Below, piece after piece: positions 1-64,000 of a stretch of DNA of 64,000 nt. The DNA is from Aureimonas sp. AU22 (lineage in GTDB: Bacteria; Pseudomonadota; Alphaproteobacteria; Rhizobiales; Rhizobiaceae): the NCBI RefSeq assembly GCF_001463745.1, contig NZ_BBWJ01000044.1, forward strand, positions 124,001-188,000, in the 5' to 3' direction. The notes beneath the pieces are model-generated. The model was not told the DNA's origin and did not search any database. It saw nothing but the letters and a program-made list of their open reading frames with translations. The first letter of the stretch is position 1. Every line of letters begins with the position of its first letter. Both the position numbers and the translations under genes were made by a program.

Positions 1-2467
1 CGACCGCGCGTCCCACTTCGCAGTGGCTCCGCGGCAGATACGCGAGCGCGATGTTCTTGCCGATCGTCGGGCCGTAGGCCACCGAGGTCGTGTAGGAGCG
101 CCGGCCGAGTTCGTCGACGAGCGTCTCGCCCGTCTCGGGGCAGAGAACTGGCATGGTCCCCACGGGGTAGCGGGCGATGCCCTTCGAATCCGTGTTGTCG
201 GTCATGATCAACGTACAGAGCATCGCGGGCTGGTGATCGCGCGCCTTGTACTCGAGGTGCTTGGCCCTGCCCCGGAAGTCGGCGTCCTTGACCTTCGGGC
301 GCGCTAGGTCGGCCTCCATGAGATTGTACTCGGTCAGCAGGTCGGCGTTCTGAAGACGCAGGCTCTTTTCCATGCGGCGTGTGTTGGCGTAGGTCTCGAC
401 GCCCACCGCGATGACGCCGGTGGAGCGCAGCGCGTCCCAGACGGCCAGCCCGTCCTCGTAGGCCATGTGCAGCTCCCATCCCTGCTCGCCAACATAGGAA
501 ATGCGGAAGGCGGTGACCGACCTGCCGGCGATGGTGAGCGGCTTGATCGCAGCGAAGGGGAAGTTCTCGGGAGATAGCACGGACGCATCGTCCAGAAGGC
601 TGCCGAGGTTCTCTCGCGCGTTCGGCCCCCAGATGCCGATCGTGATGTACTTTTCCGATACGTCCGTGATCGTGACGTCCAAACCGCGGTCCTGCGCCGT
701 GCGGCGCATGTACTGAAAGTCGCGCGGACCGGCATCGGCGCCGTTGATCATGCGGATGCGGTCGGCCATGCGGATCACCGTGAAGTCGGCGCGCACCATG
801 CCCTCGTCATCGAGGAAGTGGGTGTAGATGCCCTTCCCGATATTGGCGTCGCCCCCGATCTTGGCCGCGCAAAGCCATTCCATCAGCTCGACGTGGTCCG
901 GTCCCTCGATGTCGATGATGGAGAAGTGCGACAGGTTGATGATGCCGCAGTTCTCGCTCATCTCGAGATGCTCGGCGTTGGACACGCGCCAGAAATGGCG
1001 GTTGTCCCACTCGTTCTCGCGTACGGGAATGCGGTTGCCGTATTTCTCCAGGAGGTGTTCGTTGGCCGCGTAGCCGTGCGCGCGTTCCCAGCCGCCGAGC
1101 TCCATGAAGTAGCCGCCGAGTTCCTTCTCCCGTTCGTGGAACGGCGAGCGGCGGATGCCGCGCCCGCCGGCGAAGGGCTCGCGCGGGTGGACCGGCGGGT
1201 TGTAGATCTTCCGCGCCGTCTCGGTGCAGCGTTCCTCGATGAACTTCTCGTCCAGCTGAAAGCCGCTGAAGCGTGCGTAGTCGATCCGGTTGTGATCGAT
1301 CGGAGTGCGGCCGTCGGTCATCCAGTCGGCGATGAGCTTGCCCATGCCCGGGCCGTCCTTCACCCAGATGCCGACGCAGTACCAGAGACCGCGTACCTTC
1401 TGGCTTTCGCCCATCGAAGGGCCGCCGTCGGTGGTGGTCTGCAGGAGGCCGTTGAAGGAATGGCCTTCGTTGTAGCCGATTTCGCCGAGGATCGGCGTCA
1501 GCTCGATCGCCCGCTCGAGAGGCTCGATCACCTGCTCCATGTCGAGGTCGCGCTGCGAGGGCGACAGGCGCGCCTCGTGCTTCTCGAGAAGCTCGCGCGG
1601 ATGGACGAGGCGCACGTTGTGCTCCTCGTAGTAGCCCCACTCGATCTGGCCACCTTCGGCGGTCTTCGGATCGCCGGTATCGCGGAGGTAGGCCGAATTG
1701 CCCTGGTCGCGCAGCAGCGGGTAGCCGATCTCCTTGCCGGTGCCGGCGAACTCGTTGTAGGGGCCGAAGAAGGTGAGCGGATGATCCACCGGCATGACCG
1801 GCAGGTCCTCGCCGGCCATTTCTGCGATGAGGCGACCCCATAGCCCGGCGCAGACCACCACATGGTCGGCCATGATCGTGCCGCGGTTGGTGACCACGCC
1901 CTGGATGCGACCGTTCTCGATGACGAGCGACTTGGCGGACGTGTTGGCGAAGGCCTGCAGCTTCCCGGCGTTCACCGCCTGGTCGACGAGCTTGCCGGCG
2001 ACCGTCTGGGAGCGTGGGATGACGAGCCCGGCATCGGGATCCCAGAGACCACCCTGAACGAGGCTTTCCTCGATCAGCGGCATCCGTTCCTTGATCTCGG
2101 TGGGTTCGATCAGCCGGGCGCGGGTGCCGAAGGCCTTGGCCGAGGCGACCTTGCGCCGGATCTCGTCCATGCGCTCGTCGTCGCCGACGCGGGCGACCTC
2201 GAGGCCGCCGACGCGCGCGTAGTGGCCCATCTTGTCGAAGAAATCGATCGAGTAGAGCGTCGTCCAGCAGCTCAGGAAGTCATGGCTCGTCGCATAGCAG
2301 AAGTCGGAGGCGTGGGCGGTGGAACCGATGTCCGTCGGGATGCCCGACTTGTCGATGCCGACGATGTCGCTCCAACCCCGCTCGACGAGATGATGGGCGA
2401 TCGAGGCACCCACGATCCCGCCGAGACCGATGATGACGACCCGCGCCTTCTCGGGAAATGCTGCCAT
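1..2467 (-). CDS. Dimethylglycine/sarcosine dehydrogenase-like FAD-GcvT protein (3' end outside window)
   Basis: About 822 codons lie in the window; the C-terminus runs off the left edge. The N-terminus has a dinucleotide-binding GLGGIVG motif (about residues 14-20) and a GSTAH stretch with His at about residue 52, where the FAD-attaching histidine sits in dimethylglycine and sarcosine dehydrogenases. The second half matches the GcvT-type folate-binding domain. The family oxidatively demethylates N-methyl glycines in the cytoplasm and passes the methyl group to tetrahydrofolate. It lies 55 bp downstream of purU on the same strand and beside soxBDAG and gbcAB, so dimethylglycine to sarcosine is the missing step it would supply. 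Sarcosine as substrate cannot be excluded. The start ATG at 2467 begins the FAD domain directly. Confidence 0.88.
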   Translation of the reverse strand, partial: MAAFPEKARVVIIGLGGIVGASIAHHLVERGWSDIVGIDKSGIPTDIGSTAHASDFCYATSHDFLSCWTTLYSIDFFDKMGHYARVGGLEVARVGDDERMDEIRRKVASAKAFGTRARLIEPTEIKERMPLIEESLVQGGLWDPDAGLVIPRSQTVAGKLVDQAVNAGKLQAFANTSAKSLVIENGRIQGVVTNRGTIMADHVVVCAGLWGRLIAEMAGEDLPVMPVDHPLTFFGPYNEFAGTGKEIGYPLLRDQGNSAYLRDTGDPKTAEGGQIEWGYYEEHNVRLVHPRELLEKHEARLSPSQRDLDMEQVIEPLERAIELTPILGEIGYNEGHSFNGLLQTTTDGGPSMGESQKVRGLWYCVGIWVKDGPGMGKLIADWMTDGRTPIDHNRIDYARFSGFQLDEKFIEERCTETARKIYNPPVHPREPFAGGRGIRRSPFHEREKELGGYFMELGGWERAHGYAANEHLLEKYGNRIPVRENEWDNRHFWRVSNAEHLEMSENCGIINLSHFSIIDIEGPDHVELMEWLCAAKIGGDANIGKGIYTHFLDDEGMVRADFTVIRMADRIRMINGADAGPRDFQYMRRTAQDRGLDVTITDVSEKYITIGIWGPNARENLGSLLDDASVLSPENFPFAAIKPLTIAGRSVTAFRISYVGEQGWELHMAYEDGLAVWDALRSTGVIAVGVETYANTRRMEKSLRLQNADLLTEYNLMEADLARPKVKDADFRGRAKHLEYKARDHQPAMLCTLIMTDNTDSKGIARYPVGTMPVLCPETGETLVDELGRRSYTTSVAYGPTIGKNIALAYLPRSHCEVGRAV

Positions 2468-2522
2468 GTTGGTTCTCCAGATTGCGCGAGACGTCGAGGA
2501 CGGCGTGCACTCGGCTTGAGGA

Positions 2523-3380
2523 TCAGGGCGTGAAGACGACCGTGCGGTGATGGTTGAGCATGACGCGACCTTCGAGGTGATACTTCACCGCGCGCGCCAG
2601 AACGCGGGACTCGATGTCGCGCCCGGCGGCCACGAAGTCGTCGCCCGTCATGGCGTGGCTCACGCGCTCGGTCTCCTGCTCGATGATCGGACCCTCGTCG
2701 AGATCGGCCGTAACGTAATGGGCGGTCGCACCGATGAGCTTTACGCCGCGCTCGTGCGCCTGGTGGTAAGGCTTCGCGCCCTTGAAGCTCGGCAGGAAGG
2801 AATGGTGGATGTTGATGATCATCCCGAACAGGCGGTTCGACAGGTCGTTCGACAGGACCTGCATGTAGCGGGCGAGGATCACGAGCTCCGAGCCGGTTTC
2901 CTTCACGAGCTCGATCAGCTGCTCCTCACGCTCCGCCTTGTTCTCCTTGTTCACCGGCCAGTGGTGATACGGGATCCCCTCCTGTTCGGCGGTTCTGCGG
3001 GAGTCCTCGTGGTTGGAGACGATGGCTGCGACCTCGGCGTTCAGCCATCCGACCTTGATCTGGTAGAGAAGGTGCAGGAGCGCGTGGTCGAACTTCGAGA
3101 CCATGATGATGATCCTGGGGCGGCGCGACAGGTCCTCGACCTTCAGCCGCATGTCGAAGCGATCGACCGCAGGTTTGAGCGCGAGATCCAGCACCGGCTG
3201 GCCGGTCGCCTCCGGGGCAGCAACGGCGATGCGGACGAAGAGCTGGTTCGTCTTCCGGTCGCAGAACTGGTTGGCTTCCAGGATGTTGGCGCCCCGTGAC
3301 GCCAGCGCCGTGGCGAGCGCTGCGGTGATGCCCGGTTGGTCGAGGCAGCTGAGCTTGAGGATGAACTTGTTCTCGGCCAT
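2523..3380 (-). CDS. purU: Formyltetrahydrofolate deformylase
   Basis: A 285-residue protein with an N-terminal ACT domain (about 1-80) and a C-terminal formyltransferase-like domain that hydrolyses 10-formyl-THF to formate and THF. Formyltransferase hallmarks are visible: the [10 protein letters not shown] stretch and [13 protein letters not shown] with its catalytic Asp. I take ATG 3380 (MAENKF). An in-frame ATG at 3422 would add 14 residues but falls inside the operator box TGTCGCAA, so it is unlikely to be the start. It is the first gene of a unit with the dimethylglycine dehydrogenase. Here PurU probably recycles folate loaded with methyl carbons from betaine demethylation, like the purU copy in pseudomonad betaine clusters (inference). 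Confidence 0.93.
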
Positions 3381-3413
3381 CGCGCGTCTCGATTCAGGGG
3401 GCAAGTCGAAGCA

Positions 3414-3453
3414 TTGCGACACCGCCTGCCCTGCGCACAGGACGTTTGCGTCA
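3414..3453 (-). promoter_or_regulatory. Two-box operator upstream of purU (GbdR/ArgR-type half-sites)
   Basis: Read on the minus strand, the site is TGACGCAA at 3453-3446, then 24 bp, then TGTCGCAA at 3421-3414. The box starts are 32 bp apart, about three helical turns. The second box ends exactly 33 bp before the purU ATG (3380). The same two 8-mers, in the same order, spacing and distance to the start codon, precede soxB (4673-4712). Seven further bases after the first box (GTCCTGT) are also shared. TGTCGC is the core of the consensus I recall for the pseudomonad AraC-type ArgR, a relative of GbdR. The likely ligand is the regulator encoded at 3508. The site also lies upstream of that gene, so autoregulation is possible. 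Confidence 0.75.
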
Positions 3454-3507
3454 ATTTCGGATTAGCAGTACGACAGCGGAAAGAGAGGTTCACGCCCGGG
3501 AATTGCG

Positions 3508-4578
3508 ATGGACGTCAGAAGCGAGAGCCGCGCGAGCGCGACGTCGTCGGGTGCCTACCGGCCGCGACGGAACGGCGTACGGCTATCGGTCGGCTTCATC
3601 CTCGACAAGCGGTTCACCCTCTGCGCCTTCGCGAACTTCGTCGACGTCCTGCGTCTGGCGGCCGACGAGGGCGACCGCAGTCGCCCGATCATGTGCAACT
3701 GGAACGTCCTCTCGGACACGATGAGCGCAATCCCGTCGAGCAGCGGCGTTTCGGTTCAGCCGAACGAGCGGCTCGGAGACCCAGCGAAGTTCGACTACAT
3801 CGTCGTCGTCGGCGGCGTGATGGACGATCTGACGGGTCTCGGGGCGAACTATACAGCCTATCTCCGAAAGGCCGCCGCTGCCGGCATTCCACTGATCGGC
3901 CTCTGCACCGGCGGCTTCCTGCTGCACAAGGCGGGGTTGATGAAGGGCTACCGCTGCTGCGTCAGCTGGTTCCACCATGCCGACTTCCTGGAACAGTTCG
4001 ACGGGCTCGACCCGGTGTCCGATCAGATCTTCATCGACGACGGCGACAGGCTTACGTGTTCCGGGGGCGCGAGTTCCGCCCATCTCGCCGCCTATCTCGT
4101 CGAGCGCCACGTGGGGCGGGCACAGGCGAGCAAGAGCCTGCACATCATGATCATCGACGACGCCATGCGGCCCGAGAAGCCGCAGCCGGGCGTCTCGATG
4201 GATATCTCGACACGCGATCCGATGGTGATGCGGGCGCTTCTCCTCATGCAGCAGAACATCGACGCGCCCTTGTCGGTGGGCGAATTGGCCAAGCGTATGG
4301 GGCACAGCAAGCGGCAGCTGGAGCGCCACTTCCGGTCGGCTCTCGGCGCTTCGCCGCAGGCCGCCTTCCTGCAGATCCGCCTCACCTTCGCGCGGCACCT
4401 GATCGAGACGACGGACAAGCTGGTGGCTGCGGTCGCCGTGGAATGCGGCTTCTGCGACTCCTCGCATCTCAGCCGCATGTTCCGTCAGCGCTTCGACAGC
4501 ACGCCGCAGGAAGTCCGCCGTCAGGCGCTCCTGGCGGCCGCGGCCGCAAGCACGGTGCCCGAGTTCGACGCCGCCTGA
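3508..4578 (+). CDS. GlxA/GbdR-type AraC-family transcriptional activator
   Basis: 356 residues. An N-terminal DJ-1/PfpI-like (GATase1) sensor domain spans about 25-200, with Cys133 in GLCTGGF at the nucleophile-elbow position. A C-terminal AraC helix-turn-helix domain spans about 235-335 ([20 protein letters not shown], then the second HTH ending in RMFRQRF). This layout is that of GbdR, CdhR and ArgR in pseudomonads; GbdR activates betaine catabolism in response to betaine or dimethylglycine. It sits between purU (divergent) and soxB, each with a matching operator, so a GbdR role is the best inference. The sequence alone does not show the ligand. About 20 poorly conserved residues precede the sensor domain, so the start could be later. 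Confidence 0.85.
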
Positions 4579-4672
4579 GACCGCCGTCGGTCGGTCGCCG
4601 CAGAGCGTGCTGGGTCGACCTTCGCATCGCACAAGCCTCCGCCGCGAGCGTGCTCTTAAAGTGCGATCCGAT

Positions 4673-4712
4673 TGACGCAAATGTCCTGTCCCCTGCGGCG
4701 CCCTTGTCGCAA
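4673..4712 (+). promoter_or_regulatory. Two-box operator upstream of soxB (GbdR/ArgR-type half-sites)
   Basis: TGACGCAA at 4673-4680 and TGTCGCAA at 4705-4712, starts 32 bp apart, ending 33 bp before the soxB ATG. It reproduces the purU operator (3414-3453, opposite strand) in box sequence, order, spacing, distance to ATG and the extra GTCCTGT after the first box. The 33-bp gap allows only a very short 5' UTR. An activator bound here would touch RNA polymerase at the -35 region; no convincing sigma-70 -10 hexamer is visible, which suits an activator-dependent promoter. Confidence 0.75.
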
Positions 4713-4745
4713 TGGTACCTCCGCAATGGTCGTTTGAGGTTTGCA

Positions 4746-5999
4746 ATGACCCGTTTCTCCTTTCCGTCCCTGCTGGCGAACGCGCTGACGGGCCACAAGA
4801 AATGGGAGCCGCAGTGGCCGGACGCCGAGCCGAAGGCGGAATACGATGTGATCATCGTCGGCGCCGGCGGACATGGGCTCGGGGCCGCCTACTACCTCGC
4901 CAAGGAGCACGGCATCACCAACGTCGCGGTGATCGAAAAGGGCTGGCTCGGCGGCGGTAACACGGGCCGCAACACCACCATCATCCGCTCGAACTACCTC
5001 TACGACGAAAGCGCGATGCTCTACGAGCATTCGATGAAGCTCTGGGAGAACCTGACCCAGGAGCTGAACTACAACGTCATGTTCTCGCAGCGCGGCGTGA
5101 TGATGCTCGCGCACAACGTCCATGACGTTCAGAGCTTCAAGCGCCACGTTCACTCGAACCGCCTCAACGGCATCGACAACGAGTGGCTGACGAAGGAAGA
5201 AGCCAAGGAATTCTGTCCGCCGCTCGATATCTCGCCGAACGCCCGCTACCCCGTCATGGGCGCGGCCCTCCAGCGTCGCGGCGGTGTCGCGCGTCATGAT
5301 GCCGTCGCCTGGGGCTATGCCCGCGGCGCGGCGGCGATGGGCGTCGACATCATCCAGAACTGCCCGGTCACCTCCATCCGCCGCGACGCCGCCGGCAACG
5401 TGACGGGGGTCGAAACGGCGCGCGGCTTCATCAAGGCCAAGAAGGTCGGCGTCTCGGCCGCCGGCAACACGTCGGTCGTGATGGAGTCCGCGGGCGTCCG
5501 CCTGCCGCTCGAAAGCTATCCGTTGCAGGCGCTGGTGTCGGAGCCGGTGAAGCCGATCTTCCCCTGCGTCGTCATGTCGAACACGGTGCACGCCTACATC
5601 TCGCAGTCCGACAAGGGCGAGCTGGTGATCGGCTCGGGCACCGACCAGTACGTGTCCTACAGCCAGCGCGGCGGACTGCCGCTGATCGAGCACACGGTGG
5701 CGGCGATCTGCGAGATCTTCCCGATCTTCACGCGCATGCGGATGCTGCGCAAATGGGGTGGCATCGTCGACGTCACCCCGGATCGCTCGCCGATCATCGG
5801 CAAGACGCCGGTTCCGGGCCTCTACGTCAACTGCGGCTGGGGTACCGGCGGCTTCAAGGCGACGCCGGGCTCCGCCAATGTCTTCGCGCACACGATCGCG
5901 GGGGACGAGCCCCACAAGATCAACGCACCCTTCACGCTGGAACGGTTCAAGACCGGCCGGCTCATCGACGAGGCGGCCGCCGCCGCCGTTGCGCATTAA
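4746..5999 (+). CDS. soxB: Sarcosine oxidase subunit beta
   Basis: 417 residues. An FAD-binding GAGGHG motif stands at about 39-44, followed by a DAO-type fold. The stretch RRGGVARHD resembles the site of covalent FMN attachment (His) in heterotetrameric sarcosine oxidases. The enzyme oxidises sarcosine to glycine, giving H2O2 and 5,10-methylene-THF with the alpha subunit. GAGG 7 bases before ATG 4746 is a good ribosome-binding site. The frame stays open far upstream into the regulator gene, but that extension is a GC-rich artefact on another gene's reading frame. It leads the soxBDAG operon, 11 bp before soxD. Confidence 0.95.
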
Positions 6000-6010
6000 G
6001 GGGACGGCCC

Positions 6011-6313
6011 ATGCTTCTCATCCGCTGCCCCTACTGCCAATGCGAGCGCCCCGAGGTCGAATTCAACTATGGCGGTCAGGCGCATATCGAACGCCCCGGC
6101 GACCCCTCGACGCTGTCGGACGACGACTGGCGTGACCATCTCTACATCCGCACCAACCCGCGCGGAGCGCATTACGAGCGCTGGCGGCACACGCATGGCT
6201 GCGGCCGCTTCTTCAACGCCATCCGCGACACCGTCACCGACAAGTTCGTGACGACCTACGAGGCCGGCAAGCCGCGGCCCGTACAGGCTGACTCCGAGGA
6301 CGTTCGGTCATGA
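6011..6313 (+). CDS. soxD: Sarcosine oxidase subunit delta
   Basis: 100 residues, the usual size for the zinc-binding small subunit of heterotetrameric sarcosine oxidase. Cys6 and Cys9 (CPYC) with His60 and Cys64 (HTHGC) match the zinc ligands known from the corynebacterial enzyme. It follows soxB by 11 bp and its TGA overlaps the soxA ATG (ATGA, 4 bp), which suggests translational coupling. Confidence 0.95.
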   Translation: MLLIRCPYCQCERPEVEFNYGGQAHIERPGDPSTLSDDDWRDHLYIRTNPRGAHYERWRHTHGCGRFFNAIRDTVTDKFVTTYEAGKPRPVQADSEDVRS

Positions 6314-9303
6314 GCGATTTCCGCATTGCCAACCGGGGCCGAGTGAATCACGGCAAGCGCGTCGCCTTCTCGTTCAACGGCGCGACCTATCAGGGCTTCG
6401 AGGGCGACACGGTCGCCTCGGCTCTGCTCGCCAACGGCGTCCATCTCGTCGGCCGTTCGTTCAAATATCACCGGCCGCGCGGCATCCTGTCGGCCGGTTC
6501 CGAAGAGCCCAACGCGCTGCTCGGCATCGACCACGGCCCGGCCCGCGTGGAGCCCAACACACGCGCGACCGTGATCGAGATCTCGGAAGGGCTGAAGACC
6601 ACGAGCCAGAACCACTGGCCGTCGCTGAAGCGCGACGTCGGCGCGATCAACGACGCGCTCTACATGCTGTTCTCGGCCGGGTTCTACTACAAGACGTTCA
6701 TGTGGCCGAAGTCCTTCTGGAACAAGGTCTACGAGCCGATCATCCGGGGCGCGGCAGGTCTCGGCAAGTCGCCGACCCTGCCGGATCCCGACGTGTATTC
6801 GAGCCGCTTCGCCCATTGCGACGTCCTCGTCGTCGGCTCAGGCCCCGCCGGTCTGGCGGCCGCGCTGGAAGCGGGACGTTCGGGGGCCAAGGTGATGCTG
6901 GTGGACGAGCAGGCCGAGCTCGGCGGCTCGCTTCTGTCGGAGACGGACGCCGGCATCGGCGGCGGAACGGGCTGGGCGTGGCTCAAGGCGAGCGTCGACG
7001 AACTCGCCGCGATGCCGAATGTGCAGCTCCTGCCGCGCACCACGGCGATCGGCTACTACCATCAGAACCTCGTTGCGCTCTGCCAGCGCCTGACCGACCA
7101 CCGGTCGTCGGCGCCCGAGGGTGCGCCGCGCGAGCGCATGTGGAAGGTGCGCGCCAAGCAGGTCGTGCTGGCGCAGGGGTCGATCGAGCGGCCGCTCGTG
7201 TTCGACGGCAACGATCGTCCCGGCGTGATGCTGGCCGGCGCCGCGCGCACCTACCTCAATCGCTACGGAGCGAAGGTCGGCAACAACGTCGTGGTGGTCA
7301 CCGGCCACGACAGCGCATGGCTCGCCGCCTTCGATCTCGCCCGGGCCGGGGTGAAGGTCGAGGCGATCGCGGATCTGCGGTCGGACGTCGATCCCTCGCT
7401 CGTCTCCGAAGCCGGGTCGCTCGGCATCGAGGTCTTGGCCGGCTGGACGGTCACCGGCACCAAGGGGCGGCTGCGCGTCTCGTCGGTCCGCGTCCTGCCC
7501 GTCGGCGGCGATGGCTCGCGAGCCCGCACGATCGCCTGCGACGCGCTCCTGATGAGCGGCGGCTGGACGCCGAGCCTCCACCTCTTCTCGCACACGCAGG
7601 GCAAGCTCGACTGGCGCCATGGCGAACAGATGTTCGTGCCGGCCACCTACAAGGAAGCCTGCCGCTGCGTCGGCGCCGGGAATGGCGACTTCGGTCTTTC
7701 CAAGGCGTTGGCGGAGGGCGCCGAGGCAGGCGCGGCGGCCGCCAAGGACGCCGGCTTCGATGCGGCGCCGACGACCTACGCCGTCGATGGCGAGCGCCAC
7801 CTGACCGGCGTCACCAGCCGCGAGCTGCCGACGGACCAGAACGCCGGCAAGGCCAAGGCCTTCGTCGACTTCCAGAACGACGTCACGGCCAAGGACATCC
7901 GGCTGGCCGTGCGCGAGGGCTTCAAGTCCATCGAGCACATCAAGCGCTACACCACCAACGGCATGGCGACGGATCAGGGCAAGCTCTCCAACATCAACGG
8001 CCTCGCCATCGCGGCGGATGCCGTGCAGCGCCCTGCCCCGGCCGTCGGTCTGACGACGTTCCGCCCGCCCTACACACCGACCACGTTCGGCGCCTTCTGC
8101 GGCTACAGCCGTGGCCGGCTGTTCGACGTCACACGAAAGACCGCGATCGACGGCTGGGCCGAGGAGCACGGCGCCGTCTTCGAGCCCGTCTCGCTCTGGC
8201 GCCGCGCCTGGTACTTCCCGAAGGCGGGCGAGGACATGCACGCGGCGGTCGCGCGCGAATGCAAGGCGACGCGGGAGTCCGTCGGCATCTTCGATGCATC
8301 GACGCTCGGCAAGATCGAGATCGTCGGCCCCGACGCCGCCGAGTTCCTCAACCGGATGTACACCAACCCGTGGAGCAAGCTGCAGCCGGGCCGTACGCGC
8401 TACGGCGTCCTCCTTGGTGAGGACGGCTTCATTCGCGACGACGGCGTCATCGGGCGCCTGTCGAGCGACCGGTTTCACGTGACCACGACGACGGGCGGCG
8501 CCGCCCGCGTGCTCAACCTGATGGAGGACTACCTCCAGACCGAGTTTCCCGATCTCAAGGTCTGGCTGACCTCCACCACCGAGCAGTGGTCGGTGATCGC
8601 GCTGAACGGGCCCAACGCGCGCAATCTTCTGGAGCCGCTGATCGAGGGCATCGACCTTTCGGAAGAGGCGTTTCCACACATGTCGATCGCGGAAGGCAAG
8701 ATCTGCGGCGTGCCGACCCGCCTCTTCCGCATGAGCTTCACGGGCGAGCGGGGCTACGAGGTGAACGTGCCCTCGCGCTACGGTCGGGCCATCTGGGAGA
8801 AGCTGATCGAGGCGGGCAAGCCCTTCGGCATCACGCCCTACGGCACCGAGACGATGCACGTCCTGCGTGCCGAGAAGGGCTACATCATCGTCGGACAGGA
8901 CACCGACGGCACCTTGACCCCCGACGACGCCGGTCTCGGCTGGGCCATCGGCAAGCAGAAGCCGGACTTCGTGGGCAAGCGCTCGCTGACGCGCCCGGAC
9001 ATGCTGAAGGCCGACCGGAAGCAGCTCGTCGGTCTCCTCACCGAGGACCCGAAGACGATCCTGGAAGAAGGCGCACAGATCGTGCTCGACCCCGACCAGC
9101 CCATCCCGATGAAGATGGTCGGCCACGTCACCTCCTCCTACTGGAGCGTGGCGCTCAACCGGTCGATCGCGCTCGCCGTCGTCGAGGGTGGCAAGGGTCG
9201 GATGGGAGAAACCGTCCACGTTCCGATGCCCGGCGAGACGCTGCGCGCGACGGTGACCGGAACGGTCTTCTTCGATCCCGAAAACAAGCGCTTGAGCGCC
9301 TGA
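6310..9303 (+). CDS. soxA: Sarcosine oxidase subunit alpha
   Basis: 997 residues, normal for the family. Order of domains: N-terminal ferredoxin-like segment (about 20-100), an NAD-binding FAD/NAD module with GSGPAG at 176-181, and a C-terminal GcvT-like folate-binding half (about 620-990) including the glycine-cleavage T C-terminal barrel. NAD is structural in characterised enzymes. The folate site captures the formaldehyde released from sarcosine as 5,10-methylene-THF. It is coupled to soxD by a 4-bp overlap and followed 13 bp later by soxG. Confidence 0.96.
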   Translation: MSDFRIANRGRVNHGKRVAFSFNGATYQGFEGDTVASALLANGVHLVGRSFKYHRPRGILSAGSEEPNALLGIDHGPARVEPNTRATVIEISEGLKTTSQNHWPSLKRDVGAINDALYMLFSAGFYYKTFMWPKSFWNKVYEPIIRGAAGLGKSPTLPDPDVYSSRFAHCDVLVVGSGPAGLAAALEAGRSGAKVMLVDEQAELGGSLLSETDAGIGGGTGWAWLKASVDELAAMPNVQLLPRTTAIGYYHQNLVALCQRLTDHRSSAPEGAPRERMWKVRAKQVVLAQGSIERPLVFDGNDRPGVMLAGAARTYLNRYGAKVGNNVVVVTGHDSAWLAAFDLARAGVKVEAIADLRSDVDPSLVSEAGSLGIEVLAGWTVTGTKGRLRVSSVRVLPVGGDGSRARTIACDALLMSGGWTPSLHLFSHTQGKLDWRHGEQMFVPATYKEACRCVGAGNGDFGLSKALAEGAEAGAAAAKDAGFDAAPTTYAVDGERHLTGVTSRELPTDQNAGKAKAFVDFQNDVTAKDIRLAVREGFKSIEHIKRYTTNGMATDQGKLSNINGLAIAADAVQRPAPAVGLTTFRPPYTPTTFGAFCGYSRGRLFDVTRKTAIDGWAEEHGAVFEPVSLWRRAWYFPKAGEDMHAAVARECKATRESVGIFDASTLGKIEIVGPDAAEFLNRMYTNPWSKLQPGRTRYGVLLGEDGFIRDDGVIGRLSSDRFHVTTTTGGAARVLNLMEDYLQTEFPDLKVWLTSTTEQWSVIALNGPNARNLLEPLIEGIDLSEEAFPHMSIAEGKICGVPTRLFRMSFTGERGYEVNVPSRYGRAIWEKLIEAGKPFGITPYGTETMHVLRAEKGYIIVGQDTDGTLTPDDAGLGWAIGKQKPDFVGKRSLTRPDMLKADRKQLVGLLTEDPKTILEEGAQIVLDPDQPIPMKMVGHVTSSYWSVALNRSIALAVVEGGKGRMGETVHVPMPGETLRATVTGTVFFDPENKRLSA

Positions 9304-9316
9304 GGAGAACTCGTCG

Positions 9317-9877
9317 ATGTTTCAGGAACGGCATCCCCTCATCGGCCGCAAGCTGGCGTCCGCCAACCCCGCTCCCGTCTCGATCCACTCGATCGACAAC
9401 TCGGCGCGATTCAGCCTCCGCATCGCTCCTGCGGACCTCGCCGCCGCCTCCGGTGTCTGGGGCGCGCCGCTGCCCCCCACGATCGGGGAGTTCACGGCGT
9501 CGGCCGGACGCATCGCCGCCTGCATCGGGCCGGACGAATGGTATCTCATCGCACCATTGGGCGACCAGGATGCGATCGAGGCGTCCTTCGCGGACTTATA
9601 CAAGACCACCGTCCACAGCCTCGTGGACGTCGGGCACCGCGAAGTCGGCATCGCTGTCGAAGGACCCGAGGCCGCGAACGCCCTGCAGTCGTGCATCGCA
9701 GCCGACATCAATTCCATGCCGGTGGGCTCCGCGCGCCGTACCATCATCGACCGGGTTCAGATCATCCTGATCCGCGAGGCTGACGACCGCTTCCGCATCG
9801 AGGTCTGGCACTCGTTCGCCGATCATGTCTGGCATCTTCTCGCCGGGATCTGCCGCGAGTTCGAACTGGGACTCTAG
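9317..9877 (+). CDS. soxG: Sarcosine oxidase subunit gamma
   Basis: 186 residues, the fourth gene of soxBDAG. It resembles the GcvT N-terminal fold but lacks its own cofactor motif, as usual for the gamma subunit. The start ATG 9317 has GAGGAGAA about 9 bp upstream, immediately after the soxA stop. It is needed for assembly of the heterotetramer. No other domains are seen. Confidence 0.92.
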   Translation: MFQERHPLIGRKLASANPAPVSIHSIDNSARFSLRIAPADLAAASGVWGAPLPPTIGEFTASAGRIAACIGPDEWYLIAPLGDQDAIEASFADLYKTTVHSLVDVGHREVGIAVEGPEAANALQSCIAADINSMPVGSARRTIIDRVQIILIREADDRFRIEVWHSFADHVWHLLAGICREFELGL

Positions 9878-10214
9878 AGGTACCGGGAGGACACGATGCC
9901 GAGTACGGCGAACTCGACCGCTCCTGAGCTTGGTCACTGCCGAACCGGATCGACCTCGTCTCCCCGGAAAACATCGTCTCGGAGAACCTGCCGCTGCCTC
10001 GGGCCTTGCATCGGATCGGCACACCAACTCTCCGGGTCATTGAGGCGCTGGACGCGGCCCACTCGGAGCGCAACGGCGCGGTGGGTAATACGGCGGCCGC
10101 AGAGGGGCGGGAGATCTGCGCCCGCCCTCCGATCCGCCGCTGACTGACACGAGGGGCCGCCTCGATTCCGGACGGCCCCCCGGAACACCCTCCTCCAGGT
10201 CGAGGCTGTCGCCC
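9878..10214 (+). other. soxG-sdaA gap with an unexplained coding-like stretch
   Basis: 337 bp without a confident gene. From 9928 to the TGA at 10141-10143 one frame stays open for 71 codons. Its third positions are nearly all G or C and the residue mix is ordinary (for example ENIVSENLPLPRALHRIG). It has no ATG or GTG near its 5' end and begins right after a TGA at 9925-9927. A separate small frame from ATG 9896 (MPSTANSTAPEL) ends in arginine/serine-rich sequence typical of a wrong frame. The two could be halves of a small gene broken by a frameshift. I do not recognise the product. Confidence 0.35.
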
Positions 10215-11600
10215 GTGTTCCTGAGCGTTTTCGACGTCTTCAAGATCGGCATCGGACCGTCGTCCTCGCACACGATGGGGCCGATGACGGCGGCCGTGCG
10301 TTTCCTCGATCTTCTCCGCCAGTCCCCTGCCATTGGGAACGCGGTCGGCGTGCGCGTGACGCTCCATGGTTCGCTCGCCTTCACGGGACGGGGTCATGCC
10401 ACCGATCGTGCCGTTTCTCTCGGACTTCTCGGCTGGCTCCCCGCCGATATCGACATGGACGAAGCCGAGCAGCAGCTGCGGAGTTTGAGCGAGGGCCGTT
10501 CGCTTCGGCTCGAAGGCCTGCCACCCCTCGCCTTCGATCCGGCAGCCGATATCGTCTTCGATTTCGGTCCGCCACTTGCCGGGCACGCCAACGGCCTCGT
10601 CTTCGCTATCCGCGATGCGGATGGACGGGAAATCCTCTCGGAAACCTACTTCTCCATCGGCGGCGGCTTCGTGGTGACGGCGGCCGAGCGAGAACGGCCG
10701 GAACTTGTCCACGCTAATCCGAAGGTGCACTGGCCCTTCCCGTTCAGGAACGCAGCCGACATGCTTCGCATGGCCAACGCGAGCGGCCTGTCGATCGCGC
10801 AGATGAAGCGCGCGAACGAGGCGCAAATGCGCAGCCACGAGGAGGTCGAGGCGGGCGTGAACCATATCTGGTCGGTGATGACACGATGCATCGACCGGGG
10901 CGTCGCTCAGGGCGGCGAGTTGCCCGGCGGGCTTCGCGTCAAGCGGCGCGCGCGACGCATCCACGAGCAGCTGCAGGCCGAGCGTCAGCGCAACTTCAGC
11001 CAGCCCCACGCCGCCTCGGACTGGCTCAGCGTCTATGCGATGGCCGTCAACGAGGAGAACGCGGCCGGCGGACAGGTGGTCACCGCACCGACCAACGGTG
11101 CAGCCGGCGTCGTGCCCGCCGTCCTGCGCTACTACCTCGACAACTGCCACGGAGCCGACCCGGCGAAGGTCTCGGATTTTCTGTTGACCGCCGCCGCGAT
11201 CGGCGGTCTCATCAAGCACAATGCCTCGATCTCGGGAGCCGAGGCTGGCTGCCAGGGCGAGGTCGGCTCGGCGGCCGCGATGGCCGCCGCGGGTCTGTGC
11301 GCGGTCCTCGGCGGAACGCCGGAACAGGTCGAGAATGCCGCCGAGATCGCGCTGGAGCATCATCTCGGCATGACCTGCGACCCGGTAGCGGGATTAGTGC
11401 AGGTACCGTGCATCGAACGCAACGGGATTGGCGCCACGAAGGCCGTCGCAGCTGCGTCTCTCGCGTTGCGCGGCGACGGTTCTCACTTCATGCCGCTCGA
11501 CAACTGTATCGAGGCGATGCGCCAGACGGGCGAGGAGATGAACCTGAAATTCAAGGAAACCAGTCTGGGAGGACTGGCTGTCAATCTGCCGGAGTGCTGA
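10215..11600 (+). CDS. sdaA: L-serine ammonia-lyase (iron-sulfur type)
   Basis: 461 residues starting at GTG 10215; the [21 protein letters not shown]-terminus is the canonical start of this family. Cysteines in GCQGE (about 345), MTCDP (about 387) and VPCIERN (about 398) are the 4Fe-4S ligands. It dehydrates L-serine to pyruvate and ammonia. In this island it would complete betaine to pyruvate after glycine is turned to serine by GlyA, which is not in the window. fdhA follows 34 bp downstream. Confidence 0.95.
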
Positions 11601-11634
11601 GCGCCAGGCGGATGAAAACCGGGAGGAAATCGAA

Positions 11635-12819
11635 ATGAGCAGCAACCGTGGCGTGGTCTATCTGGAGCCCGGCAAGGTCGAGGTCCGCAATATCGACGAC
11701 GCCAAGCTCGCGGCGCCCGATGGCCGCCGCATCGAACACGGCGTCATCCTGAAGGTCATCTCGACCAATATCTGCGGCTCCGACCAGCACATGGTGCGCG
11801 GCCGCACGACGGCCGAGCCGGGCCTCGTGCTCGGGCACGAGATCACCGGCCAGGTGATCGAGAAGGGCGTCGACGTCGAGATGCTCGAGATCGGCGACAT
11901 CGTCTCGGTTCCCTTCAACGTCGCCTGCGGTCGGTGTCGTTGCTGCAAGTCGCAGGACACGGGCGTCTGCCTCACGGTCAATCCGTCTCGCGCCGGCGGC
12001 GCCTACGGCTATGTCGACATGGGCGGCTGGATCGGCGGGCAGGCTCGCTACGTCACGGTCCCCTACGCCGACTTCAACCTCCTGAAGTTCCCGGATCGCG
12101 ACCGCGCCATGAGCAAGATCCGCGACCTGACCATGCTGTCTGACATCCTGCCCACCGGCTTCCACGGCGCGGTGAAGGCCGGCGTCGGTGTCGGCTCCAC
12201 CGTCTATGTCGCGGGCGCCGGTCCCGTCGGCATGGCCGCAGCCGCCTCCGCTCGCATTCTCGGTGCCGCGGTGGTGATGATCGGCGACTTCAACAAGGAC
12301 CGTCTGGCGCACGCTGCGAAGATGGGCTTCGAGCCGATCGATCTTTCCAAGCACGACGACCTAGGCGAGATGATCGCCGAGGTGACAGGGACGAACGAGG
12401 TCGACAGCGCCATCGACGCCGTGGGCTTCGAAGCGCGCGGCCACTCCGGCGGCGAGCAGCCGGCGATCGTCCTGAACCAGATGATGCAGATCACCCGCGC
12501 GGCCGGTTCGATCGGCATCCCCGGCCTCTACGTGACGGAGGACCCCGGCGCGGTGGACAGCGCCGCAAAGCAGGGAAGCCTGTCGCTGCGATTCGGCCTC
12601 GGCTGGGCGAAGGCACAGTCCTTCCATACGGGCCAGACACCGGTCCTGAAGTACAATCGGCAACTCATGCAGGCCATCCTGCACGACCGCCTGCCGATTG
12701 CGGACATCGTGAATGCCCGGATCATCCCGCTCGACCAAGCGGCTCAAGGCTACGAGACGTTCGACCAAGGAGCGGCGGTTAAGTTCGTTCTGGATCCACA
12801 CGGCGAACTGGCGGCCTGA
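11635..12819 (+). CDS. fdhA: Glutathione-independent formaldehyde dehydrogenase
   Basis: 394-residue zinc-dependent medium-chain dehydrogenase. Catalytic zinc ligands include Cys47 and the His68-Glu69 pair. The structural zinc lobe has Cys98, 101, 104 and 112. NAD binding is shown by AGAGPVGMAAA. Length and the long insert after the catalytic domain (GEQPAIVLNQMMQ region) match the Pseudomonas putida-type dismutating formaldehyde dehydrogenase, where NAD stays tightly bound. It removes formaldehyde set free by GbcAB and the demethylases. AGGAGG-like GGGAGGAAA precedes ATG 11635. It is the last gene of the sox-sda-fdh run. Confidence 0.94.
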   Translation: MSSNRGVVYLEPGKVEVRNIDDAKLAAPDGRRIEHGVILKVISTNICGSDQHMVRGRTTAEPGLVLGHEITGQVIEKGVDVEMLEIGDIVSVPFNVACGRCRCCKSQDTGVCLTVNPSRAGGAYGYVDMGGWIGGQARYVTVPYADFNLLKFPDRDRAMSKIRDLTMLSDILPTGFHGAVKAGVGVGSTVYVAGAGPVGMAAAASARILGAAVVMIGDFNKDRLAHAAKMGFEPIDLSKHDDLGEMIAEVTGTNEVDSAIDAVGFEARGHSGGEQPAIVLNQMMQITRAAGSIGIPGLYVTEDPGAVDSAAKQGSLSLRFGLGWAKAQSFHTGQTPVLKYNRQLMQAILHDRLPIADIVNARIIPLDQAAQGYETFDQGAAVKFVLDPHGELAA

Positions 12820-13575
12820 GGCGCGGCGCGGGAGCGCCTGGACGGTACAGGCTCGCCTGTGGCCGAAAGGCTCAGCACAAGGTTCGGGGGATGCGTTCCT
12901 CCGAACCGGGGAGTGCCATGCCGCTGACCGGTTCGTCCGTTTCGCTTCCAAGAGCCGCCTGCGCCTGAGACGACAGGTGTTGGGCTGGCGGACACAGGGA
13001 CGTTGGCGAGTTTCATCCTTCGGGCTGGGTGGTCAACGTCCCGAGGGAATCTGCCTCTGATCGGTTCTTATGAGTTGCTTACGGTTTGATCACAAGCAGA
13101 TGGGTGATCACGTCTTGGCCGAAGGCGTCGCCAAACGACAAGCCTTCTGTCGCAAATCTCCTATTTGGCGGACTTCACACCGCTAAGCTTTCCAGTGCTG
13201 CGCATGCCTGTAACGCTGCGCACGAAACTTGACGTCGCGACCGAGAGTTTCGGTTTTCGCGAAGCGCCGGAGGTATTCTTCAAGCATAAGAGTCGATGGT
13301 AGATGAAACCATCTGCCACTTCCCGTTCGTTTCATACAACGATCGATAGCATGCAGTGGAACAGCACAGAAAAATGCTTGCATCGAGAGATCTATAGGGG
13401 CTCAATCGGGTGCGGAAACCGAACGGCCCACACGAATACCGGACACCGTCCGGCGAACTGAACGACTGACAAGCAGAGCGCGACCACGATCGTGCGCGAC
13501 TAGGACCACAGCTTACAGAAGTGGATATTTCGGCCGAAGGCGCCGCCGGATCGTCCATGTTTCAGCGCCGCGGAG
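12820..13575 (+). promoter_or_regulatory. 756-bp intergenic region: hairpins after fdhA, operator-like site and long leader before the betaine transporter
   Basis: No gene is supported here. The first 90 bp contain three successive hairpins: AGGCGC/GCGCCT (12819-12839), ACAGG/CCTGT (12847-12860) and a 10-bp stem with one mismatch (12881-12890 with 12898-12907). None is followed by a T-run. A 9-bp inverted repeat, GGGACGTTG/CAACGTCCC, spans 12997-13042. Base composition falls after about 13050, as expected of a promoter region. A two-box site at 13116-13155 resembles the purU and soxB operators. If transcription starts just after it, the transporter mRNA has a leader of nearly 400 nt, including a GATGGT/ACCATC hairpin at 13295-13313. 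Confidence 0.55.
13116..13155 (+). promoter_or_regulatory. Third, degenerate two-box operator upstream of the betaine transporter
   Basis: TGTCGCAA at 13148-13155 is identical to the proximal box of the purU and soxB operators. Exactly 32 bp upstream, at 13116-13123, stands TGGCCGAA, which keeps the TG-C--AA frame of the distal box TGACGCAA. Orientation points to the transporter genes. Unlike the other two sites it lies 420 bp from the next start codon. Confidence 0.5.
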
Positions 13576-14592
13576 ATGCAGATGATCCATCGTTTCGTGA
13601 AATCGACGTGCCTGGCGATCGCCATGACCTCCGTCGCATCCATCGCGGCCTACGCCGCGGACGACTGCAGCGACGTGACGATCGCGGCGATGAATTGGCA
13701 GAGCGCGGAAGTGCTCGCCAGCCTCGACAAGTTCATCCTCGAGAACGGCTACGGCTGCACGGTCTCGGTGATTTCCGGCGATACCGTGCCCACCCTGACA
13801 TCGATGGCGGAACGCGGCCAGCCGGACATCGCACCCGAGGGCTGGGTGGACCTCGTGCCGGAAGTCATCAACCGTGGCCTGTCCGAGAAGAAGCTGGTGG
13901 CGCCGGGCGTCGCCCTGTCGGACGGCGCGCAGCAGGGCTGGTGGATTCCGAAATACGTCGCCGATGCCCACCCCGACATCAAGACGATTGCCGACGCCCT
14001 TAAGCATCCCGAGCTCTTCCCCAATCCGGAAGACTCCAGCAAGGGCGCCGTGTTCAATGGTCCGCAGGGCTGGGGCGGCACGGTCGTCACCACGCAGTTC
14101 TTCAAGGCATACGACGCCGCCAACAAGAACTTCGACCTCATCGATACCGGTTCGGCCGCAGGTCTCGACGGATCGATCGCCCGTGCCTACGAGAACAAAC
14201 AAGGCTGGCTCGGCTATTACTGGGCTCCAACGGCGATCCTCGGCCGCTATCCGATGGTGAAGCTCAACATCGATGCCCCGCACGACGCGGACGAATGGAA
14301 GCGCTGCAATTCGAACGCCGATTGCCCTGATCCCAAGATCAACGACTGGATCGCCGACAAGGTCGAGACGGTTGTCACCACCAAGTTCTCCGAGCGCGCC
14401 GGTGAACCGGTGATGACCTATCTCGGCAATCGGTCCTGGTCCAACGCGACCGTCAATGAACTTCTGTCCTGGATGACCGACAACCAGGCCAACGGCGACG
14501 ACGGCGCCAAGCACTTCCTGGAGAACAAGAAGGACGTCTGGAGCAAGTGGGTCTCGCCGGAAGCGGCGGAGAAGATCGAAGCGGCCCTCTAG
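13576..14592 (+). CDS. Glycine betaine ABC transporter substrate-binding protein
   Basis: 338 residues with a signal peptide ending near AAYAADD (about residue 28), then an OpuAC/ProX-type betaine-binding domain. Tryptophans expected of the aromatic box are present (MNWQSAE, EGWVDLV, GWWIPKY, YYWAPTA). It captures betaine or related quaternary amines in the periplasm and delivers them to the permease encoded 117 bp downstream. Association with catabolic genes suggests uptake for food rather than only osmoprotection, like the pseudomonad CbcXWV system (inference). A second ATG at 13582 is an equally possible start. Confidence 0.9.
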   Translation: MQMIHRFVKSTCLAIAMTSVASIAAYAADDCSDVTIAAMNWQSAEVLASLDKFILENGYGCTVSVISGDTVPTLTSMAERGQPDIAPEGWVDLVPEVINRGLSEKKLVAPGVALSDGAQQGWWIPKYVADAHPDIKTIADALKHPELFPNPEDSSKGAVFNGPQGWGGTVVTTQFFKAYDAANKNFDLIDTGSAAGLDGSIARAYENKQGWLGYYWAPTAILGRYPMVKLNIDAPHDADEWKRCNSNADCPDPKINDWIADKVETVVTTKFSERAGEPVMTYLGNRSWSNATVNELLSWMTDNQANGDDGAKHFLENKKDVWSKWVSPEAAEKIEAAL

Positions 14593-14708
14593 GCTTCCAT
14601 CGAAGTCCCTGGTCTCTCGCGCATCCGTCGGTTCCGTCGTACCGTCGGCGACCAAGGGAAGCGCGAGAGCCACGGGGCGCCGACGAGATCAATCGACAGG
14701 GGGACGCG

Positions 14709-15596
14709 ATGGATTGGCTGTGGACGTTTCCACACATGGACGACAGCCGTCTGCGGCTGCTTCGCACGACAATCGACGACGCGTTCCGCTCTTTCACGCG
14801 GGCCTGGGGAGACCCGATCCAGACGCTGTTCGAACCACTTCGGCAACTGCTGATCTGGTCTGAATGGGTGATGATGAGCACGCCCTGGCCCGTCATCGTC
14901 CTTGCGATCGCCGCCCTCGCGTGGGCGGCGAGCCGCCGTTGGCCCATCGTCATCGGCTCGATCGTCACGTTGCTGCTGATCGGCTATTTCGACATGTGGG
15001 AAGACACGATGCGGACGATCTCCATGATCTTCGTCTGCACGCTCATCTCGCTCGTACTCGGCATCCCGATCGGCATCGCGATGGCGCGCTCAAACCGCGT
15101 CCGCCGCGTGATCAGCCCGATCCTCGACGTGATGCAGACACTGCCGAGCTTCGTCTATCTCATCCCCGTGGTGATGCTGATGGGCATCGGCCGCGTCCCC
15201 GGCCTCATCGCCGTCGTCATCTACGCCATTCCGCCGATCATCCGATTGACCGATCTCGGTATCCGACTGGTCAACAAAGAGGTGCTGGAGGCTTCCGACG
15301 CATTCGGGTCGTCGTCCTGGCAGAAGCTCGTGAACGTTCAGCTGCCGCTGGCGATGCCGACGATCATGACGGGCATCAACCAGACCATCATGATGGCCCT
15401 CGCCATGGTCGTCATCGCCTCGATGATCGGTGTTCAGGGCCTGGGTCAGCCTGTGCTGCGCGCCATCAACAATCAGTACTTCACGATGGGCATCTTCAAC
15501 GGCTTGGCGATCGTGGGCATCGCGATCATCTTCGATCGCATCAGCCAGGCGTTCGGGCAGCGGCTGCAGCGGCACAAGGAGCACGGGCATGCTTGA
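14709..15596 (+). CDS. Glycine betaine ABC transporter permease
   Basis: 295 residues with an N-terminal extension of about 50 residues and six or so membrane segments in a BPD_transp_1 domain (about 90-285). The EAA-loop motif is recognisable around LEASDAFGSSSWQKLVNVQLPLAMP, where the permease contacts the ATPase. It is the ProW/OpuAB-type inner-membrane channel. I start at ATG 14709 with AGGGGG 9 bp upstream; an upstream in-frame start overlaps the previous coding region. Its stop overlaps the ATPase start by 8 bp. Confidence 0.92.
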   Translation: MDWLWTFPHMDDSRLRLLRTTIDDAFRSFTRAWGDPIQTLFEPLRQLLIWSEWVMMSTPWPVIVLAIAALAWAASRRWPIVIGSIVTLLLIGYFDMWEDTMRTISMIFVCTLISLVLGIPIGIAMARSNRVRRVISPILDVMQTLPSFVYLIPVVMLMGIGRVPGLIAVVIYAIPPIIRLTDLGIRLVNKEVLEASDAFGSSSWQKLVNVQLPLAMPTIMTGINQTIMMALAMVVIASMIGVQGLGQPVLRAINNQYFTMGIFNGLAIVGIAIIFDRISQAFGQRLQRHKEHGHA

Positions 15597-16671
15597 TGTG
15601 ACGACGCCGCTCCAGCGTCCCTCTGCCGCCATCGGCCAGTCGACACCCCTGGGACATGGGATCGAGATCCGTAAGCTTTCGAAGGTCTTCGGCCGAAACC
15701 CGGAAAAGATCGTGCCGCTCCTCGGCAAGGGCATCGGCAAGCAGGAGATCATGGAGGTGCACAAGCACGTCCTCGGTCTCAACGACATCAACATCTCGAT
15801 GCCGGCCGGCTGTATCCAGGTCATCATGGGCCTGTCGGGTTCGGGCAAGTCGACCCTGATCCGCCACATCAACCGCCTCATCGACCCGAGCGTCGGCGAG
15901 GTGCTGGTGGAAGGAGTCGACGTCTGCAAGATGACGCCGAAGGAACTGCGCGAGTTCCGCCGCCACAAGACCGCAATGGTGTTCCAGCAGTTCGGGCTGC
16001 TCCCCCATCGCACCGTGCTGGACAACGCGGTCTACGGCTTGCAGCTGCAGGGCGTTCCTCGCGGTCGGCAGGTCGATACGGCGATGCATTGGCTCGGACG
16101 CGTCGGCCTGACAGGCTTCGAGAACCATTACCCGCACCAGCTGTCCGGCGGCATGCAGCAGCGCGTCGGCCTGGCGCGGGCGCTCGTCAACGACGCGCCG
16201 ATCCTCCTGATGGACGAGGCGTTCTCCGCACTCGATCCGCTGATCCGCGTCGACATGCAGTCGATCCTCCTCGACCTCCAGAAGGAGATCAAGAAGACCA
16301 TCGTCTTCATCACCCACGATCTCGACGAGGCGCTGCGGCTTGGCGATCGAATCGCGATCCTGCGCGACGGCGAAGTTGTCCAGCAGGGCACGGGGCAGGA
16401 AATCGTCCTGTCACCCGCGGACGACTACATCATGGAGTTCGTGCGACACGTGAACCGCGGCAAGGTCATCCAGCTCGCCGCGGTGATGGACGGCGAGCCC
16501 GTTCCAAACGGGGCTGACGGGATCGAGCTGCCAGCGAACACCCTCCTCGAAACGGCGGTCTCCGCCCTCCTCGCCTCCGGCAAGAACCTGATCCTCGTCA
16601 CCGATGGTCGCGGCACGACGCTGGGTTGCCTCACCCTGCCGAAGGTCGTCTCGGCCATGGTCACGCCCTGA
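15589..16671 (+). CDS. Glycine betaine ABC transporter ATP-binding protein
   Basis: 360 residues of the ProV/OpuAA type. Walker A is GLSGSGKST, the signature is LSGGMQQRVGLARAL, Walker B is ILLMDEAFSALD and the H-loop is FITHDLDEA. After the ATPase core a short C-terminal segment (about 270-360) resembles one CBS-type regulatory unit, which in OpuA senses ionic strength; a second CBS unit is not obvious. It overlaps the permease gene by 8 bp (ATG 15589), so the two subunits are probably translationally coupled. Confidence 0.93.
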   Translation: MLDVTTPLQRPSAAIGQSTPLGHGIEIRKLSKVFGRNPEKIVPLLGKGIGKQEIMEVHKHVLGLNDINISMPAGCIQVIMGLSGSGKSTLIRHINRLIDPSVGEVLVEGVDVCKMTPKELREFRRHKTAMVFQQFGLLPHRTVLDNAVYGLQLQGVPRGRQVDTAMHWLGRVGLTGFENHYPHQLSGGMQQRVGLARALVNDAPILLMDEAFSALDPLIRVDMQSILLDLQKEIKKTIVFITHDLDEALRLGDRIAILRDGEVVQQGTGQEIVLSPADDYIMEFVRHVNRGKVIQLAAVMDGEPVPNGADGIELPANTLLETAVSALLASGKNLILVTDGRGTTLGCLTLPKVVSAMVTP

Positions 16672-16870
16672 AGGCCGCGCATCCCGGCGGTATCCGCGGT
16701 CCAGCATCGGAAGAGACTTCACGCGGCGGGGGATCGGATGTAGCTCCGCGGTGGCTTCGTCGATTGCACTGCCGCTGCGGAGCCGACCCCACTGGGCAGA
16801 GCGCAGCGGCACAACGATCGCCGCCTTTCAACTGCAACGGTCGTAGGTCGACCGCTATTCGACGGTACCC

Positions 16871-17377
16871 ATGGCAGATCCACGCGCCGAACTCGACGCC
16901 CTCTTCACGCAACTCGGCATTACCCCGGTCGCGATCGACCATCCGCCGGTGCACACGGTGGAGGAAGCGCTGCCCTATTGGACCCGTCTCGAAGGGGTGC
17001 ACACGAAGAACCTGCTGCTCAAGGGCTCCAAGGGAGGGCTCTGGCTTGTCTGCGTCCCCACCGACCGCCGCCTCGACCTGAAGGCCCTCGCAGCACATGT
17101 CGGGGCTAAGAAGTTCTCGTTCGCGAGCGGCGAGACGTTGCTCGAAGCGCTCGGCGTCCAGCAGGGCTCGGTGAGCCCGCTCGCCCTCGTCAACGACAAG
17201 CGCGGCGCGGTTCAGCTCGTGCTGGCCAAGGACATGCTCGCCAAGCCGCGCATCACCGTGCATCCGCTCGCGAACACGGCCACCGTATCGCTCACGAGCG
17301 ACGAGCTGCTGAAGGTGGTCGAGGCCACCGGCCACAAACCGGAGATCGTCGACTTCGATACGCTGGGTCCGGCTTGA
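16871..17377 (+). CDS. Prolyl-tRNA deacylase (YbaK/ProX-type editing domain)
   Basis: 168 residues, a free-standing YbaK/EbsC-like aminoacyl-tRNA editing domain. The sequence matches the ProX/PrdX group that clears Ala-tRNA(Pro): THTVEEA-like N-terminus (HPPVHTVEEA), the lysine-bearing KNLLLKG strand and the GSVSPLAL segment. It acts in the cytoplasm in trans to prolyl-tRNA synthetase. It sits alone, 199 bp after the transporter ATPase gene and convergent with the next regulator (4 bp between stops), and has no evident link to betaine metabolism. The 199 bp before it holds nothing I recognise. Confidence 0.85.
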   Translation: MADPRAELDALFTQLGITPVAIDHPPVHTVEEALPYWTRLEGVHTKNLLLKGSKGGLWLVCVPTDRRLDLKALAAHVGAKKFSFASGETLLEALGVQQGSVSPLALVNDKRGAVQLVLAKDMLAKPRITVHPLANTATVSLTSDELLKVVEATGHKPEIVDFDTLGPA

Positions 17378-17381
17378 GCCC

Positions 17382-18344
17382 CTAGAGGCCAACCACCTTT
17401 CGCTCGACCCTCGGGCTATGGCCGAACCGCTCGTGGTAGCTCTGCGAGAAATACGACGCCGAGTTGAAGCCGCTGGCCATCGCCACGTCGAGGATCGTCA
17501 TCCGGGTCTGGCGCAGCAGTTGGCGCGCGTGTTCCAGGCGGATGTTGACGTAGTGCCGATGCGGAGACACGCCGAGGTGCTCGGTGAACAGGCGCTCCAG
17601 CTGGCGCGGGGACAGGGCGACGGCATCTGCGAAGTCCTCGATGCTGCGCGGCTTGTCGATCGACGCTTCCATCATGCCGAGGACGCGTTGCAGCCTCGGA
17701 TGCGCGACGCCCGGTTTGTTGCCGGGATCGGGCCGTTGGCGCTCTCCCGCATCCCGGATGCGCTTGTGAATAAGCTGCTCGGTCACCGCTCGCGAGAGCG
17801 CATCGCCATGATCCCGCTTGATCAGCGACAGCATCATGTCTGCGGCCGCGACACCACCGGCGCAGGTGAAGCGGTCGCGATCGATCTCGAAAAGATCGTC
17901 GCCGACGTCGAGGTCGGGAAATTCCGCCCTGAGACCAGGACGGTTCTCCCAGTGGATCGTGCAGCGATAGCCGTCTAGCAGTCCGGCTTTCGCGAGCACG
18001 TAGGCCCCGGTGCACACCGCGCCCGCCGTCGCTCCCGATTTCGTCAACCGCCGCAGGACGGGCAGAAGATCGTGGTGGTCGACGGCTTGCACGTCCACGC
18101 CGGCGCAAACGACAGCGGCTTCCAGCTCCCCCGCCTCACGGAACGTCGCGTCGACGCCGACCCGAACGCCGTTGGAGGCCTCGGCCGCCACACCGTTCGC
18201 TGAGTACAGGCGCCATTCGTAGAGCGGGCGACCGGCGGCCCGGTTGGCCAGACGAAGCGGCTCGACGGCTGCCGTGAACGCGATCATCGAGAAGCGCTCG
18301 ACCAGCATGAAGCCGAAACGCCGGGACTCCGAACTGCGCGTCAC
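17382..18344 (-). CDS. Second GlxA-type AraC-family regulator
   Basis: 320 residues from GTG 18344. A DJ-1/PfpI-like sensor domain (about 5-170) contains GAVCTGAYVLAKAGL with a cysteine at the elbow. A C-terminal AraC DNA-binding domain (about 215-315) contains SIEDFADAVALSPRQLERLF. The frame is open to a TTG at 18365, but AGGTG lies just upstream of GTG 18344 and TTG 18365 has no Shine-Dalgarno. It is divergent from gbcAB, so it may control that operon; it is distinct from the regulator at 3508. Ligand unknown; carnitine, betaine and dimethylglycine sensors all belong to this subfamily. Confidence 0.82.
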   Translation of the reverse strand: MTRSSESRRFGFMLVERFSMIAFTAAVEPLRLANRAAGRPLYEWRLYSANGVAAEASNGVRVGVDATFREAGELEAAVVCAGVDVQAVDHHDLLPVLRRLTKSGATAGAVCTGAYVLAKAGLLDGYRCTIHWENRPGLRAEFPDLDVGDDLFEIDRDRFTCAGGVAAADMMLSLIKRDHGDALSRAVTEQLIHKRIRDAGERQRPDPGNKPGVAHPRLQRVLGMMEASIDKPRSIEDFADAVALSPRQLERLFTEHLGVSPHRHYVNIRLEHARQLLRQTRMTILDVAMASGFNSASYFSQSYHERFGHSPRVERKVVGL

Positions 18345-18356
18345 GACGACACCTGT

Positions 18357-18407
18357 TTGCGACAATGTCGTGAAATCTAAAATAGCTGTCGTACGCCTTC
18401 AAGACAG
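18357..18407 (+). promoter_or_regulatory. AraC-type operator cluster in the gbcA / regulator divergent promoter
   Basis: Two tandem 21-bp units, 18366-18386 and 18387-18407, each read TGTCGT, 8 bases, AA, 5 bases. This fits the spacing TGTCGC-N8-AA-N5 that I recall for the pseudomonad AraC-type ArgR, with T for C at position six. Just upstream, 18357-18364 is TTGCGACA, the reverse complement of the TGTCGCAA box seen before purU and soxB. It forms a near-palindrome with the first TGTCGT. The cluster ends 72 bp before gbcA and lies at the start of the divergent regulator gene, so it could serve both. Confidence 0.6.
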
Positions 18408-18479
18408 CGCCTTCAAAAACGAGAATTCTTCCAGCCTGAAGTGGCATGTTGCCCCTCGCGGTAGGAGTCGCGATCCATC

Positions 18480-19736
18480 ATGTTGAACACGGTGAACTCG
18501 CTGGAAGCGCTGGTTCATGGCCGCAAGCCCGGCCATAGCCTCGAAGCGCCCTTCTACACGTCGCCCGACGTCTTTCAGGCCGATATGGAGGCGATCTTCT
18601 ATCGCCACTGGATCTACGTCGGCGTGGAACCGGATGTGCCCGAGCCCGGCGACGTCGCAACCGTCGACATCGGCAAGGCGTCGATCCTCATCATCCGCGA
18701 CGACGACAACGAGGTCCGCGCCTTCTTCAACGTGTGCCGTCACCGCGGCGCCCGGCTGATCGACGAGGAAAAGACCACCGTCGGCAACCTCGTCTGCCGG
18801 TATCACTCCTGGACCTATGGTCTCGACGGCCGGCTGGTCCACGCTCCCCACATGGGGTCGGACTTCGATCCGTCCTGCAAGGGGCTGAAGCCGGTGCATC
18901 TACGCTCGGTCGAAGGGCTGCTCTTCGTATGTCTTGCCGACAACCCGCCGGCGGACTTCGACCAGCTCGCCGCTCGCATGGGGCCCTACATCGCGCCCCA
19001 TAACGTCCGTGGAACCAAGATCGCCTATCAGAGCGATCTGATCGAGATGGGCAACTGGAAGCTCACGCTCGAGAACAATCGCGAGTGCTATCACTGCGAG
19101 GCGAACCATCCCGAGCTGACGGTCCCGCTGTTCGCTTACGGCTTCGGCTTCTCGCCGGAGGAGATGGACCCCATCGACCTCGAGAATGCCCAGCGTTACG
19201 ACGCGCTGCGCCAGACGAGCCATGCCGAATGGGAGGACATGGGGCTGCCGTCGCGGGAGATCGAGGAACTCGATACGCTCGTCAGCGGCTTCCGCACGGA
19301 GCGCCTGCCGCTGGACGGCGACGGTGAAAGCCACACGATGGATACGCGGGCGGCCTGCAGCATTCCGCTCGGCCGCTTCTCGACGACCAAGCTCGGCGGC
19401 CTGTCCTTCTGGACGCAACCCAATTCCTGGCACCACTTCCTCGGTGACCACATCGTCACCTTCTCGGTGCTGCCGCTCGACGAGGGGCGCACGCTCGTTC
19501 GCACCAAGTGGCTCGTGAACAAGGATGCGGTGGAAGGCGTCGACTACGAGATCGACCGCCTCATCGAGGTCTGGACCGCCACCAACGCCCAGGATGCAAG
19601 CCTCGTCGAGATGTGCCAGCAGGGCGCGCTCAGCCCGGCCTACGAGCCGGGTCCCTACTCGCCGAACACGGAAATGCTCGTCGAGAAGTTCATCCGCTGG
19701 TATGTGGCGCGCATGTCGGACTACCTCTCCAAATGA
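18480..19736 (+). CDS. gbcA: Glycine betaine demethylase, Rieske oxygenase subunit
   Basis: 418 residues of the ring-hydroxylating-oxygenase alpha-subunit type. Rieske 2Fe-2S ligands are Cys86, His88, Cys106 and His109 (CRHRG then CRYHSW). The mononuclear iron histidines are His205 and His210 in NRECYHCEANH. In pseudomonads GbcA with GbcB converts glycine betaine to dimethylglycine and formaldehyde using O2 and reductant. Stachydrine demethylases (Stc2) are close relatives, so substrate is inferred from the sox, fdhA and betaine-transport neighbourhood. It overlaps gbcB by 4 bp. Confidence 0.9.
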   Translation: MLNTVNSLEALVHGRKPGHSLEAPFYTSPDVFQADMEAIFYRHWIYVGVEPDVPEPGDVATVDIGKASILIIRDDDNEVRAFFNVCRHRGARLIDEEKTTVGNLVCRYHSWTYGLDGRLVHAPHMGSDFDPSCKGLKPVHLRSVEGLLFVCLADNPPADFDQLAARMGPYIAPHNVRGTKIAYQSDLIEMGNWKLTLENNRECYHCEANHPELTVPLFAYGFGFSPEEMDPIDLENAQRYDALRQTSHAEWEDMGLPSREIEELDTLVSGFRTERLPLDGDGESHTMDTRAACSIPLGRFSTTKLGGLSFWTQPNSWHHFLGDHIVTFSVLPLDEGRTLVRTKWLVNKDAVEGVDYEIDRLIEVWTATNAQDASLVEMCQQGALSPAYEPGPYSPNTEMLVEKFIRWYVARMSDYLSK

Positions 19737-20875
19737 CGATCGGAGACGTCGGACAGAACCCAAGCGTCGCTCCCGCCGCCATCGACCTGGCCGACGGCAT
19801 CTGGGACAGCGAGGCGGACGACGCACTCGTCTGCCAGGCCGTCTGGCAGGAGACGCACGACGTGAAGACGTTCGTGCTGAAGCCGGCGGTCCCCGGGCGT
19901 TTCCGCTTCCGGCCCGGTCAGTTCATGACCTACGCCTTCGAGATCGACGGCGAGGTGATCTACCGCTGCTACACGATCTCCTCCGCGCCGACGCGTCCTG
20001 ACCGGCTGTCCCTGACCGTGAAGCGCGTGCCCGGCGGCCCCGTCTCCAACTGGCTGCACGACAATCTGAAGCCCGGCATGACCATCCGTGCCGTTGGACC
20101 GATGGGCGAGTTCACCTGCAGCGCGCACCCTGCCCGGAAGTACCTGTTCCTGTCGGGCGGCAGCGGCATCACACCGCTGATGTCGATGGCCCGGACCTTC
20201 CAGGATCTCGGCCAGCAGGAAGACGTCGTCTTCGTGCACGCGGCACGCTCCCCCGCCGACATCATCTTCCGCGACGAACTGGAAGGGATGGCGCGCGTGA
20301 ACGCCTCCTTCCGCTTCGTGCCGATCGTGCAGGACGTGACGCCGCTGTCGCCGTCGAGCGGACTGCGAGGCTTCCTGAACCGCGGGATCCTCGATCTCGT
20401 CGCGCCGGATTTCCTCGACCGCGAGGTCTTCGTCTGCGGACCCGCACCCTTCATGACGGCGGTTCGGGAGATGCTCGTCGCAGCCGGCTTCGACCTTGGC
20501 CATTACCATGACGAGAGCTTCAACTTCGAAGCGCTGTCCGCTGGAGAACAGGCCGAGGCGATGGTCGCGGAAACGCAGCTCGAAAGCGAGGCGCAGGCCG
20601 AGCCGGAGATCCAGACCTATACCGTGGAGTTCACCAAGACCCGTCGCAGCATCGAGGTGGCCGAGACCATGACGGTGCTCGAAGCGGCGAAGCGGGCCGG
20701 CATGCGCCTTCCATCCTCGTGTTCGCAGGGCCTGTGCGGCACATGCAAGTCCAAGAAGGTGTCGGGCACCGTCGAGATGACCCACCAGGGCGGCATCCGC
20801 CAGCGCGAGATCGACGCCGGCATGGTGCTCCTCTGCTGTTCCAAACCGACGAGCAACCTTGTGATCGAACGCTGA
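19733..20875 (+). CDS. gbcB: Glycine betaine demethylase, reductase subunit
   Basis: 380 residues. An FAD-binding ferredoxin-reductase domain (RCYTISSAP flavin motif, then LSGGSGITPLMSM for NAD) is followed by a C-terminal plant-type 2Fe-2S domain. Its cluster cysteines are in CSQGLCGTC and the distal LLCC. It passes electrons from NAD(P)H through FAD and 2Fe-2S to the Rieske centre of GbcA. The ATG at 19733 shares ATGA with the gbcA stop. A spacer of about 30 acidic, Glu/Gln-rich residues links the two domains. Confidence 0.92.
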   Translation: MTIGDVGQNPSVAPAAIDLADGIWDSEADDALVCQAVWQETHDVKTFVLKPAVPGRFRFRPGQFMTYAFEIDGEVIYRCYTISSAPTRPDRLSLTVKRVPGGPVSNWLHDNLKPGMTIRAVGPMGEFTCSAHPARKYLFLSGGSGITPLMSMARTFQDLGQQEDVVFVHAARSPADIIFRDELEGMARVNASFRFVPIVQDVTPLSPSSGLRGFLNRGILDLVAPDFLDREVFVCGPAPFMTAVREMLVAAGFDLGHYHDESFNFEALSAGEQAEAMVAETQLESEAQAEPEIQTYTVEFTKTRRSIEVAETMTVLEAAKRAGMRLPSSCSQGLCGTCKSKKVSGTVEMTHQGGIRQREIDAGMVLLCCSKPTSNLVIER

Positions 20876-20918
20876 ACGCGGCCGCGTCTGGCGCCTGAGG
20901 TAGAGGCTCGACTCCAAG

Positions 20919-20938
20919 CGCGCTCCGGTCCGGGCGCG
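20919..20938. terminator. Possible bidirectional hairpin between gbcB and the ROK-family gene
   Basis: A GC-only imperfect hairpin (CGCGCTCCG / CGGGCGCG) lies between two convergent genes. There is no T-run on either side, so a terminator function is only suggested by position. Confidence 0.3.
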
Positions 20939-21994
20939 TCAGTGATTCTGGAAGCTGCAGTTTCCCAAACCCGTCCCCAGAGTCACGGCTGCCCACCGTT
21001 CCACATCGCGCATCTCGGTCAGTTCGCTCAGCGCCTGTACCACTGCGTCGTTGTGAAGCACGACTGCGGGTCGCCGACCGGCTATCGCGCCGACTTCAGC
21101 CGCGATGGCCTTCGGCAGCTCGAACTCGCCGTCGCTCCAGTCGCCGGGAAGGTTTTGTCCCCCGCGCGCGAGCCGTCCGTCGGAGCACACGATGCCTGGG
21201 CACGAAAGGCCTACCAACGGTGCAAGCCGGATGCCGTTGGATTGCGCGTGACGCACCATTCCACGAATTCCCTTGGCGATCCGCTCCACCACCGCTTCGC
21301 GGCTTACGTCCTCTTCCGCGTGACACCACTTGTCGTGCCGAATGACGCTCGCCGATCGCGGACCGTCTTTCCAGTGCGCGGACCGAACGATGCCCCAGCG
21401 AACGTTCGTGCCACCGATATCGACAGCGACGAATGCCTCGCCCGCCTCCAGCGCTCCAGCGGGCGCGGCAACGGTCCAGCCGATCATTCCCGCTTCGTCG
21501 GGAGCATGATGCAGGCGCCGTAACTCCAGATCGGGGCGGTCCACGCGCAGTCGCGACTGGGTTCGTCGTACCAGCTCGGCGCCGACATCGCCTTCCATCA
21601 GCCCACCGCCGCAGACGACGCGTTGCGTGCCGCGCCATTCCGCCGTTTCCAGGAACTCCGCAAGCACGGCCGCGAACCGCTGGGAAAAGGCGCCGATGGC
21701 GTTTTCGATCACACGCCCTTCCGCGGTCGAGTTCCTTTCGCGCAGCGCGGCATCAAGATCGTCACCAGTCAGCTCGTGCGTACGGTCGCTTCCAAAGGGT
21801 GGGTGCCCCGTAGCGTCGATACGATGACGCTCGCGGCGAAGCACCTTCCGGAACTCCGATCCGCTGGCAAGGTCGCCGAGGAACGTGTCGCCGTCTTTCA
21901 AGGGAAGGCTGTAGCTACGCACTTCCACGTCGGAGAACCGCGTCTCGCCGTGGCGAACAGGGAGCGCGCTCGCAAGTGGGTCCATTCGTCTCAT
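20939..21994 (-). CDS. ROK-family sugar-kinase-like protein with circularly permuted motif order
   Basis: 351 residues from ATG 21994, which has AGGA upstream (ATG 21985 is also possible). ROK motifs are all present but in an unusual order. The segment normally found at the C-terminus comes first (VVCGGG at about 127-131, DEAGMIGW at 166-173). The segment normally at the N-terminus, with the phosphate-binding DIGGTN (192-197), follows. Then come NLPGDW (281-286), the HND containing the catalytic Asp (314-316) and TLGTGLG (338-344) close to the stop. I recall similarly ordered ROK proteins in other Hyphomicrobiales, so this is a family rather than an assembly error. Substrate unknown. The zinc-finger CxCGxxGC of classical ROK kinases is absent. 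Confidence 0.75.
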   Translation of the reverse strand: MRRMDPLASALPVRHGETRFSDVEVRSYSLPLKDGDTFLGDLASGSEFRKVLRRERHRIDATGHPPFGSDRTHELTGDDLDAALRERNSTAEGRVIENAIGAFSQRFAAVLAEFLETAEWRGTQRVVCGGGLMEGDVGAELVRRTQSRLRVDRPDLELRRLHHAPDEAGMIGWTVAAPAGALEAGEAFVAVDIGGTNVRWGIVRSAHWKDGPRSASVIRHDKWCHAEEDVSREAVVERIAKGIRGMVRHAQSNGIRLAPLVGLSCPGIVCSDGRLARGGQNLPGDWSDGEFELPKAIAAEVGAIAGRRPAVVLHNDAVVQALSELTEMRDVERWAAVTLGTGLGNCSFQNH

Positions 21995-22097
21995 CCCGTC
22001 CTGGGCTGTTCGAAAGCCAAAGACGGAATGGACCGCCGAGTTCCGGCAACTTTTCGCGAGCATCACCCGGAGCCGCGGAACCGGCGAGGCAGGCAAA

Positions 22098-22173
22098 TGG
22101 CGACCCCGGCAGGATTCGAACCTGCGACCATCGGCTTAGAAGGCCGGTGCTCTATCCACTGAGCTACGGGGCC
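22098..22173 (-). tRNA. tRNA-Arg (anticodon TCT)
   Basis: Minus-strand cloverleaf of 76 nt including an encoded CCA. The acceptor stem GGCCCCG pairs with CGGGGTC (one G-T), discriminator G73. The anticodon loop CTTCTAA gives TCT and the T-loop is TTCGAAT. It reads AGA, a rare codon in this GC-rich genome. Confidence 0.97.
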
Positions 22174-22191
22174 GCGGGCGCTGAGCCGCGG

Positions 22192-22497
22192 TCAGTGCGT
22201 CCAGGGCTGGGCGCGATCGTAGCGGAAGTTGTCGGTGTAGGACACCTTCGGTCGACCGGCGATATGCTGCTCTTCCACGCGATACGGAATGCCGTTGCGC
22301 TCGGCATATTCGATCGCCAGTTCCTTGGTCTCGAACGAGAGGCGGATCTGCGAGCGCATGTCCCGCGAGGACGTGTAGCCCATCAGCGGCTCTACGGTCT
22401 TGGGATCTTCCGGCTCATACAGAAACAGCCATTCGCGGGTGTTCCCCTTGCCCGACTGCATAGCCGTGCGGGCCGGACGATAGATGCGGGCCACCAT
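22192..22497 (-). CDS. Complex I accessory subunit of the NDUFS4 (ETC complex I) type
   Basis: 101 residues matching the ETC complex I subunit conserved region, with MVARIYRPARTAMQSG at the start and TREWLFLYEP in the middle. It is the alphaproteobacterial counterpart of mitochondrial NDUFS4, a peripheral-arm accessory subunit of NADH:quinone oxidoreductase. I start at ATG 22497, where the family begins, not at the in-frame ATG ten residues upstream. It is enclosed by two tRNA genes on the same strand, away from the nuo operon as is common in this class. Confidence 0.9.
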   Translation of the reverse strand: MVARIYRPARTAMQSGKGNTREWLFLYEPEDPKTVEPLMGYTSSRDMRSQIRLSFETKELAIEYAERNGIPYRVEEQHIAGRPKVSYTDNFRYDRAQPWTH

Positions 22498-22541
22498 GTT
22501 CGTGCCGTCTCCGAATTCGTTGTCCAACGGTGTGTCCGAAA

Positions 22542-22618
<77 letters not shown>

Positions 22619-22707
22619 ACGAACCGGAACCATCCGAAACACTGGGCTTCTAGACCAAGGCTGGAAGCGGCGCAATGCGATGCCGGCCTTATGCCCAACA
22701 CTTGGTT

Positions 22708-23163
22708 TCACGGTTTGATCAGCGGGTGCTCCAGCCGGTCGCCCGCCTTCGCTCCATAGCCCGCCGCCGCCCCGCCATTGATTTCCAGGACATAGCGAAC
22801 CGGCTTGCCCGATGGAATGGTTTCGAGCGAGTGCGGCTTGGCGTTCCGTGCGATTCGCACGATCGTCCCTGTCTTGTCGATGAACAGCATGTCCAAGGGA
22901 ATCAGCGTGTTCTTCATCCACATGCTGACGGGACGGCTTTCCCTAAAGTCGAAGAGCATCCCCGTATCGTCCGCGAGGCTTTCGCGGTTCATCAGGCCGA
23001 TCTCGCGCTCTTTCGGCGTGGCGGCAACCTCGACCTCGATCGCATGCGAGCCGGAGGCCGTGACGAGGGTCGCCGTGTCCGCCTGGGCTGCGGTCCCAAG
23101 GGTCAGGACTACCGGAAGCGTCAAGGCGACGGCACGCAGGAACGGCGTGACACCGGACACCAT
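22708..23163 (-). CDS. Exported DUF192 family protein
   Basis: 151 residues with a signal peptide (about 1-27, ending TAAQAD), then a DUF192 domain. Family hallmarks are TPKEREIGLMNRESL and VSMWMKNTLIPLDMLF, near FIDKTGTIVRI. Function is not established; DUF192 proteins are small exported beta-rich domains. ATG 23163 overlaps by one base (TGATG) the stop of the cold-shock gene upstream, so the two are translationally coupled, an arrangement conserved in many Hyphomicrobiales as far as I recall. Confidence 0.85.
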   Translation of the reverse strand: MVSGVTPFLRAVALTLPVVLTLGTAAQADTATLVTASGSHAIEVEVAATPKEREIGLMNRESLADDTGMLFDFRESRPVSMWMKNTLIPLDMLFIDKTGTIVRIARNAKPHSLETIPSGKPVRYVLEINGGAAAGYGAKAGDRLEHPLIKP

Positions 23164-23738
23164 CAGTGCGTCCCCACGCGGATCGGCCCGGACACGGGGT
23201 GAATTTCCGCTGCCATCAAGCCTTTTTCGCCCTGCCCGAACCGCACGAGCACATCCTGCCCGGGGCGCAGTTCCGCCATGCCGCAACGACGCAGCGTCTC
23301 CATGTGCACGAAGATGTCCTCCGTGTCCTCGCCCCGGGAGATGAAGCCGTAGCCTTTGCTGCGGTTGAACCACTTCACGGACGCGCGTTCCAATTCGCTC
23401 GTCGGAACGACCTGGACGTGCGTGCGGCCGGGGGATGCCGGGCTCGGCGCGACGGCGGTCGACGTGTCCATGCTGAGGACATGGAACGCCTGCAGACCCC
23501 GCTCGCCCCGCTGAACTTCGCAGACCACGGTGGCCCCTTCCAGCGCGGTCGAGAATCCGTCACGACGCAGGCACGTGACATGGAGGAGGATGTCATCCCC
23601 TCCTTCGTCCGGCACGATGAAGCCGAAGCCCTTCGCGACGTCGAACCACTTAATCCGGCCCGACACCGTCTCGAGATCGAGCGCCTGTGGAACGCTGTCT
23701 TCCTCGTGAGCAGATATGGTGGGTGCACGCACTGTCAT
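23163..23738 (-). CDS. Cold-shock-like protein with two CSD domains
   Basis: 191 residues holding two complete cold-shock domains. The first starts at GRIKWFDVAKGFGFI (about 27-90) and the second at ASVKWFNRSKGYGFI (about 120-185). Both contain the two RNA-binding motifs (KGFGFI/KGYGFI and ILLHV/IFVHM). They are joined by a linker of about 25 residues rich in Pro, Ala and Ser. Double-CSD proteins are typical of alphaproteobacteria and act as single-stranded RNA/DNA chaperones. I take ATG 23738; an in-frame ATG 27 codons upstream adds poorly conserved sequence. Confidence 0.88.
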   Translation of the reverse strand: MTVRAPTISAHEEDSVPQALDLETVSGRIKWFDVAKGFGFIVPDEGGDDILLHVTCLRRDGFSTALEGATVVCEVQRGERGLQAFHVLSMDTSTAVAPSPASPGRTHVQVVPTSELERASVKWFNRSKGYGFISRGEDTEDIFVHMETLRRCGMAELRPGQDVLVRFGQGEKGLMAAEIHPVSGPIRVGTH

Positions 23739-24066
23739 CGAACGTATTGCCTCGTCGGCCGCCGCGGCCCGCCACGGGAACGGCTTTGCACCGGCCGTCC
23801 ACTTCTCCATGCAGGACACGTCAGCATTCGCGATCCGATGCCATTCGTCAAACGATCACCTGAGGTTTCAGAATAGTTTGAATGGTGAGTTTGGGAATCC
23901 TTCGACCCGTCGTTTTTCGCGTTCCACCGAAAAAAACTGCCACCCGGCGCGCCCGCGCAAGGTTCGCAAAAAGGCGCGCGCTTAAGGCGTGGTCGAGTGG
24001 GCGCCGTATTGGCAGATCGGGCGTCGCCACTATGTCGCAACGGAACGACGTTCGGAGCAAAGACCT
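23739..24066. other. Divergent intergenic region, cold-shock gene / glyoxalase
   Basis: About 330 bp between two divergent starts, with an AT-richer centre near 23865-23930. It probably contains both promoters and the long 5' leader usual for cold-shock genes, but no hexamers are convincing. A TGTCGCAA at 24033-24040 lacks a partner box 32 or 21 bp away. Confidence 0.4.
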
Positions 24067-24507
24067 ATGCGATATCTGCACACGATGGTTCGGATCACCG
24101 ACATCGATCGGTCCCTCGACTTCTACTGCGGCAAGATGGGCATGGTCGAGGTGCGCCGGACCGAGAGCCAAGGCGGGCGCTTCACCTTGATCTTCCTGGC
24201 GGCGCGCGACGACGAATCCGCTGGACGCTCGCAAGCGGCGCCGCTGCTGGAGCTGACCTACAACTGGGACGCCGAGGACTATTCCGGCGGACGCAACTTC
24301 GGTCACCTCGCCTACGAGGTGGACGACATCTACGAGACCTGCCAGCGGCTGATGGACCAGGGGGTGACGATCAATCGCCCGCCCCGCGATGGTCGCATGG
24401 CCTTCGTCAAATCGCCGGACGAGATCTCGATCGAGATCCTCCAGCGCGGCGAAGCGAAGCCGCAGGCGGAGCCGTGGTCGTCGATGCCGAACACCGGCAC
24501 CTGGTAG
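24067..24507 (+). CDS. gloA: Lactoylglutathione lyase (glyoxalase I)
   Basis: 146 residues, one vicinal-oxygen-chelate domain. Metal ligands expected of glyoxalase I are visible: His5 in RYLHTMVRI, Glu in LELTYN, His in NFGHLAYEV and Glu in SIEILQR. It isomerises the hemithioacetal of methylglyoxal and glutathione to S-lactoylglutathione. The start ATG 24067 (MRYLHTMVRI) is the family start. Stand-alone gene. Confidence 0.93.
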   Translation: MRYLHTMVRITDIDRSLDFYCGKMGMVEVRRTESQGGRFTLIFLAARDDESAGRSQAAPLLELTYNWDAEDYSGGRNFGHLAYEVDDIYETCQRLMDQGVTINRPPRDGRMAFVKSPDEISIEILQRGEAKPQAEPWSSMPNTGTW

Positions 24508-24703
24508 AATTCATGGTGAACCGAGGCAACACTAGCCTCGGAAACGACACAGTGATAACCAATTGATCACTTTTTCGCGGTCGGGCCTTCGCGGGTCCGC
24601 GCTTTGGGGAAGCGAACGCGAGTGAGGCGGCAGTCTGCCGAACGTCCATTGTGGGCGTCGGTCATGGCTTGGACGAGGGCATTGCGACGCCATCGTCGAG
24701 AGG

Positions 24704-25777
24704 GTGGACGACCGATTGACCAAACGATTCTTCTCCGTTCGCCGCGCGGTGTCGCGCAAGGCCATCCTGACGGCGACCGTCGTGTCGCTCGCCCCTCTCC
24801 TCGGGGGGTGCGTATCGGCGGTGGACGAAACCAACGCCTTCGGGTTCGCTCAGGCACCGGAACCCAAGTCCGTCGAGGACGCAATCGAGCAGGACGCCTC
24901 GGCCTCGAAGACGTCCGAGGACGGATCGGAAACGGAGACCGCGGAGGGCGCCGCCCCACCGACATCTCCCGCAAAGCGGGTCGCTGAACAGATCAGCCCA
25001 TCGACTGCTGCGAAGATCGCCGAGACGGATGCGCCGGCCAGAACCGACGAGCAGGCTGTGGCGGTCGCGGAAGCTGGAGGGATCAAGCCCGGCAACTTCC
25101 TGACGCGCACGTCCAGCCCACCCGTCGCGGCCTTCGCGGCGCCCCGGAAGGCGGAAGCCGACCGCTCTCTCTATGCATCCCTCTACAACCAGTCCGAGGC
25201 CAAGACGCCGCTTCGCAACGCGGAAGCCGGCAAGAGCAACCGCGTCGTGGTGCATCAGCGATCCGATGCCGACGTCGACAACGGCACCAACGCGCTGCCG
25301 GGCGTCGACCCGAAGTCGCTGTTCGAGATCGGGCAACGTGCATCCGTCGATTCGGAGCTGATGGACGACATCGGCAGCAGCTATCAGCTCGCATCGTTGT
25401 CGGGCATCGCGCGCCTCGCACCAAGCGGTCTTCTGATCCAGCGCGAAGACGTCGTGACGAACTGCTTCGATTCCAACCTCATGGCGCTGATCAGTCAGGT
25501 CGAGACCCGTTTCAAGCAGAAGGTGGTCATCACCTCCGGGTTCCGCTCGCCATCGCACAACCGTCGTGTCAACGGCGCCAAGGCGTCGATGCACATGGCC
25601 TGCAAGGCGGCCGATCTGCACGTGCCGGGAGTGAACGGCCAGGAGGTCGCCCGGTTCGTGCGCGCGCTGCCGGGCCGCGGCGGCGTCGGCACCTACTGCC
25701 ATACGGCTGCGATCCACATCGACGTCGGCAAGATGCGCGACTGGAACTGGCCTTGCCGTCGTCGCCAGACGACCTGA
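24704..25777 (+). CDS. Lipoprotein with C-terminal M15-type D,D-peptidase domain
   Basis: 357 residues from GTG 24704. A long N-terminal lipoprotein signal ends in the lipobox LLGGC (Cys at about 36). About 150 residues of low-complexity, Ala/Glu/Ser-rich linker follow. The C-terminal peptidase M15_3 (YcbK-like) domain covers about 235-350: TSGFRSPSHNRR, SMHMACKAADLHV (zinc His and Asp) and HTAAIHIDVG (zinc His). It is probably a periplasmic murein-remodelling D-Ala-carboxypeptidase. No coupled neighbours; tRNA-Glu follows. Confidence 0.8.
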   Translation: MDDRLTKRFFSVRRAVSRKAILTATVVSLAPLLGGCVSAVDETNAFGFAQAPEPKSVEDAIEQDASASKTSEDGSETETAEGAAPPTSPAKRVAEQISPSTAAKIAETDAPARTDEQAVAVAEAGGIKPGNFLTRTSSPPVAAFAAPRKAEADRSLYASLYNQSEAKTPLRNAEAGKSNRVVVHQRSDADVDNGTNALPGVDPKSLFEIGQRASVDSELMDDIGSSYQLASLSGIARLAPSGLLIQREDVVTNCFDSNLMALISQVETRFKQKVVITSGFRSPSHNRRVNGAKASMHMACKAADLHVPGVNGQEVARFVRALPGRGGVGTYCHTAAIHIDVGKMRDWNWPCRRRQTT

Positions 25778-25904
25778 CGAACCCGCTTCGATACGCCGGC
25801 TCGACCCTTCTGGCGGCGATGCCGGCGCATCCCTGAAAAGCTGCTCGCCGACATCGTTTCCGGGTTGCGCCGTCCAGCGACTCGCCGTATAGACCCACTC
25901 GTCC

Positions 25905-25979
25905 GCGCCCGTCGTCTATCGGTTAGGACGCCACCCTTTCACGGTGGAGAGAGGGGTTCGATTCCCCTCGGGCGTACCA
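25905..25979 (+). tRNA. tRNA-Glu (anticodon TTC)
   Basis: 75-nt cloverleaf with encoded CCA. The acceptor GCGCCCG pairs with CGGGCGT, including the G-T closing pair common in this class. The anticodon stem CCACC/GGTGG encloses CTTTCAC, giving TTC. T-arm AGGGG-TTCGATT-CCCCT. Confidence 0.97.
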
Positions 25980-26048
25980 CTCCTTTTCCTTCGATCTACA
26001 GCCTTCCGCCGAGAGCATTCTCCGCTCCACCAAGTCCGGCTGCCGACC

Positions 26049-27845
26049 TCAAAGCGTCGGCAATGCGAGATCGATGATGCGGAACGTCACCTTCTCGTTG
26101 CCTTGATAGCGGTCGATCGACACGCTTCCCGCCACATGGACGTCCTCACCCCTGCGCCCGAGAAGTGCATCACCCAGCGGCGTTCCAGCCGCCCGGAAGG
26201 CGATCGCGGAGGTCGTCGCGCCATCAGCGCCGCGCAGCGTCGCGCGGATGTGGCCGCCGGTGCCGACCGGAGCCGACGATAGAAGGCGGTGCCGCGGCAG
26301 GGCGAAGATCGGGGCGGGGTGACCGGCGCCGTAAGGCCCTGCCCGCTCGATCGTGCGGACCATTTCGATCGTCAGCCCACGCGCGCCGATCGCGCCGTCG
26401 AGCGAGAGCGTGTCCTCGGCGCGCAGCGCGTCCACGGTGGCGCGCGCCCGCGTTTCGGCGCGAAGGCGGAAGTCGGCCAGCTTTTCGCGCTCGATCGTGA
26501 GCCCGGCGGCCATGGCGTGTCCACCGCCGCGAAGGAGCGTACCGTCCGCGACGGCCTCGCGCACGAACCGGCCGATGTCGAAGCCGGCGATCGATCGGCC
26601 GGAGCCGGTCCCCTTTCCGTTCGCGTCGAAGGCGATCGCGAAAGCCGGACGGCCGAACCGCTCCTTCAGCCTTGCCGCGATCAATCCGACGATGCCGGGA
26701 TGCCAGGCCGACCGTCCGGCCACGAGAATCGGCGGGCCATCGCCGTCACCGATCTCGGCACGGATCTCCTGCTCGGCTTCGGCGAGCATTTCGCGCTCCA
26801 TCGCCTGCCTTTCGGCGTTGAGAAGTTCCAGTTCGTCGGCGATCTCCTTGGCCCTGGCCTCGTCCTTCAGCGTAAGAAGGCGGCTTCCCAGCGCGGCGTC
26901 GCCGATGCGGCCGCCTGCGTTGATCCGCGGCCCGAGGAGAAATCCGAGATGGAATGCTTCGACAGGCCCCTGCAGCCGCGCGGTTTCGGCAAGCGCCCGC
27001 AGCCCCGGATTGCGCCGGGCGCGCAGAACCTCGAGCCCCCGGACGACCAGCGCACGGTTGAAGCCGACGAGCGGGACCACATCGCAGACGGTTGCGAGCG
27101 CGACGAGATCGAGATCGTTCAGCAGATCGGGAAGAGCGGACTGTGCCGTCCCACGTCGCCGCAACTCGCGTGATACCGCGACGAGCGTGAGGAAGACCAC
27201 GCCGGCGGCGCACAGATGCCCCTGCCCGGAAACATCGTCCTGCCGATTGGGATTGACGATCGCGACCGCCGGCGGAAGATCGACGCCGACCTGATGGTGG
27301 TCGAGGACGACCACGTCGGTGCCCCGCGCCGCCGCGTCGGCCAGGGCCTCGACGCTGGTCGAGCCGCAGTCGACGGTGACGATCAACGTGGCGCCGCGTT
27401 CCGCCAGTTCGCGCAACGCGGCCGGGTTCGGCCCGTAACCCTCGGTGATGCGATCGGGAATGCGGATGTCGCAGCGCAGCCCGAAATGCGCGAGGTAGCG
27501 GTGAACGAGAGCGGCGGACGACGCCCCGTCCACGTCGTAGTCGCCGAACACGGCCACTGTCTCGCGTCGCTCGATGGCGTCGGCAAGGCGCGCAGCCGCC
27601 GCATCCATCGCCGTCAGCGAGGAGGGATCGGGCATCAGGTCGCGGATCGTCGGCGCGAGAAAGGCTTCGGCTGCCTCGGGCGCCACGCCCCGGGCAGCCA
27701 TGACGCGGCCGACGATGTCCGGCAGGCCGGAAAGCTGCGCCATGCGCGACGCTGCGGCTTCCGCTCGCGGGTCGAGCGCATGGACCCAGCGCCGACCGCT
27801 GATCGAGCGATCGACGCCAAGGAAGGTCCGTTTCAGGTCGGTCAT
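26049..27845 (-). CDS. recJ: Single-stranded-DNA-specific exonuclease RecJ
   Basis: 598 residues. The DHH phosphoesterase domain has VFGDYDVDGASS, VDCG and LDHHQVG. The DHHA1 domain has RSIAGFDIG and GGGHAMAAG. A C-terminal OB-fold closes the protein. It degrades single-stranded DNA 5' to 3' in recombination and mismatch repair. I start at ATG 27845 (MTDLKRTFLGVDRS), where the family begins; the frame is open into glpX. It follows glpX and hom on the same strand, a conserved order in Hyphomicrobiales. Confidence 0.95.
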   Translation of the reverse strand: MTDLKRTFLGVDRSISGRRWVHALDPRAEAAASRMAQLSGLPDIVGRVMAARGVAPEAAEAFLAPTIRDLMPDPSSLTAMDAAAARLADAIERRETVAVFGDYDVDGASSAALVHRYLAHFGLRCDIRIPDRITEGYGPNPAALRELAERGATLIVTVDCGSTSVEALADAAARGTDVVVLDHHQVGVDLPPAVAIVNPNRQDDVSGQGHLCAAGVVFLTLVAVSRELRRRGTAQSALPDLLNDLDLVALATVCDVVPLVGFNRALVVRGLEVLRARRNPGLRALAETARLQGPVEAFHLGFLLGPRINAGGRIGDAALGSRLLTLKDEARAKEIADELELLNAERQAMEREMLAEAEQEIRAEIGDGDGPPILVAGRSAWHPGIVGLIAARLKERFGRPAFAIAFDANGKGTGSGRSIAGFDIGRFVREAVADGTLLRGGGHAMAAGLTIEREKLADFRLRAETRARATVDALRAEDTLSLDGAIGARGLTIEMVRTIERAGPYGAGHPAPIFALPRHRLLSSAPVGTGGHIRATLRGADGATTSAIAFRAAGTPLGDALLGRRGEDVHVAGSVSIDRYQGNEKVTFRIIDLALPTL

Positions 27846-27865
27846 CAGGAGGTGATGCGCGTCGT

Positions 27866-28858
27866 TCAGCGCTCGAAGAAGGTCGAGCCGAGGTGCCTCG
27901 TGCGCATGTCGCGCAGCGTCCCGGTTCGCGAATCCATGACGAGGGAATGGGTCTCGACGCGGTTCGAATAGAACCGAACCCCGTCGAGCAGATTCCCGTC
28001 CGTCACGCCGGAGGCTGCGAAGATCACCTCGCCGCGAACCATGTCCGACAGGCTGTAGACGCGCTCCGGGTCGCGCAGGCCGAGCTTGTCCGCCCGGTTG
28101 CGCTTCTCGCCGCTGTTGAGCTGCAGGCGCCCCTGGATCTGGCCGCCCGTGCACCGCAAGGCCGCCGCGGCGAGAACCCCTTCCGGCGCGCCGCCGATGC
28201 CCATGTAGATATCGATGCCGGTGCCTTCCGGATCGGTGGTGTGGATCACGCCCGCGACGTCCCCGTCGCCGATCAGGCGCACGGCCGCCCCGGTGGCCCG
28301 GATGTCCTCGATCAGCTTGGCGTGGCGCGGACGATCGAGAATGCAGGCAGTGATCCGGTCCACCGGCACACCCTTGGCATTGGCCAGGGCCTCCAGGTTC
28401 TCGCGCGGGGTGCGATCGAGACCAACGACGCCCTCGGCATAGCCAGGACCGATCGCGATCTTCTCCATGTAGACGTCCGGCACCACCAGAAGCGTGCCCT
28501 TAGCTGCTACGGCGATCACCGAGAGGGCATTCGGCAGGCTCTTGGCGCAGATGGTCGTGCCCTCGAGCGGGTCGAGCGCGAGGTCCACGGCGACCCCGCC
28601 GCGCCCGAGGCGCTCGCCGACGAAGAGCATCGGGGCGTCGTCGGGCTCCCCCTCGCCGACGACCACCGTTCCCTCGATTGCCATGGCATGGAGTTCATCG
28701 CGCATCGCGTCGACGGCTGCCTGATCGGCTGCCCGTTCGTCTCCCCGACCGCGCAGCATGGCCGCGGCAACCGCCGCCCGCTCCGTGACGCGGGCAATCT
28801 CGACCGGCAGGATGCGGTCGAGCGGATCGGCTTCCTTGAACACGTCGCTGCCCATCAT
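27866..28858 (-). CDS. glpX: Class II fructose-1,6-bisphosphatase
   Basis: 330 residues. The metal and substrate motifs of the GlpX fold are clear: VVGEGEPDDAPML, DLALDPLEGTT and GIGGAPEGVLAAAAL. It hydrolyses fructose-1,6-bisphosphate in gluconeogenesis, which fits growth on substrates such as betaine that enter at pyruvate (inference). Two successive ATG codons at 28858 and 28855 are equally good starts. It lies between hom and recJ on the same strand. Confidence 0.95.
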   Translation of the reverse strand: MMGSDVFKEADPLDRILPVEIARVTERAAVAAAMLRGRGDERAADQAAVDAMRDELHAMAIEGTVVVGEGEPDDAPMLFVGERLGRGGVAVDLALDPLEGTTICAKSLPNALSVIAVAAKGTLLVVPDVYMEKIAIGPGYAEGVVGLDRTPRENLEALANAKGVPVDRITACILDRPRHAKLIEDIRATGAAVRLIGDGDVAGVIHTTDPEGTGIDIYMGIGGAPEGVLAAAALRCTGGQIQGRLQLNSGEKRNRADKLGLRDPERVYSLSDMVRGEVIFAASGVTDGNLLDGVRFYSNRVETHSLVMDSRTGTLRDMRTRHLGSTFFER

Positions 28859-28927
28859 GTCGTCGCCCCGTCCGCCGCGCGACGTCGCGCGCAGCCGCCT
28901 GCGCGCGCTCTGCGGCCCCTTGCGTAT

Positions 28928-30232
28928 TTAATCCAACGTCTCGATGCGAATCATGCGCGGCGCTTCCTTGAGGTGCCCGTCCTTCGATACCGCATCCAGC
29001 GCCTTCTTCACGGCTGCTTCGGTGGTCTCATGTGTGATGAGGATCACCGGCGCCGTATCGCTGGCGTCGTCGCCTTCGCGCTTGCGCTGGACGATGGACT
29101 CCAGAGAGATGTCGTTCTCGGCCATGCGTCGCGCGATGGAGGCGAACGCGCCGACGCGGTCGAGCACGCTGAGACGGATATAGTACCCACCCTCGTGCGC
29201 TCGCATGCGCGCACGCCGGTACGGGGTCAGTTGCTTGGCGTCGACCGCAAAGGTCGGCAGGCGCACGCCCTGCGCCATGTCGATCACGTCGGAAAGCACC
29301 GCGGAAGCGGTGGCGTTGCCGCCCGCGCCAGGTCCGACGAGGAGGATCGACCCGAGGAGATCGCTGTCGACAGCCACCGCGTTGGTCACACCATTCACCT
29401 GCGCCAGCGCCGAATGGGCGGGGATCATGGTCGGATGGACGCGCTGCTCGATCCCGCTTTCCGTGCGCTGCGCGACGGCCAGGAGCTTGATTCGGTAGCC
29501 GAGTTCGGCCGCTGCCTCGATGTCCGCATTGGTGACCGACGAAATACCTTCGATGAAGATCGATTCGAGATCGATCTCGCAGCCGAACGCGAGCGAGGTG
29601 AGGAGCGCCAGCTTGTGGGCCGCGTCGAACCCGCCGATGTCGAAGGTCGGGTCGGCTTCGGCATAACCGAGGCGCTGCGCGTCCGCGAGGCAGTCGTCGA
29701 AGGCGATCCCTTCCGCTTCCATGCGCGTCAGCATGTAGTTGCAGGTGCCATTGAGGATCCCGTAGACGCGATGCACCGCGTTGCCCCGCAGGGCCTCGCG
29801 CATGGTCTTGATGATCGGGATACCGCCTGCCGCTGCCGCCTCGAAGAAGATCGTCGCGTTGCGCTTCTGCGCCAGCTTGGCAAGCTCGACGCCATGGTGA
29901 GCCAGCAAGGCCTTGTTGGCGGTGACGACCGGGATCCCCCGATTCAACGCTGCCTTGACGCTGGCGAGAGCCGCGCCTTCCGATCCGCCGACGAGCTCGA
30001 CGAAGAGGTCGATCTCGGCCTTCGCCGCCAGCTCGACGGGATCGTCGAACCAGGCCATGGCCGAGATGTCGATCCCACGATCGCGCGAGCGATCGCGGGC
30101 CGATACGGCGACGACCTCGATCGGACGCCCGGCCCGCAGGGCATAGGTCTGCGCACGGGTCGAAAGAAGGCGAGCGAGCGAAGCGCCGACCGTTCCCAAT
30201 CCGGCCAAGCCGATCCGCAGCGGGCTATCCAT
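28928..30232 (-). CDS. hom: Homoserine dehydrogenase
   Basis: 434 residues with an N-terminal NAD(P)-binding GLGTVGAS motif, the catalytic core (VTANKALLAHHG, NGTCNYMLTRM, DPTFDIGGFDAAHKL) and a C-terminal ACT domain (about 350-425) for threonine feedback. It reduces aspartate semialdehyde to homoserine for threonine and methionine synthesis. Start ATG 30232 matches the family. It is 50 bp downstream of the aminotransferase gene and likely co-transcribed with glpX and recJ. Confidence 0.96.
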   Translation of the reverse strand: MDSPLRIGLAGLGTVGASLARLLSTRAQTYALRAGRPIEVVAVSARDRSRDRGIDISAMAWFDDPVELAAKAEIDLFVELVGGSEGAALASVKAALNRGIPVVTANKALLAHHGVELAKLAQKRNATIFFEAAAAGGIPIIKTMREALRGNAVHRVYGILNGTCNYMLTRMEAEGIAFDDCLADAQRLGYAEADPTFDIGGFDAAHKLALLTSLAFGCEIDLESIFIEGISSVTNADIEAAAELGYRIKLLAVAQRTESGIEQRVHPTMIPAHSALAQVNGVTNAVAVDSDLLGSILLVGPGAGGNATASAVLSDVIDMAQGVRLPTFAVDAKQLTPYRRARMRAHEGGYYIRLSVLDRVGAFASIARRMAENDISLESIVQRKREGDDASDTAPVILITHETTEAAVKKALDAVSKDGHLKEAPRMIRIETLD

Positions 30233-30282
30233 GGCTGTCCTTGAACCTTGATCGTCGTTGGAGAGACGCAACGCCCGAAGGC

Positions 30283-31497
30283 TCAAGCGTCCGCAGAAGC
30301 CGCCTTTTGAACGGGATCGTTGCCCGACGCAAGGAAGCGGCGAATGTTGCGCGCGGCCTGCCGGATGCGGTGCTCGTTCTCCACCAGGGCGATGCGCACG
30401 TAGTCGTCGCCGTATTCGCCGAAGCCGATGCCGGGCGCGACCGCGACGTCCGCCTTCTCGATCAGGAGCTTGGAGAACTCGAGCGACCCCATATAGCGGA
30501 AGCGCTCCGGGATCGGCGCCCAAGCGAACATCGTGGACGACGGAGGCGGTACGTCGAAATGGGCGCGCCCGAACGATTCGACGAGCACGTCGCGGCGGTG
30601 GCGGTAGACGGCGCGGACTTCCTCGATCGCGGCGTCTCCGGCGTTGAGCGCGGCGGTGGCGGCCACCTGGATCGGCGTGAAGGCGCCGTAGTCGAGGTAA
30701 GACTTGACGCGGGCGAGAGCCGAGATGAGGCGCTCGTTGCCGACCGCGAACCCGACGCGCCATCCGGGCATGGAGAAGGTCTTCGACATGGAGGTGAACT
30801 CGACGGCGACATCCATCGCGCCGGGCACTTCCAGCACCGACGGAGGCGGCGAGCCGTCGAAGAAGATTTCGGAATAGGCGAGATCGGACAGGATCACGAT
30901 CTCGTTCTCCTTGGCGAACTTCACCACCTCGGCATAGAAGTCCAGATCGGCCTCGTAGGCCGTCGGGTTCGACGGATAGTTGAGGATAATCGCGATCGGC
31001 TTCGGAATCGAATGCCGCACCGCGCGGTCGATCGCCCGCAGGAAGTCCTCGTCGGGCTTGGCCGGTATCGATCGGATCGTGCCGCCGGTCATCAGGAAGC
31101 CGAAAGCGTGGATCGGGTAGGTCGGGTTCGGGCAGAGCACGACGTCACCCGGGGCCGTGATGGCCTGCGCCATGTTGGCGAAGCCTTCCTTCGAGCCGAG
31201 CGTCGCGACGACCTGCGTATCGGGGTCGAGCTTCACATTGAAGCGGCGCTCGTAATAGGCCGCCTGGGCGCGGCGGAGCCCGGCGATGCCCTTCGACGCG
31301 GAGTAGCGGTGCGTGCGCGGATCGCGGATCGCCTCGCACAGCTTGTCGACCACGAATTTCGGCGTCGGCAAGTCCGGATTACCCATGCCGAGATCGATGA
31401 TGTCGACGCCGCGGGCACGCGCCGCAGCCTTCTTCTTGTTCACCTCCTCGAACACGTACGGGGGCAAACGGCGGATCTTGTGATATTCTTCGCTCAT
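30283..31497 (-). CDS. PLP-dependent class I/II aminotransferase
   Basis: 404 residues. The PLP lysine is in SMSKTFSMPGWRVGF; the NYPSNPTA and DLAYSEIFF motifs also bind the cofactor. Overall it resembles the alanine/LL-diaminopimelate aminotransferase branch (AlaC-like, starting with a RRLPPYVFEEVNKKK segment). It immediately precedes hom, as in many alphaproteobacteria, which suggests a role in aspartate- or alanine-family amino acids; the exact substrate is not readable. I start at ATG 31497 because the 32 residues before it in frame are not conserved-looking. Confidence 0.9.
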   Translation of the reverse strand: MSEEYHKIRRLPPYVFEEVNKKKAAARARGVDIIDLGMGNPDLPTPKFVVDKLCEAIRDPRTHRYSASKGIAGLRRAQAAYYERRFNVKLDPDTQVVATLGSKEGFANMAQAITAPGDVVLCPNPTYPIHAFGFLMTGGTIRSIPAKPDEDFLRAIDRAVRHSIPKPIAIILNYPSNPTAYEADLDFYAEVVKFAKENEIVILSDLAYSEIFFDGSPPPSVLEVPGAMDVAVEFTSMSKTFSMPGWRVGFAVGNERLISALARVKSYLDYGAFTPIQVAATAALNAGDAAIEEVRAVYRHRRDVLVESFGRAHFDVPPPSSTMFAWAPIPERFRYMGSLEFSKLLIEKADVAVAPGIGFGEYGDDYVRIALVENEHRIRQAARNIRRFLASGNDPVQKAASADA

Positions 31498-31620
31498 GGT
31501 GGCTAGCCTTCGGCTGGACGCATCGGATGGGCTGGCGGCACGAGCCGACAGCCGAACGGGCTCAGGCGCTGAGCGTCCGCTGGAGCCGGGCACATCGACC
31601 GATGGACGGTCGGCGGCGCT

Positions 31621-32031
31621 CTACTGCGCCCGGCTGCTGGCTGCGTCGGCCGGCGCGGCCGCGGGTGCAAGCACCCTGTCCGCTTCCGCCTGCTGGCGAG
31701 CCGCCAAGGCTTCGAGCTCGGCCACGTCGCGCCGGTATGCGGGCTCGGGGTTGACCCGGCCGCGAGTCTCGACGCGCGAATAACGCTCTTCGGTCTGCTG
31801 AACGACTTCGTCGCTGGCCTGGGGGCGCGCCGCGCGCGGCATGCGCCCAATCACCGGATAGCCCTGGTCGTCGAGCTTCTGGCCGGAGGACGAAACGCCC
31901 GGAGCGGCAGCCAGGGGAGCAAGTGTCACAGGCGTTTCATCACGGGGAAGGAAAGACTGGCACGCGGACAGCGGCAGCGCGAGCAGAACGCTCATCGCCG
32001 TCAGTCGAACCGCTCGTATCGCCATGGTCAT
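31621..32031 (-). CDS. Small lipoprotein of unknown function
   Basis: 136 residues from ATG 32031. The signal has the lipobox LSAC with Cys at about 24. The mature part is Ala/Pro/Gln-rich and mostly disordered-looking, with a central GYPVIGRMPRAARPQASDE segment and a C-terminal helix rich in Ala, Glu and Gln. No domain recognised. It is divergent from phaC and precedes the aminotransferase by 123 bp. Confidence 0.7.
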   Translation of the reverse strand: MTMAIRAVRLTAMSVLLALPLSACQSFLPRDETPVTLAPLAAAPGVSSSGQKLDDQGYPVIGRMPRAARPQASDEVVQQTEERYSRVETRGRVNPEPAYRRDVAELEALAARQQAEADRVLAPAAAPADAASSRAQ

Positions 32032-32204
32032 GAAGGCCTTCCCCCCGAACCGGCTCTTCTTAACCGAAGGATCGAGGCTTGGGAATGGCGCGACGCGGCG
32101 CGGCAGGATGCTGCGACGCCGCGACGAAAGTCCTGCGCAAGACGCTTTCCGCTGCTGCCGCAGACACGACATTATGCTTAAGACGGAAGCGAAGAGGACC
32201 GGCC

Positions 32205-34028
32205 ATGGCGGAATCACGACCCACGACCGACACCCCCGCCGGGGAGGTCCCCCCGTTTTCCGAATATGCCGTCCGGGATCCGGAAGCTTTCGCCAGAAAC
32301 ATGGCGCGTATGCTCGAGCATGTCGGCAAGGCCGCGTCCGCGTGGGTCGAGCCTCGCGAACGTGGCGAGGTCAAGGACGGACCGCTCAGCTATCCCGACA
32401 TGGTCGCCACCCTCTCGCGCGTCGGCGAATACTGGCTGACCGATCCTGCCCGTTCGCTGGAAGCCCAGAGCGCGTTGATGATGCGGTTCATGGGGCTGTG
32501 GGCGGACTCGATTCGAAAGGCGTCCGGCGCACCCGTTCAGCCGACCTCGCCCGTGCGTGCCGACAAGCGCTTCAGCCATGAGGACTGGAGCCGCAACCTG
32601 TTCTTTGGCTTCCTGAAGGAAGCCTACGTCATCACGTCCGACTGGGCCAACATGCTGGTCGAGCGCTCCGACGGGCTCGACCCGCACACGCGGCGCAAGG
32701 CGGCGTTCTACGTCAAGCAGATCGCCAACGCCGTTTCCCCGTCGAACTTCGTTCTGACGAACCCGGAACTCTACCGCGAGACCGTGGAGCAGAACGGCGA
32801 GAACCTCGTGCGTGGCATGCGCATGTTCGCCGAGGACATGATGAAGGGAAAGGGCCAGCTCAAGCTGCGCCAGTCGGACCCAACCAAGTTCGCGGTCGGC
32901 GAGAACCTGGCCCTCACGCCCGGCAAGGTCGTCGCCGAGAACGACGTCTGTCAGATCGTGCAGTACGCGCCGGCAACGGAAACGGTGTTTCGACGCCCGA
33001 TCCTCATCTCGCCGCCCTGGATCAACCGCTTCTATATCCTCGACCTCAACCCGGAGAAATCCTTCATCCGCTGGATGGTCGAGCAGGGTCACACGGTCTT
33101 CGTCATCTCCTGGGTCAACCCGGACGAACGTCACGCCGACAAGGACTGGAAGGACTACATCGACGAAGGCCTCGCGTTCGGCCTCGACATCGTGGAACAG
33201 GCGACGGGCGAGCGCGAGGTCAATGCCGTCGGCTACTGCGTCGGTGGAACGCTGCTCGCGGCCTCCCTGCCCTACCTGAAGGCGAAGGGAGACGAGCGCA
33301 TCGCATCGGTCACGTTCCTGACCACGCAGATCGATTTCCGGCACTCCGGCGACCTGCGGGTGTTCGTCGACGAGGGCCAGCTCGCCGAGATCGAGCGAAC
33401 CATGGAAAAGGGCTACCTCGATGGCTCGCAGATGGCGACCGCCTTCAACCTCCTGCGGTCGAGCGATCTCATTTGGCCCTACTTCGTCAACAACTACCTC
33501 AAGGGCAAGGAGCCGCTTCCCTTCGACCTCCTGTTCTGGAACGCCGACGCGACGCGCATGGCCAAGGCCAACCACCTTTTCTATCTGCGCAACTGCTATC
33601 TCGAGAACCGTCTGTCGCGCGGCATGATGGAGATCGGCGGGGTCCGGCTCGATCTCTCGACGATCACCCTGCCCGTCTACAACCTCGCCACCAAGGAAGA
33701 TCACATCGCGCCGGCGCTCAGCGTCTATGAGGGGAGCCGCGCGCTCGGGGCGCCGGTGACCTACGTGGTGTCCGGCTCCGGTCATATCGCCGGCGTCGTC
33801 AATCCGCCGGCCCGGGGCAAGTACCAGTTCTGGGTCGGCCCGCCTCCGGCGGAAGGGCTGTCGTTCGACGACTGGTGGATGCAGGCGCAGGAAACCAAGG
33901 GATCTTGGTGGCCGCACTGGCAGGCTTGGCTGGAGGCGCTCGCAAACGACCGCGTACCGGCACGCGAGCCCGGCAGCGGCGGACTGCCGATCATCGAGGA
34001 TGCGCCGGGCCGCTACGTCAGGCAGTAG
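32205..34028 (+). CDS. phaC: Class I poly(3-hydroxyalkanoate) synthase
   Basis: 607 residues, standard for class I. The catalytic triad is the cysteine of the lipase-like GYCVGG box, Asp in TKEDHIAP and His in GSGHIAGVVNPP. It polymerises (R)-3-hydroxyacyl-CoA into storage granules. I choose ATG 32205 (MAESRPTTD); the upstream in-frame extension is arginine-rich and overlaps the divergent lipoprotein promoter. Other pha genes are not in the window. Confidence 0.94.
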   Translation: MAESRPTTDTPAGEVPPFSEYAVRDPEAFARNMARMLEHVGKAASAWVEPRERGEVKDGPLSYPDMVATLSRVGEYWLTDPARSLEAQSALMMRFMGLWADSIRKASGAPVQPTSPVRADKRFSHEDWSRNLFFGFLKEAYVITSDWANMLVERSDGLDPHTRRKAAFYVKQIANAVSPSNFVLTNPELYRETVEQNGENLVRGMRMFAEDMMKGKGQLKLRQSDPTKFAVGENLALTPGKVVAENDVCQIVQYAPATETVFRRPILISPPWINRFYILDLNPEKSFIRWMVEQGHTVFVISWVNPDERHADKDWKDYIDEGLAFGLDIVEQATGEREVNAVGYCVGGTLLAASLPYLKAKGDERIASVTFLTTQIDFRHSGDLRVFVDEGQLAEIERTMEKGYLDGSQMATAFNLLRSSDLIWPYFVNNYLKGKEPLPFDLLFWNADATRMAKANHLFYLRNCYLENRLSRGMMEIGGVRLDLSTITLPVYNLATKEDHIAPALSVYEGSRALGAPVTYVVSGSGHIAGVVNPPARGKYQFWVGPPPAEGLSFDDWWMQAQETKGSWWPHWQAWLEALANDRVPAREPGSGGLPIIEDAPGRYVRQ

Positions 34029-34113
34029 AGAGCGGGGTTGAAGCCTTGCGCTTTCGATGCGACATCACGTGCAGATCTGATTTCTCCCGTCCCGGGCGCG
34101 TGCACCTGCCATC

Positions 34114-34965
34114 ATGACAATCTACCTCGAAGCCGAAGCCAACCCCCTTCGCAATACCGGATCGATCCGCCTCTACGACGCGGAAGCGTTCGAGGGCATG
34201 CGGCGTGTCAGTCGCCTGTCGGCCACGGTCCTGGACCAGCTCGCGGACATCGTGAAGCCGGGGGTCACGACCAACGAGATCGACCGTTTCGTCTTCGAGT
34301 TCACGCGCGATCACGGCGCGCTGCCGGCACAGCTCAACTATCGCGGCTACACGAAGAACGTGTGCACCTCGATCAACCACGTCGTCTGCCACGGCATTCC
34401 GAACGACAAGCCGCTGCGCGAAGGCGATATCGTCAACATCGACGTGACGCTGATCCTCGATGGCTACTACGGCGACACGTCGCGCATGTACCCCGTCGGC
34501 CCGATCAAGCGCGCCGCCGAACGCCTGTGCGAGATCACCTACCGTTCGCTGCAGATCGGCATCGACGCCGTGAAGCCGGGCGGCCACGTCGGCGATATCG
34601 GGGCGGCGATCCAGGCCTATGCCGAAGGCGAGCGCTGTTCCGTTGTGCGAGACTTCTGCGGGCACGGCATCGGCCGCCTGTTTCATGACGCGCCCAACAT
34701 CCTGCACTACGGTCGGCGCGGCGAAGGCGTGGAGATGCGCCCGGGCATGATCTTCACCATCGAGCCGATGATCAATCTCGGTCGCCCGCACGTGAAGGTG
34801 CTGGCCGATGGCTGGACGGCCGTGACGCGGGATCGCTCGCTTTCGGCCCAGTACGAGCACACGGTCGGGGTGACGGAAACCGGCTGCGAGGTCTTCACGC
34901 TTTCCCTGAACGAGCGGGATATGCCGGGCTTCCCGCCGTCGGCGTGGTCGCGGACCGGGATCTGA
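34114..34965 (+). CDS. map: Methionine aminopeptidase type I
   Basis: 283 residues of the M24A family. Metal ligands are in VNIDVTLILDGYYGDTSRM (two Asp), GHGIGRLFHDAPN (His) and FTIEPMI and QYEHTVGVT (Glu residues). It removes initiator methionine from nascent proteins. The protein is slightly longer than most because of an N-terminal extension of about 30 residues. The radC start follows 6 bp after its stop, so the two are probably one transcript. Confidence 0.95.
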   Translation: MTIYLEAEANPLRNTGSIRLYDAEAFEGMRRVSRLSATVLDQLADIVKPGVTTNEIDRFVFEFTRDHGALPAQLNYRGYTKNVCTSINHVVCHGIPNDKPLREGDIVNIDVTLILDGYYGDTSRMYPVGPIKRAAERLCEITYRSLQIGIDAVKPGGHVGDIGAAIQAYAEGERCSVVRDFCGHGIGRLFHDAPNILHYGRRGEGVEMRPGMIFTIEPMINLGRPHVKVLADGWTAVTRDRSLSAQYEHTVGVTETGCEVFTLSLNERDMPGFPPSAWSRTGI

Positions 34966-34971
34966 CAAACC

Positions 34972-35733
34972 ATGGCGGAGGGCAAGGACGGCCTGGACGA
35001 AGCTCCGCAGCGATTGTGGGCCCTTGGCCTCGACACGCCGTCCGCCCCACCCCCGCGACCTGCGAAGGATCATGACGGCCACCGGGATCGGCTGCGCGAG
35101 CGATTCGCAACGGCCGGTGCCGATGCCCTGGCCGACTACGAACTCCTGGAACTGCTCCTCTTCCGGTTGATCCCGCGTCGCGACACCAAGCCGATCGCCA
35201 AGGCGCTGCTCAAGCGCTTCGGGACGCTGGCGGACGTCCTCAACGCACCTGCCGACCTCCTGAAGGAGGTGGACGGCATCGGCACTGCCACGGCACTGGA
35301 ACTTCGCATCGTCACGGCGGTCAATCAGCGCGCGTTTCGCTCGACGATCCGCTCTCGCGAGGTTCTGTCGTCTTGGAGCGCGGTGGTCGACTATTGCCAC
35401 GCCGCCATGGCGCACGAAACGCGCGAGCAGTTCCGCATTCTCTTTCTCGATCGGAAGAACGCCCTGATCGCCGATGAAGTCCAACAGGTCGGCACCGTGA
35501 ACCATACGCCGGTCTATCCCCGCGAGGTGATGGGCCGCGCCATGGCGCTGTCGGCCAGCGCTCTCGTACTCGTGCACAACCACCCGTCCGGCGACCCGAG
35601 CCCCTCGCGCGCCGATATCGACATGACGAAGACGCTGGTGGACGTCGCCCAGGCGCTCGGCATCCAGATCCACGACCATCTCATCATCGGTCGCAACGGT
35701 CACTTCAGCTTCCGTGCCGAGAAGCTTATCTGA
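34972..35733 (+). CDS. radC: RadC-family JAB domain protein
   Basis: 253 residues. An N-terminal helix-hairpin-helix ([16 protein letters not shown]) precedes the RadC JAB1/MPN-like domain with the metal-binding motif [14 protein letters not shown]. Historically named DNA repair protein, though its role is unsettled. The map-radC pairing with a 6-bp gap is common in alphaproteobacteria. It is convergent with usg, with only 4 bp between stops. Confidence 0.92.
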
Positions 35734-35737
35734 AGCG

Positions 35738-36022
35738 TCAGTTGAGGTAGCCGATCTCACGAACCATTCGGACCTCGCGCGGCTGAATCAGTCCCTGGTG
35801 CATCACCCGCACGGAGTGGATGCGGGCCTCCACGTCGCGCTCCCAGTGCTGCAGGAACCGCCTCAGCCGCGGATAGTCCGGCGCGATGTCCTCGAACTGC
35901 CACGAGAAGGTCTGGAGGAAGGCCGGATGGTCCGGCATCCGGTAGAGGACTTCGGCGAAGGTCAGGCCGTAGCCGGAGATCATCTTCAGGAACTGCGGAT
36001 CGGGCGTACGTGCGGCAGGCAT
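35738..36022 (-). CDS. Usg family protein
   Basis: 94 residues matching the alphaproteobacterial Usg family (LTFAEVLYRMPDHP, FLQTFSWQFEDIAPDYPRL). Named from a gene next to the Caulobacter trp operon; biochemical role unknown. It stands alone here, convergent with radC. Confidence 0.9.
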   Translation of the reverse strand: MPAARTPDPQFLKMISGYGLTFAEVLYRMPDHPAFLQTFSWQFEDIAPDYPRLRRFLQHWERDVEARIHSVRVMHQGLIQPREVRMVREIGYLN

Positions 36023-36166
36023 GTCGGCTCCTTCTGCATCGGGGCCGAGGTAGCGGCCCTCGCATCAAGGCTGCGCCCGCATCCTTAATGAACCGTTACG
36101 CACCACGGATGCGGCGAGGCGTGCAATGCCCACGCCAGCATCCGCATAAATATGCCGAACGCGGGG

Positions 36167-37780
36167 TCATTCGAAGACCCCGCCGGCTTCACGCATCAGC
36201 GCGGGCGTATCGACGTCGAGGGATGCGGCTCGCCCGATCTCGACTTCGCGGATGACGTCCGCGTTCGATTGCACGATGGCACGAGCGCCGACATCGCCTT
36301 CAAGACTTGCGATGGCCGGCGCGAAGGCAGTGGAGAGGATCACCGGGTTGCCTCGCCTGCCCCCATCCGTCGCCAACACGATGGATCCAGGGCCTGTGGG
36401 ATCGAATGCCCCGATCATGCGATCGAGGTCGGCGACGGTCAGGAGAGGCTGATCGGCGAGAAGCACAAGGATACCGCTGCACTCACCGGCAACCGCCGCG
36501 AAACCCGCTGAGAGCGACGTCGACAACCCATCGGCGTGCCGCGGATTGTGCACGAGCCGAACATCCGCCCCGTCGAGCGCGGCGGCGATCGCATCGCGCA
36601 TATATCCGGTCACGACCGTGACACCGGACGCCCGGCTCGCGAGCGCGGTGTCGACCGTACGGCGGATCAGCGGCTTCCCCTCGAAGCGCGCCAGGAGCTT
36701 GTTCGGACCGCCCATTCGACTGGAACGTCCGGCCGCGAGGACCAGGATATGCACCCGTCCATCCGCCGCTGCGTCGCGCCGCACCGCCTCGCGCAACTGG
36801 GGCCTCGAAGCGATCTCCATCAGCAACCCTCCGACGCCGAGCCCGACGATGTCCTCCGGGCCGACTTCAAGATCGGCGAGGATGCGGTTGAGAATCCAGT
36901 CGAAACCGTTCTCGACGGAGCTGCGTGCGCAACCCGGAGCACCGAGGATCGTGCGCTTTCCGATGCGGCCGAGGAGCAGGAGATTGCCGGGGTCCACCGG
37001 CATTCCGAGATGGATCACTTCGCCTCCCGCCCGACGGATAGCGGCCGGAACCACATCGTCGGCGTCGATCACCGCGGATGCACCGAACACGATCGTCAGG
37101 TCTTCGCCCGGCCCCGCATCCAACAGCGTATCGGCTATCTCGCCCTCGTCGTGGGCGCATCGAGCCTCCCGTTCGAGGCGTGAGCCGGACACGGACAGAC
37201 GACGCTCGAGAACGCGCCGGGTCTTGTCGAGCGTGGCGGTTTTGACCACGGGAAGCTGTGTCTGGACCAGCCCGACGCCGCGCCCCCGGAACGGCGCGAG
37301 ACGCAGCGCCTCCCCGGAGGATACGGCGCGAACGGCGTCGTCGACCGCGCGGCCGGGAACGGCGAGCGGGATGATCTTGACCGTCGCCACCATCCGATGC
37401 TCGGCGACGGGAGCGAACTCCGCGAGGGTCGCCGCAGTGATCCCCGGATCGATGCGATTCAGGGCGTCGATCAGCGTGCGGTTGGCGAGCAGGAGACCCG
37501 GCTTCGTTGCGTGGAGATTGGCCCGACCGGTGCCGGGTGGAGCCATCTCGATGCCTTCCGACGTCAGCGCACGGGCGATCCGCTCGGCCGCTTCATCTTC
37601 GGTCACGTCGCCCTCTTCGAGGCGCGCCACCACGACGTCCTCCAGGCCTTCGATGGCCAGGTCGCGAACGTCCTCCCTCGTCAACCGATGGCCTTTCGGC
37701 AGACGCCGGCCTGCCGCATGCGTGGCGTGCGCAAGCAAGGCGCCTTCGGCATCGCCCACTCGCACCGCGCCGAATATCAT
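36167..37780 (-). CDS. Molybdopterin-binding domain fused to MobA-like NTP transferase
   Basis: 537 residues. The N-terminal two thirds (about 1-335) are a MoeA/MoCF-like molybdopterin-binding module, including a conserved GCARSS segment. The C-terminal third (about 340-537) is a MobA/MocA nucleotidyltransferase with VLAAGRSSRMGGPNKLLARF and LADQPLLT. This fusion occurs in Hyphomicrobiales and is expected to make the dinucleotide form of the molybdenum cofactor (probably MCD) for xanthine-oxidase-family enzymes. It is coupled by ATGA overlap to the XdhC-like gene upstream. No structural Mo-hydroxylase gene is in the window. Confidence 0.85.
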   Translation of the reverse strand: MIFGAVRVGDAEGALLAHATHAAGRRLPKGHRLTREDVRDLAIEGLEDVVVARLEEGDVTEDEAAERIARALTSEGIEMAPPGTGRANLHATKPGLLLANRTLIDALNRIDPGITAATLAEFAPVAEHRMVATVKIIPLAVPGRAVDDAVRAVSSGEALRLAPFRGRGVGLVQTQLPVVKTATLDKTRRVLERRLSVSGSRLEREARCAHDEGEIADTLLDAGPGEDLTIVFGASAVIDADDVVPAAIRRAGGEVIHLGMPVDPGNLLLLGRIGKRTILGAPGCARSSVENGFDWILNRILADLEVGPEDIVGLGVGGLLMEIASRPQLREAVRRDAAADGRVHILVLAAGRSSRMGGPNKLLARFEGKPLIRRTVDTALASRASGVTVVTGYMRDAIAAALDGADVRLVHNPRHADGLSTSLSAGFAAVAGECSGILVLLADQPLLTVADLDRMIGAFDPTGPGSIVLATDGGRRGNPVILSTAFAPAIASLEGDVGARAIVQSNADVIREVEIGRAASLDVDTPALMREAGGVFE

Positions 37781-38481
37781 GCGCCCGGCACCTCGCCCCG
37801 ACGCTCGGCGTGCATCTTGCGGCCCCTGAACGCGGCAATCACTGAGGCCAGGATCGCCACGGCGATCTCGGCCGGCGTTGACGCGCCGATGTCGACCCCG
37901 ATCGGAGCCTCGATGCGGTCGATCCGATACTGCGGCACCCCGGCGGCCAGCAGCCGCTCGACGCGCTTCGCGTGGGTCTTCCGACTGCCGAGCGCGCCCA
38001 CATAGAAACATCCGACGCGCAAGGCTTCGATCAGCGGATGGTCGTCGATCTTCGGATCGTGGGTGATGGCGACGAGCGCGGTGTAGGGGTCGAGCGGGCG
38101 GTTGCGAAGCACGTCTTCCGGCCATTCGGCCGCGAGGTCCACATCCCTGAACCTATCCGGGGTGGCGAAGGCGGTTCGCGGATCGATGATCGCGATGTCG
38201 AAACCGGCGAGACGTGCCATCGGTGCCAGGCTCTGGCTGATATGGACCGCGCCGATCACCACGATGCGCGGCGGCGGCAGGTAGACGTTGAGAAAGGTCT
38301 TCGCATCGTCGGTCAGTCCCGACCGTCCGGTCCGCAGCGCGCGCAAAACGACGTCGCCTTCGGCGTCGGCGTCCGCCTCGCGCACCAAGCGCTGGTCGCC
38401 GCTTACGATGTCGGTCAGCACCGCGCAGCCGCGTCGGCCTACGCGTTCGGCGTTCAGCGCGCGCAGTAGCTCCGCGCGCAT
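37777..38481 (-). CDS. XdhC-family protein, Rossmann (C-terminal) half
   Basis: 234 residues corresponding to the C-terminal half of XdhC/CoxF-type maturation factors, with a Rossmann-like IVVIGAVHIS motif and the family signature YVGALGSRKTHAKR. These proteins insert or protect the sulfurated Mo cofactor for xanthine dehydrogenase-like enzymes. ATG 38481 overlaps the preceding gene's stop by one base and its own stop overlaps the next start by 4 bp. The N-terminal half of XdhC is a separate gene here (38481-38801). Confidence 0.85.
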   Translation of the reverse strand: MRAELLRALNAERVGRRGCAVLTDIVSGDQRLVREADADAEGDVVLRALRTGRSGLTDDAKTFLNVYLPPPRIVVIGAVHISQSLAPMARLAGFDIAIIDPRTAFATPDRFRDVDLAAEWPEDVLRNRPLDPYTALVAITHDPKIDDHPLIEALRVGCFYVGALGSRKTHAKRVERLLAAGVPQYRIDRIEAPIGVDIGASTPAEIAVAILASVIAAFRGRKMHAERRGEVPGA

Positions 38482-38801
38482 CAGGCCACCCGCTCGAGGT
38501 AGACGCGGATGCGGCCGCCGCAGGACAGCCCTACGCGCCAAGCGGTCTCGTCCGCCACGCCGAACTCGAGGATTTTCGGAGCGCCATGTTCGATGACGTC
38601 GTGCGCCTCGGCGATCACGGCGCCTTCGACGCAGCCGCCCGACACCGAGCCCTCGAAAGCACCGGCCTCGTCGATCACGAGATGACTTCCGACCGGGCGC
38701 GGCGCCGAGCCCCAGGTCTCGATCACCGTCGCCAGGGCCAGCTTCCGTCCTTCGGCCGCCCAGCGTTCGGTGACAACCAGAATATCCGTCGCTTCAGTCA
38801 T
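38481..38801 (-). CDS. XdhC/CoxI-family protein, N-terminal half
   Basis: 106 residues matching the XdhC_CoxI domain: TVIETWGSAPRPVGSHLVI and SGGCVEGAV, ending after LSCGGRIRVYLE. The GGC and CGG cysteines are those proposed to hold the Mo cofactor or its sulfur. It is the first gene of a three-gene coupled unit (N-half, C-half, MoCF/NTP transferase). Start ATG 38801 is where the domain begins. Confidence 0.87.
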   Translation of the reverse strand: MTEATDILVVTERWAAEGRKLALATVIETWGSAPRPVGSHLVIDEAGAFEGSVSGGCVEGAVIAEAHDVIEHGAPKILEFGVADETAWRVGLSCGGRIRVYLERVA

Positions 38802-38886
38802 CGTACGCTCCTCGCTCCCGCCCCGCCCGGGCCAGACAGGGGAAATCGCATCACCGCAGGGTGGTTTAAGCGCGCCCCCCTTGGCG

Positions 38887-39402
38887 TCACTCCGGCTCGT
38901 GGTGCCGGAGGGCATGGTAGCGACGCGCCCGGTAGAGGAGGCTATGCCCGGCGCGCGGGATGGAAAGTCCGACGACTTCTCCGATCGTCACTTGATGCGT
39001 GGCGATCGTGCGGCTTTCGAGGATACGGCAGTCGAAGGCGACGATCGCGTCCTCGAGGATCGGCGCGCCGGTCTCCAGCGTCGTCCATCGACCGGCGGCG
39101 AAACGCTGGTCGAGGTCTAGTTTGCCCTCGCCGGCAAACGCCCGAGCCACCGCCTCGCTGCGGTCTGCCAGGACGTTGACGGCGAAGACCCCGTTCTGTT
39201 CGAACCGGGCGTTGGCCGCGCTCGACCGGTTGAGGCAGACGAGGAGCGTCGCGGGATCGTCGGACACGGAGCAGACCGAGGTGACGGTCACTCCTCGGCG
39301 GCCCGCCGCGCCGTCCGTGGTTACGAGGCAGACGGCCGCAGCGAAATGGCTCATGGCCTCGCGGAAGGCCGCCTGGTCGATCTCGGCATGGGTCAGAAGC
39401 AA
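38887..39402 (-). CDS. Flavin reductase family protein
   Basis: 171 residues of the RutF/HpaC-like flavin reductase fold. FREAMSHFAAAVCLVTT, VTSVCSVSDDPATLLVCLN and the C-terminal H-SLLYRARRYHAL are diagnostic. It would supply reduced FMN or FAD to a two-component monooxygenase; no partner oxygenase is nearby. It is 85 bp upstream of the XdhC unit on the same strand and divergent from livG. Confidence 0.87.
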   Translation of the reverse strand: MLLTHAEIDQAAFREAMSHFAAAVCLVTTDGAAGRRGVTVTSVCSVSDDPATLLVCLNRSSAANARFEQNGVFAVNVLADRSEAVARAFAGEGKLDLDQRFAAGRWTTLETGAPILEDAIVAFDCRILESRTIATHQVTIGEVVGLSIPRAGHSLLYRARRYHALRHHEPE

Positions 39403-39624
39403 AGTCCGTCCTTCGGGCTGACGCGTCGTTCCGGAACGCCCTCACAAGATGGGGCGCACGTCGGCATGGCGCACCATGCTTTGCAAATCTTTTCAAGATC
39501 GTGTCCGACGTAAAGGTCAATGCGTTTGACATCGACGCCGGGAGGCTTCAGGACGTGCCGGCTCCCCCGCCGCTGCTCGAACGACGCCGCTCAGGGAAAA
39601 ATTTCAATACGATAGGAAGCCAGC

Positions 39625-40428
39625 ATGGCGCCGATCCTAGAGATCAGGGATGTATCGCGTCGGTTCGGCGGCTTCACGGCCGTGAACCGCTGCTCCCTGT
39701 CCGTCGAGAAGGGCGGCATCACGGGCCTGATCGGCCCCAATGGCGCTGGCAAGTCGACCTTGTTCAACATGGTGGCGGGCAATCTGGCGCCGTCCTCGGG
39801 CAAGATCCTGTTCGAGGGTCGCGAAATCCAGGGCCTGCGTCCGCACCAGCTGTTCGGTCGCGGTCTCCTTCGCACCTTCCAGATCGCCCACGAGTTCTCG
39901 CGCCTCAGCGTCATCGAGAACCTGATGACGGTGCCGGGCGGGCAGCCGGGCGAAAACCTCGTCGAGACCTGGTTCCGGGGTCGCAAGGTGCGCGAGTTCG
40001 AAGCAAAGGTGCGCGAGCGGGCCGAGGACGTCATCGACTTCCTCAAGATCGGCCACGTGGCGCACGAGCTCGCCGGCAACCTGTCGGGCGGCCAGAAGAA
40101 GCTGGTGGAACTCGGCCGCACGATGATGGTGGACGCCAAGATCGTGCTGCTCGACGAGATCGCGGCCGGCGTGAACCGGACGCTGCTCAACGACATCGCC
40201 GCCAACATCGAGCGCCTCAACCGCGAGCGCGGATACACTTTCTTCGTCATCGAGCACGACATGGACCTCATCGGCCGCCTCTGCGATCCGGTCATCGTCA
40301 TGGCTGCAGGCGAGGTCATGCGTACCGGTACGCTGGCGGAGATCCAGGCCGACGAAGCGGTGGTGGAGGCCTATTTCGGCGGTTCGCCGACCGGCCATGC
40401 GACCGCCAAGGCGGGAGCCGCGGCATGA
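39625..40428 (+). CDS. livG: Branched-chain/amide amino-acid ABC transporter ATP-binding protein
   Basis: 267 residues, LivG type. Walker A GPNGAGKST, signature LSGGQKKLVELGR, Walker B IVLLDEIAAG, H-loop FFVIEHDMD, plus the BCA_ABC_TP_C tail (about 225-250). First gene of livGFHM; it overlaps livF by 4 bp. The region before it (39403-39624) is relatively AT-rich near 39480 and probably holds the promoter, but no hexamers stand out. Confidence 0.9.
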   Translation: MAPILEIRDVSRRFGGFTAVNRCSLSVEKGGITGLIGPNGAGKSTLFNMVAGNLAPSSGKILFEGREIQGLRPHQLFGRGLLRTFQIAHEFSRLSVIENLMTVPGGQPGENLVETWFRGRKVREFEAKVRERAEDVIDFLKIGHVAHELAGNLSGGQKKLVELGRTMMVDAKIVLLDEIAAGVNRTLLNDIAANIERLNRERGYTFFVIEHDMDLIGRLCDPVIVMAAGEVMRTGTLAEIQADEAVVEAYFGGSPTGHATAKAGAAA

Positions 40429-41129
40429 GCCTTCTGAAGGTCGAGAACGTCGTCGCCGGCTATGGCGAGGCGACCATCCTCAACGGCGTCAACCTCGAGC
40501 TCGATGCAGGCGACATCGGGGTCATCGTCGGACCGAACGGGGCCGGCAAATCGACGACGCTGAAGGCGATCTTCGGCCTTCTGCGCGTCTCGTCCGGACG
40601 TGTGCTCTTCGACGGACAGGACATCACCAACCGCGCGACGGACTCCTTGAGCGCCCTGCGGATGGCCTTCGTCCCCCAGGAACACAACGTCTTCAAGACG
40701 TTGAGCGTCCACGAGAACCTCGAGATGGGAGCCTTCGTCCGGCGCGACGACGTCTCGGGACTGCTCGATCGGGTCTACGACATCTTTCCGCCCCTGAAGG
40801 ACAAGCGCCGCCAGCCTGCCGGCGAGCTATCCGGCGGCCAGCGACAGATGGTGGCCGTCGGCCGCGCGCTGATGATCGATCCGAAGCTGATCCTCCTGGA
40901 CGAGCCGACGGCCGGTCTTTCGCCCCGCTACATGAGCGAGATCTTCGATCGCATCCTCGCCATCAACGCGGCAGGCGTCACGGTGGCGATGGTCGAGCAG
41001 AATGCCAAGCAGGCGCTCGGCATCGCCCACAAGGGGTTTGTCCTCGCCGGCGGTCGCAACCGCTTCACCGACACCGGCGCGGCGCTTCTTGCCGATCCCG
41101 ATGTCGCCAAATCCTTTCTCGGCGGCTGA
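40425..41129 (+). CDS. livF: Branched-chain/amide amino-acid ABC transporter ATP-binding protein
   Basis: 234 residues, LivF type. Walker A GPNGAGKSTT, signature LSGGQRQMVAVGRALM, Walker B LILLDEPTAGLSP. Couples with LivG to drive the HM permease. ATG 40425 overlaps the livG stop by ATGA. Confidence 0.9.
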   Translation: MSLLKVENVVAGYGEATILNGVNLELDAGDIGVIVGPNGAGKSTTLKAIFGLLRVSSGRVLFDGQDITNRATDSLSALRMAFVPQEHNVFKTLSVHENLEMGAFVRRDDVSGLLDRVYDIFPPLKDKRRQPAGELSGGQRQMVAVGRALMIDPKLILLDEPTAGLSPRYMSEIFDRILAINAAGVTVAMVEQNAKQALGIAHKGFVLAGGRNRFTDTGAALLADPDVAKSFLGG

Positions 41130-41171
41130 CCCCAGCCCTCACGCCGCGAACGAACTCTTCGGGACAATCCG

Positions 41172-42164
41172 TTGGACGAGCTAGTCTTCTTCATCAACCG
41201 CGGCCTGATGGGCGGTTTGATCATCGGGTCGATCTACGCGCTTGGCGCGGTCGGCGTCACATTGATCTTCGGCATCCTGCGCTTTGCGCATTTCGCCCAC
41301 GGCGACATGATGACGGCGGCCGCCTTCTTCGCCTTCCTCCTGGCGAGCCTTTGCGCCGCGCTCGGCGTTTCGCTGCCGATCCCGCTTGCGTTGGCCCTTC
41401 TGCCGGTCGTAATGCTGCTGACATCGGTGTTCGCGATCGGGCTCGACAAGGCGTTCTACAAGCCGCTGCGCGATCGCGGCGCGCGTCCCGTCGTGATGGT
41501 GATGGCGTCCATCGGGGTGACCCTGATGCTGCAGGGGCTGATCCGGCTCTTCGCCGGGACGGGCTCTCGCGAGATGTATTTCGACGCCCCCAAGCAGATC
41601 TTCCGAATTCCGACCGGCGGCCGGCCGATCGTCGTCACCGAGCCGCAGGTGGCGCTGATCGTGTTGACGCTCGTGTCGGTGGTGGCGCTGCACCTGTTCC
41701 TGACGCGGTCCCGGCTCGGCAAGGCGATGCGGGCCGTCTCCGACAACCCGGATCTCGCCCGAGTCACGGGCATCCCGCTGGATACGGTGGTGAAAGCGAC
41801 CTGGATCATCGGCGGATCGCTGGCGGCGATTGCCGGCACGATGCTGGCGATGGACGTTCAGCTGAAGCCCGACCTCGCCTACAACATCCTGCTGCCGATC
41901 TTCGCCGCCGCCATTCTCGGCGGCATCGGCCAGCCCTACGGGGCCATCGCGGGCGGCTATCTCATCGGCTTCGCCGAGACCCTTTCGGTATTCAATCTTT
42001 CCGTCATCCTGCGGCCGTTCCAGACCCTCATGCCGGCCGGCGTGGAGATTCCGGCCAACCTGGCCTTCGTGCCAACCGAGTATCGGCTCGTAGTGCCGTT
42101 CTTCATTCTGGTCGTGGTCCTGATCTATCGCCCGACGGGCATCTTCAAGGGACGGGTGTTCTGA
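41172..42164 (+). CDS. livH: Branched-chain amino-acid ABC transporter permease (LivH type)
   Basis: 330 residues with eight or so hydrophobic segments and the LivH signature around GITLIFGILRFAHFAHGDM-like residues 30-48. It starts at TTG 41172, 42 bp after livF, because no ATG or GTG gives the conserved N-terminus MDELVFFINRGLMGG. Its TGA shares a base with the livM ATG. Confidence 0.9.
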   Translation: MDELVFFINRGLMGGLIIGSIYALGAVGVTLIFGILRFAHFAHGDMMTAAAFFAFLLASLCAALGVSLPIPLALALLPVVMLLTSVFAIGLDKAFYKPLRDRGARPVVMVMASIGVTLMLQGLIRLFAGTGSREMYFDAPKQIFRIPTGGRPIVVTEPQVALIVLTLVSVVALHLFLTRSRLGKAMRAVSDNPDLARVTGIPLDTVVKATWIIGGSLAAIAGTMLAMDVQLKPDLAYNILLPIFAAAILGGIGQPYGAIAGGYLIGFAETLSVFNLSVILRPFQTLMPAGVEIPANLAFVPTEYRLVVPFFILVVVLIYRPTGIFKGRVF

Positions 42165-43444
42165 TGAGCGCGACGTCCTCTTTCCCCATCCGCTCCCGGG
42201 AACTCGCCCTCGGCGCAGCGCTGCTGGCCCTGATCGCGCTGATTTTCTGGCTCCAGGGTTCCGCCTACGCCACGCGCATGCTCGTCGAGGCTGCGGCCTA
42301 TGCGATCATCGCGATCGGCTTGAACATTCAATGGGGTTACGCCGGTCTGTTCAACGTCGGCATCATGGGCTTCATCGTCGCCGGAGCCTTCGCGTCGGTG
42401 CTGATGACCTTCCCTGTCAACGAAGCCTTCTGGGCGGGCACCGGTGCGCCACTTCTGGGAACGGCGATCCTTTGGCTGATCGGTGCCGTCATCGTCGTCG
42501 GGCTGATCTCGCAGCTGCGGCGCATCGGCTTGCCGCAGGGCCTTGTGACGGCGCTGACGGTGATCTCCGGCGCGGTGGCCTTCATGGTGGTCACGGCAAA
42601 GTTCGATCCGGCAACCGTCGCGATCGAGGCGGAAGCCGGCTTCATCGGCGGCTTCGGCTTGCCCGTCGGCGTCGGCTGGGTCGCGGCGGGCGTCGTCGCG
42701 GGCGCCATCGCCTACGTGATCGGCAAGATCTGCCTCGGCCTGCGTGCGGACTATCTCGCCATCGCGACGCTTGGTATCGCGCAGATCATCAAGACCTTCC
42801 TGCGGAACGCCGACTGGCTCACGCGCGGCACGCTCACCGTCTCCCCGCTGCCCTGGCCCGTTCCGACCCCAAGCGAGATCGGCTTCCTGTGGAGCCGCAG
42901 CCTCTATCTCGCGGTGACGGCGGCGATCCTGCTCGTGATCTATCTCCTGATGGAGCGCGCCTACCGCGCGCCCTGGGGGCGCATGATGCGCGCCATCCGC
43001 GACAACGAGCCGGCAGCCGCCTCCATGGGCAAGAACGTCGATGGCCGGCGGCTGGAGATCTTCGTGCTCGGCGCGATGCTGATGGGCCTCGGCGGTGCGA
43101 TCCTCGTCCACTTCACCTCGATCTTCGATCCGTCCGGTTTCGTGGACCTCAACCACACGTTCCTAATCTGGGTGATGGTGATTCTCGGCGGCGCCGGCAA
43201 CAATCGGGGCGCGATCTTCGGTGCGGTGTTCGTCTACATCGTCTGGACCATGTCGGAGCCGGTGGCGCTCACGGTCTTCTCGCTGGCGCGCGACTGGGGT
43301 CAGAGCGTGTTCGGATGGGTGGCGCCCGCCGATCTCGATTCGCGAGCGCTTCAGATGCGCGTCTTCGTGATCGGGCTGACCATCACGCTCGTTCTGCGCT
43401 TCGCGCCGCAAGGGGTCCTGCCCGAACGTCGCCGCGTCGACTGA
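42164..43444 (+). CDS. livM: Branched-chain amino-acid ABC transporter permease (LivM type)
   Basis: 426 residues, longer than the usual 300-350 because of an inserted stretch of about 80 residues after the second membrane segment. The LivM core is clear: GLNIQWGYAGLFNVGIMGF, LRADYLAIATLGIAQII and ARMMRAIRDNEPAAASMG-like sequence. Forms the membrane channel with LivH. ATG 42164 overlaps the livH stop by one base. Confidence 0.9.
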   Translation: MSATSSFPIRSRELALGAALLALIALIFWLQGSAYATRMLVEAAAYAIIAIGLNIQWGYAGLFNVGIMGFIVAGAFASVLMTFPVNEAFWAGTGAPLLGTAILWLIGAVIVVGLISQLRRIGLPQGLVTALTVISGAVAFMVVTAKFDPATVAIEAEAGFIGGFGLPVGVGWVAAGVVAGAIAYVIGKICLGLRADYLAIATLGIAQIIKTFLRNADWLTRGTLTVSPLPWPVPTPSEIGFLWSRSLYLAVTAAILLVIYLLMERAYRAPWGRMMRAIRDNEPAAASMGKNVDGRRLEIFVLGAMLMGLGGAILVHFTSIFDPSGFVDLNHTFLIWVMVILGGAGNNRGAIFGAVFVYIVWTMSEPVALTVFSLARDWGQSVFGWVAPADLDSRALQMRVFVIGLTITLVLRFAPQGVLPERRRVD

Positions 43445-43512
43445 GCCCGGGGCCGCAGGAACTGACGGCAGCGGCTGGTCGTTGGGCGCGCAACCGAAGC
43501 GGGAGCGCACCC

Positions 43513-43854
43513 ATGGACGACGACAAGCGAGCCGAGGTCTATGACGAGTTCAAGGACCTCGTGAACATGACGCCGAAGCAGCTCGAGGATTGGCTGAAGA
43601 CGGACGAATCGAAGGAGGTCGGCTTCAAATCGGACGACGGCGGCGAATCCGTAGGCCACAAGTCCGGCCGCACAATCATCGAGATCAAGTCTGCGAAGAA
43701 ATCCGATCTCACCGAGGCGCAATACGAGCACATGCAGAAGGTGGTCGGCTACATCAAGCGCCACATGAAGCAGAAGCCGAAGGGCGACATCGAGGATACG
43801 CCCTGGCGCTACTCGCTCATGAACTGGGGCCACGATCCCATGAAGAAGCACTGA
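43513..43854 (+). CDS. DUF3140 family protein
   Basis: 113 residues, hydrophilic and charged, matching DUF3140 (EFKDLVNMTPKQLEDWLKTDESK, SGRTIIEI, KVVGYIKRHMKQKP, WRYSLMNWGHDP). It resembles small proteins annotated as DNA-binding or stress-related, but the function is unknown. It lies 68 bp after livM and directly before a strong terminator, so it may be the last gene of the liv transcript. Confidence 0.75.
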   Translation: MDDDKRAEVYDEFKDLVNMTPKQLEDWLKTDESKEVGFKSDDGGESVGHKSGRTIIEIKSAKKSDLTEAQYEHMQKVVGYIKRHMKQKPKGDIEDTPWRYSLMNWGHDPMKKH

Positions 43855-43862
43855 CCAGCAAA

Positions 43863-43890
43863 AAGCCCCGGAGCGAACTCCGGGGCTTTC
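43863..43890. terminator. Bidirectional rho-independent terminator
   Basis: Perfect 12-bp stem AAAGCCCCGGAG / CTCCGGGGCTTT with a CGAA tetraloop. The stem carries A and T ends on both sides, between the convergent DUF3140 gene and the LivK-type gene. It can stop transcription in either direction. Confidence 0.92.
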
Positions 43891-43909
43891 GATTTTCGAG
43901 CGGCGCCCG

Positions 43910-45121
43910 TTACATCGCGGGACCGACGACCTCGATCTTCCCGTCCCGGACGGTCACCTCGTCGTAGGAACCGGGAACGTCGCCCTTGGCGTCGAACTCC
44001 AGCGCGCCGGATGCGCCCTCGTAGTTGATGTCGGTGCCGGCCGCGATGAGTTCCTTGGCTTTCGACCATTCACCCGGGAGGATCACCTCGCCCGGCGCGG
44101 ACGCCACGTCCCGCAGCGCCTGGCTGACGCCCTCGCGCGAACCGCCGGTCTTTTCCAGCGCGAGCATGAGCGCGAACGCGGCATCGTAGGAGGTGGCCGC
44201 GTAGGTGGCGGCGGGGTCGAGATCGGCAGCCTTCGCAGCCTTGGCGAAGGCCTCGGCGCCAACGGCCGCCGCGCCACCGGGACGGGTGAGGATCAGCTTC
44301 TCGTCGCCGCCCGCCACGTTGGTGAGGTTGCCGCCCACCATTCCATCGCCGCCGATGAAGGTCGCGAAGTCACCGGTCTCGCGCGCCTGGGACACGATGC
44401 GGCCGCCGGATCCATCGACATAGGCCAGCACCACGAGCGCATCGGCGCCGGACGAGGCGAGCGAGCCGATCTCGGCCCGGTAGTCGGCCTTGCCATCCTC
44501 ATGGGCCTGCGAGACGGTCACCGTTCCGCCGTCGGCTTCGAAGGCCTTCTGGAAGGCCTGGGAGAAGCCGGTGCCGTAGTCGTTGTTGACGTAGGTGATG
44601 GCGACGTTGCCGATGCCATTCTTCTTCACGACACGCGCCAGCACTTCGCCCTGGTAGGCGTCGGACGGCGCGGTACGAAACACGAGGTCCTTGTCGTTGA
44701 GGTCCGTCACGGCCGGCGAGGTCGAGGCCGGCGAGACCATCACGACGCCCCCCGGAATGGCGGCCGCGTTGGCGGCGGCGATCGTGGCACCCGAGCACAT
44801 GGCGCCGACGATGCCGACCACCTTCTCCGAGTTCACCTGGCGATCGCCGGCGTCCGAAGCGCGGGCCGCGTCGACGCAACCGTCGTCGCCGATCACCATC
44901 TCGACCTTGGCCCCGTCCTTGCCGATGCCGCCACCCTCGTTGACTTGCGCGACGGCGAGCTTGGCGGCGTTGGTGATCGGCGGCATCAGGCTTTCGATCG
45001 GCCCCGTGATCCCCCCGATGAAGCCGAGCTTCAGCGAGGCGTCCTGCGCCGACGCGGCGGAAACGCCGAGCGCGAGAAGTGAAGCCGTGAGGCCGAGAAT
45101 GGCTTTGCGTCCGCCGATCAT
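43910..45121 (-). CDS. Branched-chain amino-acid ABC transporter substrate-binding protein
   Basis: 403 residues with a signal peptide (about 1-25, ending SAASAQ) and a Peripla_BP_6 leucine-binding fold: LGFIGGITGPIESLMPP, then VIGDDGCVDAARASDAGD with a single cysteine and VVGIVGAMCSGATIAAAN with a second. It captures amino acids or related amides for LivGFHM, encoded on the other strand across the terminator. The ligand cannot be read. Confidence 0.9.
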   Translation of the reverse strand: MIGGRKAILGLTASLLALGVSAASAQDASLKLGFIGGITGPIESLMPPITNAAKLAVAQVNEGGGIGKDGAKVEMVIGDDGCVDAARASDAGDRQVNSEKVVGIVGAMCSGATIAAANAAAIPGGVVMVSPASTSPAVTDLNDKDLVFRTAPSDAYQGEVLARVVKKNGIGNVAITYVNNDYGTGFSQAFQKAFEADGGTVTVSQAHEDGKADYRAEIGSLASSGADALVVLAYVDGSGGRIVSQARETGDFATFIGGDGMVGGNLTNVAGGDEKLILTRPGGAAAVGAEAFAKAAKAADLDPAATYAATSYDAAFALMLALEKTGGSREGVSQALRDVASAPGEVILPGEWSKAKELIAAGTDINYEGASGALEFDAKGDVPGSYDEVTVRDGKIEVVGPAM

Positions 45122-45277
45122 GCAGGAACTCCCGAATTGGTTGGGGATCGAGGACCCAAACCTCGACCAAATGCGATGCGCGCCGTCGCGGCGGCCCGGG
45201 GCGACTTAAGCGGCGGTGGACGGGAGGGTCAAGCGAAGGCACCTCGCGCCGGCGGCTGGTTGGCGGTAGAACAAGGG

Positions 45278-46345
45278 ATGACGCACGCCCTGCCCCGTTT
45301 CGCTCTCACGATCGTGCTCGCCATCGCTCCGGTTGCCGGTGCGTTCGCGCAGTCGCCCGGCGAGCTCGTGCTTGGCGTCGCCGCGCCGCTTGCGGGCGCG
45401 AACGAGATTCTCGGGCGGCAGATCGTGGCGGGAGCGGAGCGTGCGGCAGGGGATGCGGGGGCGCGGGTCATCGAGGTGGATAGCGGATGCAATGCGGACG
45501 GTGGCCGCGAAGCCGCTGATGCATTGATCGCGGCGCGGGTCACGGTGGCGACCGGCTTTCTCTGCGCCGCATCGCTGGAAGCCGCCCTGCCGAAGCTCAC
45601 GGCCGCCGCGATCCCGGTCATCGATGTCGGGGTTCGCGCCGCGCGTATCCAGCGACTGCGCGACAAGGACGGCGCGCTCGTCTGGCGCCTGGCACCGGCT
45701 GCGGACGCAGTGGCGCAGGCGCTCGGCGCCTTCGTGCGCGAGCGCTGGTCGGATACGCCCTTCGCGCTGGTGGACGATGGCACGCCGCAAGCCCGGGATC
45801 TTGCCGACAAGGTGCGGCGGGCATTGGAAGACAGCGGCTTGCGGGCAGCCGTGAACGAGACCTATCGGCCGGCGGAAGAGAAGCAATTTCCCATCGCCCG
45901 ACGGCTTCAGCAAAGCGGCATCGCGCGCGTCCTGTTCCTCGGTGCCCGCAGCGACACGGCGATAATCTTACGAGATGCCGCCGAGATCGGGTTGCGGATC
46001 GAAGCGGCGGGAGGGGAATCGCTGGTCGATGCCGCCGATGGCCCGCCTCTTCCATCCGGCGTGATCGCGGTCGCATCCGGATTCGACGTCGACTGGGTAC
46101 CGTCCGAGACTGCGCCGGAGGATGAGGGCTATGCGCGAACCGCACGAACCGGCGCGGAGATCGCGATCGAGGCCGCGCGCCGGGCCGCCGCGGAAGGTCG
46201 AAGCATCGCGGACGTTCTGAACGCCGAAACCTTCGTGACGTCGGCTGGCCTCGTTCGCTTCCAGGGTGACGGCAGCGCCGGTGTCGTGACCTTCCGCACC
46301 TACCGATGGGACGGGACGCGCTTCGTCGCCGACGCCGAGGGCTGA
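45278..46345 (+). CDS. Divergent ABC-transporter-type periplasmic binding protein
   Basis: 355 residues with a signal peptide ending AGAFAQ (about 25) and a Peripla_BP_6 fold. It is shorter and more diverged than the protein at 43910: GELVLGVAAPLAG, DSGCNADGGREAAD, VATGFLCAASLEAALP with a cysteine pair that could form a disulfide, and AVASGFDVDW. It is divergently oriented to the LivK-like gene and directly followed (4 bp) by a P1 peptidase gene. It may bind a peptide-like or amide ligand linked to that peptidase (inference). Confidence 0.75.
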   Translation: MTHALPRFALTIVLAIAPVAGAFAQSPGELVLGVAAPLAGANEILGRQIVAGAERAAGDAGARVIEVDSGCNADGGREAADALIAARVTVATGFLCAASLEAALPKLTAAAIPVIDVGVRAARIQRLRDKDGALVWRLAPAADAVAQALGAFVRERWSDTPFALVDDGTPQARDLADKVRRALEDSGLRAAVNETYRPAEEKQFPIARRLQQSGIARVLFLGARSDTAIILRDAAEIGLRIEAAGGESLVDAADGPPLPSGVIAVASGFDVDWVPSETAPEDEGYARTARTGAEIAIEAARRAAAEGRSIADVLNAETFVTSAGLVRFQGDGSAGVVTFRTYRWDGTRFVADAEG

Positions 46346-46349
46346 AGCG

Positions 46350-47360
46350 ATGTCGCTAGGCTGGAGAGCGGGGCCACGCAACCTGCTGACCGACGTCGCA
46401 GGCCTTCGGGTCGGCAACGCGCAGGACGATCGCCTCAAGAGCGGCGCCACGGCGGTTCTCTTTGACCAGCCGTGTACGGCGGCCGTCGAGATCCTCGGCG
46501 GCGCGCCCGGCACGCGCGAGACCGACCTTCTGGCACCTGACAAGCTGGTACCCGGCATCGACGCCCTGGTCCTTTCCGGCGGCTCGGCCTTCGGGCTGGA
46601 TGCGGCCTCCGGCGTTCAGGCGTTCCTGCGCTCGGTCGGCCGGGGCTTCGAGGTGGCGGGTCATCGCGTTCCCCTCGTGCCGGCTGCGATCCTGTTCGAC
46701 CTCGCCAATGGGGGCAACAAGGATTGGGGGCTCCATTCGCCCTACCGCGACCTGGGGCTCCGTGCGGCAGAGGCCGCGGGTCTCGAATTCGCACTCGGCA
46801 GCGTTGGAGCCGGGACCGGGGCCACCACGGCCGGCGCCAAGGGTGGGCTCGGTTCTGCGTCCACGGTTCTCTCGTCCGGAGCGACGGTCGCCGCCCTCGT
46901 CGCGGTGAACGCGGTCGGCTCGGCGCTGATCGGTTCGACCCGGCATTTTCATGCCGCCGCCTTCGAGATCGACGCGGAGTTCGGGGGCCTCGGCCTCCCC
47001 GCCCCTCATCCCACCATGGCAGCGCCACCGACGACGAAGATCGCACCCCATCCCGGGACCGCTACTACGATCGCGGTGATCGCGACCGACGCGGTGCTCG
47101 ACAAGGGCGCGGCGCGTCGTCTTGCGGTGGCCGCGCATGATGGGTTCGCCCGCGCGCTCTGGCCGGCCCATACAGACTTCGACGGCGATCTCGTCTTTGC
47201 CGCCGCAACCGGCGCCGGCGGATGGCGGCCGGAAGGCGCCGAGCGTATCGAACTGGCATCCGCCGCCGCCGCGACCATGGCGCGGGCGATCGCGCGCGGC
47301 GTTCACGCTGCCGTGCCGGCACCCGGCGATCTGCGCCCCGCGTGGCGGCAACTGGGATAG
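46350..47360 (+). CDS. P1-family (DmpA/BapA-like) aminopeptidase
   Basis: 336 residues of the peptidase S58/DmpA fold (N-terminal-nucleophile aminopeptidases and amidases). Motifs are DVAGLRVGNAQ, LSGGSAFGLDAASGV, GAGTGATTAGAKGG and ATTIAVIATDAVLDKG. Autocleavage would expose the nucleophile near the last motif, probably a Thr of ATTIAV. It begins 4 bp after the binding-protein stop, so the two are one transcript. Its substrate may be a small D-amino-acid or beta-peptide (inference). Confidence 0.85.
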   Translation: MSLGWRAGPRNLLTDVAGLRVGNAQDDRLKSGATAVLFDQPCTAAVEILGGAPGTRETDLLAPDKLVPGIDALVLSGGSAFGLDAASGVQAFLRSVGRGFEVAGHRVPLVPAAILFDLANGGNKDWGLHSPYRDLGLRAAEAAGLEFALGSVGAGTGATTAGAKGGLGSASTVLSSGATVAALVAVNAVGSALIGSTRHFHAAAFEIDAEFGGLGLPAPHPTMAAPPTTKIAPHPGTATTIAVIATDAVLDKGAARRLAVAAHDGFARALWPAHTDFDGDLVFAAATGAGGWRPEGAERIELASAAAATMARAIARGVHAAVPAPGDLRPAWRQLG

Positions 47361-47448
47361 GCGGTCCCGGCGTTGCGATTGAGACGCGGGCGGGGGTCTG
47401 TTACAGCGCGGCGAACCGTCCGCATGCCGCTCGTGAAAGGCTTCGCCC

Positions 47449-48756
47449 ATGATCCCCCGCTATTCCCGCCCCGAAATGGTGTCGGTCTGGTCGCAGGAGA
47501 CCAAGTTCCGCATCTGGTTCGAGATCGAGGCGCACGCCTGCGATGCCTTGGCGGAGATCGGGGTCATTCCGAAGGACGCGGCCAGGACGATCTGGGAAAA
47601 GGGCGGCGCCGCGACCTTCGACGTCGACCGCATCGACGAGATCGAGCGCGTCACCAAGCACGACGTCATCGCCTTCCTGACGCATCTGGCCGAGTTCGTC
47701 GGACCGGACTCGCGCTTCATCCACCAGGGCATGACCTCGTCGGACGTGCTCGACACCTGTTTCAACGTCCAGCTCGTGCGCGCGACAGACATCCTGCTCG
47801 CCGACATGGACGCGCTTCTCGAGGCGCTCAAGCGGCGCGCCTACGAGCACAAGGATACGGTCACGATCGGCCGTAGCCACGGCATCCATGCGGAACCGAC
47901 GACCTTCGGCGTGAAGCTCGCACTCGCCTATGCCGAGTTCGATCGTTGCCGCGACCGTCTGCGCGCGGCGCGGGAGGAAGTCGCGACCTGTGCGATCTCG
48001 GGAGCCGTCGGCACCTTTGCGAACATCGACCCGCGCGTCGAGGAGCACGTCGCCAAGGCGCTCGGCCTGAAGCCGGAGCCGGTTTCGACGCAGGTCATTC
48101 CGCGAGACCGGCACGCGATGTACTTCGCGACGCTCGGCGTCGTCGCCTCGTCGATCGAGCGCCTCGCCACCGAGATCCGCCACCTGCAGCGGACCGAGGT
48201 CCTGGAGGCCGAGGAGTATTTCTCGCCAGGCCAGAAGGGCTCGTCGGCCATGCCGCACAAGCGCAACCCCGTGCTGACCGAGAACCTGACGGGCCTCGCT
48301 CGCATGGTGCGCTCCTTCGCCATGCCGGCGATGGAGAACGTCGCGCTCTGGCACGAGCGCGACATCTCGCACTCATCCGTCGAGCGCTATATCGGACCGG
48401 ACGCCACCGTCACGCTGGACTTCGCTCTCGCGCGCCTCACCGGCGTGATCGACAAGCTCTTGGTCTACCCCGATCGGATGGACCGCAACCTCAACCAGTT
48501 CAAGGGCCTCGTTCATTCGCAGCGCGTGCTGCTGGCACTCACCCAGGCCGGCGTCAGCCGCGAGGATGCCTACCGCCTCGTCCAGCGCAACGCGATGAAG
48601 GTGTGGGAACACGGGGCGGACTTCCTGACCGAACTCCTGGCCGACGCCGAGGTCACGGCGGCGCTGTCGGAAGCGGAGATCCGCGAGAAGTTCGACATCG
48701 GCTATCACACCAAGCATGTCGACACGATCTTCGGGCGCGTGTTCGGCGCGGCCTGA
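47449..48756 (+). CDS. purB: Adenylosuccinate lyase
   Basis: 435 residues. The fumarase/aspartase superfamily signature is GSSAMPHKRNPVLTEN. The TSSDVLDTCFNVQL and GRSHGIHAEPTTFG segments carry the catalytic His and substrate contacts. It acts twice in purine synthesis, producing AICAR and AMP with release of fumarate. Other pur genes lie at 53131-57991. Confidence 0.96.
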   Translation: MIPRYSRPEMVSVWSQETKFRIWFEIEAHACDALAEIGVIPKDAARTIWEKGGAATFDVDRIDEIERVTKHDVIAFLTHLAEFVGPDSRFIHQGMTSSDVLDTCFNVQLVRATDILLADMDALLEALKRRAYEHKDTVTIGRSHGIHAEPTTFGVKLALAYAEFDRCRDRLRAAREEVATCAISGAVGTFANIDPRVEEHVAKALGLKPEPVSTQVIPRDRHAMYFATLGVVASSIERLATEIRHLQRTEVLEAEEYFSPGQKGSSAMPHKRNPVLTENLTGLARMVRSFAMPAMENVALWHERDISHSSVERYIGPDATVTLDFALARLTGVIDKLLVYPDRMDRNLNQFKGLVHSQRVLLALTQAGVSREDAYRLVQRNAMKVWEHGADFLTELLADAEVTAALSEAEIREKFDIGYHTKHVDTIFGRVFGAA

Positions 48757-48768
48757 CGCGCGGCGCTG

Positions 48769-48790
48769 CCGGGCGGTTCGATCCGCCCGG
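48769..48790. terminator. Hairpin terminator between purB and the EEP gene
   Basis: Perfect 8-bp stem CCGGGCGG / CCGCCCGG with loop TTCGAT, followed on the plus strand by TTTC. It lies in the 36-bp gap between two convergent genes. Confidence 0.8.
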
Positions 48791-48792
48791 TT

Positions 48793-49608
48793 TCAGGCGG
48801 CGTGCGCTTCGGCGGCCACCAGCACCGGCGTCTCCAGAGGTGGTGTCTCCCGCTCCACCACGCCCGAGATGTCGAGCTGGATCATCTGGTGGTCCGAATA
48901 GGGTTGATCGAGGATCGCGACCTTGCAGCGGTCACGCAGATCGCGCGACAGGAGGCAGATGTCCAAAGCGGCACGGTAGGGCCCGAGCCGGAAGGTCGGT
49001 CCCGAATGGGCGTTGGCATGCACGAGGCGTCCATCGGCGAGCAGTGGGCGCAGCTCGCCGGCGCCCCGGAACAGGTTGAAGTCGCCGATCACGACGGTCG
49101 GCGCGTCGCTCTCCGCCACCCAACGCGCCAGCTCACCCATCTGCAGGCACCGAACGTGATAGCGCAGCGATAGGTGCGCCATCAAAATGCGGATGCCGGA
49201 GATCTGGATGTCGTAGACGAGGCGCTTCTTTCCGGCCGAGAGATAGCGCGCGACGTAGGTCAGCGGGCGTGACGCCAGGAAGGCGTTGGACTTGCCGCGT
49301 GAGACCGACAGCCGGCGAAAGCGCCTGTCGGCACTGTACTTGTTGTCGATCCTCACGGTCGTATGGTGCGCCTCTGCCAGCGCCCCGACCTGGTCGAAGA
49401 AGCCGTTGGTGAGCGAGCCCTTGTCGATCTCGGCGAAGCAGGAAAGGTCCGGCTTCAGCTCGGCGAGGCGCTGTCGCACCAGCCCAAGGCTGCGCAACTG
49501 CACACGCTGTGTCGTGAAGACGTGATGGTGCGCGCGGCGCACGTGATGGCCGATGGAGCCGTTGATGTCGCGGCTGTAACCGAGATTGGCGTAGACGATC
49601 CGCAACAT
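48793..49608 (-). CDS. Endonuclease/exonuclease/phosphatase (EEP) fold protein
   Basis: 271 residues. EEP metal and catalytic motifs are present: Glu in FAEIDKGS, VIGDFNLFRG, and the terminal YSDHQMIQLDI. Such proteins hydrolyse phosphodiesters or phosphomonoesters in DNA, RNA or lipids. I start at ATG 49608 (MLRIVYANLGYSRD); the extension upstream is arginine-rich and overlaps the cls promoter region. It is divergent from cardiolipin synthase, which makes a phospholipid-linked role conceivable but unproved. No signal peptide. Confidence 0.8.
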   Translation of the reverse strand: MLRIVYANLGYSRDINGSIGHHVRRAHHHVFTTQRVQLRSLGLVRQRLAELKPDLSCFAEIDKGSLTNGFFDQVGALAEAHHTTVRIDNKYSADRRFRRLSVSRGKSNAFLASRPLTYVARYLSAGKKRLVYDIQISGIRILMAHLSLRYHVRCLQMGELARWVAESDAPTVVIGDFNLFRGAGELRPLLADGRLVHANAHSGPTFRLGPYRAALDICLLSRDLRDRCKVAILDQPYSDHQMIQLDISGVVERETPPLETPVLVAAEAHAA

Positions 49609-49796
49609 GCCCTCACAGCTCCGTCCCGACTGCGACCCTTGGACGGTCGAACCGACTAACGCGGCGCCCGAGCCGCTCGTTCCGTTCAGGATCTTGCCGG
49701 TCGATCCCTCGTCCCCTGGGCGCCGTCGCCCATATCGTCCGTCGAGGGCCCGCGCAAGGCAGGCCTGACGACGGGACGCTCGAGGTCGAGACACGA

Positions 49797-51242
49797 ATGG
49801 TCGAATACTTCGACGGCACGATCCTGCCCATGGTGCTGGCGTTCCTGAGCTGGGCCATCCTGATCGGTGCGGTGATCTACATACCGTTCCGACGCAGCCC
49901 CGTCGCCGCCCAGGCCTGGCTGCTCCTGTTCTTCTTCCTGCCGTGGGCGGCGCTCGTGGTGTATCTCGCCGTCGGCAACGCACGCCATCCGAAATGGCGG
50001 CGGGACCGCATCGAGAAAGTGCCCGACATCATCCGCCATGCCATCGCGCATATGACGCTGGAGGGCACGGGCGGCATGCGGACACTGCGTCCCCATCACC
50101 GGATGACGGCGCACCTCGTGCATCGGATCGGCCGCTTTCCCTGCCTTGCCGACAACCGGATCGTGCTGGACGCGGACTACAACCGGGTGGTCGACCGCAT
50201 CGCCGCCGATATCGACGCCGCGCGGCACCACGCGCACGTCATGGTCTACATCCTTCAGAACGACCAGGCCGGAAACAAGGTGCTGAGCGCTCTCCAGAGG
50301 GCGGCGAAGCGCGGGGTCAAATGCCGCCTGCTCATCGATGCCGTCGGCTCGTCGCGCGACCGCAAGGCCATCGCCAAGAGGCTCAAGAACACCGGCGTGG
50401 AGCTCCGGCTGATCCTGCCCCTGCGCTTCTGGAACCAGGCGACGCGCATGGACCTGCGCAATCACCGCAAGATCGTGGTGGTGGACGGCAAGGTCGGATG
50501 GGTCGGCTCGCAGAACATGCACCGCATCGAGTACGAGCCGAAGACCTTCTATCGCGAGCTGATGGCGCGTGTCGAAGGTCCCGTCGTGCTCGAACTCCAG
50601 GCGGTCTTCATCGGCGACTGGTATCTCGAGACGGCCGAGGACATCGGTTCGCCCGAACTCATGCCGGCGCCCGAACGCCAACCGGTCGAGCGCAACGCCA
50701 CGGCGCAGGTTCTGCCCTCGGGGCCGGACTACCCGGAGGCGGGGGTCGATATCCTCTTCACCGACCTCATCTACAGCGCGCGCCAGCGCGTCGTGCTGGC
50801 GACGCCGTACTTCATCCCGAACGAGCCGTTGCTCCTCGCCATGCGAACGGCGGTGTCGAAGGGCGTGCGCGTGACGCTTTTCGTCACCTCCACGACCAAC
50901 AGCTTCCTGATCGATCGCGCGCAGCAATCCTATTACGACGAACTGCTCGAGGCGGGCGTGGAGGTGATGCTCTACCGGGAGCGGTTCCTGCACGCCAAGC
51001 ACCTGTCGATCGACGACGACATCGCCATCATCGGCTCGGCCAACATGGACCGCCGCTCATTCGAGCTGAACTCGGAGGTGACGTTGATCACCTACAGCGA
51101 GGATACCGTGCGGGACCTGCGGGCGATCGAGGACGACTACCGGACGAAGAGCCACCGGTTGAACCTCGATGACTGGAACAAGCGCGGCTTCATGATCCAG
51201 CTCGGCGAGAACGTTACCCGGCTCATCAGCCCGCTCCTCTGA
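49797..51242 (+). CDS. cls: Cardiolipin synthase
   Basis: 481 residues. Two N-terminal membrane helices (about 8-30 and 40-60) precede two phospholipase-D motifs: NHRKIVVVDGKVGWVGSQN and LHAKHLSIDDDIAIIGSAN. It condenses two phosphatidylglycerols to cardiolipin at the inner membrane. Length is typical of ClsA. Confidence 0.93.
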   Translation: MVEYFDGTILPMVLAFLSWAILIGAVIYIPFRRSPVAAQAWLLLFFFLPWAALVVYLAVGNARHPKWRRDRIEKVPDIIRHAIAHMTLEGTGGMRTLRPHHRMTAHLVHRIGRFPCLADNRIVLDADYNRVVDRIAADIDAARHHAHVMVYILQNDQAGNKVLSALQRAAKRGVKCRLLIDAVGSSRDRKAIAKRLKNTGVELRLILPLRFWNQATRMDLRNHRKIVVVDGKVGWVGSQNMHRIEYEPKTFYRELMARVEGPVVLELQAVFIGDWYLETAEDIGSPELMPAPERQPVERNATAQVLPSGPDYPEAGVDILFTDLIYSARQRVVLATPYFIPNEPLLLAMRTAVSKGVRVTLFVTSTTNSFLIDRAQQSYYDELLEAGVEVMLYRERFLHAKHLSIDDDIAIIGSANMDRRSFELNSEVTLITYSEDTVRDLRAIEDDYRTKSHRLNLDDWNKRGFMIQLGENVTRLISPLL

Positions 51243-51287
51243 TCCAGGCGACTTGACAAGGCGGACAGCCCTTCGCATCTGCGTGCG

Positions 51288-51827
51288 ATGCGAGTTTCCG
51301 ACGTCGATATCCTGATCGTTCCCGGCTTGGCGGGAGCCTCCGAGCAGCACTGGCAGTCCCGTTGGGAGGCGAAGCTCTCGACGGCCAGCCGCGTCATCCA
51401 CACCGCCCCGGATCCGCACGACGCGGCGGCCTGGATCGCCGCCGTGGCGGATGCCGTGGCGCGGGCCACGCGGCCGCCTGTCATCGTCGCCCATGCGCTG
51501 GGCGTTGCTGCCGCCGTCGCAGCGGCTCCGCAGTTCGAGCGGCCCGTGGCAGGCGCGTTCTTCGTCGCGCCGGTGGATCTCGGGCACGGCGCTTCGGGCT
51601 TCGACGCCTATTCGCGCGATCCGCTGCCGTTCCCGTCCATCGTGGTCGCAAGTCGAGGTGAACCGGACCATTCGTTCGATGCCATCGAGGACGTCGCCGC
51701 CGCATGGGGCTCTCTCTTCGTGGATGCGGGGGAATCGGGACGGCTCGACGAGACCAGCGGACACGGCCCCTGGCCGGAGGGGCTCCTGACCTTCGGCAAG
51801 TTCCTCTCCCGCCTGCCCGCGCCCTGA
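51288..51827 (+). CDS. RBBP9/YdeN-like alpha/beta-hydrolase fold protein lacking the nucleophile serine
   Basis: 179 residues matching the RBBP9/YdeN family: VPGLAGASEQHWQSRWE, VIVAHALGVAAAVAA, FFVAPVDL, PFPSIVVASRGEPDHS and GPWPEG. Family members have a Ser in the V-A-H-S-L-G elbow; here residue 70 is Ala (codon GCG at 51495-51497). The usual acidic residue in the ASRNDP-like segment is ASRGEP, and the loop carrying the catalytic His is shortened (ETSGHGPWPEG). The protein is therefore probably not a serine hydrolase. It is convergent with the aldolase gene. Confidence 0.8.
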   Translation: MRVSDVDILIVPGLAGASEQHWQSRWEAKLSTASRVIHTAPDPHDAAAWIAAVADAVARATRPPVIVAHALGVAAAVAAAPQFERPVAGAFFVAPVDLGHGASGFDAYSRDPLPFPSIVVASRGEPDHSFDAIEDVAAAWGSLFVDAGESGRLDETSGHGPWPEGLLTFGKFLSRLPAP

Positions 51828-51840
51828 AGAGCGCAGGCCT

Positions 51841-52602
51841 TCAGCCGCGGAAACCCTCGACGAGCCTCGCACATCCGGCTTTCAGAATGCCCACATCCGA
51901 GGCGATGCCGATCAGCTGGCATCCCATGGATGCGTAACGACGCGCATCGTCCGCATCGAGGGCATAGATCGCCACGGCTTTGCCTGCGGCGCGCGCGCGG
52001 GCGGCGATGTCCGCGATCGCCTTGCTCGTCGCCTCACCTTTCGGGTCGAGACCGCCCTGCCCGAGCGCCATCGAGAGATCGGACGGGCCGATGAAGATGC
52101 CGCCGAGTTCGGGAACAGCGAGGATCGCGTCGAGATCGGCATAGGCGCCGGCGGTCTCGATCATGGCGAAGGACACAACAGCCTCATCGGCTGCCGCGAG
52201 ATAATCGCGCGGCGCCATCCCGAAGAGATCGGCGGCGCGCGTCGGGCCGAAGGAGCGCGTTCCGCCGGGCATGTAACGCAAGGCCCTGGCGAACGCTGCC
52301 GCATCATCGGCGCTCTCCACCATCGGGAGAATGACGCCGGTCGCGCCAAGATCGACCACCCGGCCCGCGAGCGCGAGATCGCCGGGGGCGACGCGCACGA
52401 TCGCGGGCTTGCCGAGAAGGGCCGCGCGCGCGCAGCCCTCCCGGAGATCCGCAACGCCCTGAAGGCCGTGCTGACCGTCGAGCACCAGCGCATCGAAAGC
52501 GTGCAGGAGGATTTCGTGCACCACGGGGTCGGCAAGGCTAGACCAACCGCACAGGACGGGGTCCGGCCGGGACAGAAGGTCCCGCAGTCCGTTCAAGGCC
52601 AT
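51841..52602 (-). CDS. HpcH/HpaI aldolase family protein
   Basis: 253 residues of the pyruvate-dependent class II aldolase fold. Metal ligands are expected in the AMIETAGAYADLD (Glu) and GGIFIGPSDLSMALG (Asp) segments. The family cleaves 2-keto-3-deoxy acids or related hydroxyacids; substrate unknown. Its ATG shares a base with the stop of the DUF1476 gene (TGATG), so it is translationally coupled to it. Confidence 0.87.
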   Translation of the reverse strand: MALNGLRDLLSRPDPVLCGWSSLADPVVHEILLHAFDALVLDGQHGLQGVADLREGCARAALLGKPAIVRVAPGDLALAGRVVDLGATGVILPMVESADDAAAFARALRYMPGGTRSFGPTRAADLFGMAPRDYLAAADEAVVSFAMIETAGAYADLDAILAVPELGGIFIGPSDLSMALGQGGLDPKGEATSKAIADIAARARAAGKAVAIYALDADDARRYASMGCQLIGIASDVGILKAGCARLVEGFRG

Positions 52603-52919
52603 CAGGACGCCGCGATCTGCTTCTCGGCCTCTTCCATGTATTCCATGCGGTGGCGCTCGATCTGGTGATCGGACTGGTTGACCCCAGCGGCATCGAAATC
52701 GGCGCGGACCTTGGCGAAGACGTCCTGCGGCCCCTTGGCGCCAAGATCGAGATTGGCGAGGGCGATCGCATAAGCCTCTGCCTCGGCGGCGTTCTTGCCG
52801 AGCTTACCCGCTGCCCAGAGGCCCAGGAGCTTGGTCGCCCTCACCTCGATGCGGAACTTCCGGTCCTCCTCGTGGGCGTAGCGTGCTTCCTGGTCATGGC
52901 CCCGATCGTTCAGCGACAT
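52602..52919 (-). CDS. DUF1476 protein, F1-ATPase inhibitor zeta subunit type
   Basis: 105 residues, the whole length of the DUF1476 family. Members are the zeta subunits of alphaproteobacterial F1FO-ATP synthase, first studied in Paracoccus. The N-terminal helix (about 1-20, [16 protein letters not shown]) blocks ATP hydrolysis. The C-terminal helical bundle ([33 protein letters not shown]) is clear. It is divergent from purC and coupled to an aldolase gene. Confidence 0.9.
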
Positions 52920-53130
52920 TCCCTTGTCCTTTCGTCAACTCTGCAACTTTGCCGACATCATGCTAGCGGCTCGGCCCGCCTTGTCCAGCAAGCCTCGCGC
53001 GCCCGGCCCCGAAGCGCCGTGTCCCGATTGCGATTGTTTAGGCTCGGCGTTTGGTCTATTCACCCGCGGGAGACATATGGTTTTCGCGGGTCGACCTTCG
53101 ACTCGCCTTTTACGCGATCAGGCAACCTCC

Positions 53131-53895
53131 ATGACACGTCGCCGCCGTATCTACGAAGGCAAGGGCAAGATCCTTTACGAAGGTCCGGAGCCCGGCACGC
53201 TGGTTCAGTTCTTCAAGGACGACGCGACCGCCTTCAACAAGAAGAAGCACGAGGTCGTCGACGGCAAGGGTGTCCTGAACAACCGCATCTCCGAATACAT
53301 CTTCAGCCATCTCAACCGGATCGGCATCCCGACCCACTTCATCCGGCGGCTCAACATGCGTGAGCAGCTGATCAAGGAAGTCGAGATCATCCCGCTCGAG
53401 GTCGTGGTGCGCAACGTGGCGGCCGGTTCGCTCGCCAAGCGCCTCGGCATCGAGGAGGGCACCGTGCTGCCCCGCTCGATCATCGAGTTCTACTACAAGG
53501 CCGATCAGCTCGACGACCCGATGGTCTCGGAAGAGCACATCACGGCCTTCGGCTGGGCGACGCCGCAGGAGATCGACGACATCATGGCGCTCGCCATTCG
53601 TGTCAACGACTTCCTGACCGGGCTTTTCCTTGGTGTCGGCATCCAGCTCGTCGACTTCAAGATCGAGACGGGGCGTCTCTTCGAAGGCGACATGATGCGC
53701 ATCATCGTGGCCGACGAGATCTCCCCGGACTCCTGCCGCCTCTGGGACGTCCAGACGCAGGACAAGCTCGACAAGGATCGTTTCCGCCGTGACATGGGCG
53801 GCCTCGTCGAAGCCTATCAGGAAGTGGCTCGCCGTCTCGGCATCATGAACGAGAACGAGCCGCCCCGCCCTTCCGGGCCGGTGTTGGTCAAGTAG
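53131..53895 (+). CDS. purC: Phosphoribosylaminoimidazole-succinocarboxamide synthase
   Basis: 254 residues. Hallmarks are [40 protein letters not shown] and [16 protein letters not shown]. It joins aspartate to CAIR in purine synthesis. I use ATG 53131 ([13 protein letters not shown]); the in-frame region upstream is untranslated leader. It opens the purC-purS-purQ run. The 211 bp before it separate it from the divergent zeta gene; no clear promoter hexamers. Confidence 0.95.
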
Positions 53896-53962
53896 CACGG
53901 CGTCCCGTGTCGCAGCCGGCTCCGGCTCTTCGATTGGTTCATTCGCAAGGCAGGCAGATACC

Positions 53963-54205
53963 GTGATCAAGGCGCGCATCGTCGTAACCCTCAAGAACGG
54001 CGTCCTGGATCCTCAGGGCAAGGCGATCGAAGGGGCTCTCGGTACGCTGGGCTTCGCCGGCGTCTCCGGCGTTCGCCAGGGCAAGGTCTTCGACGTCGAG
54101 GTGGACGGCACCGACCGCGCCAAGGCGGAGGGCGACCTCAAGGCCATGTGCGAGAAGCTTCTCGCCAATACGGTGATCGAGAACTACGCGATCGAGCTCG
54201 CCTGA
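53963..54205 (+). CDS. purS: Phosphoribosylformylglycinamidine synthase subunit PurS
   Basis: 80 residues, starting at GTG 53963. The PurS fold is recognisable from ARIVVTLKNGVLDPQGKAIEG and GVRQGKVFDVEVDG. With PurQ and PurL it forms the three-part FGAM synthase. 67 bp after purC and 11 bp before purQ. Confidence 0.95.
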   Translation: MIKARIVVTLKNGVLDPQGKAIEGALGTLGFAGVSGVRQGKVFDVEVDGTDRAKAEGDLKAMCEKLLANTVIENYAIELA

Positions 54206-54216
54206 GGAATTAGCCT

Positions 54217-54900
54217 ATGAAGTCCGCCGTCGTCCTCCTGCCGGGTCTCAACCGCGACCGCGACATGATCGCGGCGCTGACAGCCATTTCCGGCCAGGCC
54301 CCGATCACGGTCTGGCAGACCGAGACGCAGATCCCCGACGTCGACCTGATCGTCGTCCCGGGCGGCTTTTCCTACGGCGACTACCTGCGCTGCGGCGCGA
54401 TCGCCGCCCGTTCGCCCGTGATGCGCGCGGTGGCGGAAAAGGCCGCGGCCGGCGTGCCGGTCCTCGGTGTCTGCAACGGCTTCCAGATCCTCTGCGAGGC
54501 CGGCCTCCTGCCCGGCGCGCTGATGCGGAACACCAGCCTAAAGTTCGTGTGCCGCGAGGTGAAGCTCAAGGTGACGAACGCCCAGACGCTCTTCACCTCG
54601 GGCTACGCGCAGGACCAGATCATCCGCTGCCCCGTCGCTCACCATGACGGCAACTATTTCGCGGAAGCCGAAAGCCTCGAGCGGATCGAGGGCGAAGGCC
54701 GTGTCGTGTTCCGCTATGCCGAGGGCACCAATCCGAACGGCGCGATTAACGACATCGCCGGCATCGTCAACGATCGCGGCAACGTTTTGGGCATGATGCC
54801 GCACCCGGAGAACCTCGTCGAGGCCGAGCACGGCGGCACCGACGGACGCCCGCTCTTCGAAGGCGCGCTCGGAATGCTCGGTCGAGGCCTCGCCGCTTGA
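54217..54900 (+). CDS. purQ: Phosphoribosylformylglycinamidine synthase subunit PurQ
   Basis: 227-residue class I glutamine amidotransferase. Catalytic Cys in GVCNGFQIL; His and Glu in MPHPENLVE. Supplies ammonia to PurL. Its TGA overlaps the TTG start of a small lipoprotein gene by 4 bp. Confidence 0.96.
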
Positions 54901-55310
54901 GCACCGCCGGCTTGCCGAGAGTCGCGCTCGCGCTGGCAACCCTCTTGGTCGTTGCCGGCTGCGCGTCGCGTGCCCCCTCTCCGGAGAAGGCAGCGCCGAG
55001 GCGAGCCGATACCGGTCTCGATCGCATGGAGCGACTGACGCTCACGGCCAACCGTTGCTGGTTCAAGTCCCGCGATCCCGCCTTTGCGAGCTACAGCATC
55101 GCGCCCGAGCTCTCGTCCTTCTCCGGCCGTCCTCGTTTTCTTCTGGTGCCGAAGGGCCGGCCCGAAGCCCGTCCGCTGCTGGTGGTGGAAGGCGCGGCCG
55201 GATCGGCGGACGTCGCCACATACGGCCCGCTTCTCGGCACCCCGCTCCGCGCTCGGTTGGAGGGCGATCTCGTGCGCTGGCGTATGGGTTCCACGAGCTG
55301 CGATGCCTGA
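54897..55310 (+). CDS. Small lipoprotein of unknown function in the pur operon (1)
   Basis: 137 residues. The lipobox VVAGC puts the lipidated Cys at about 22. The mature domain has Trp and Cys residues (NRCWFKS and STSCDA, possibly a disulfide), a [19 protein letters not shown] strand pair and RWRMGS. The likely start is TTG 54897 overlapping the purQ stop (TTGA). It ends 8 bp inside the next lipoprotein gene. The pair sits between purQ and purL, so both should be transcribed with purine genes. I do not recognise a domain. Confidence 0.65.
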
Positions 55311-55701
55311 GGCCTCGAACGGCGGCCGGAGGGCATTCGGCCTCATGGTTCTTGCGACCGTCGCCCTCGCCGGCTGCCGCACGGATGCGGCGCCGCTCGC
55401 CGTGCCTGTCGGACCGGCGCCAAACGCGGCGGAGGTCCGTTACATTCGCGATACGGGCGCGGCGATCTATCGACGCCAGGGCTTCGAGCGCACGCGCGGT
55501 TTCGTCTTCGCGGAGCCTGGGCGCGGCTTCGCCGTGTGCTTGCGTGCCCCCCTGCGCGACGGACGCCTCGACCATACGCTCCTGATCCTCCAGCGCCGAA
55601 TCGAAGGCGCGGTGAGCCAGGTCGAGGACGACGCGACGATCCTGCGCGCGGCGGCCGATGTCGGCCCTTGCCGCAACCGGTCGGATTGGGTACCGGCCTG
55701 A
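55303..55701 (+). CDS. Small lipoprotein of unknown function in the pur operon (2)
   Basis: 132 residues. Lipobox TVALAGC with Cys at about 25. The mature part contains [29 protein letters not shown] and [10 protein letters not shown], with two further cysteines. ATG 55303 overlaps the preceding lipoprotein gene by 8 bp. Base composition and codon use match the neighbours. No recognised domain; the shared layout (short signal, lipobox, two later Cys) suggests a functional pair. Confidence 0.65.
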
Positions 55702-55774
55702 TAGCATTCCTCCCTCTCCTGCCGCACGGGCGGGCGAGGCTTTCGTCAGTTTCGCCAAACCGTTCGGAGGCTCC

Positions 55775-57991
<2,217 letters not shown>

Positions 57992-58093
57992 ACGGCGGGT
58001 GCCCGGCTCGATTGCTCAGGCTCCGTATTGGCCCTATCCTTGCACCGACGGCGGCCTGAGTCTTCCTTCGCGCCGCCGGCAGGAGATCTACGC

Positions 58094-58327
58094 ATGCCCA
58101 TGAACGCCCACGACATCGAGAAGATGATCAAGGACGCGATCCCCGACGCTACCGTGACCATCCGTGATCTCGCGGGCGACGGCGACCACTACGCCGCCGA
58201 GGTCGTGGCGGAGAGCTTCCGCGGCAAGTCGCGCGTCCAGCAGCACCAGATGGTCTATCAGGCGCTGCAGGGGAACATGGGCGGCATCCTCCACGCCCTC
58301 GCACTTCAGACCAGTGCGCCGAAGTAG
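58094..58327 (+). CDS. BolA family protein
   Basis: 77 residues, a single BolA domain with a C-terminal HALAL helix and the conserved HQMVYQAL segment. The single histidine and the loop sequence GDGDHYAAEVV place it in the BolA2/YrbA-like group that binds a 2Fe-2S cluster with monothiol glutaredoxin. ATG 58094 matches the family. The next gene encodes just such a glutaredoxin. Confidence 0.92.
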   Translation: MPMNAHDIEKMIKDAIPDATVTIRDLAGDGDHYAAEVVAESFRGKSRVQQHQMVYQALQGNMGGILHALALQTSAPK

Positions 58328-58432
58328 GCGCGGCGCACGGACGATCTTTAAAGCGACGGCCCGGCATCGTATCTGAACCGGGACGCACTCCGCCCGGGAA
58401 CCGAAACGGGCATGACAGGACGGGATTAGGCC

Positions 58433-58777
<345 letters not shown>

Positions 58778-58797
58778 AACGCCGAACCACCATCCAG

Positions 58798-58824
58798 CGG
58801 CCCGCTCTCGAAGCGGGCCGTTTT
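58798..58824 (+). terminator. Rho-independent terminator after grxD
   Basis: 9-bp stem CGGCCCGCT / AGCGGGCCG with a 5-nt loop, then TTTT on the plus strand, 20 bp after the grxD stop. Confidence 0.9.
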
Positions 58825-58917
58825 CGTTTGGGCCTGTAGACGGTCCGTTCGTCAGTGCTCCTTGCTTTTTGGCCGATCCCGCTTAGAAACCAGTTCGACC
58901 AACGAAAGACCGGACCC

Positions 58918-60192
58918 ATGCCGAGCGCGCCCAACACCGTGCGCGGGATTCCCTATTGGGAACTCGTGACCCTGATCGCATGCATCATGGCGCTGAACGC
59001 GGCGGCGATCGACATCTTCATTCCGGCTCTCACCAACATCACGCAGACGCTGCAGCTGGCCGATCCGAACCACGCGCAGTTCGTCATCACGTCCTACGTG
59101 ATGGGCTTCGGCATCTCGCAGATCTTCTACGGCACCCTTTCGGATCGGTTCGGCCGCCGTCCGGTCCTGTTGTTCGGTCTGGGCATCTACGTCCTGGCAT
59201 CGGTCGTGGCGGTCTTCTCGACGACGTTCGGCATGCTCCTCGCCCTGCGGGCGATCCAGGGGGTTGGCGCCGCCGCAACGCGCGTCATTGCGGTGTCGGT
59301 CGTGCGCGACTGCTTCGGGGGAGCGCGCATGGCGAGCGTCATGTCGCTCGTCATGATGATCTTCATGGCCATCCCGGTGATCGCACCGAACCTCGGCCAG
59401 ATCGTTCTCCTGTTCGGCGACTGGCACGAGATCTTCATCGCCGTCGCGGTCTTCGGCGCGTTCGTCATGGTCTGGACCTATGTCCGCCTGCCGGAGACGC
59501 AGCATCCCGAGGACCGGCTTCCGCTGACCGTCAGTCGCGTCGCCCAGGCCTTCCGCGTCGTCGTCACCAACCGGACCGCCTTCGCCTATACGCTATCCAC
59601 CGCGCTGACGTTCGGGGTCCTGTTCGCCTTCATCAACCAAGCGGAACAGATCTACGTCTCGGTCTACGGTCTCGGCCCCGCGTTCACGCTCTACTTCTCG
59701 GCGGGCGCCATCTTCATGGCCGTGGCATCGTTCTCGAACTCGCGGCTGGTCGAGCGGTTCGGCATGCGGCATCTGTCGCACGGAGCGCTGTGCATCTTCC
59801 TGGCGCTCAACGTCCTCCATCTCGTCATCGCCCTCCTGAACGGCGGCGTGCCGCCCTTCTCGGTCTATCTGCCGATGACGATCCTTTCGCTCTGCATGTT
59901 CGGCTTCATCGGCACCAACTTCAACGCGCTGGCGATGGATCCGCTCGGCCACGTCGCGGGCACGGCGTCCTCCGTCCTCGGCTTCATGCAGACCTTCGGC
60001 GGCGGCGTTCTCGGGGGCATCGTCGGCTACATGTACGACGGCACGCTGATCCCGCTCCTGACAGGTTATGTCATCCTGTCGATCGGAGCCTTCGGATGCG
60101 CGCTGATCGCGGAAAGGGGAAAGCTCTTCAACGAGCGCCCGAGCCCGCGCGACGGCGGCCCCCGCGTGGTGGAACCGGCGGCAGCCGAGTAG
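58918..60192 (+). CDS. Bcr/CflA-family multidrug efflux MFS transporter
   Basis: 424 residues with 12 predicted membrane segments. The motif-A loop GTLSDRFGRRPVLL after TM2 and the ALRAIQGVGAAATRV and family-specific DIFIPALTNIT in TM1 place it in the Bcr/CflA group of drug:H+ antiporters. Start ATG 58918. It is convergent with the inositol monophosphatase gene, 21 bp apart. Confidence 0.9.
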   Translation: MPSAPNTVRGIPYWELVTLIACIMALNAAAIDIFIPALTNITQTLQLADPNHAQFVITSYVMGFGISQIFYGTLSDRFGRRPVLLFGLGIYVLASVVAVFSTTFGMLLALRAIQGVGAAATRVIAVSVVRDCFGGARMASVMSLVMMIFMAIPVIAPNLGQIVLLFGDWHEIFIAVAVFGAFVMVWTYVRLPETQHPEDRLPLTVSRVAQAFRVVVTNRTAFAYTLSTALTFGVLFAFINQAEQIYVSVYGLGPAFTLYFSAGAIFMAVASFSNSRLVERFGMRHLSHGALCIFLALNVLHLVIALLNGGVPPFSVYLPMTILSLCMFGFIGTNFNALAMDPLGHVAGTASSVLGFMQTFGGGVLGGIVGYMYDGTLIPLLTGYVILSIGAFGCALIAERGKLFNERPSPRDGGPRVVEPAAAE

Positions 60193-60213
60193 GCCGCCGC
60201 CTTCGAGGCCCCG

Positions 60214-61041
60214 TCAGGCGGTGACCTCGGGTCCGATCAGCGTGCGGATCGCCTGCCAGGTGGCGGCATCCGGCGCCGTCAGAAGGCCGCCATCGACATC
60301 CGTCGGCAAGTAGGGCGAGCCATCCAGCTTCGCGACATAGCCACCGGCCTCCTCGATCAGCAAGGAGCCGGCGAGGTGATCCCACGGCATGAGCTTCAGG
60401 TAGAACTGGAAATGCACGTGGCCCGAGGCCACGAGACGATACTCGTGCGCCGCCGTACGGTAGTTGGCGAGGACGCGGATTTCCGCGAGGCGCTGGAGCA
60501 GCAGGCGGCGCTCCTCGCGCGGCAGGAAGCTCGAGGACGCCACCCCGAAGAGCTCGTCGATCGGCGCCGGTGGCGCGACCTGGAGGCGCTGGCGCTCGCC
60601 ATCGGGGCGCACCAGAAACGAACCCGCGCCTCGTTCGGCGATCATGAAATCGTCGCCGAGCGGATCGTAGATGATGCCGCCGATCGTCTGGCCTTTCGAG
60701 ACGACCGCCGCCATCACGCCGAACAGCGGCACGCCCATGGCGAAGTTCGCGGTGCCGTCGATCGGATCGACGATGATCGAGAGGTCCGCCTCGCCGATCC
60801 GTCGCAGCAGGGCAGGATCGGCCGCAACACCCTCCTCGCCGACGAAAAGCGCGTCCGGGAACGCGCCGCTGCAGGCCGCCTTGATGAAACGCTCGGCGCT
60901 TTCGTCCGCCTCGGTCACGAGGTCGATCGCGGAGGTCTTTTCGCGGATGTCCCCGGCATCCAGCCGGCGGAAGCGCGGCATCACTTCCGCCTTGGCGGCG
61001 TCGCGCAAAATGGTCGCAAGCGTATCGATATCGAAGGTCAC
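60214..61041 (-). CDS. Inositol monophosphatase family protein
   Basis: 275 residues. The Mg-binding set is present: [16 protein letters not shown] and [16 protein letters not shown]. Acts on inositol phosphate or another small phosphate ester (histidinol phosphate or 3'-phosphoadenosine-phosphate enzymes share the fold). ATG overlaps the ttcA stop by 4 bp. Confidence 0.9.
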
Positions 61042-61919
61042 GGTTCCGGGTCCGATCGAGGCTGGAGGCTGGTGAAATCGAAGAGCGACGGGTCGAGGAG
61101 ATGGCTCGGGCGCACATTGGCGAGCGCGCGGCCGATCGTCTCGCGCCGACCGGGAAAGCGCACCTCCATCTCGGACAGGAACGCCTTCATGGCGTTGCGC
61201 TGAAGTCCGTCCTGGCTGCCGCAGAGATCGCAGGGGATGATGGGAAAGCGCATCGCGGCGGCAAAGCGCGCGAGGTCGTCCTCGGCCGAGCGGATCAGCG
61301 GCCGCAGGACTAGCAGGTCACCCTCGTCGTTGAGGAGCTTGCCCGGCATCGCCGACAGCTTGCCGCCGTGGAACATATTGAGAAAGAAGGTTTCGAGGCT
61401 GTCGTCGCGGTGGTGGCCGAGCACCAGGGCCTCGCAGCCCTCCTCTCGCGCGATGCGATAGAGATTGCCCCGGCGCAGGCGCGAGCAGAGCGAGCAGTAG
61501 GTCCCGCCCGTCGGCACCTTCTCCTTCACGACGGAGTAGGTATCGCGATACTCGATGCGATGCGCGATGCCGTGCGCGCTCAACCATTCCGGCAGCACGT
61601 GTTTGGGAAAGTTCGGCTGGCCCTGATCGAGGTTGCAGGCGAGGAGATCGACCGGCAGGACACCGCGCCACTGAAGGTCGAGAAGCAGCGCGAGCAGCGA
61701 GTAGGAATCCTTGCCGCCCGAGATCGCGACGAGCCAACGTGCGCCGGGACGGACCATGGCGTGGACGTCGATCGTCTCGCGCACCTGGCGCAGTAGGCGC
61801 TTGCGAAGCTTCTTGAACGACACGCTGTCGGGCGCATCGCGGAACAGCGGATGCGCGCCGCCTGGATCGAGCGTCTCGGACGCCTCGGCGGCGGGCGGGT
61901 TCGGCGCGTCGTCCAGCAT
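61038..61919 (-). CDS. ttcA: tRNA 2-thiocytidine(32) synthetase TtcA
   Basis: 293 residues. PP-loop [13 protein letters not shown] and two CxxC motifs ([10 protein letters not shown] and CDLCGSQ) that hold an iron-sulfur cluster. It thiolates C32 of certain tRNAs using ATP. Slightly shorter N-terminus than some homologues. It is coupled by a 4-bp overlap to the monophosphatase gene downstream. Confidence 0.94.
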
Positions 61920-61961
61920 GGGCTCCCGTCCTCAACTTGCGACCCGATTATCAAGCCAGGC

Positions 61962-61991
61962 TGAAAAACAAAAGGCCGCCCGGAGGCGGCC
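61962..61991 (-). terminator. Rho-independent terminator after rpsD
   Basis: On the minus strand a 7-bp stem GGCCGCC / GGCGGCC with loop TCCG is followed by TTTTGTTTTT. It lies 57 bp beyond the rpsD stop and before ttcA, so ttcA needs its own promoter or read-through. Confidence 0.9.
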
Positions 61992-62048
61992 TTCCCTTCG
62001 GTTTCGCCGTAGCGAACCGAAACGTTGGTTTCGCGCAAAGCGAACCGA

Positions 62049-62666
62049 TCAGCGCGAGTAGAACTCGACGACCAGGTTCGGCTCCATCACGACCGGGTAC
62101 GGCACGTCGCCGAGGCCCGGAATGCGCTGGAAGGTCGCGACCATCTTGGTGTGATCCGCCTCGATGTAGTCGGGCACGTCGCGCTCGGCGAGCTGGGTCG
62201 CCTCGATCAGCACGGTCAGCTGCTTCGACTTCGTGCGAACCTCGACGACGTCGCCGGCCTTGCAGCGGTACGAGCCGATATTGGTGCGCACGCCGTTGAC
62301 GTTGACATGGCCGTGGTTGACGAACTGGCGCGCCGCCCAGATCGTCGCCACGAACTTCGCGCGATACACGATGGCGTCGAGACGCGACTCGAGCAGGCCG
62401 ACCAGGTTCTCCGAGGTATCGCCACGACGACGGGCGGCCTCCTCGTAGGTCTTGCGGAACTGCTTCTCGGAGATGTCGCCGTAGTAGCCCTTGAGCTTCT
62501 GCTTGGCGCGCAGCTGCGTGCCGAAGTCCGACATCTTGCCCTTGCGGCGCTGGCCGTGCTGGCCCGGGCCGTACTGGCGGCGGTTCACCGGGGACTTCGG
62601 ACGGCCCCAGATGTTCTCGCCCATGCGGCGATCGATTTTGTACTTGGAAGACTCGCGCTTTGACAT
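62049..62666 (-). CDS. rpsD: 30S ribosomal protein S4
   Basis: 205 residues. S4/S9 N-terminal domain plus the S4 RNA-binding domain ([28 protein letters not shown]). No zinc-finger cysteines at the N-terminus, as in many proteobacteria. Binds 16S rRNA early in 30S assembly. ATG 62666 ([10 protein letters not shown]) is the family start. It stands alone, as in other Hyphomicrobiales. Confidence 0.97.
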
Positions 62667-62804
62667 CGCATTTCCCGATATGTGAGGCGCGCGGACCATC
62701 CGCAGCGCCAGGAAACGCGCCCTCCTTTGTCCCACCATCCGGCGGGACCGACAGGATCGCCGAACGAAGCGCACGGCAATCCACGGGACACGTAAAAATG
62801 AAAC

Positions 62805-62826
62805 CGGCGGACCTTTCGATCCGCCG
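62805..62826 (-). terminator. Hairpin after the Pmp3-type gene and in the rpsD leader
   Basis: On the minus strand a 7-bp stem CGGCGGA / TCCGCCG is followed within 7 nt by a run of T (62798-62794). It lies 48 bp after the Pmp3-type stop, but also just downstream of the best rpsD promoter candidate (62835-62863). It could end the upstream transcript or attenuate rpsD. Confidence 0.6.
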
Positions 62827-62834
62827 ATGCGCAG

Positions 62835-62863
62835 TCCCTATTGGCCGAGGCTCGATAAGTCAA
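62835..62863 (-). promoter_or_regulatory. Candidate sigma-70 promoter for rpsD
   Basis: On the minus strand TTGACT (62863-62858), 17-bp spacer, TAGGGA (62840-62835). The -35 is strong and the -10 poor. It gives an rpsD leader of about 160 nt that starts with the hairpin at 62805-62826. Confidence 0.5.
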
Positions 62864-62873
62864 GCCAAGCGGG

Positions 62874-63035
62874 TCACTTGCGGGCGATGACCCACACCGC
62901 GTGGATGATGCCGGGAATATAGCCAAGAAGCGTCAGGATGATGTTGATCCAGAAGTGCTTGCCGAGCCCGACCTCCAGAAACACGCCGAGCGGCGGAAGC
63001 AGGATGGCGAAGATGATCTTGATGAGGTCGCGCAT
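62874..63035 (-). CDS. YqaE/Pmp3-family small membrane protein
   Basis: 53 residues with two membrane helices: the first includes FAILLPPLGVFLEVG and the second LTLLGYIPGIIHAVWVI. This is the full-length Pmp3/UPF0057 family, induced by stress and linked to membrane potential in yeast. Exact bacterial role unknown. ATG 63035; the long arginine-rich in-frame extension upstream is not coding. Confidence 0.9.
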   Translation of the reverse strand: MRDLIKIIFAILLPPLGVFLEVGLGKHFWINIILTLLGYIPGIIHAVWVIARK

Positions 63036-63160
63036 GAAAAGGCCCGTTGGTGTCTCGTCGCCTAACGAACGAGATGCACCCTCATCCGTTCCGTCTTCGC
63101 CTCGCACGCGTTGACCCTCACCAGCTTCCGCCGGAACGACTGAAAACACCGGAGCCTGCC

Positions 63161-63667
63161 ATGACGATGCCCGCCCGCCTCCTTCTTCTCGCCGCCCTTC
63201 TGACGCCCGCCGCCGCCCGCGCGGACGCACAGTTCCTGACGCGCTTCGATGGGTCCTTTCGCGGCAGCGGAACGGTTCAGCGAGAGCAGGATACGTCGCC
63301 GCGGCGGGTGTCCTGCTCGGTCGAGGGAACGCAACCGTCGCAGTCACGCCTGCGCATAGCCGGCAGCTGCCGCGCGGCCGTCATCGTGCGACGCGAGATC
63401 GGCGCGGACATCCGCTTCGATCCCGCCAGCGGACGCTTCTCCGGTTCCTATACCGGATCGACCAAGGGCGTGTCGCAGCTGTCCAACGGACGGCTTCGTG
63501 GCGATACGCTGACCTTCACTCTTACCTACCCCGTCACCGTGCACGGGGATCGGACGGCCGTGATGACGATCCGCAACAACGGCGGCGGCGGCTTCTCGCT
63601 GTCCGTGACCGACCAGGTGGACGGCCAGCCGCGCAAGACGTCCGACATCACGCTCCGGCGCGGCTGA
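63161..63667 (+). CDS. Exported hypothetical protein
   Basis: 168 residues with a signal peptide (MTMPARLLLLAALLTPAAARA, cleavage near 21-24). The mature part is beta-rich, with RFDGSFRGSGTVQRE, SCSVEGT with SGSCRAAVIV (one possible disulfide), and RGDTLTFTLTYPVTVHG. It resembles exported proteins of Hyphomicrobiales without assigned function. A second ATG at 63167 is as likely a start. Confidence 0.7.
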   Translation: MTMPARLLLLAALLTPAAARADAQFLTRFDGSFRGSGTVQREQDTSPRRVSCSVEGTQPSQSRLRIAGSCRAAVIVRREIGADIRFDPASGRFSGSYTGSTKGVSQLSNGRLRGDTLTFTLTYPVTVHGDRTAVMTIRNNGGGGFSLSVTDQVDGQPRKTSDITLRRG

Positions 63668-63673
63668 CGCCGC

Positions 63674-64000
63674 TCAGGCCGAGAGGCCGAAGCCCCGGAT
63701 GAGCGATCGCGTCGCCGCATCCGGCTCACCCTTGGTGAAGATCGCCCGGTCCGGTCCGGACGGCATATCGTCGGAAGGCGGCGGCAGCAGCGACAGGGCG
63801 CGGCGAGCGATGGCTTCCGCCGGGTCGAGCCAGTCGACCGGCCAGGGCGCGGTCTTGCGCATGCGGTTGGCCAGGAACGGATAGTGCGTGCAGGCGAGGA
63901 CGACGATGTCGGTACGCTGCCCGTGGCGTTCGATGAAGCAGGGCGCGATCTCGGCGGCCACCGCCTCCTCCTCGACGAAACCGCGGCGCATGTAGCGTTC
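63674..64000 (-). CDS. murI: Glutamate racemase, C-terminal part (5' end outside window)
   Basis: The last 108 codons of a Mur ligand-type racemase. LACTHYPFL carries the second catalytic cysteine of glutamate racemase; [14 protein letters not shown] is the conserved C-terminal segment. MurI makes D-glutamate for peptidoglycan. The first catalytic cysteine lies outside the window. Confidence 0.9.

Follow-up and report, generated by a model that had tools for sequence, protein, structure and literature searches.

Conserved pairs of putative half-sites before purU and soxB in Aureimonas sp. AU22 and the candidate regulon of a DJ-1/PfpI and AraC-type regulator

Gene Content of the Locus

The window analyzed here is a stretch of 64,000 bp from Aureimonas sp. 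AU22 (contig NZ_BBWJ01000044.1). Near its left end, a gene for a regulator with a DJ-1/PfpI-like domain and an AraC-type helix-turn-helix (3508..4578, plus strand; assigned from Pfam, NCBIfam, and a tree) lies between two oppositely oriented gene groups. On the minus strand are purU, which encodes formyltetrahydrofolate deformylase (2523..3380; TIGR00655, 325 bits over cut-off), and downstream of it a gene for a DMGDH-like FAD/GCV_T protein (2..2467; Pfam) that runs off the window. On the plus strand are soxB of the sarcosine oxidase beta family (4746..5999; TIGR01373, 725.6 bits), soxD (6011-6313; named by position only), soxA (6310-9303; TIGR01372, over cut-off), and soxG (9317-9877; TIGR01375, 124 bits, below its cut-off). 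These are followed on the same strand by sda for L-serine ammonia-lyase and fdhA for glutathione-independent formaldehyde dehydrogenase (10215..12819), and by genes for the binding protein, permease, and ATPase of a betaine/choline-type ABC transporter (13576..16671), most of which score below their curated cut-offs while proV is over its own. A paralog of the regulator (17382-18365) is divergent from a gbcA-like gene.

Two-Box Sites Before purU and soxB

A sequence-only reading of this window had described identical two-box sites before purU and soxB, and these are present just as it described them. On the purU side, TGACGCAA and TGTCGCAA occupy 3453-3446 and 3421-3414 (minus strand); on the soxB side, the same two boxes are at 4673-4680 and 4705-4712 (plus strand). 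Both pairs have a start-to-start spacing of 32 bp, share the motif GTCCTGT, and are located 33 bp from the ATG (3380, minus strand, for purU; 4746, plus strand, for soxB). The single motif TGWCGCAA occurs seven times in the window, four of the copies being the boxes of these two pairs; 3.92 copies are expected (SD 1.98), and at least seven were found in 12 of 100 shuffles. The exact two-box pattern has two copies in the 4.63-Mb genome of this strain, both of them at purU/soxB, and the reversed pattern has none. Among 249 genomes of the order, the exact pattern was found in two, namely, this genome and G216; it is too strict for an order-wide search because soxB regions of relatives use a spacing of 31 bp. 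A pattern extended by GTCCTGT and allowing three mismatches was also tried in the genome of this strain and set aside, as it gave 94/92 matches compared with 82/95 for the reversed control, with no clear excess; the individual places listed are the first ones among these matches. TTGACG was also considered as a sigma-70 -35 element and set aside, since no -10 element was seen by eye 17 bp downstream of it.

The identical distances hold in this genome and are peculiar to it. In seven Aureimonas genomes with the regulator, the regulator-side pair has a spacing of 32 bp in six and 31 bp in G018, and the soxB pair has 32 bp in the window and 31 bp in five relatives, one of which has a degenerate second box. 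The distance from the second box (hereafter box 2) to the purU ATG is 107, 107, 90, and 125 bases in L074, L075, L076, and L078, respectively. A functional role for the equal 33 bp to both start codons was rejected, since this distance is not conserved.

Conservation and Spacing of the Half-Sites

Among orthologs of the regulator, taken as the best 80 of 340 matches and including Aureimonas, Devosia, Rhodobacter relatives, Thalassospira, sphingomonads, and others, the common regulator-side motif recognized by eye is TGTCGTAG and TGACGCAAAYRTYCTRT separated by 22 bp (H1-H2). The first box of the earlier reading corresponds to the second half-site here (H2, TGACGCAAAYRTYCTRT), with GTCCTGT forming the 3' portion of that half-site. 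In the window, H2 is TGACGCAAACGTCCTGT (3437..3453, minus strand), supported by conservation and the profile described below. H1 is TGTCGTACTGCTAATCC (3459..3475, minus strand), which is conserved in the orthologs and corresponds to the profile peak at -22; its core TGTCGTAC (3475-3468, minus strand), 22 bp before the first box, had been missed. Box 2 is a candidate third half-site (TGTCGCAATGCTTCG; 3407..3421, minus strand) that overlaps the predicted purU -10 element AATGCT (3415-3410). The soxB operator region has a degenerate H1 (TGCTCTTAAAGTGCGAT; 4651..4667, plus strand), an H2 (TGACGCAAATGTCCTGT; 4673..4689, plus strand), and a box 2 (TGTCGCAATGGTACC; 4705..4719, plus strand) that is likewise a candidate third half-site and overlaps the predicted soxB -10 element AATGGT (4711-4716).

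When scored with a matrix trained on the same regulator-side sites that it scores, an H1-H2 site beside the regulator reaches at least 19.9 in 77 of these best 80 orthologs, the exceptions being L098, L101, and L127 (the last partly N-masked). We further scanned with an H2 matrix on both sides. For the regulator side, 75 of 81 regions (80 loci plus the window) were kept, giving 47 after joining those more than 60% identical. For the soxB side, 23 regions including the window gave 18 by the same joining, and regions with a partial soxB, a soxB less than 65% identical, or no match to the box were left out. The highest off-centre peak on the regulator side is at -22 (z 4.6), with only one of 47 H1 sites scoring above 6; offset -19 has z 3.5 but no region above 6. 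On the soxB side, -22 is again the peak (z 5.8; seven of 18 above 6), and +31 is second (z 3.0; four of 18). A TGTCGTT-type box occupies the soxB H1 position in L080, L081, L082, and L086, at 22 bp or, in L081, 21 bp.

The sequence-only reading had taken the 32-bp pair for the working operator, a three-turn direct repeat with a geometry of its own. Box 2 does fit the half-site matrix better than H1 at regulator-side sites; at +32 (z 3.5), 11 of 47 regions score above 6, compared with two at +31 and no more than two at any further non-zero offset in the top ten. The Aureimonas soxB promoters, moreover, combine a degenerate H1 (-19.3 in the window and -20.8 in L074) with a strong H2 and box 2. 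Against this, box 2 is missing from 27 of the 47 non-redundant regions beside the regulator and from 13 of the 18 before soxB, its spacing drifts between 31 and 32 bp, and it sits on a predicted -10 element, where a bound activator would block polymerase. In addition, two sites have the two-turn pair only: the ABC transporter site described below and soxB of G007, which lacks box 2 and carries a TGGCGCAA-21-TGGCGCAA pair at -91/-70. We consider a three-turn operator unlikely, as the most widely conserved partner of the first box is at 22 bp. Judged from sequence, these putative operators generally consist of the two-turn H1-H2 pair, to which some lineages add a genuine further box at +31/32.

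The third box differs in placing among these lineages. At +31/32 it is found in Aureimonas, Devosia, Bosea, and sphingomonads, with matrix scores of 10.2-10.9 in the window, L074, L076, and L077, only 2.9 in L079, 12.0 in two Devosia, and 8.0 in a Bosea relative. Four sphingomonads, which form a separate clade, have it at exactly +32 with scores of 13.7-16.6, and the 32-bp pair noticed earlier is therefore no accident. A few regions have an extra box at +21 instead, most clearly Celeribacter (L121, 11.0) and Aquimixticola (L143, 9.7), and more weakly others.

Association of the Sites With the Regulator Gene

Within Aureimonas, a regulator ortholog (E-value 1e-110 or better) is present in seven of 21 genomes and a soxB-like gene in all 21. 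The boxes precede soxB in all seven regulator-bearing genomes, and their H2 copy begins at positions -70 to -73 relative to the start codon. The 14 genomes without the regulator have no box pair, and at most one TG(A/T/G)CG(C/T)(A/G)A, in the 200 bp before soxB. These are not 21 independent events because the soxB cluster and the regulator seem to travel together. In G007, soxB is on another contig and 87% identical, and it still has the TGGCGCAA pair; on the regulator side of the same genome, both boxes are kept although the upstream gene encodes an ETF domain rather than PurU.

Beyond this genome, the regulator-side site is also kept where an ETF gene or a DMGDH-like gene replaces purU. Among the relatives whose divergent neighbor was checked by domain, which are the only ones given a gene class here as some ORFs looked wrong-frame, the gene is ETF in L077, L096, and L111, DMGDH-like in L079 and L083, and purU in L108, all fitting methylglycine/C1 metabolism. 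The proposal of a shared operator and of a regulon controlled by the adjacent regulator gains support from the co-occurrence in the genus and from the site in 77 of the best 80 of 340 orthologs. We regard it as probable that the purU and soxB sites, together with the rest of the model set out below, are operators in the regulon of the regulator at 3508-4578.

The regulators of Devosia (L080-L082) are 81-86% identical to that of the window and their soxB is 94% identical, which suggests transfer of the cluster between families. A further member of the same regulator clade is encoded in L084, L085, L087, and L104. In all of these but L085 it lies near the first regulator, and the soxB sites of L084, L087, and L104 may belong to it.

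Identity of the Regulator

The 3508 regulator has PF01965, PF12833, and PF00165 over their cut-offs, in the order DJ-1/PfpI and then AraC-type helix-turn-helix, an architecture that we take to be of the GlxA type. It had earlier been called GbdR-like. With the GbdR equivalog model NF052371, it scores 187 bits, compared with a cut-off of 480 bits. The paralog at 17382-18365, which also combines DJ-1/PfpI with an AraC-type domain, scores approximately 347 bits, also below 480, and is the closest relative of GbdR in the window. In a tree of 70 proteins (of 97 rows, after removal of long, near-identical, and certain other ones), a branch with 100/100 support splits 36 and 34 rows, with side labels from an earlier quick tree. 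The 3508 regulator and its relatives are on the opposite side of this branch from the paralog and from the GbdR proteins over the cut-off; many rows on the GbdR side were chosen by the GbdR model from 398 genomes drawn from the phylum, and the rows are without named SouR, CdhR, and ArgR proteins. By these sequence comparisons, the 3508 regulator is not the GbdR counterpart, and the earlier label does not hold.

The sites could instead be owned by the paralog. Its protein has the same two kinds of domain, and the combined H1+H2 matrix picks a site in the gap between it and gbcA (see below). However, a relative of the paralog (43-45% identical) is present in five of six neighborhoods of Aureimonas without the 3508 regulator, where the soxB promoters lack these boxes, and across families the sites track the 5' region of the 3508 regulator. 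Ownership by the paralog is thus very unlikely in our assessment. The matrix match in the gbcA gap makes this alternative slightly stronger, and assignment to the 3508 regulator slightly weaker, than they would otherwise be.

Additional Sites in the Window

A scan of the window with the H1 and H2 matrices ranked the purU/regulator gap highest (42.2), followed by soxB (26.1), a site before the betaine/choline-type ABC transporter (19.9), and the gbcA gap (10.2). The ABC transporter site (CGTCGCCA-22-TGTCGCAAATCTCCTAT; 13126..13164, plus strand) is a likely operator that had not been noticed before, and it has no box at +31/32. Its score is above all maxima of 20 Markov controls (6.6 to 19.6), and it is borderline on its own because these maxima reach 19.6. 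Sites before the orthologous binding-protein gene score 21.7, 21.7, and 19.2 in L232, L233, and L235, and none over 12 was found in L234 and L236.

In the gap that separates gbcA from the GbdR-like paralog (18366-18394), TGTCGTGA-21-TGTCGTAC is perhaps the paralog's own operator. With the H1+H2 matrix, this gap scores 10.2 in the window, 15.1 in L232, and 19.1 in L236. The matrix therefore does not separate the sites of the two regulators, either of which may use the ABC transporter site.

Predicted Promoters and the Role of Box 2

For a comparison of -10 columns, 44 of the best 80 of 340 regions were kept, 18 with and 26 without box 2. In the 26 non-redundant regions without box 2, C at column 37 (81%), A at 38 (88%), and T at 42 (62%), counted from H2, form a -10-like CANNNT, and box 2 puts AATGMT at this place. 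A -10 scan of the regulator side ranked +37 first in 27 regions without box 2 and +38 first in 20 regions with it. Before soxB, +37 is first in five regions with box 2; in the 13 without, +51 is first and +37 second. The -10-like columns at +37/38 put the predicted -35 element at approximately +14 from H2, with the box-2-less soxB regions ranking +51 first. In class II activator promoters, the proximal half-site overlaps the -35 element and the -10 element follows approximately 23 bp further on; a predicted -35 on the 3' end of H2 would give such a layout.

On the opposite strand, the complement of H2 and H1 contains TTGCGT (3446-3451, plus strand) and TACGAC (3469-3474, plus strand) separated by 17 bp, plausibly the predicted -35 and -10 elements of the regulator's own promoter. 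A promoter within H1-H2 would explain the near-constant TGTCGTA- H1 at this position, compared with TGGCGC in many soxB sites.

Box 2 may be a -10 region only (GCAANNNT), its likeness to a half-site having arisen by chance and shared descent. GCANNNT is kept at the same place in the 26 regions without TGTCG, and the Devosia and Aureimonas versions of the regulator and of soxB are similar enough to have a recent common origin. On the other hand, conservation extends over TGTC at columns 0-3 but not over the preceding 14 columns, albeit in a group chosen by the same matrix, and the separate sphingomonad clade has box 2 too. We view this reading as a serious possibility that falls somewhat short of probable; it is compatible with H1-H2 as the operator because it concerns box 2 alone.

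Proposed Model of Regulation

From these computed patterns of sequence, conservation, spacing, and co-occurrence with the regulator, we infer a model in which H1-H2 is the operator of a GlxA-type regulator, and we think it likely to be right. The AraC-type protein encoded at 3508 would bind as a dimer to direct half-sites resembling TGWCGYAR-N2-RTYCT, at a spacing of 22 bp or two helical turns. With H2 ending on the -35 region, the bound regulator would act as a class II activator of purU-dmgdh, of soxBDAG(-sda-fdhA), and perhaps of the ABC transporter; the probable trigger would be the presence of dimethylglycine or sarcosine. In the purU/regulator gap, binding at H1-H2 would also cover the predicted promoter of the regulator itself and may thus lead to autorepression. 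Box 2, over the predicted -10 element, would be a third half-site in some lineages and most simply a brake or fine-tuning site.

The three half-sites fit into approximately 70 bp and all face the same side of the helix. A compact switch can be imagined in which the dimer without ligand bridges H2 and box 2 over three turns and blocks the promoter, and with ligand occupies H1-H2 and activates; this elaboration seems to us rather unlikely.

Comparison With Known Systems

SouR (locus PA4184) is the sarcosine-responsive activator of soxBDAG. CdhR of Pseudomonas aeruginosa is described with direct GGTCGC half-sites and a 15-bp spacer, i.e., 21 bp from start to start, and these half-sites are said to be very similar to the GbdR, SouR, and ArgR sites (PMC5806209). 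The sites found here are alike in belonging to an AraC-type regulator of the same broad group with direct half-sites two turns apart; they differ in the 22-bp spacing, in TGWCGYAR with a conserved RTYCT, and in the extra box on the predicted -10 element in some lineages. The ARG box of pseudomonad ArgR is given as a tandem TGTCGCN6GNAA, with 16-bp boxes 5 bp apart (21 bp), and P. alloputida has ARG boxes with variable separations (PMC10963909). ArgR differs in the other, downstream half of its half-site and in its targets, which are arginine genes. The half-sites here are of this ArgR/CdhR type, direct and TGTCGC-like at approximately two turns (22 bp and sometimes 21), and the supposed contrast with pseudomonads gives way to a main spacing of 22 bp, which comes near the 21 bp seen with CdhR and ArgR. 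In its main geometry, the proposed switch is of a known type; what is unusual is the additional box on the predicted -10 element.

GbdR and SouR are mentioned as required in P. aeruginosa (PMC12093977); the 3508 regulator differs from GbdR in its place on the other side of the tree and in a model score well under the GbdR cut-off. Operons of the form glyA-soxBDAG-purU (PMC3691474) and a GlxA-family gene named in methylamine clusters of Rhodobacteraceae (PMC7574528) are also on record. Among the literature matches listed, which leave subscription journals mostly uncovered and make absence weak evidence, none was found that deals with this regulator of Alphaproteobacteria or with its operator.

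These results connect a clade of alphaproteobacterial regulators, separate from GbdR, with a putative regulon for dimethylglycine/sarcosine breakdown, and they provide a half-site motif usable for annotation. They also suggest a reason for two related regulators in one betaine-catabolism cluster, with one by gbcA and one by purU-dmgdh/soxBDAG. If the -10 box is bound, the site would offer a small and readily tractable example of a switch between two-turn and three-turn binding.

Another soxB Promoter Element in Aureimonas

Of the 14 Aureimonas genomes that lack the regulator, 13 (L162-L174, and not L160) were seen by eye to share another soxB promoter element, which resembles TGTCGCnTTnnTACAA...GCCGnTTnCnTCATC and is more divergent in L167 and L168. 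This element recurs only at soxB in five of six neighborhoods; the sixth, L243, is not centred on soxB.
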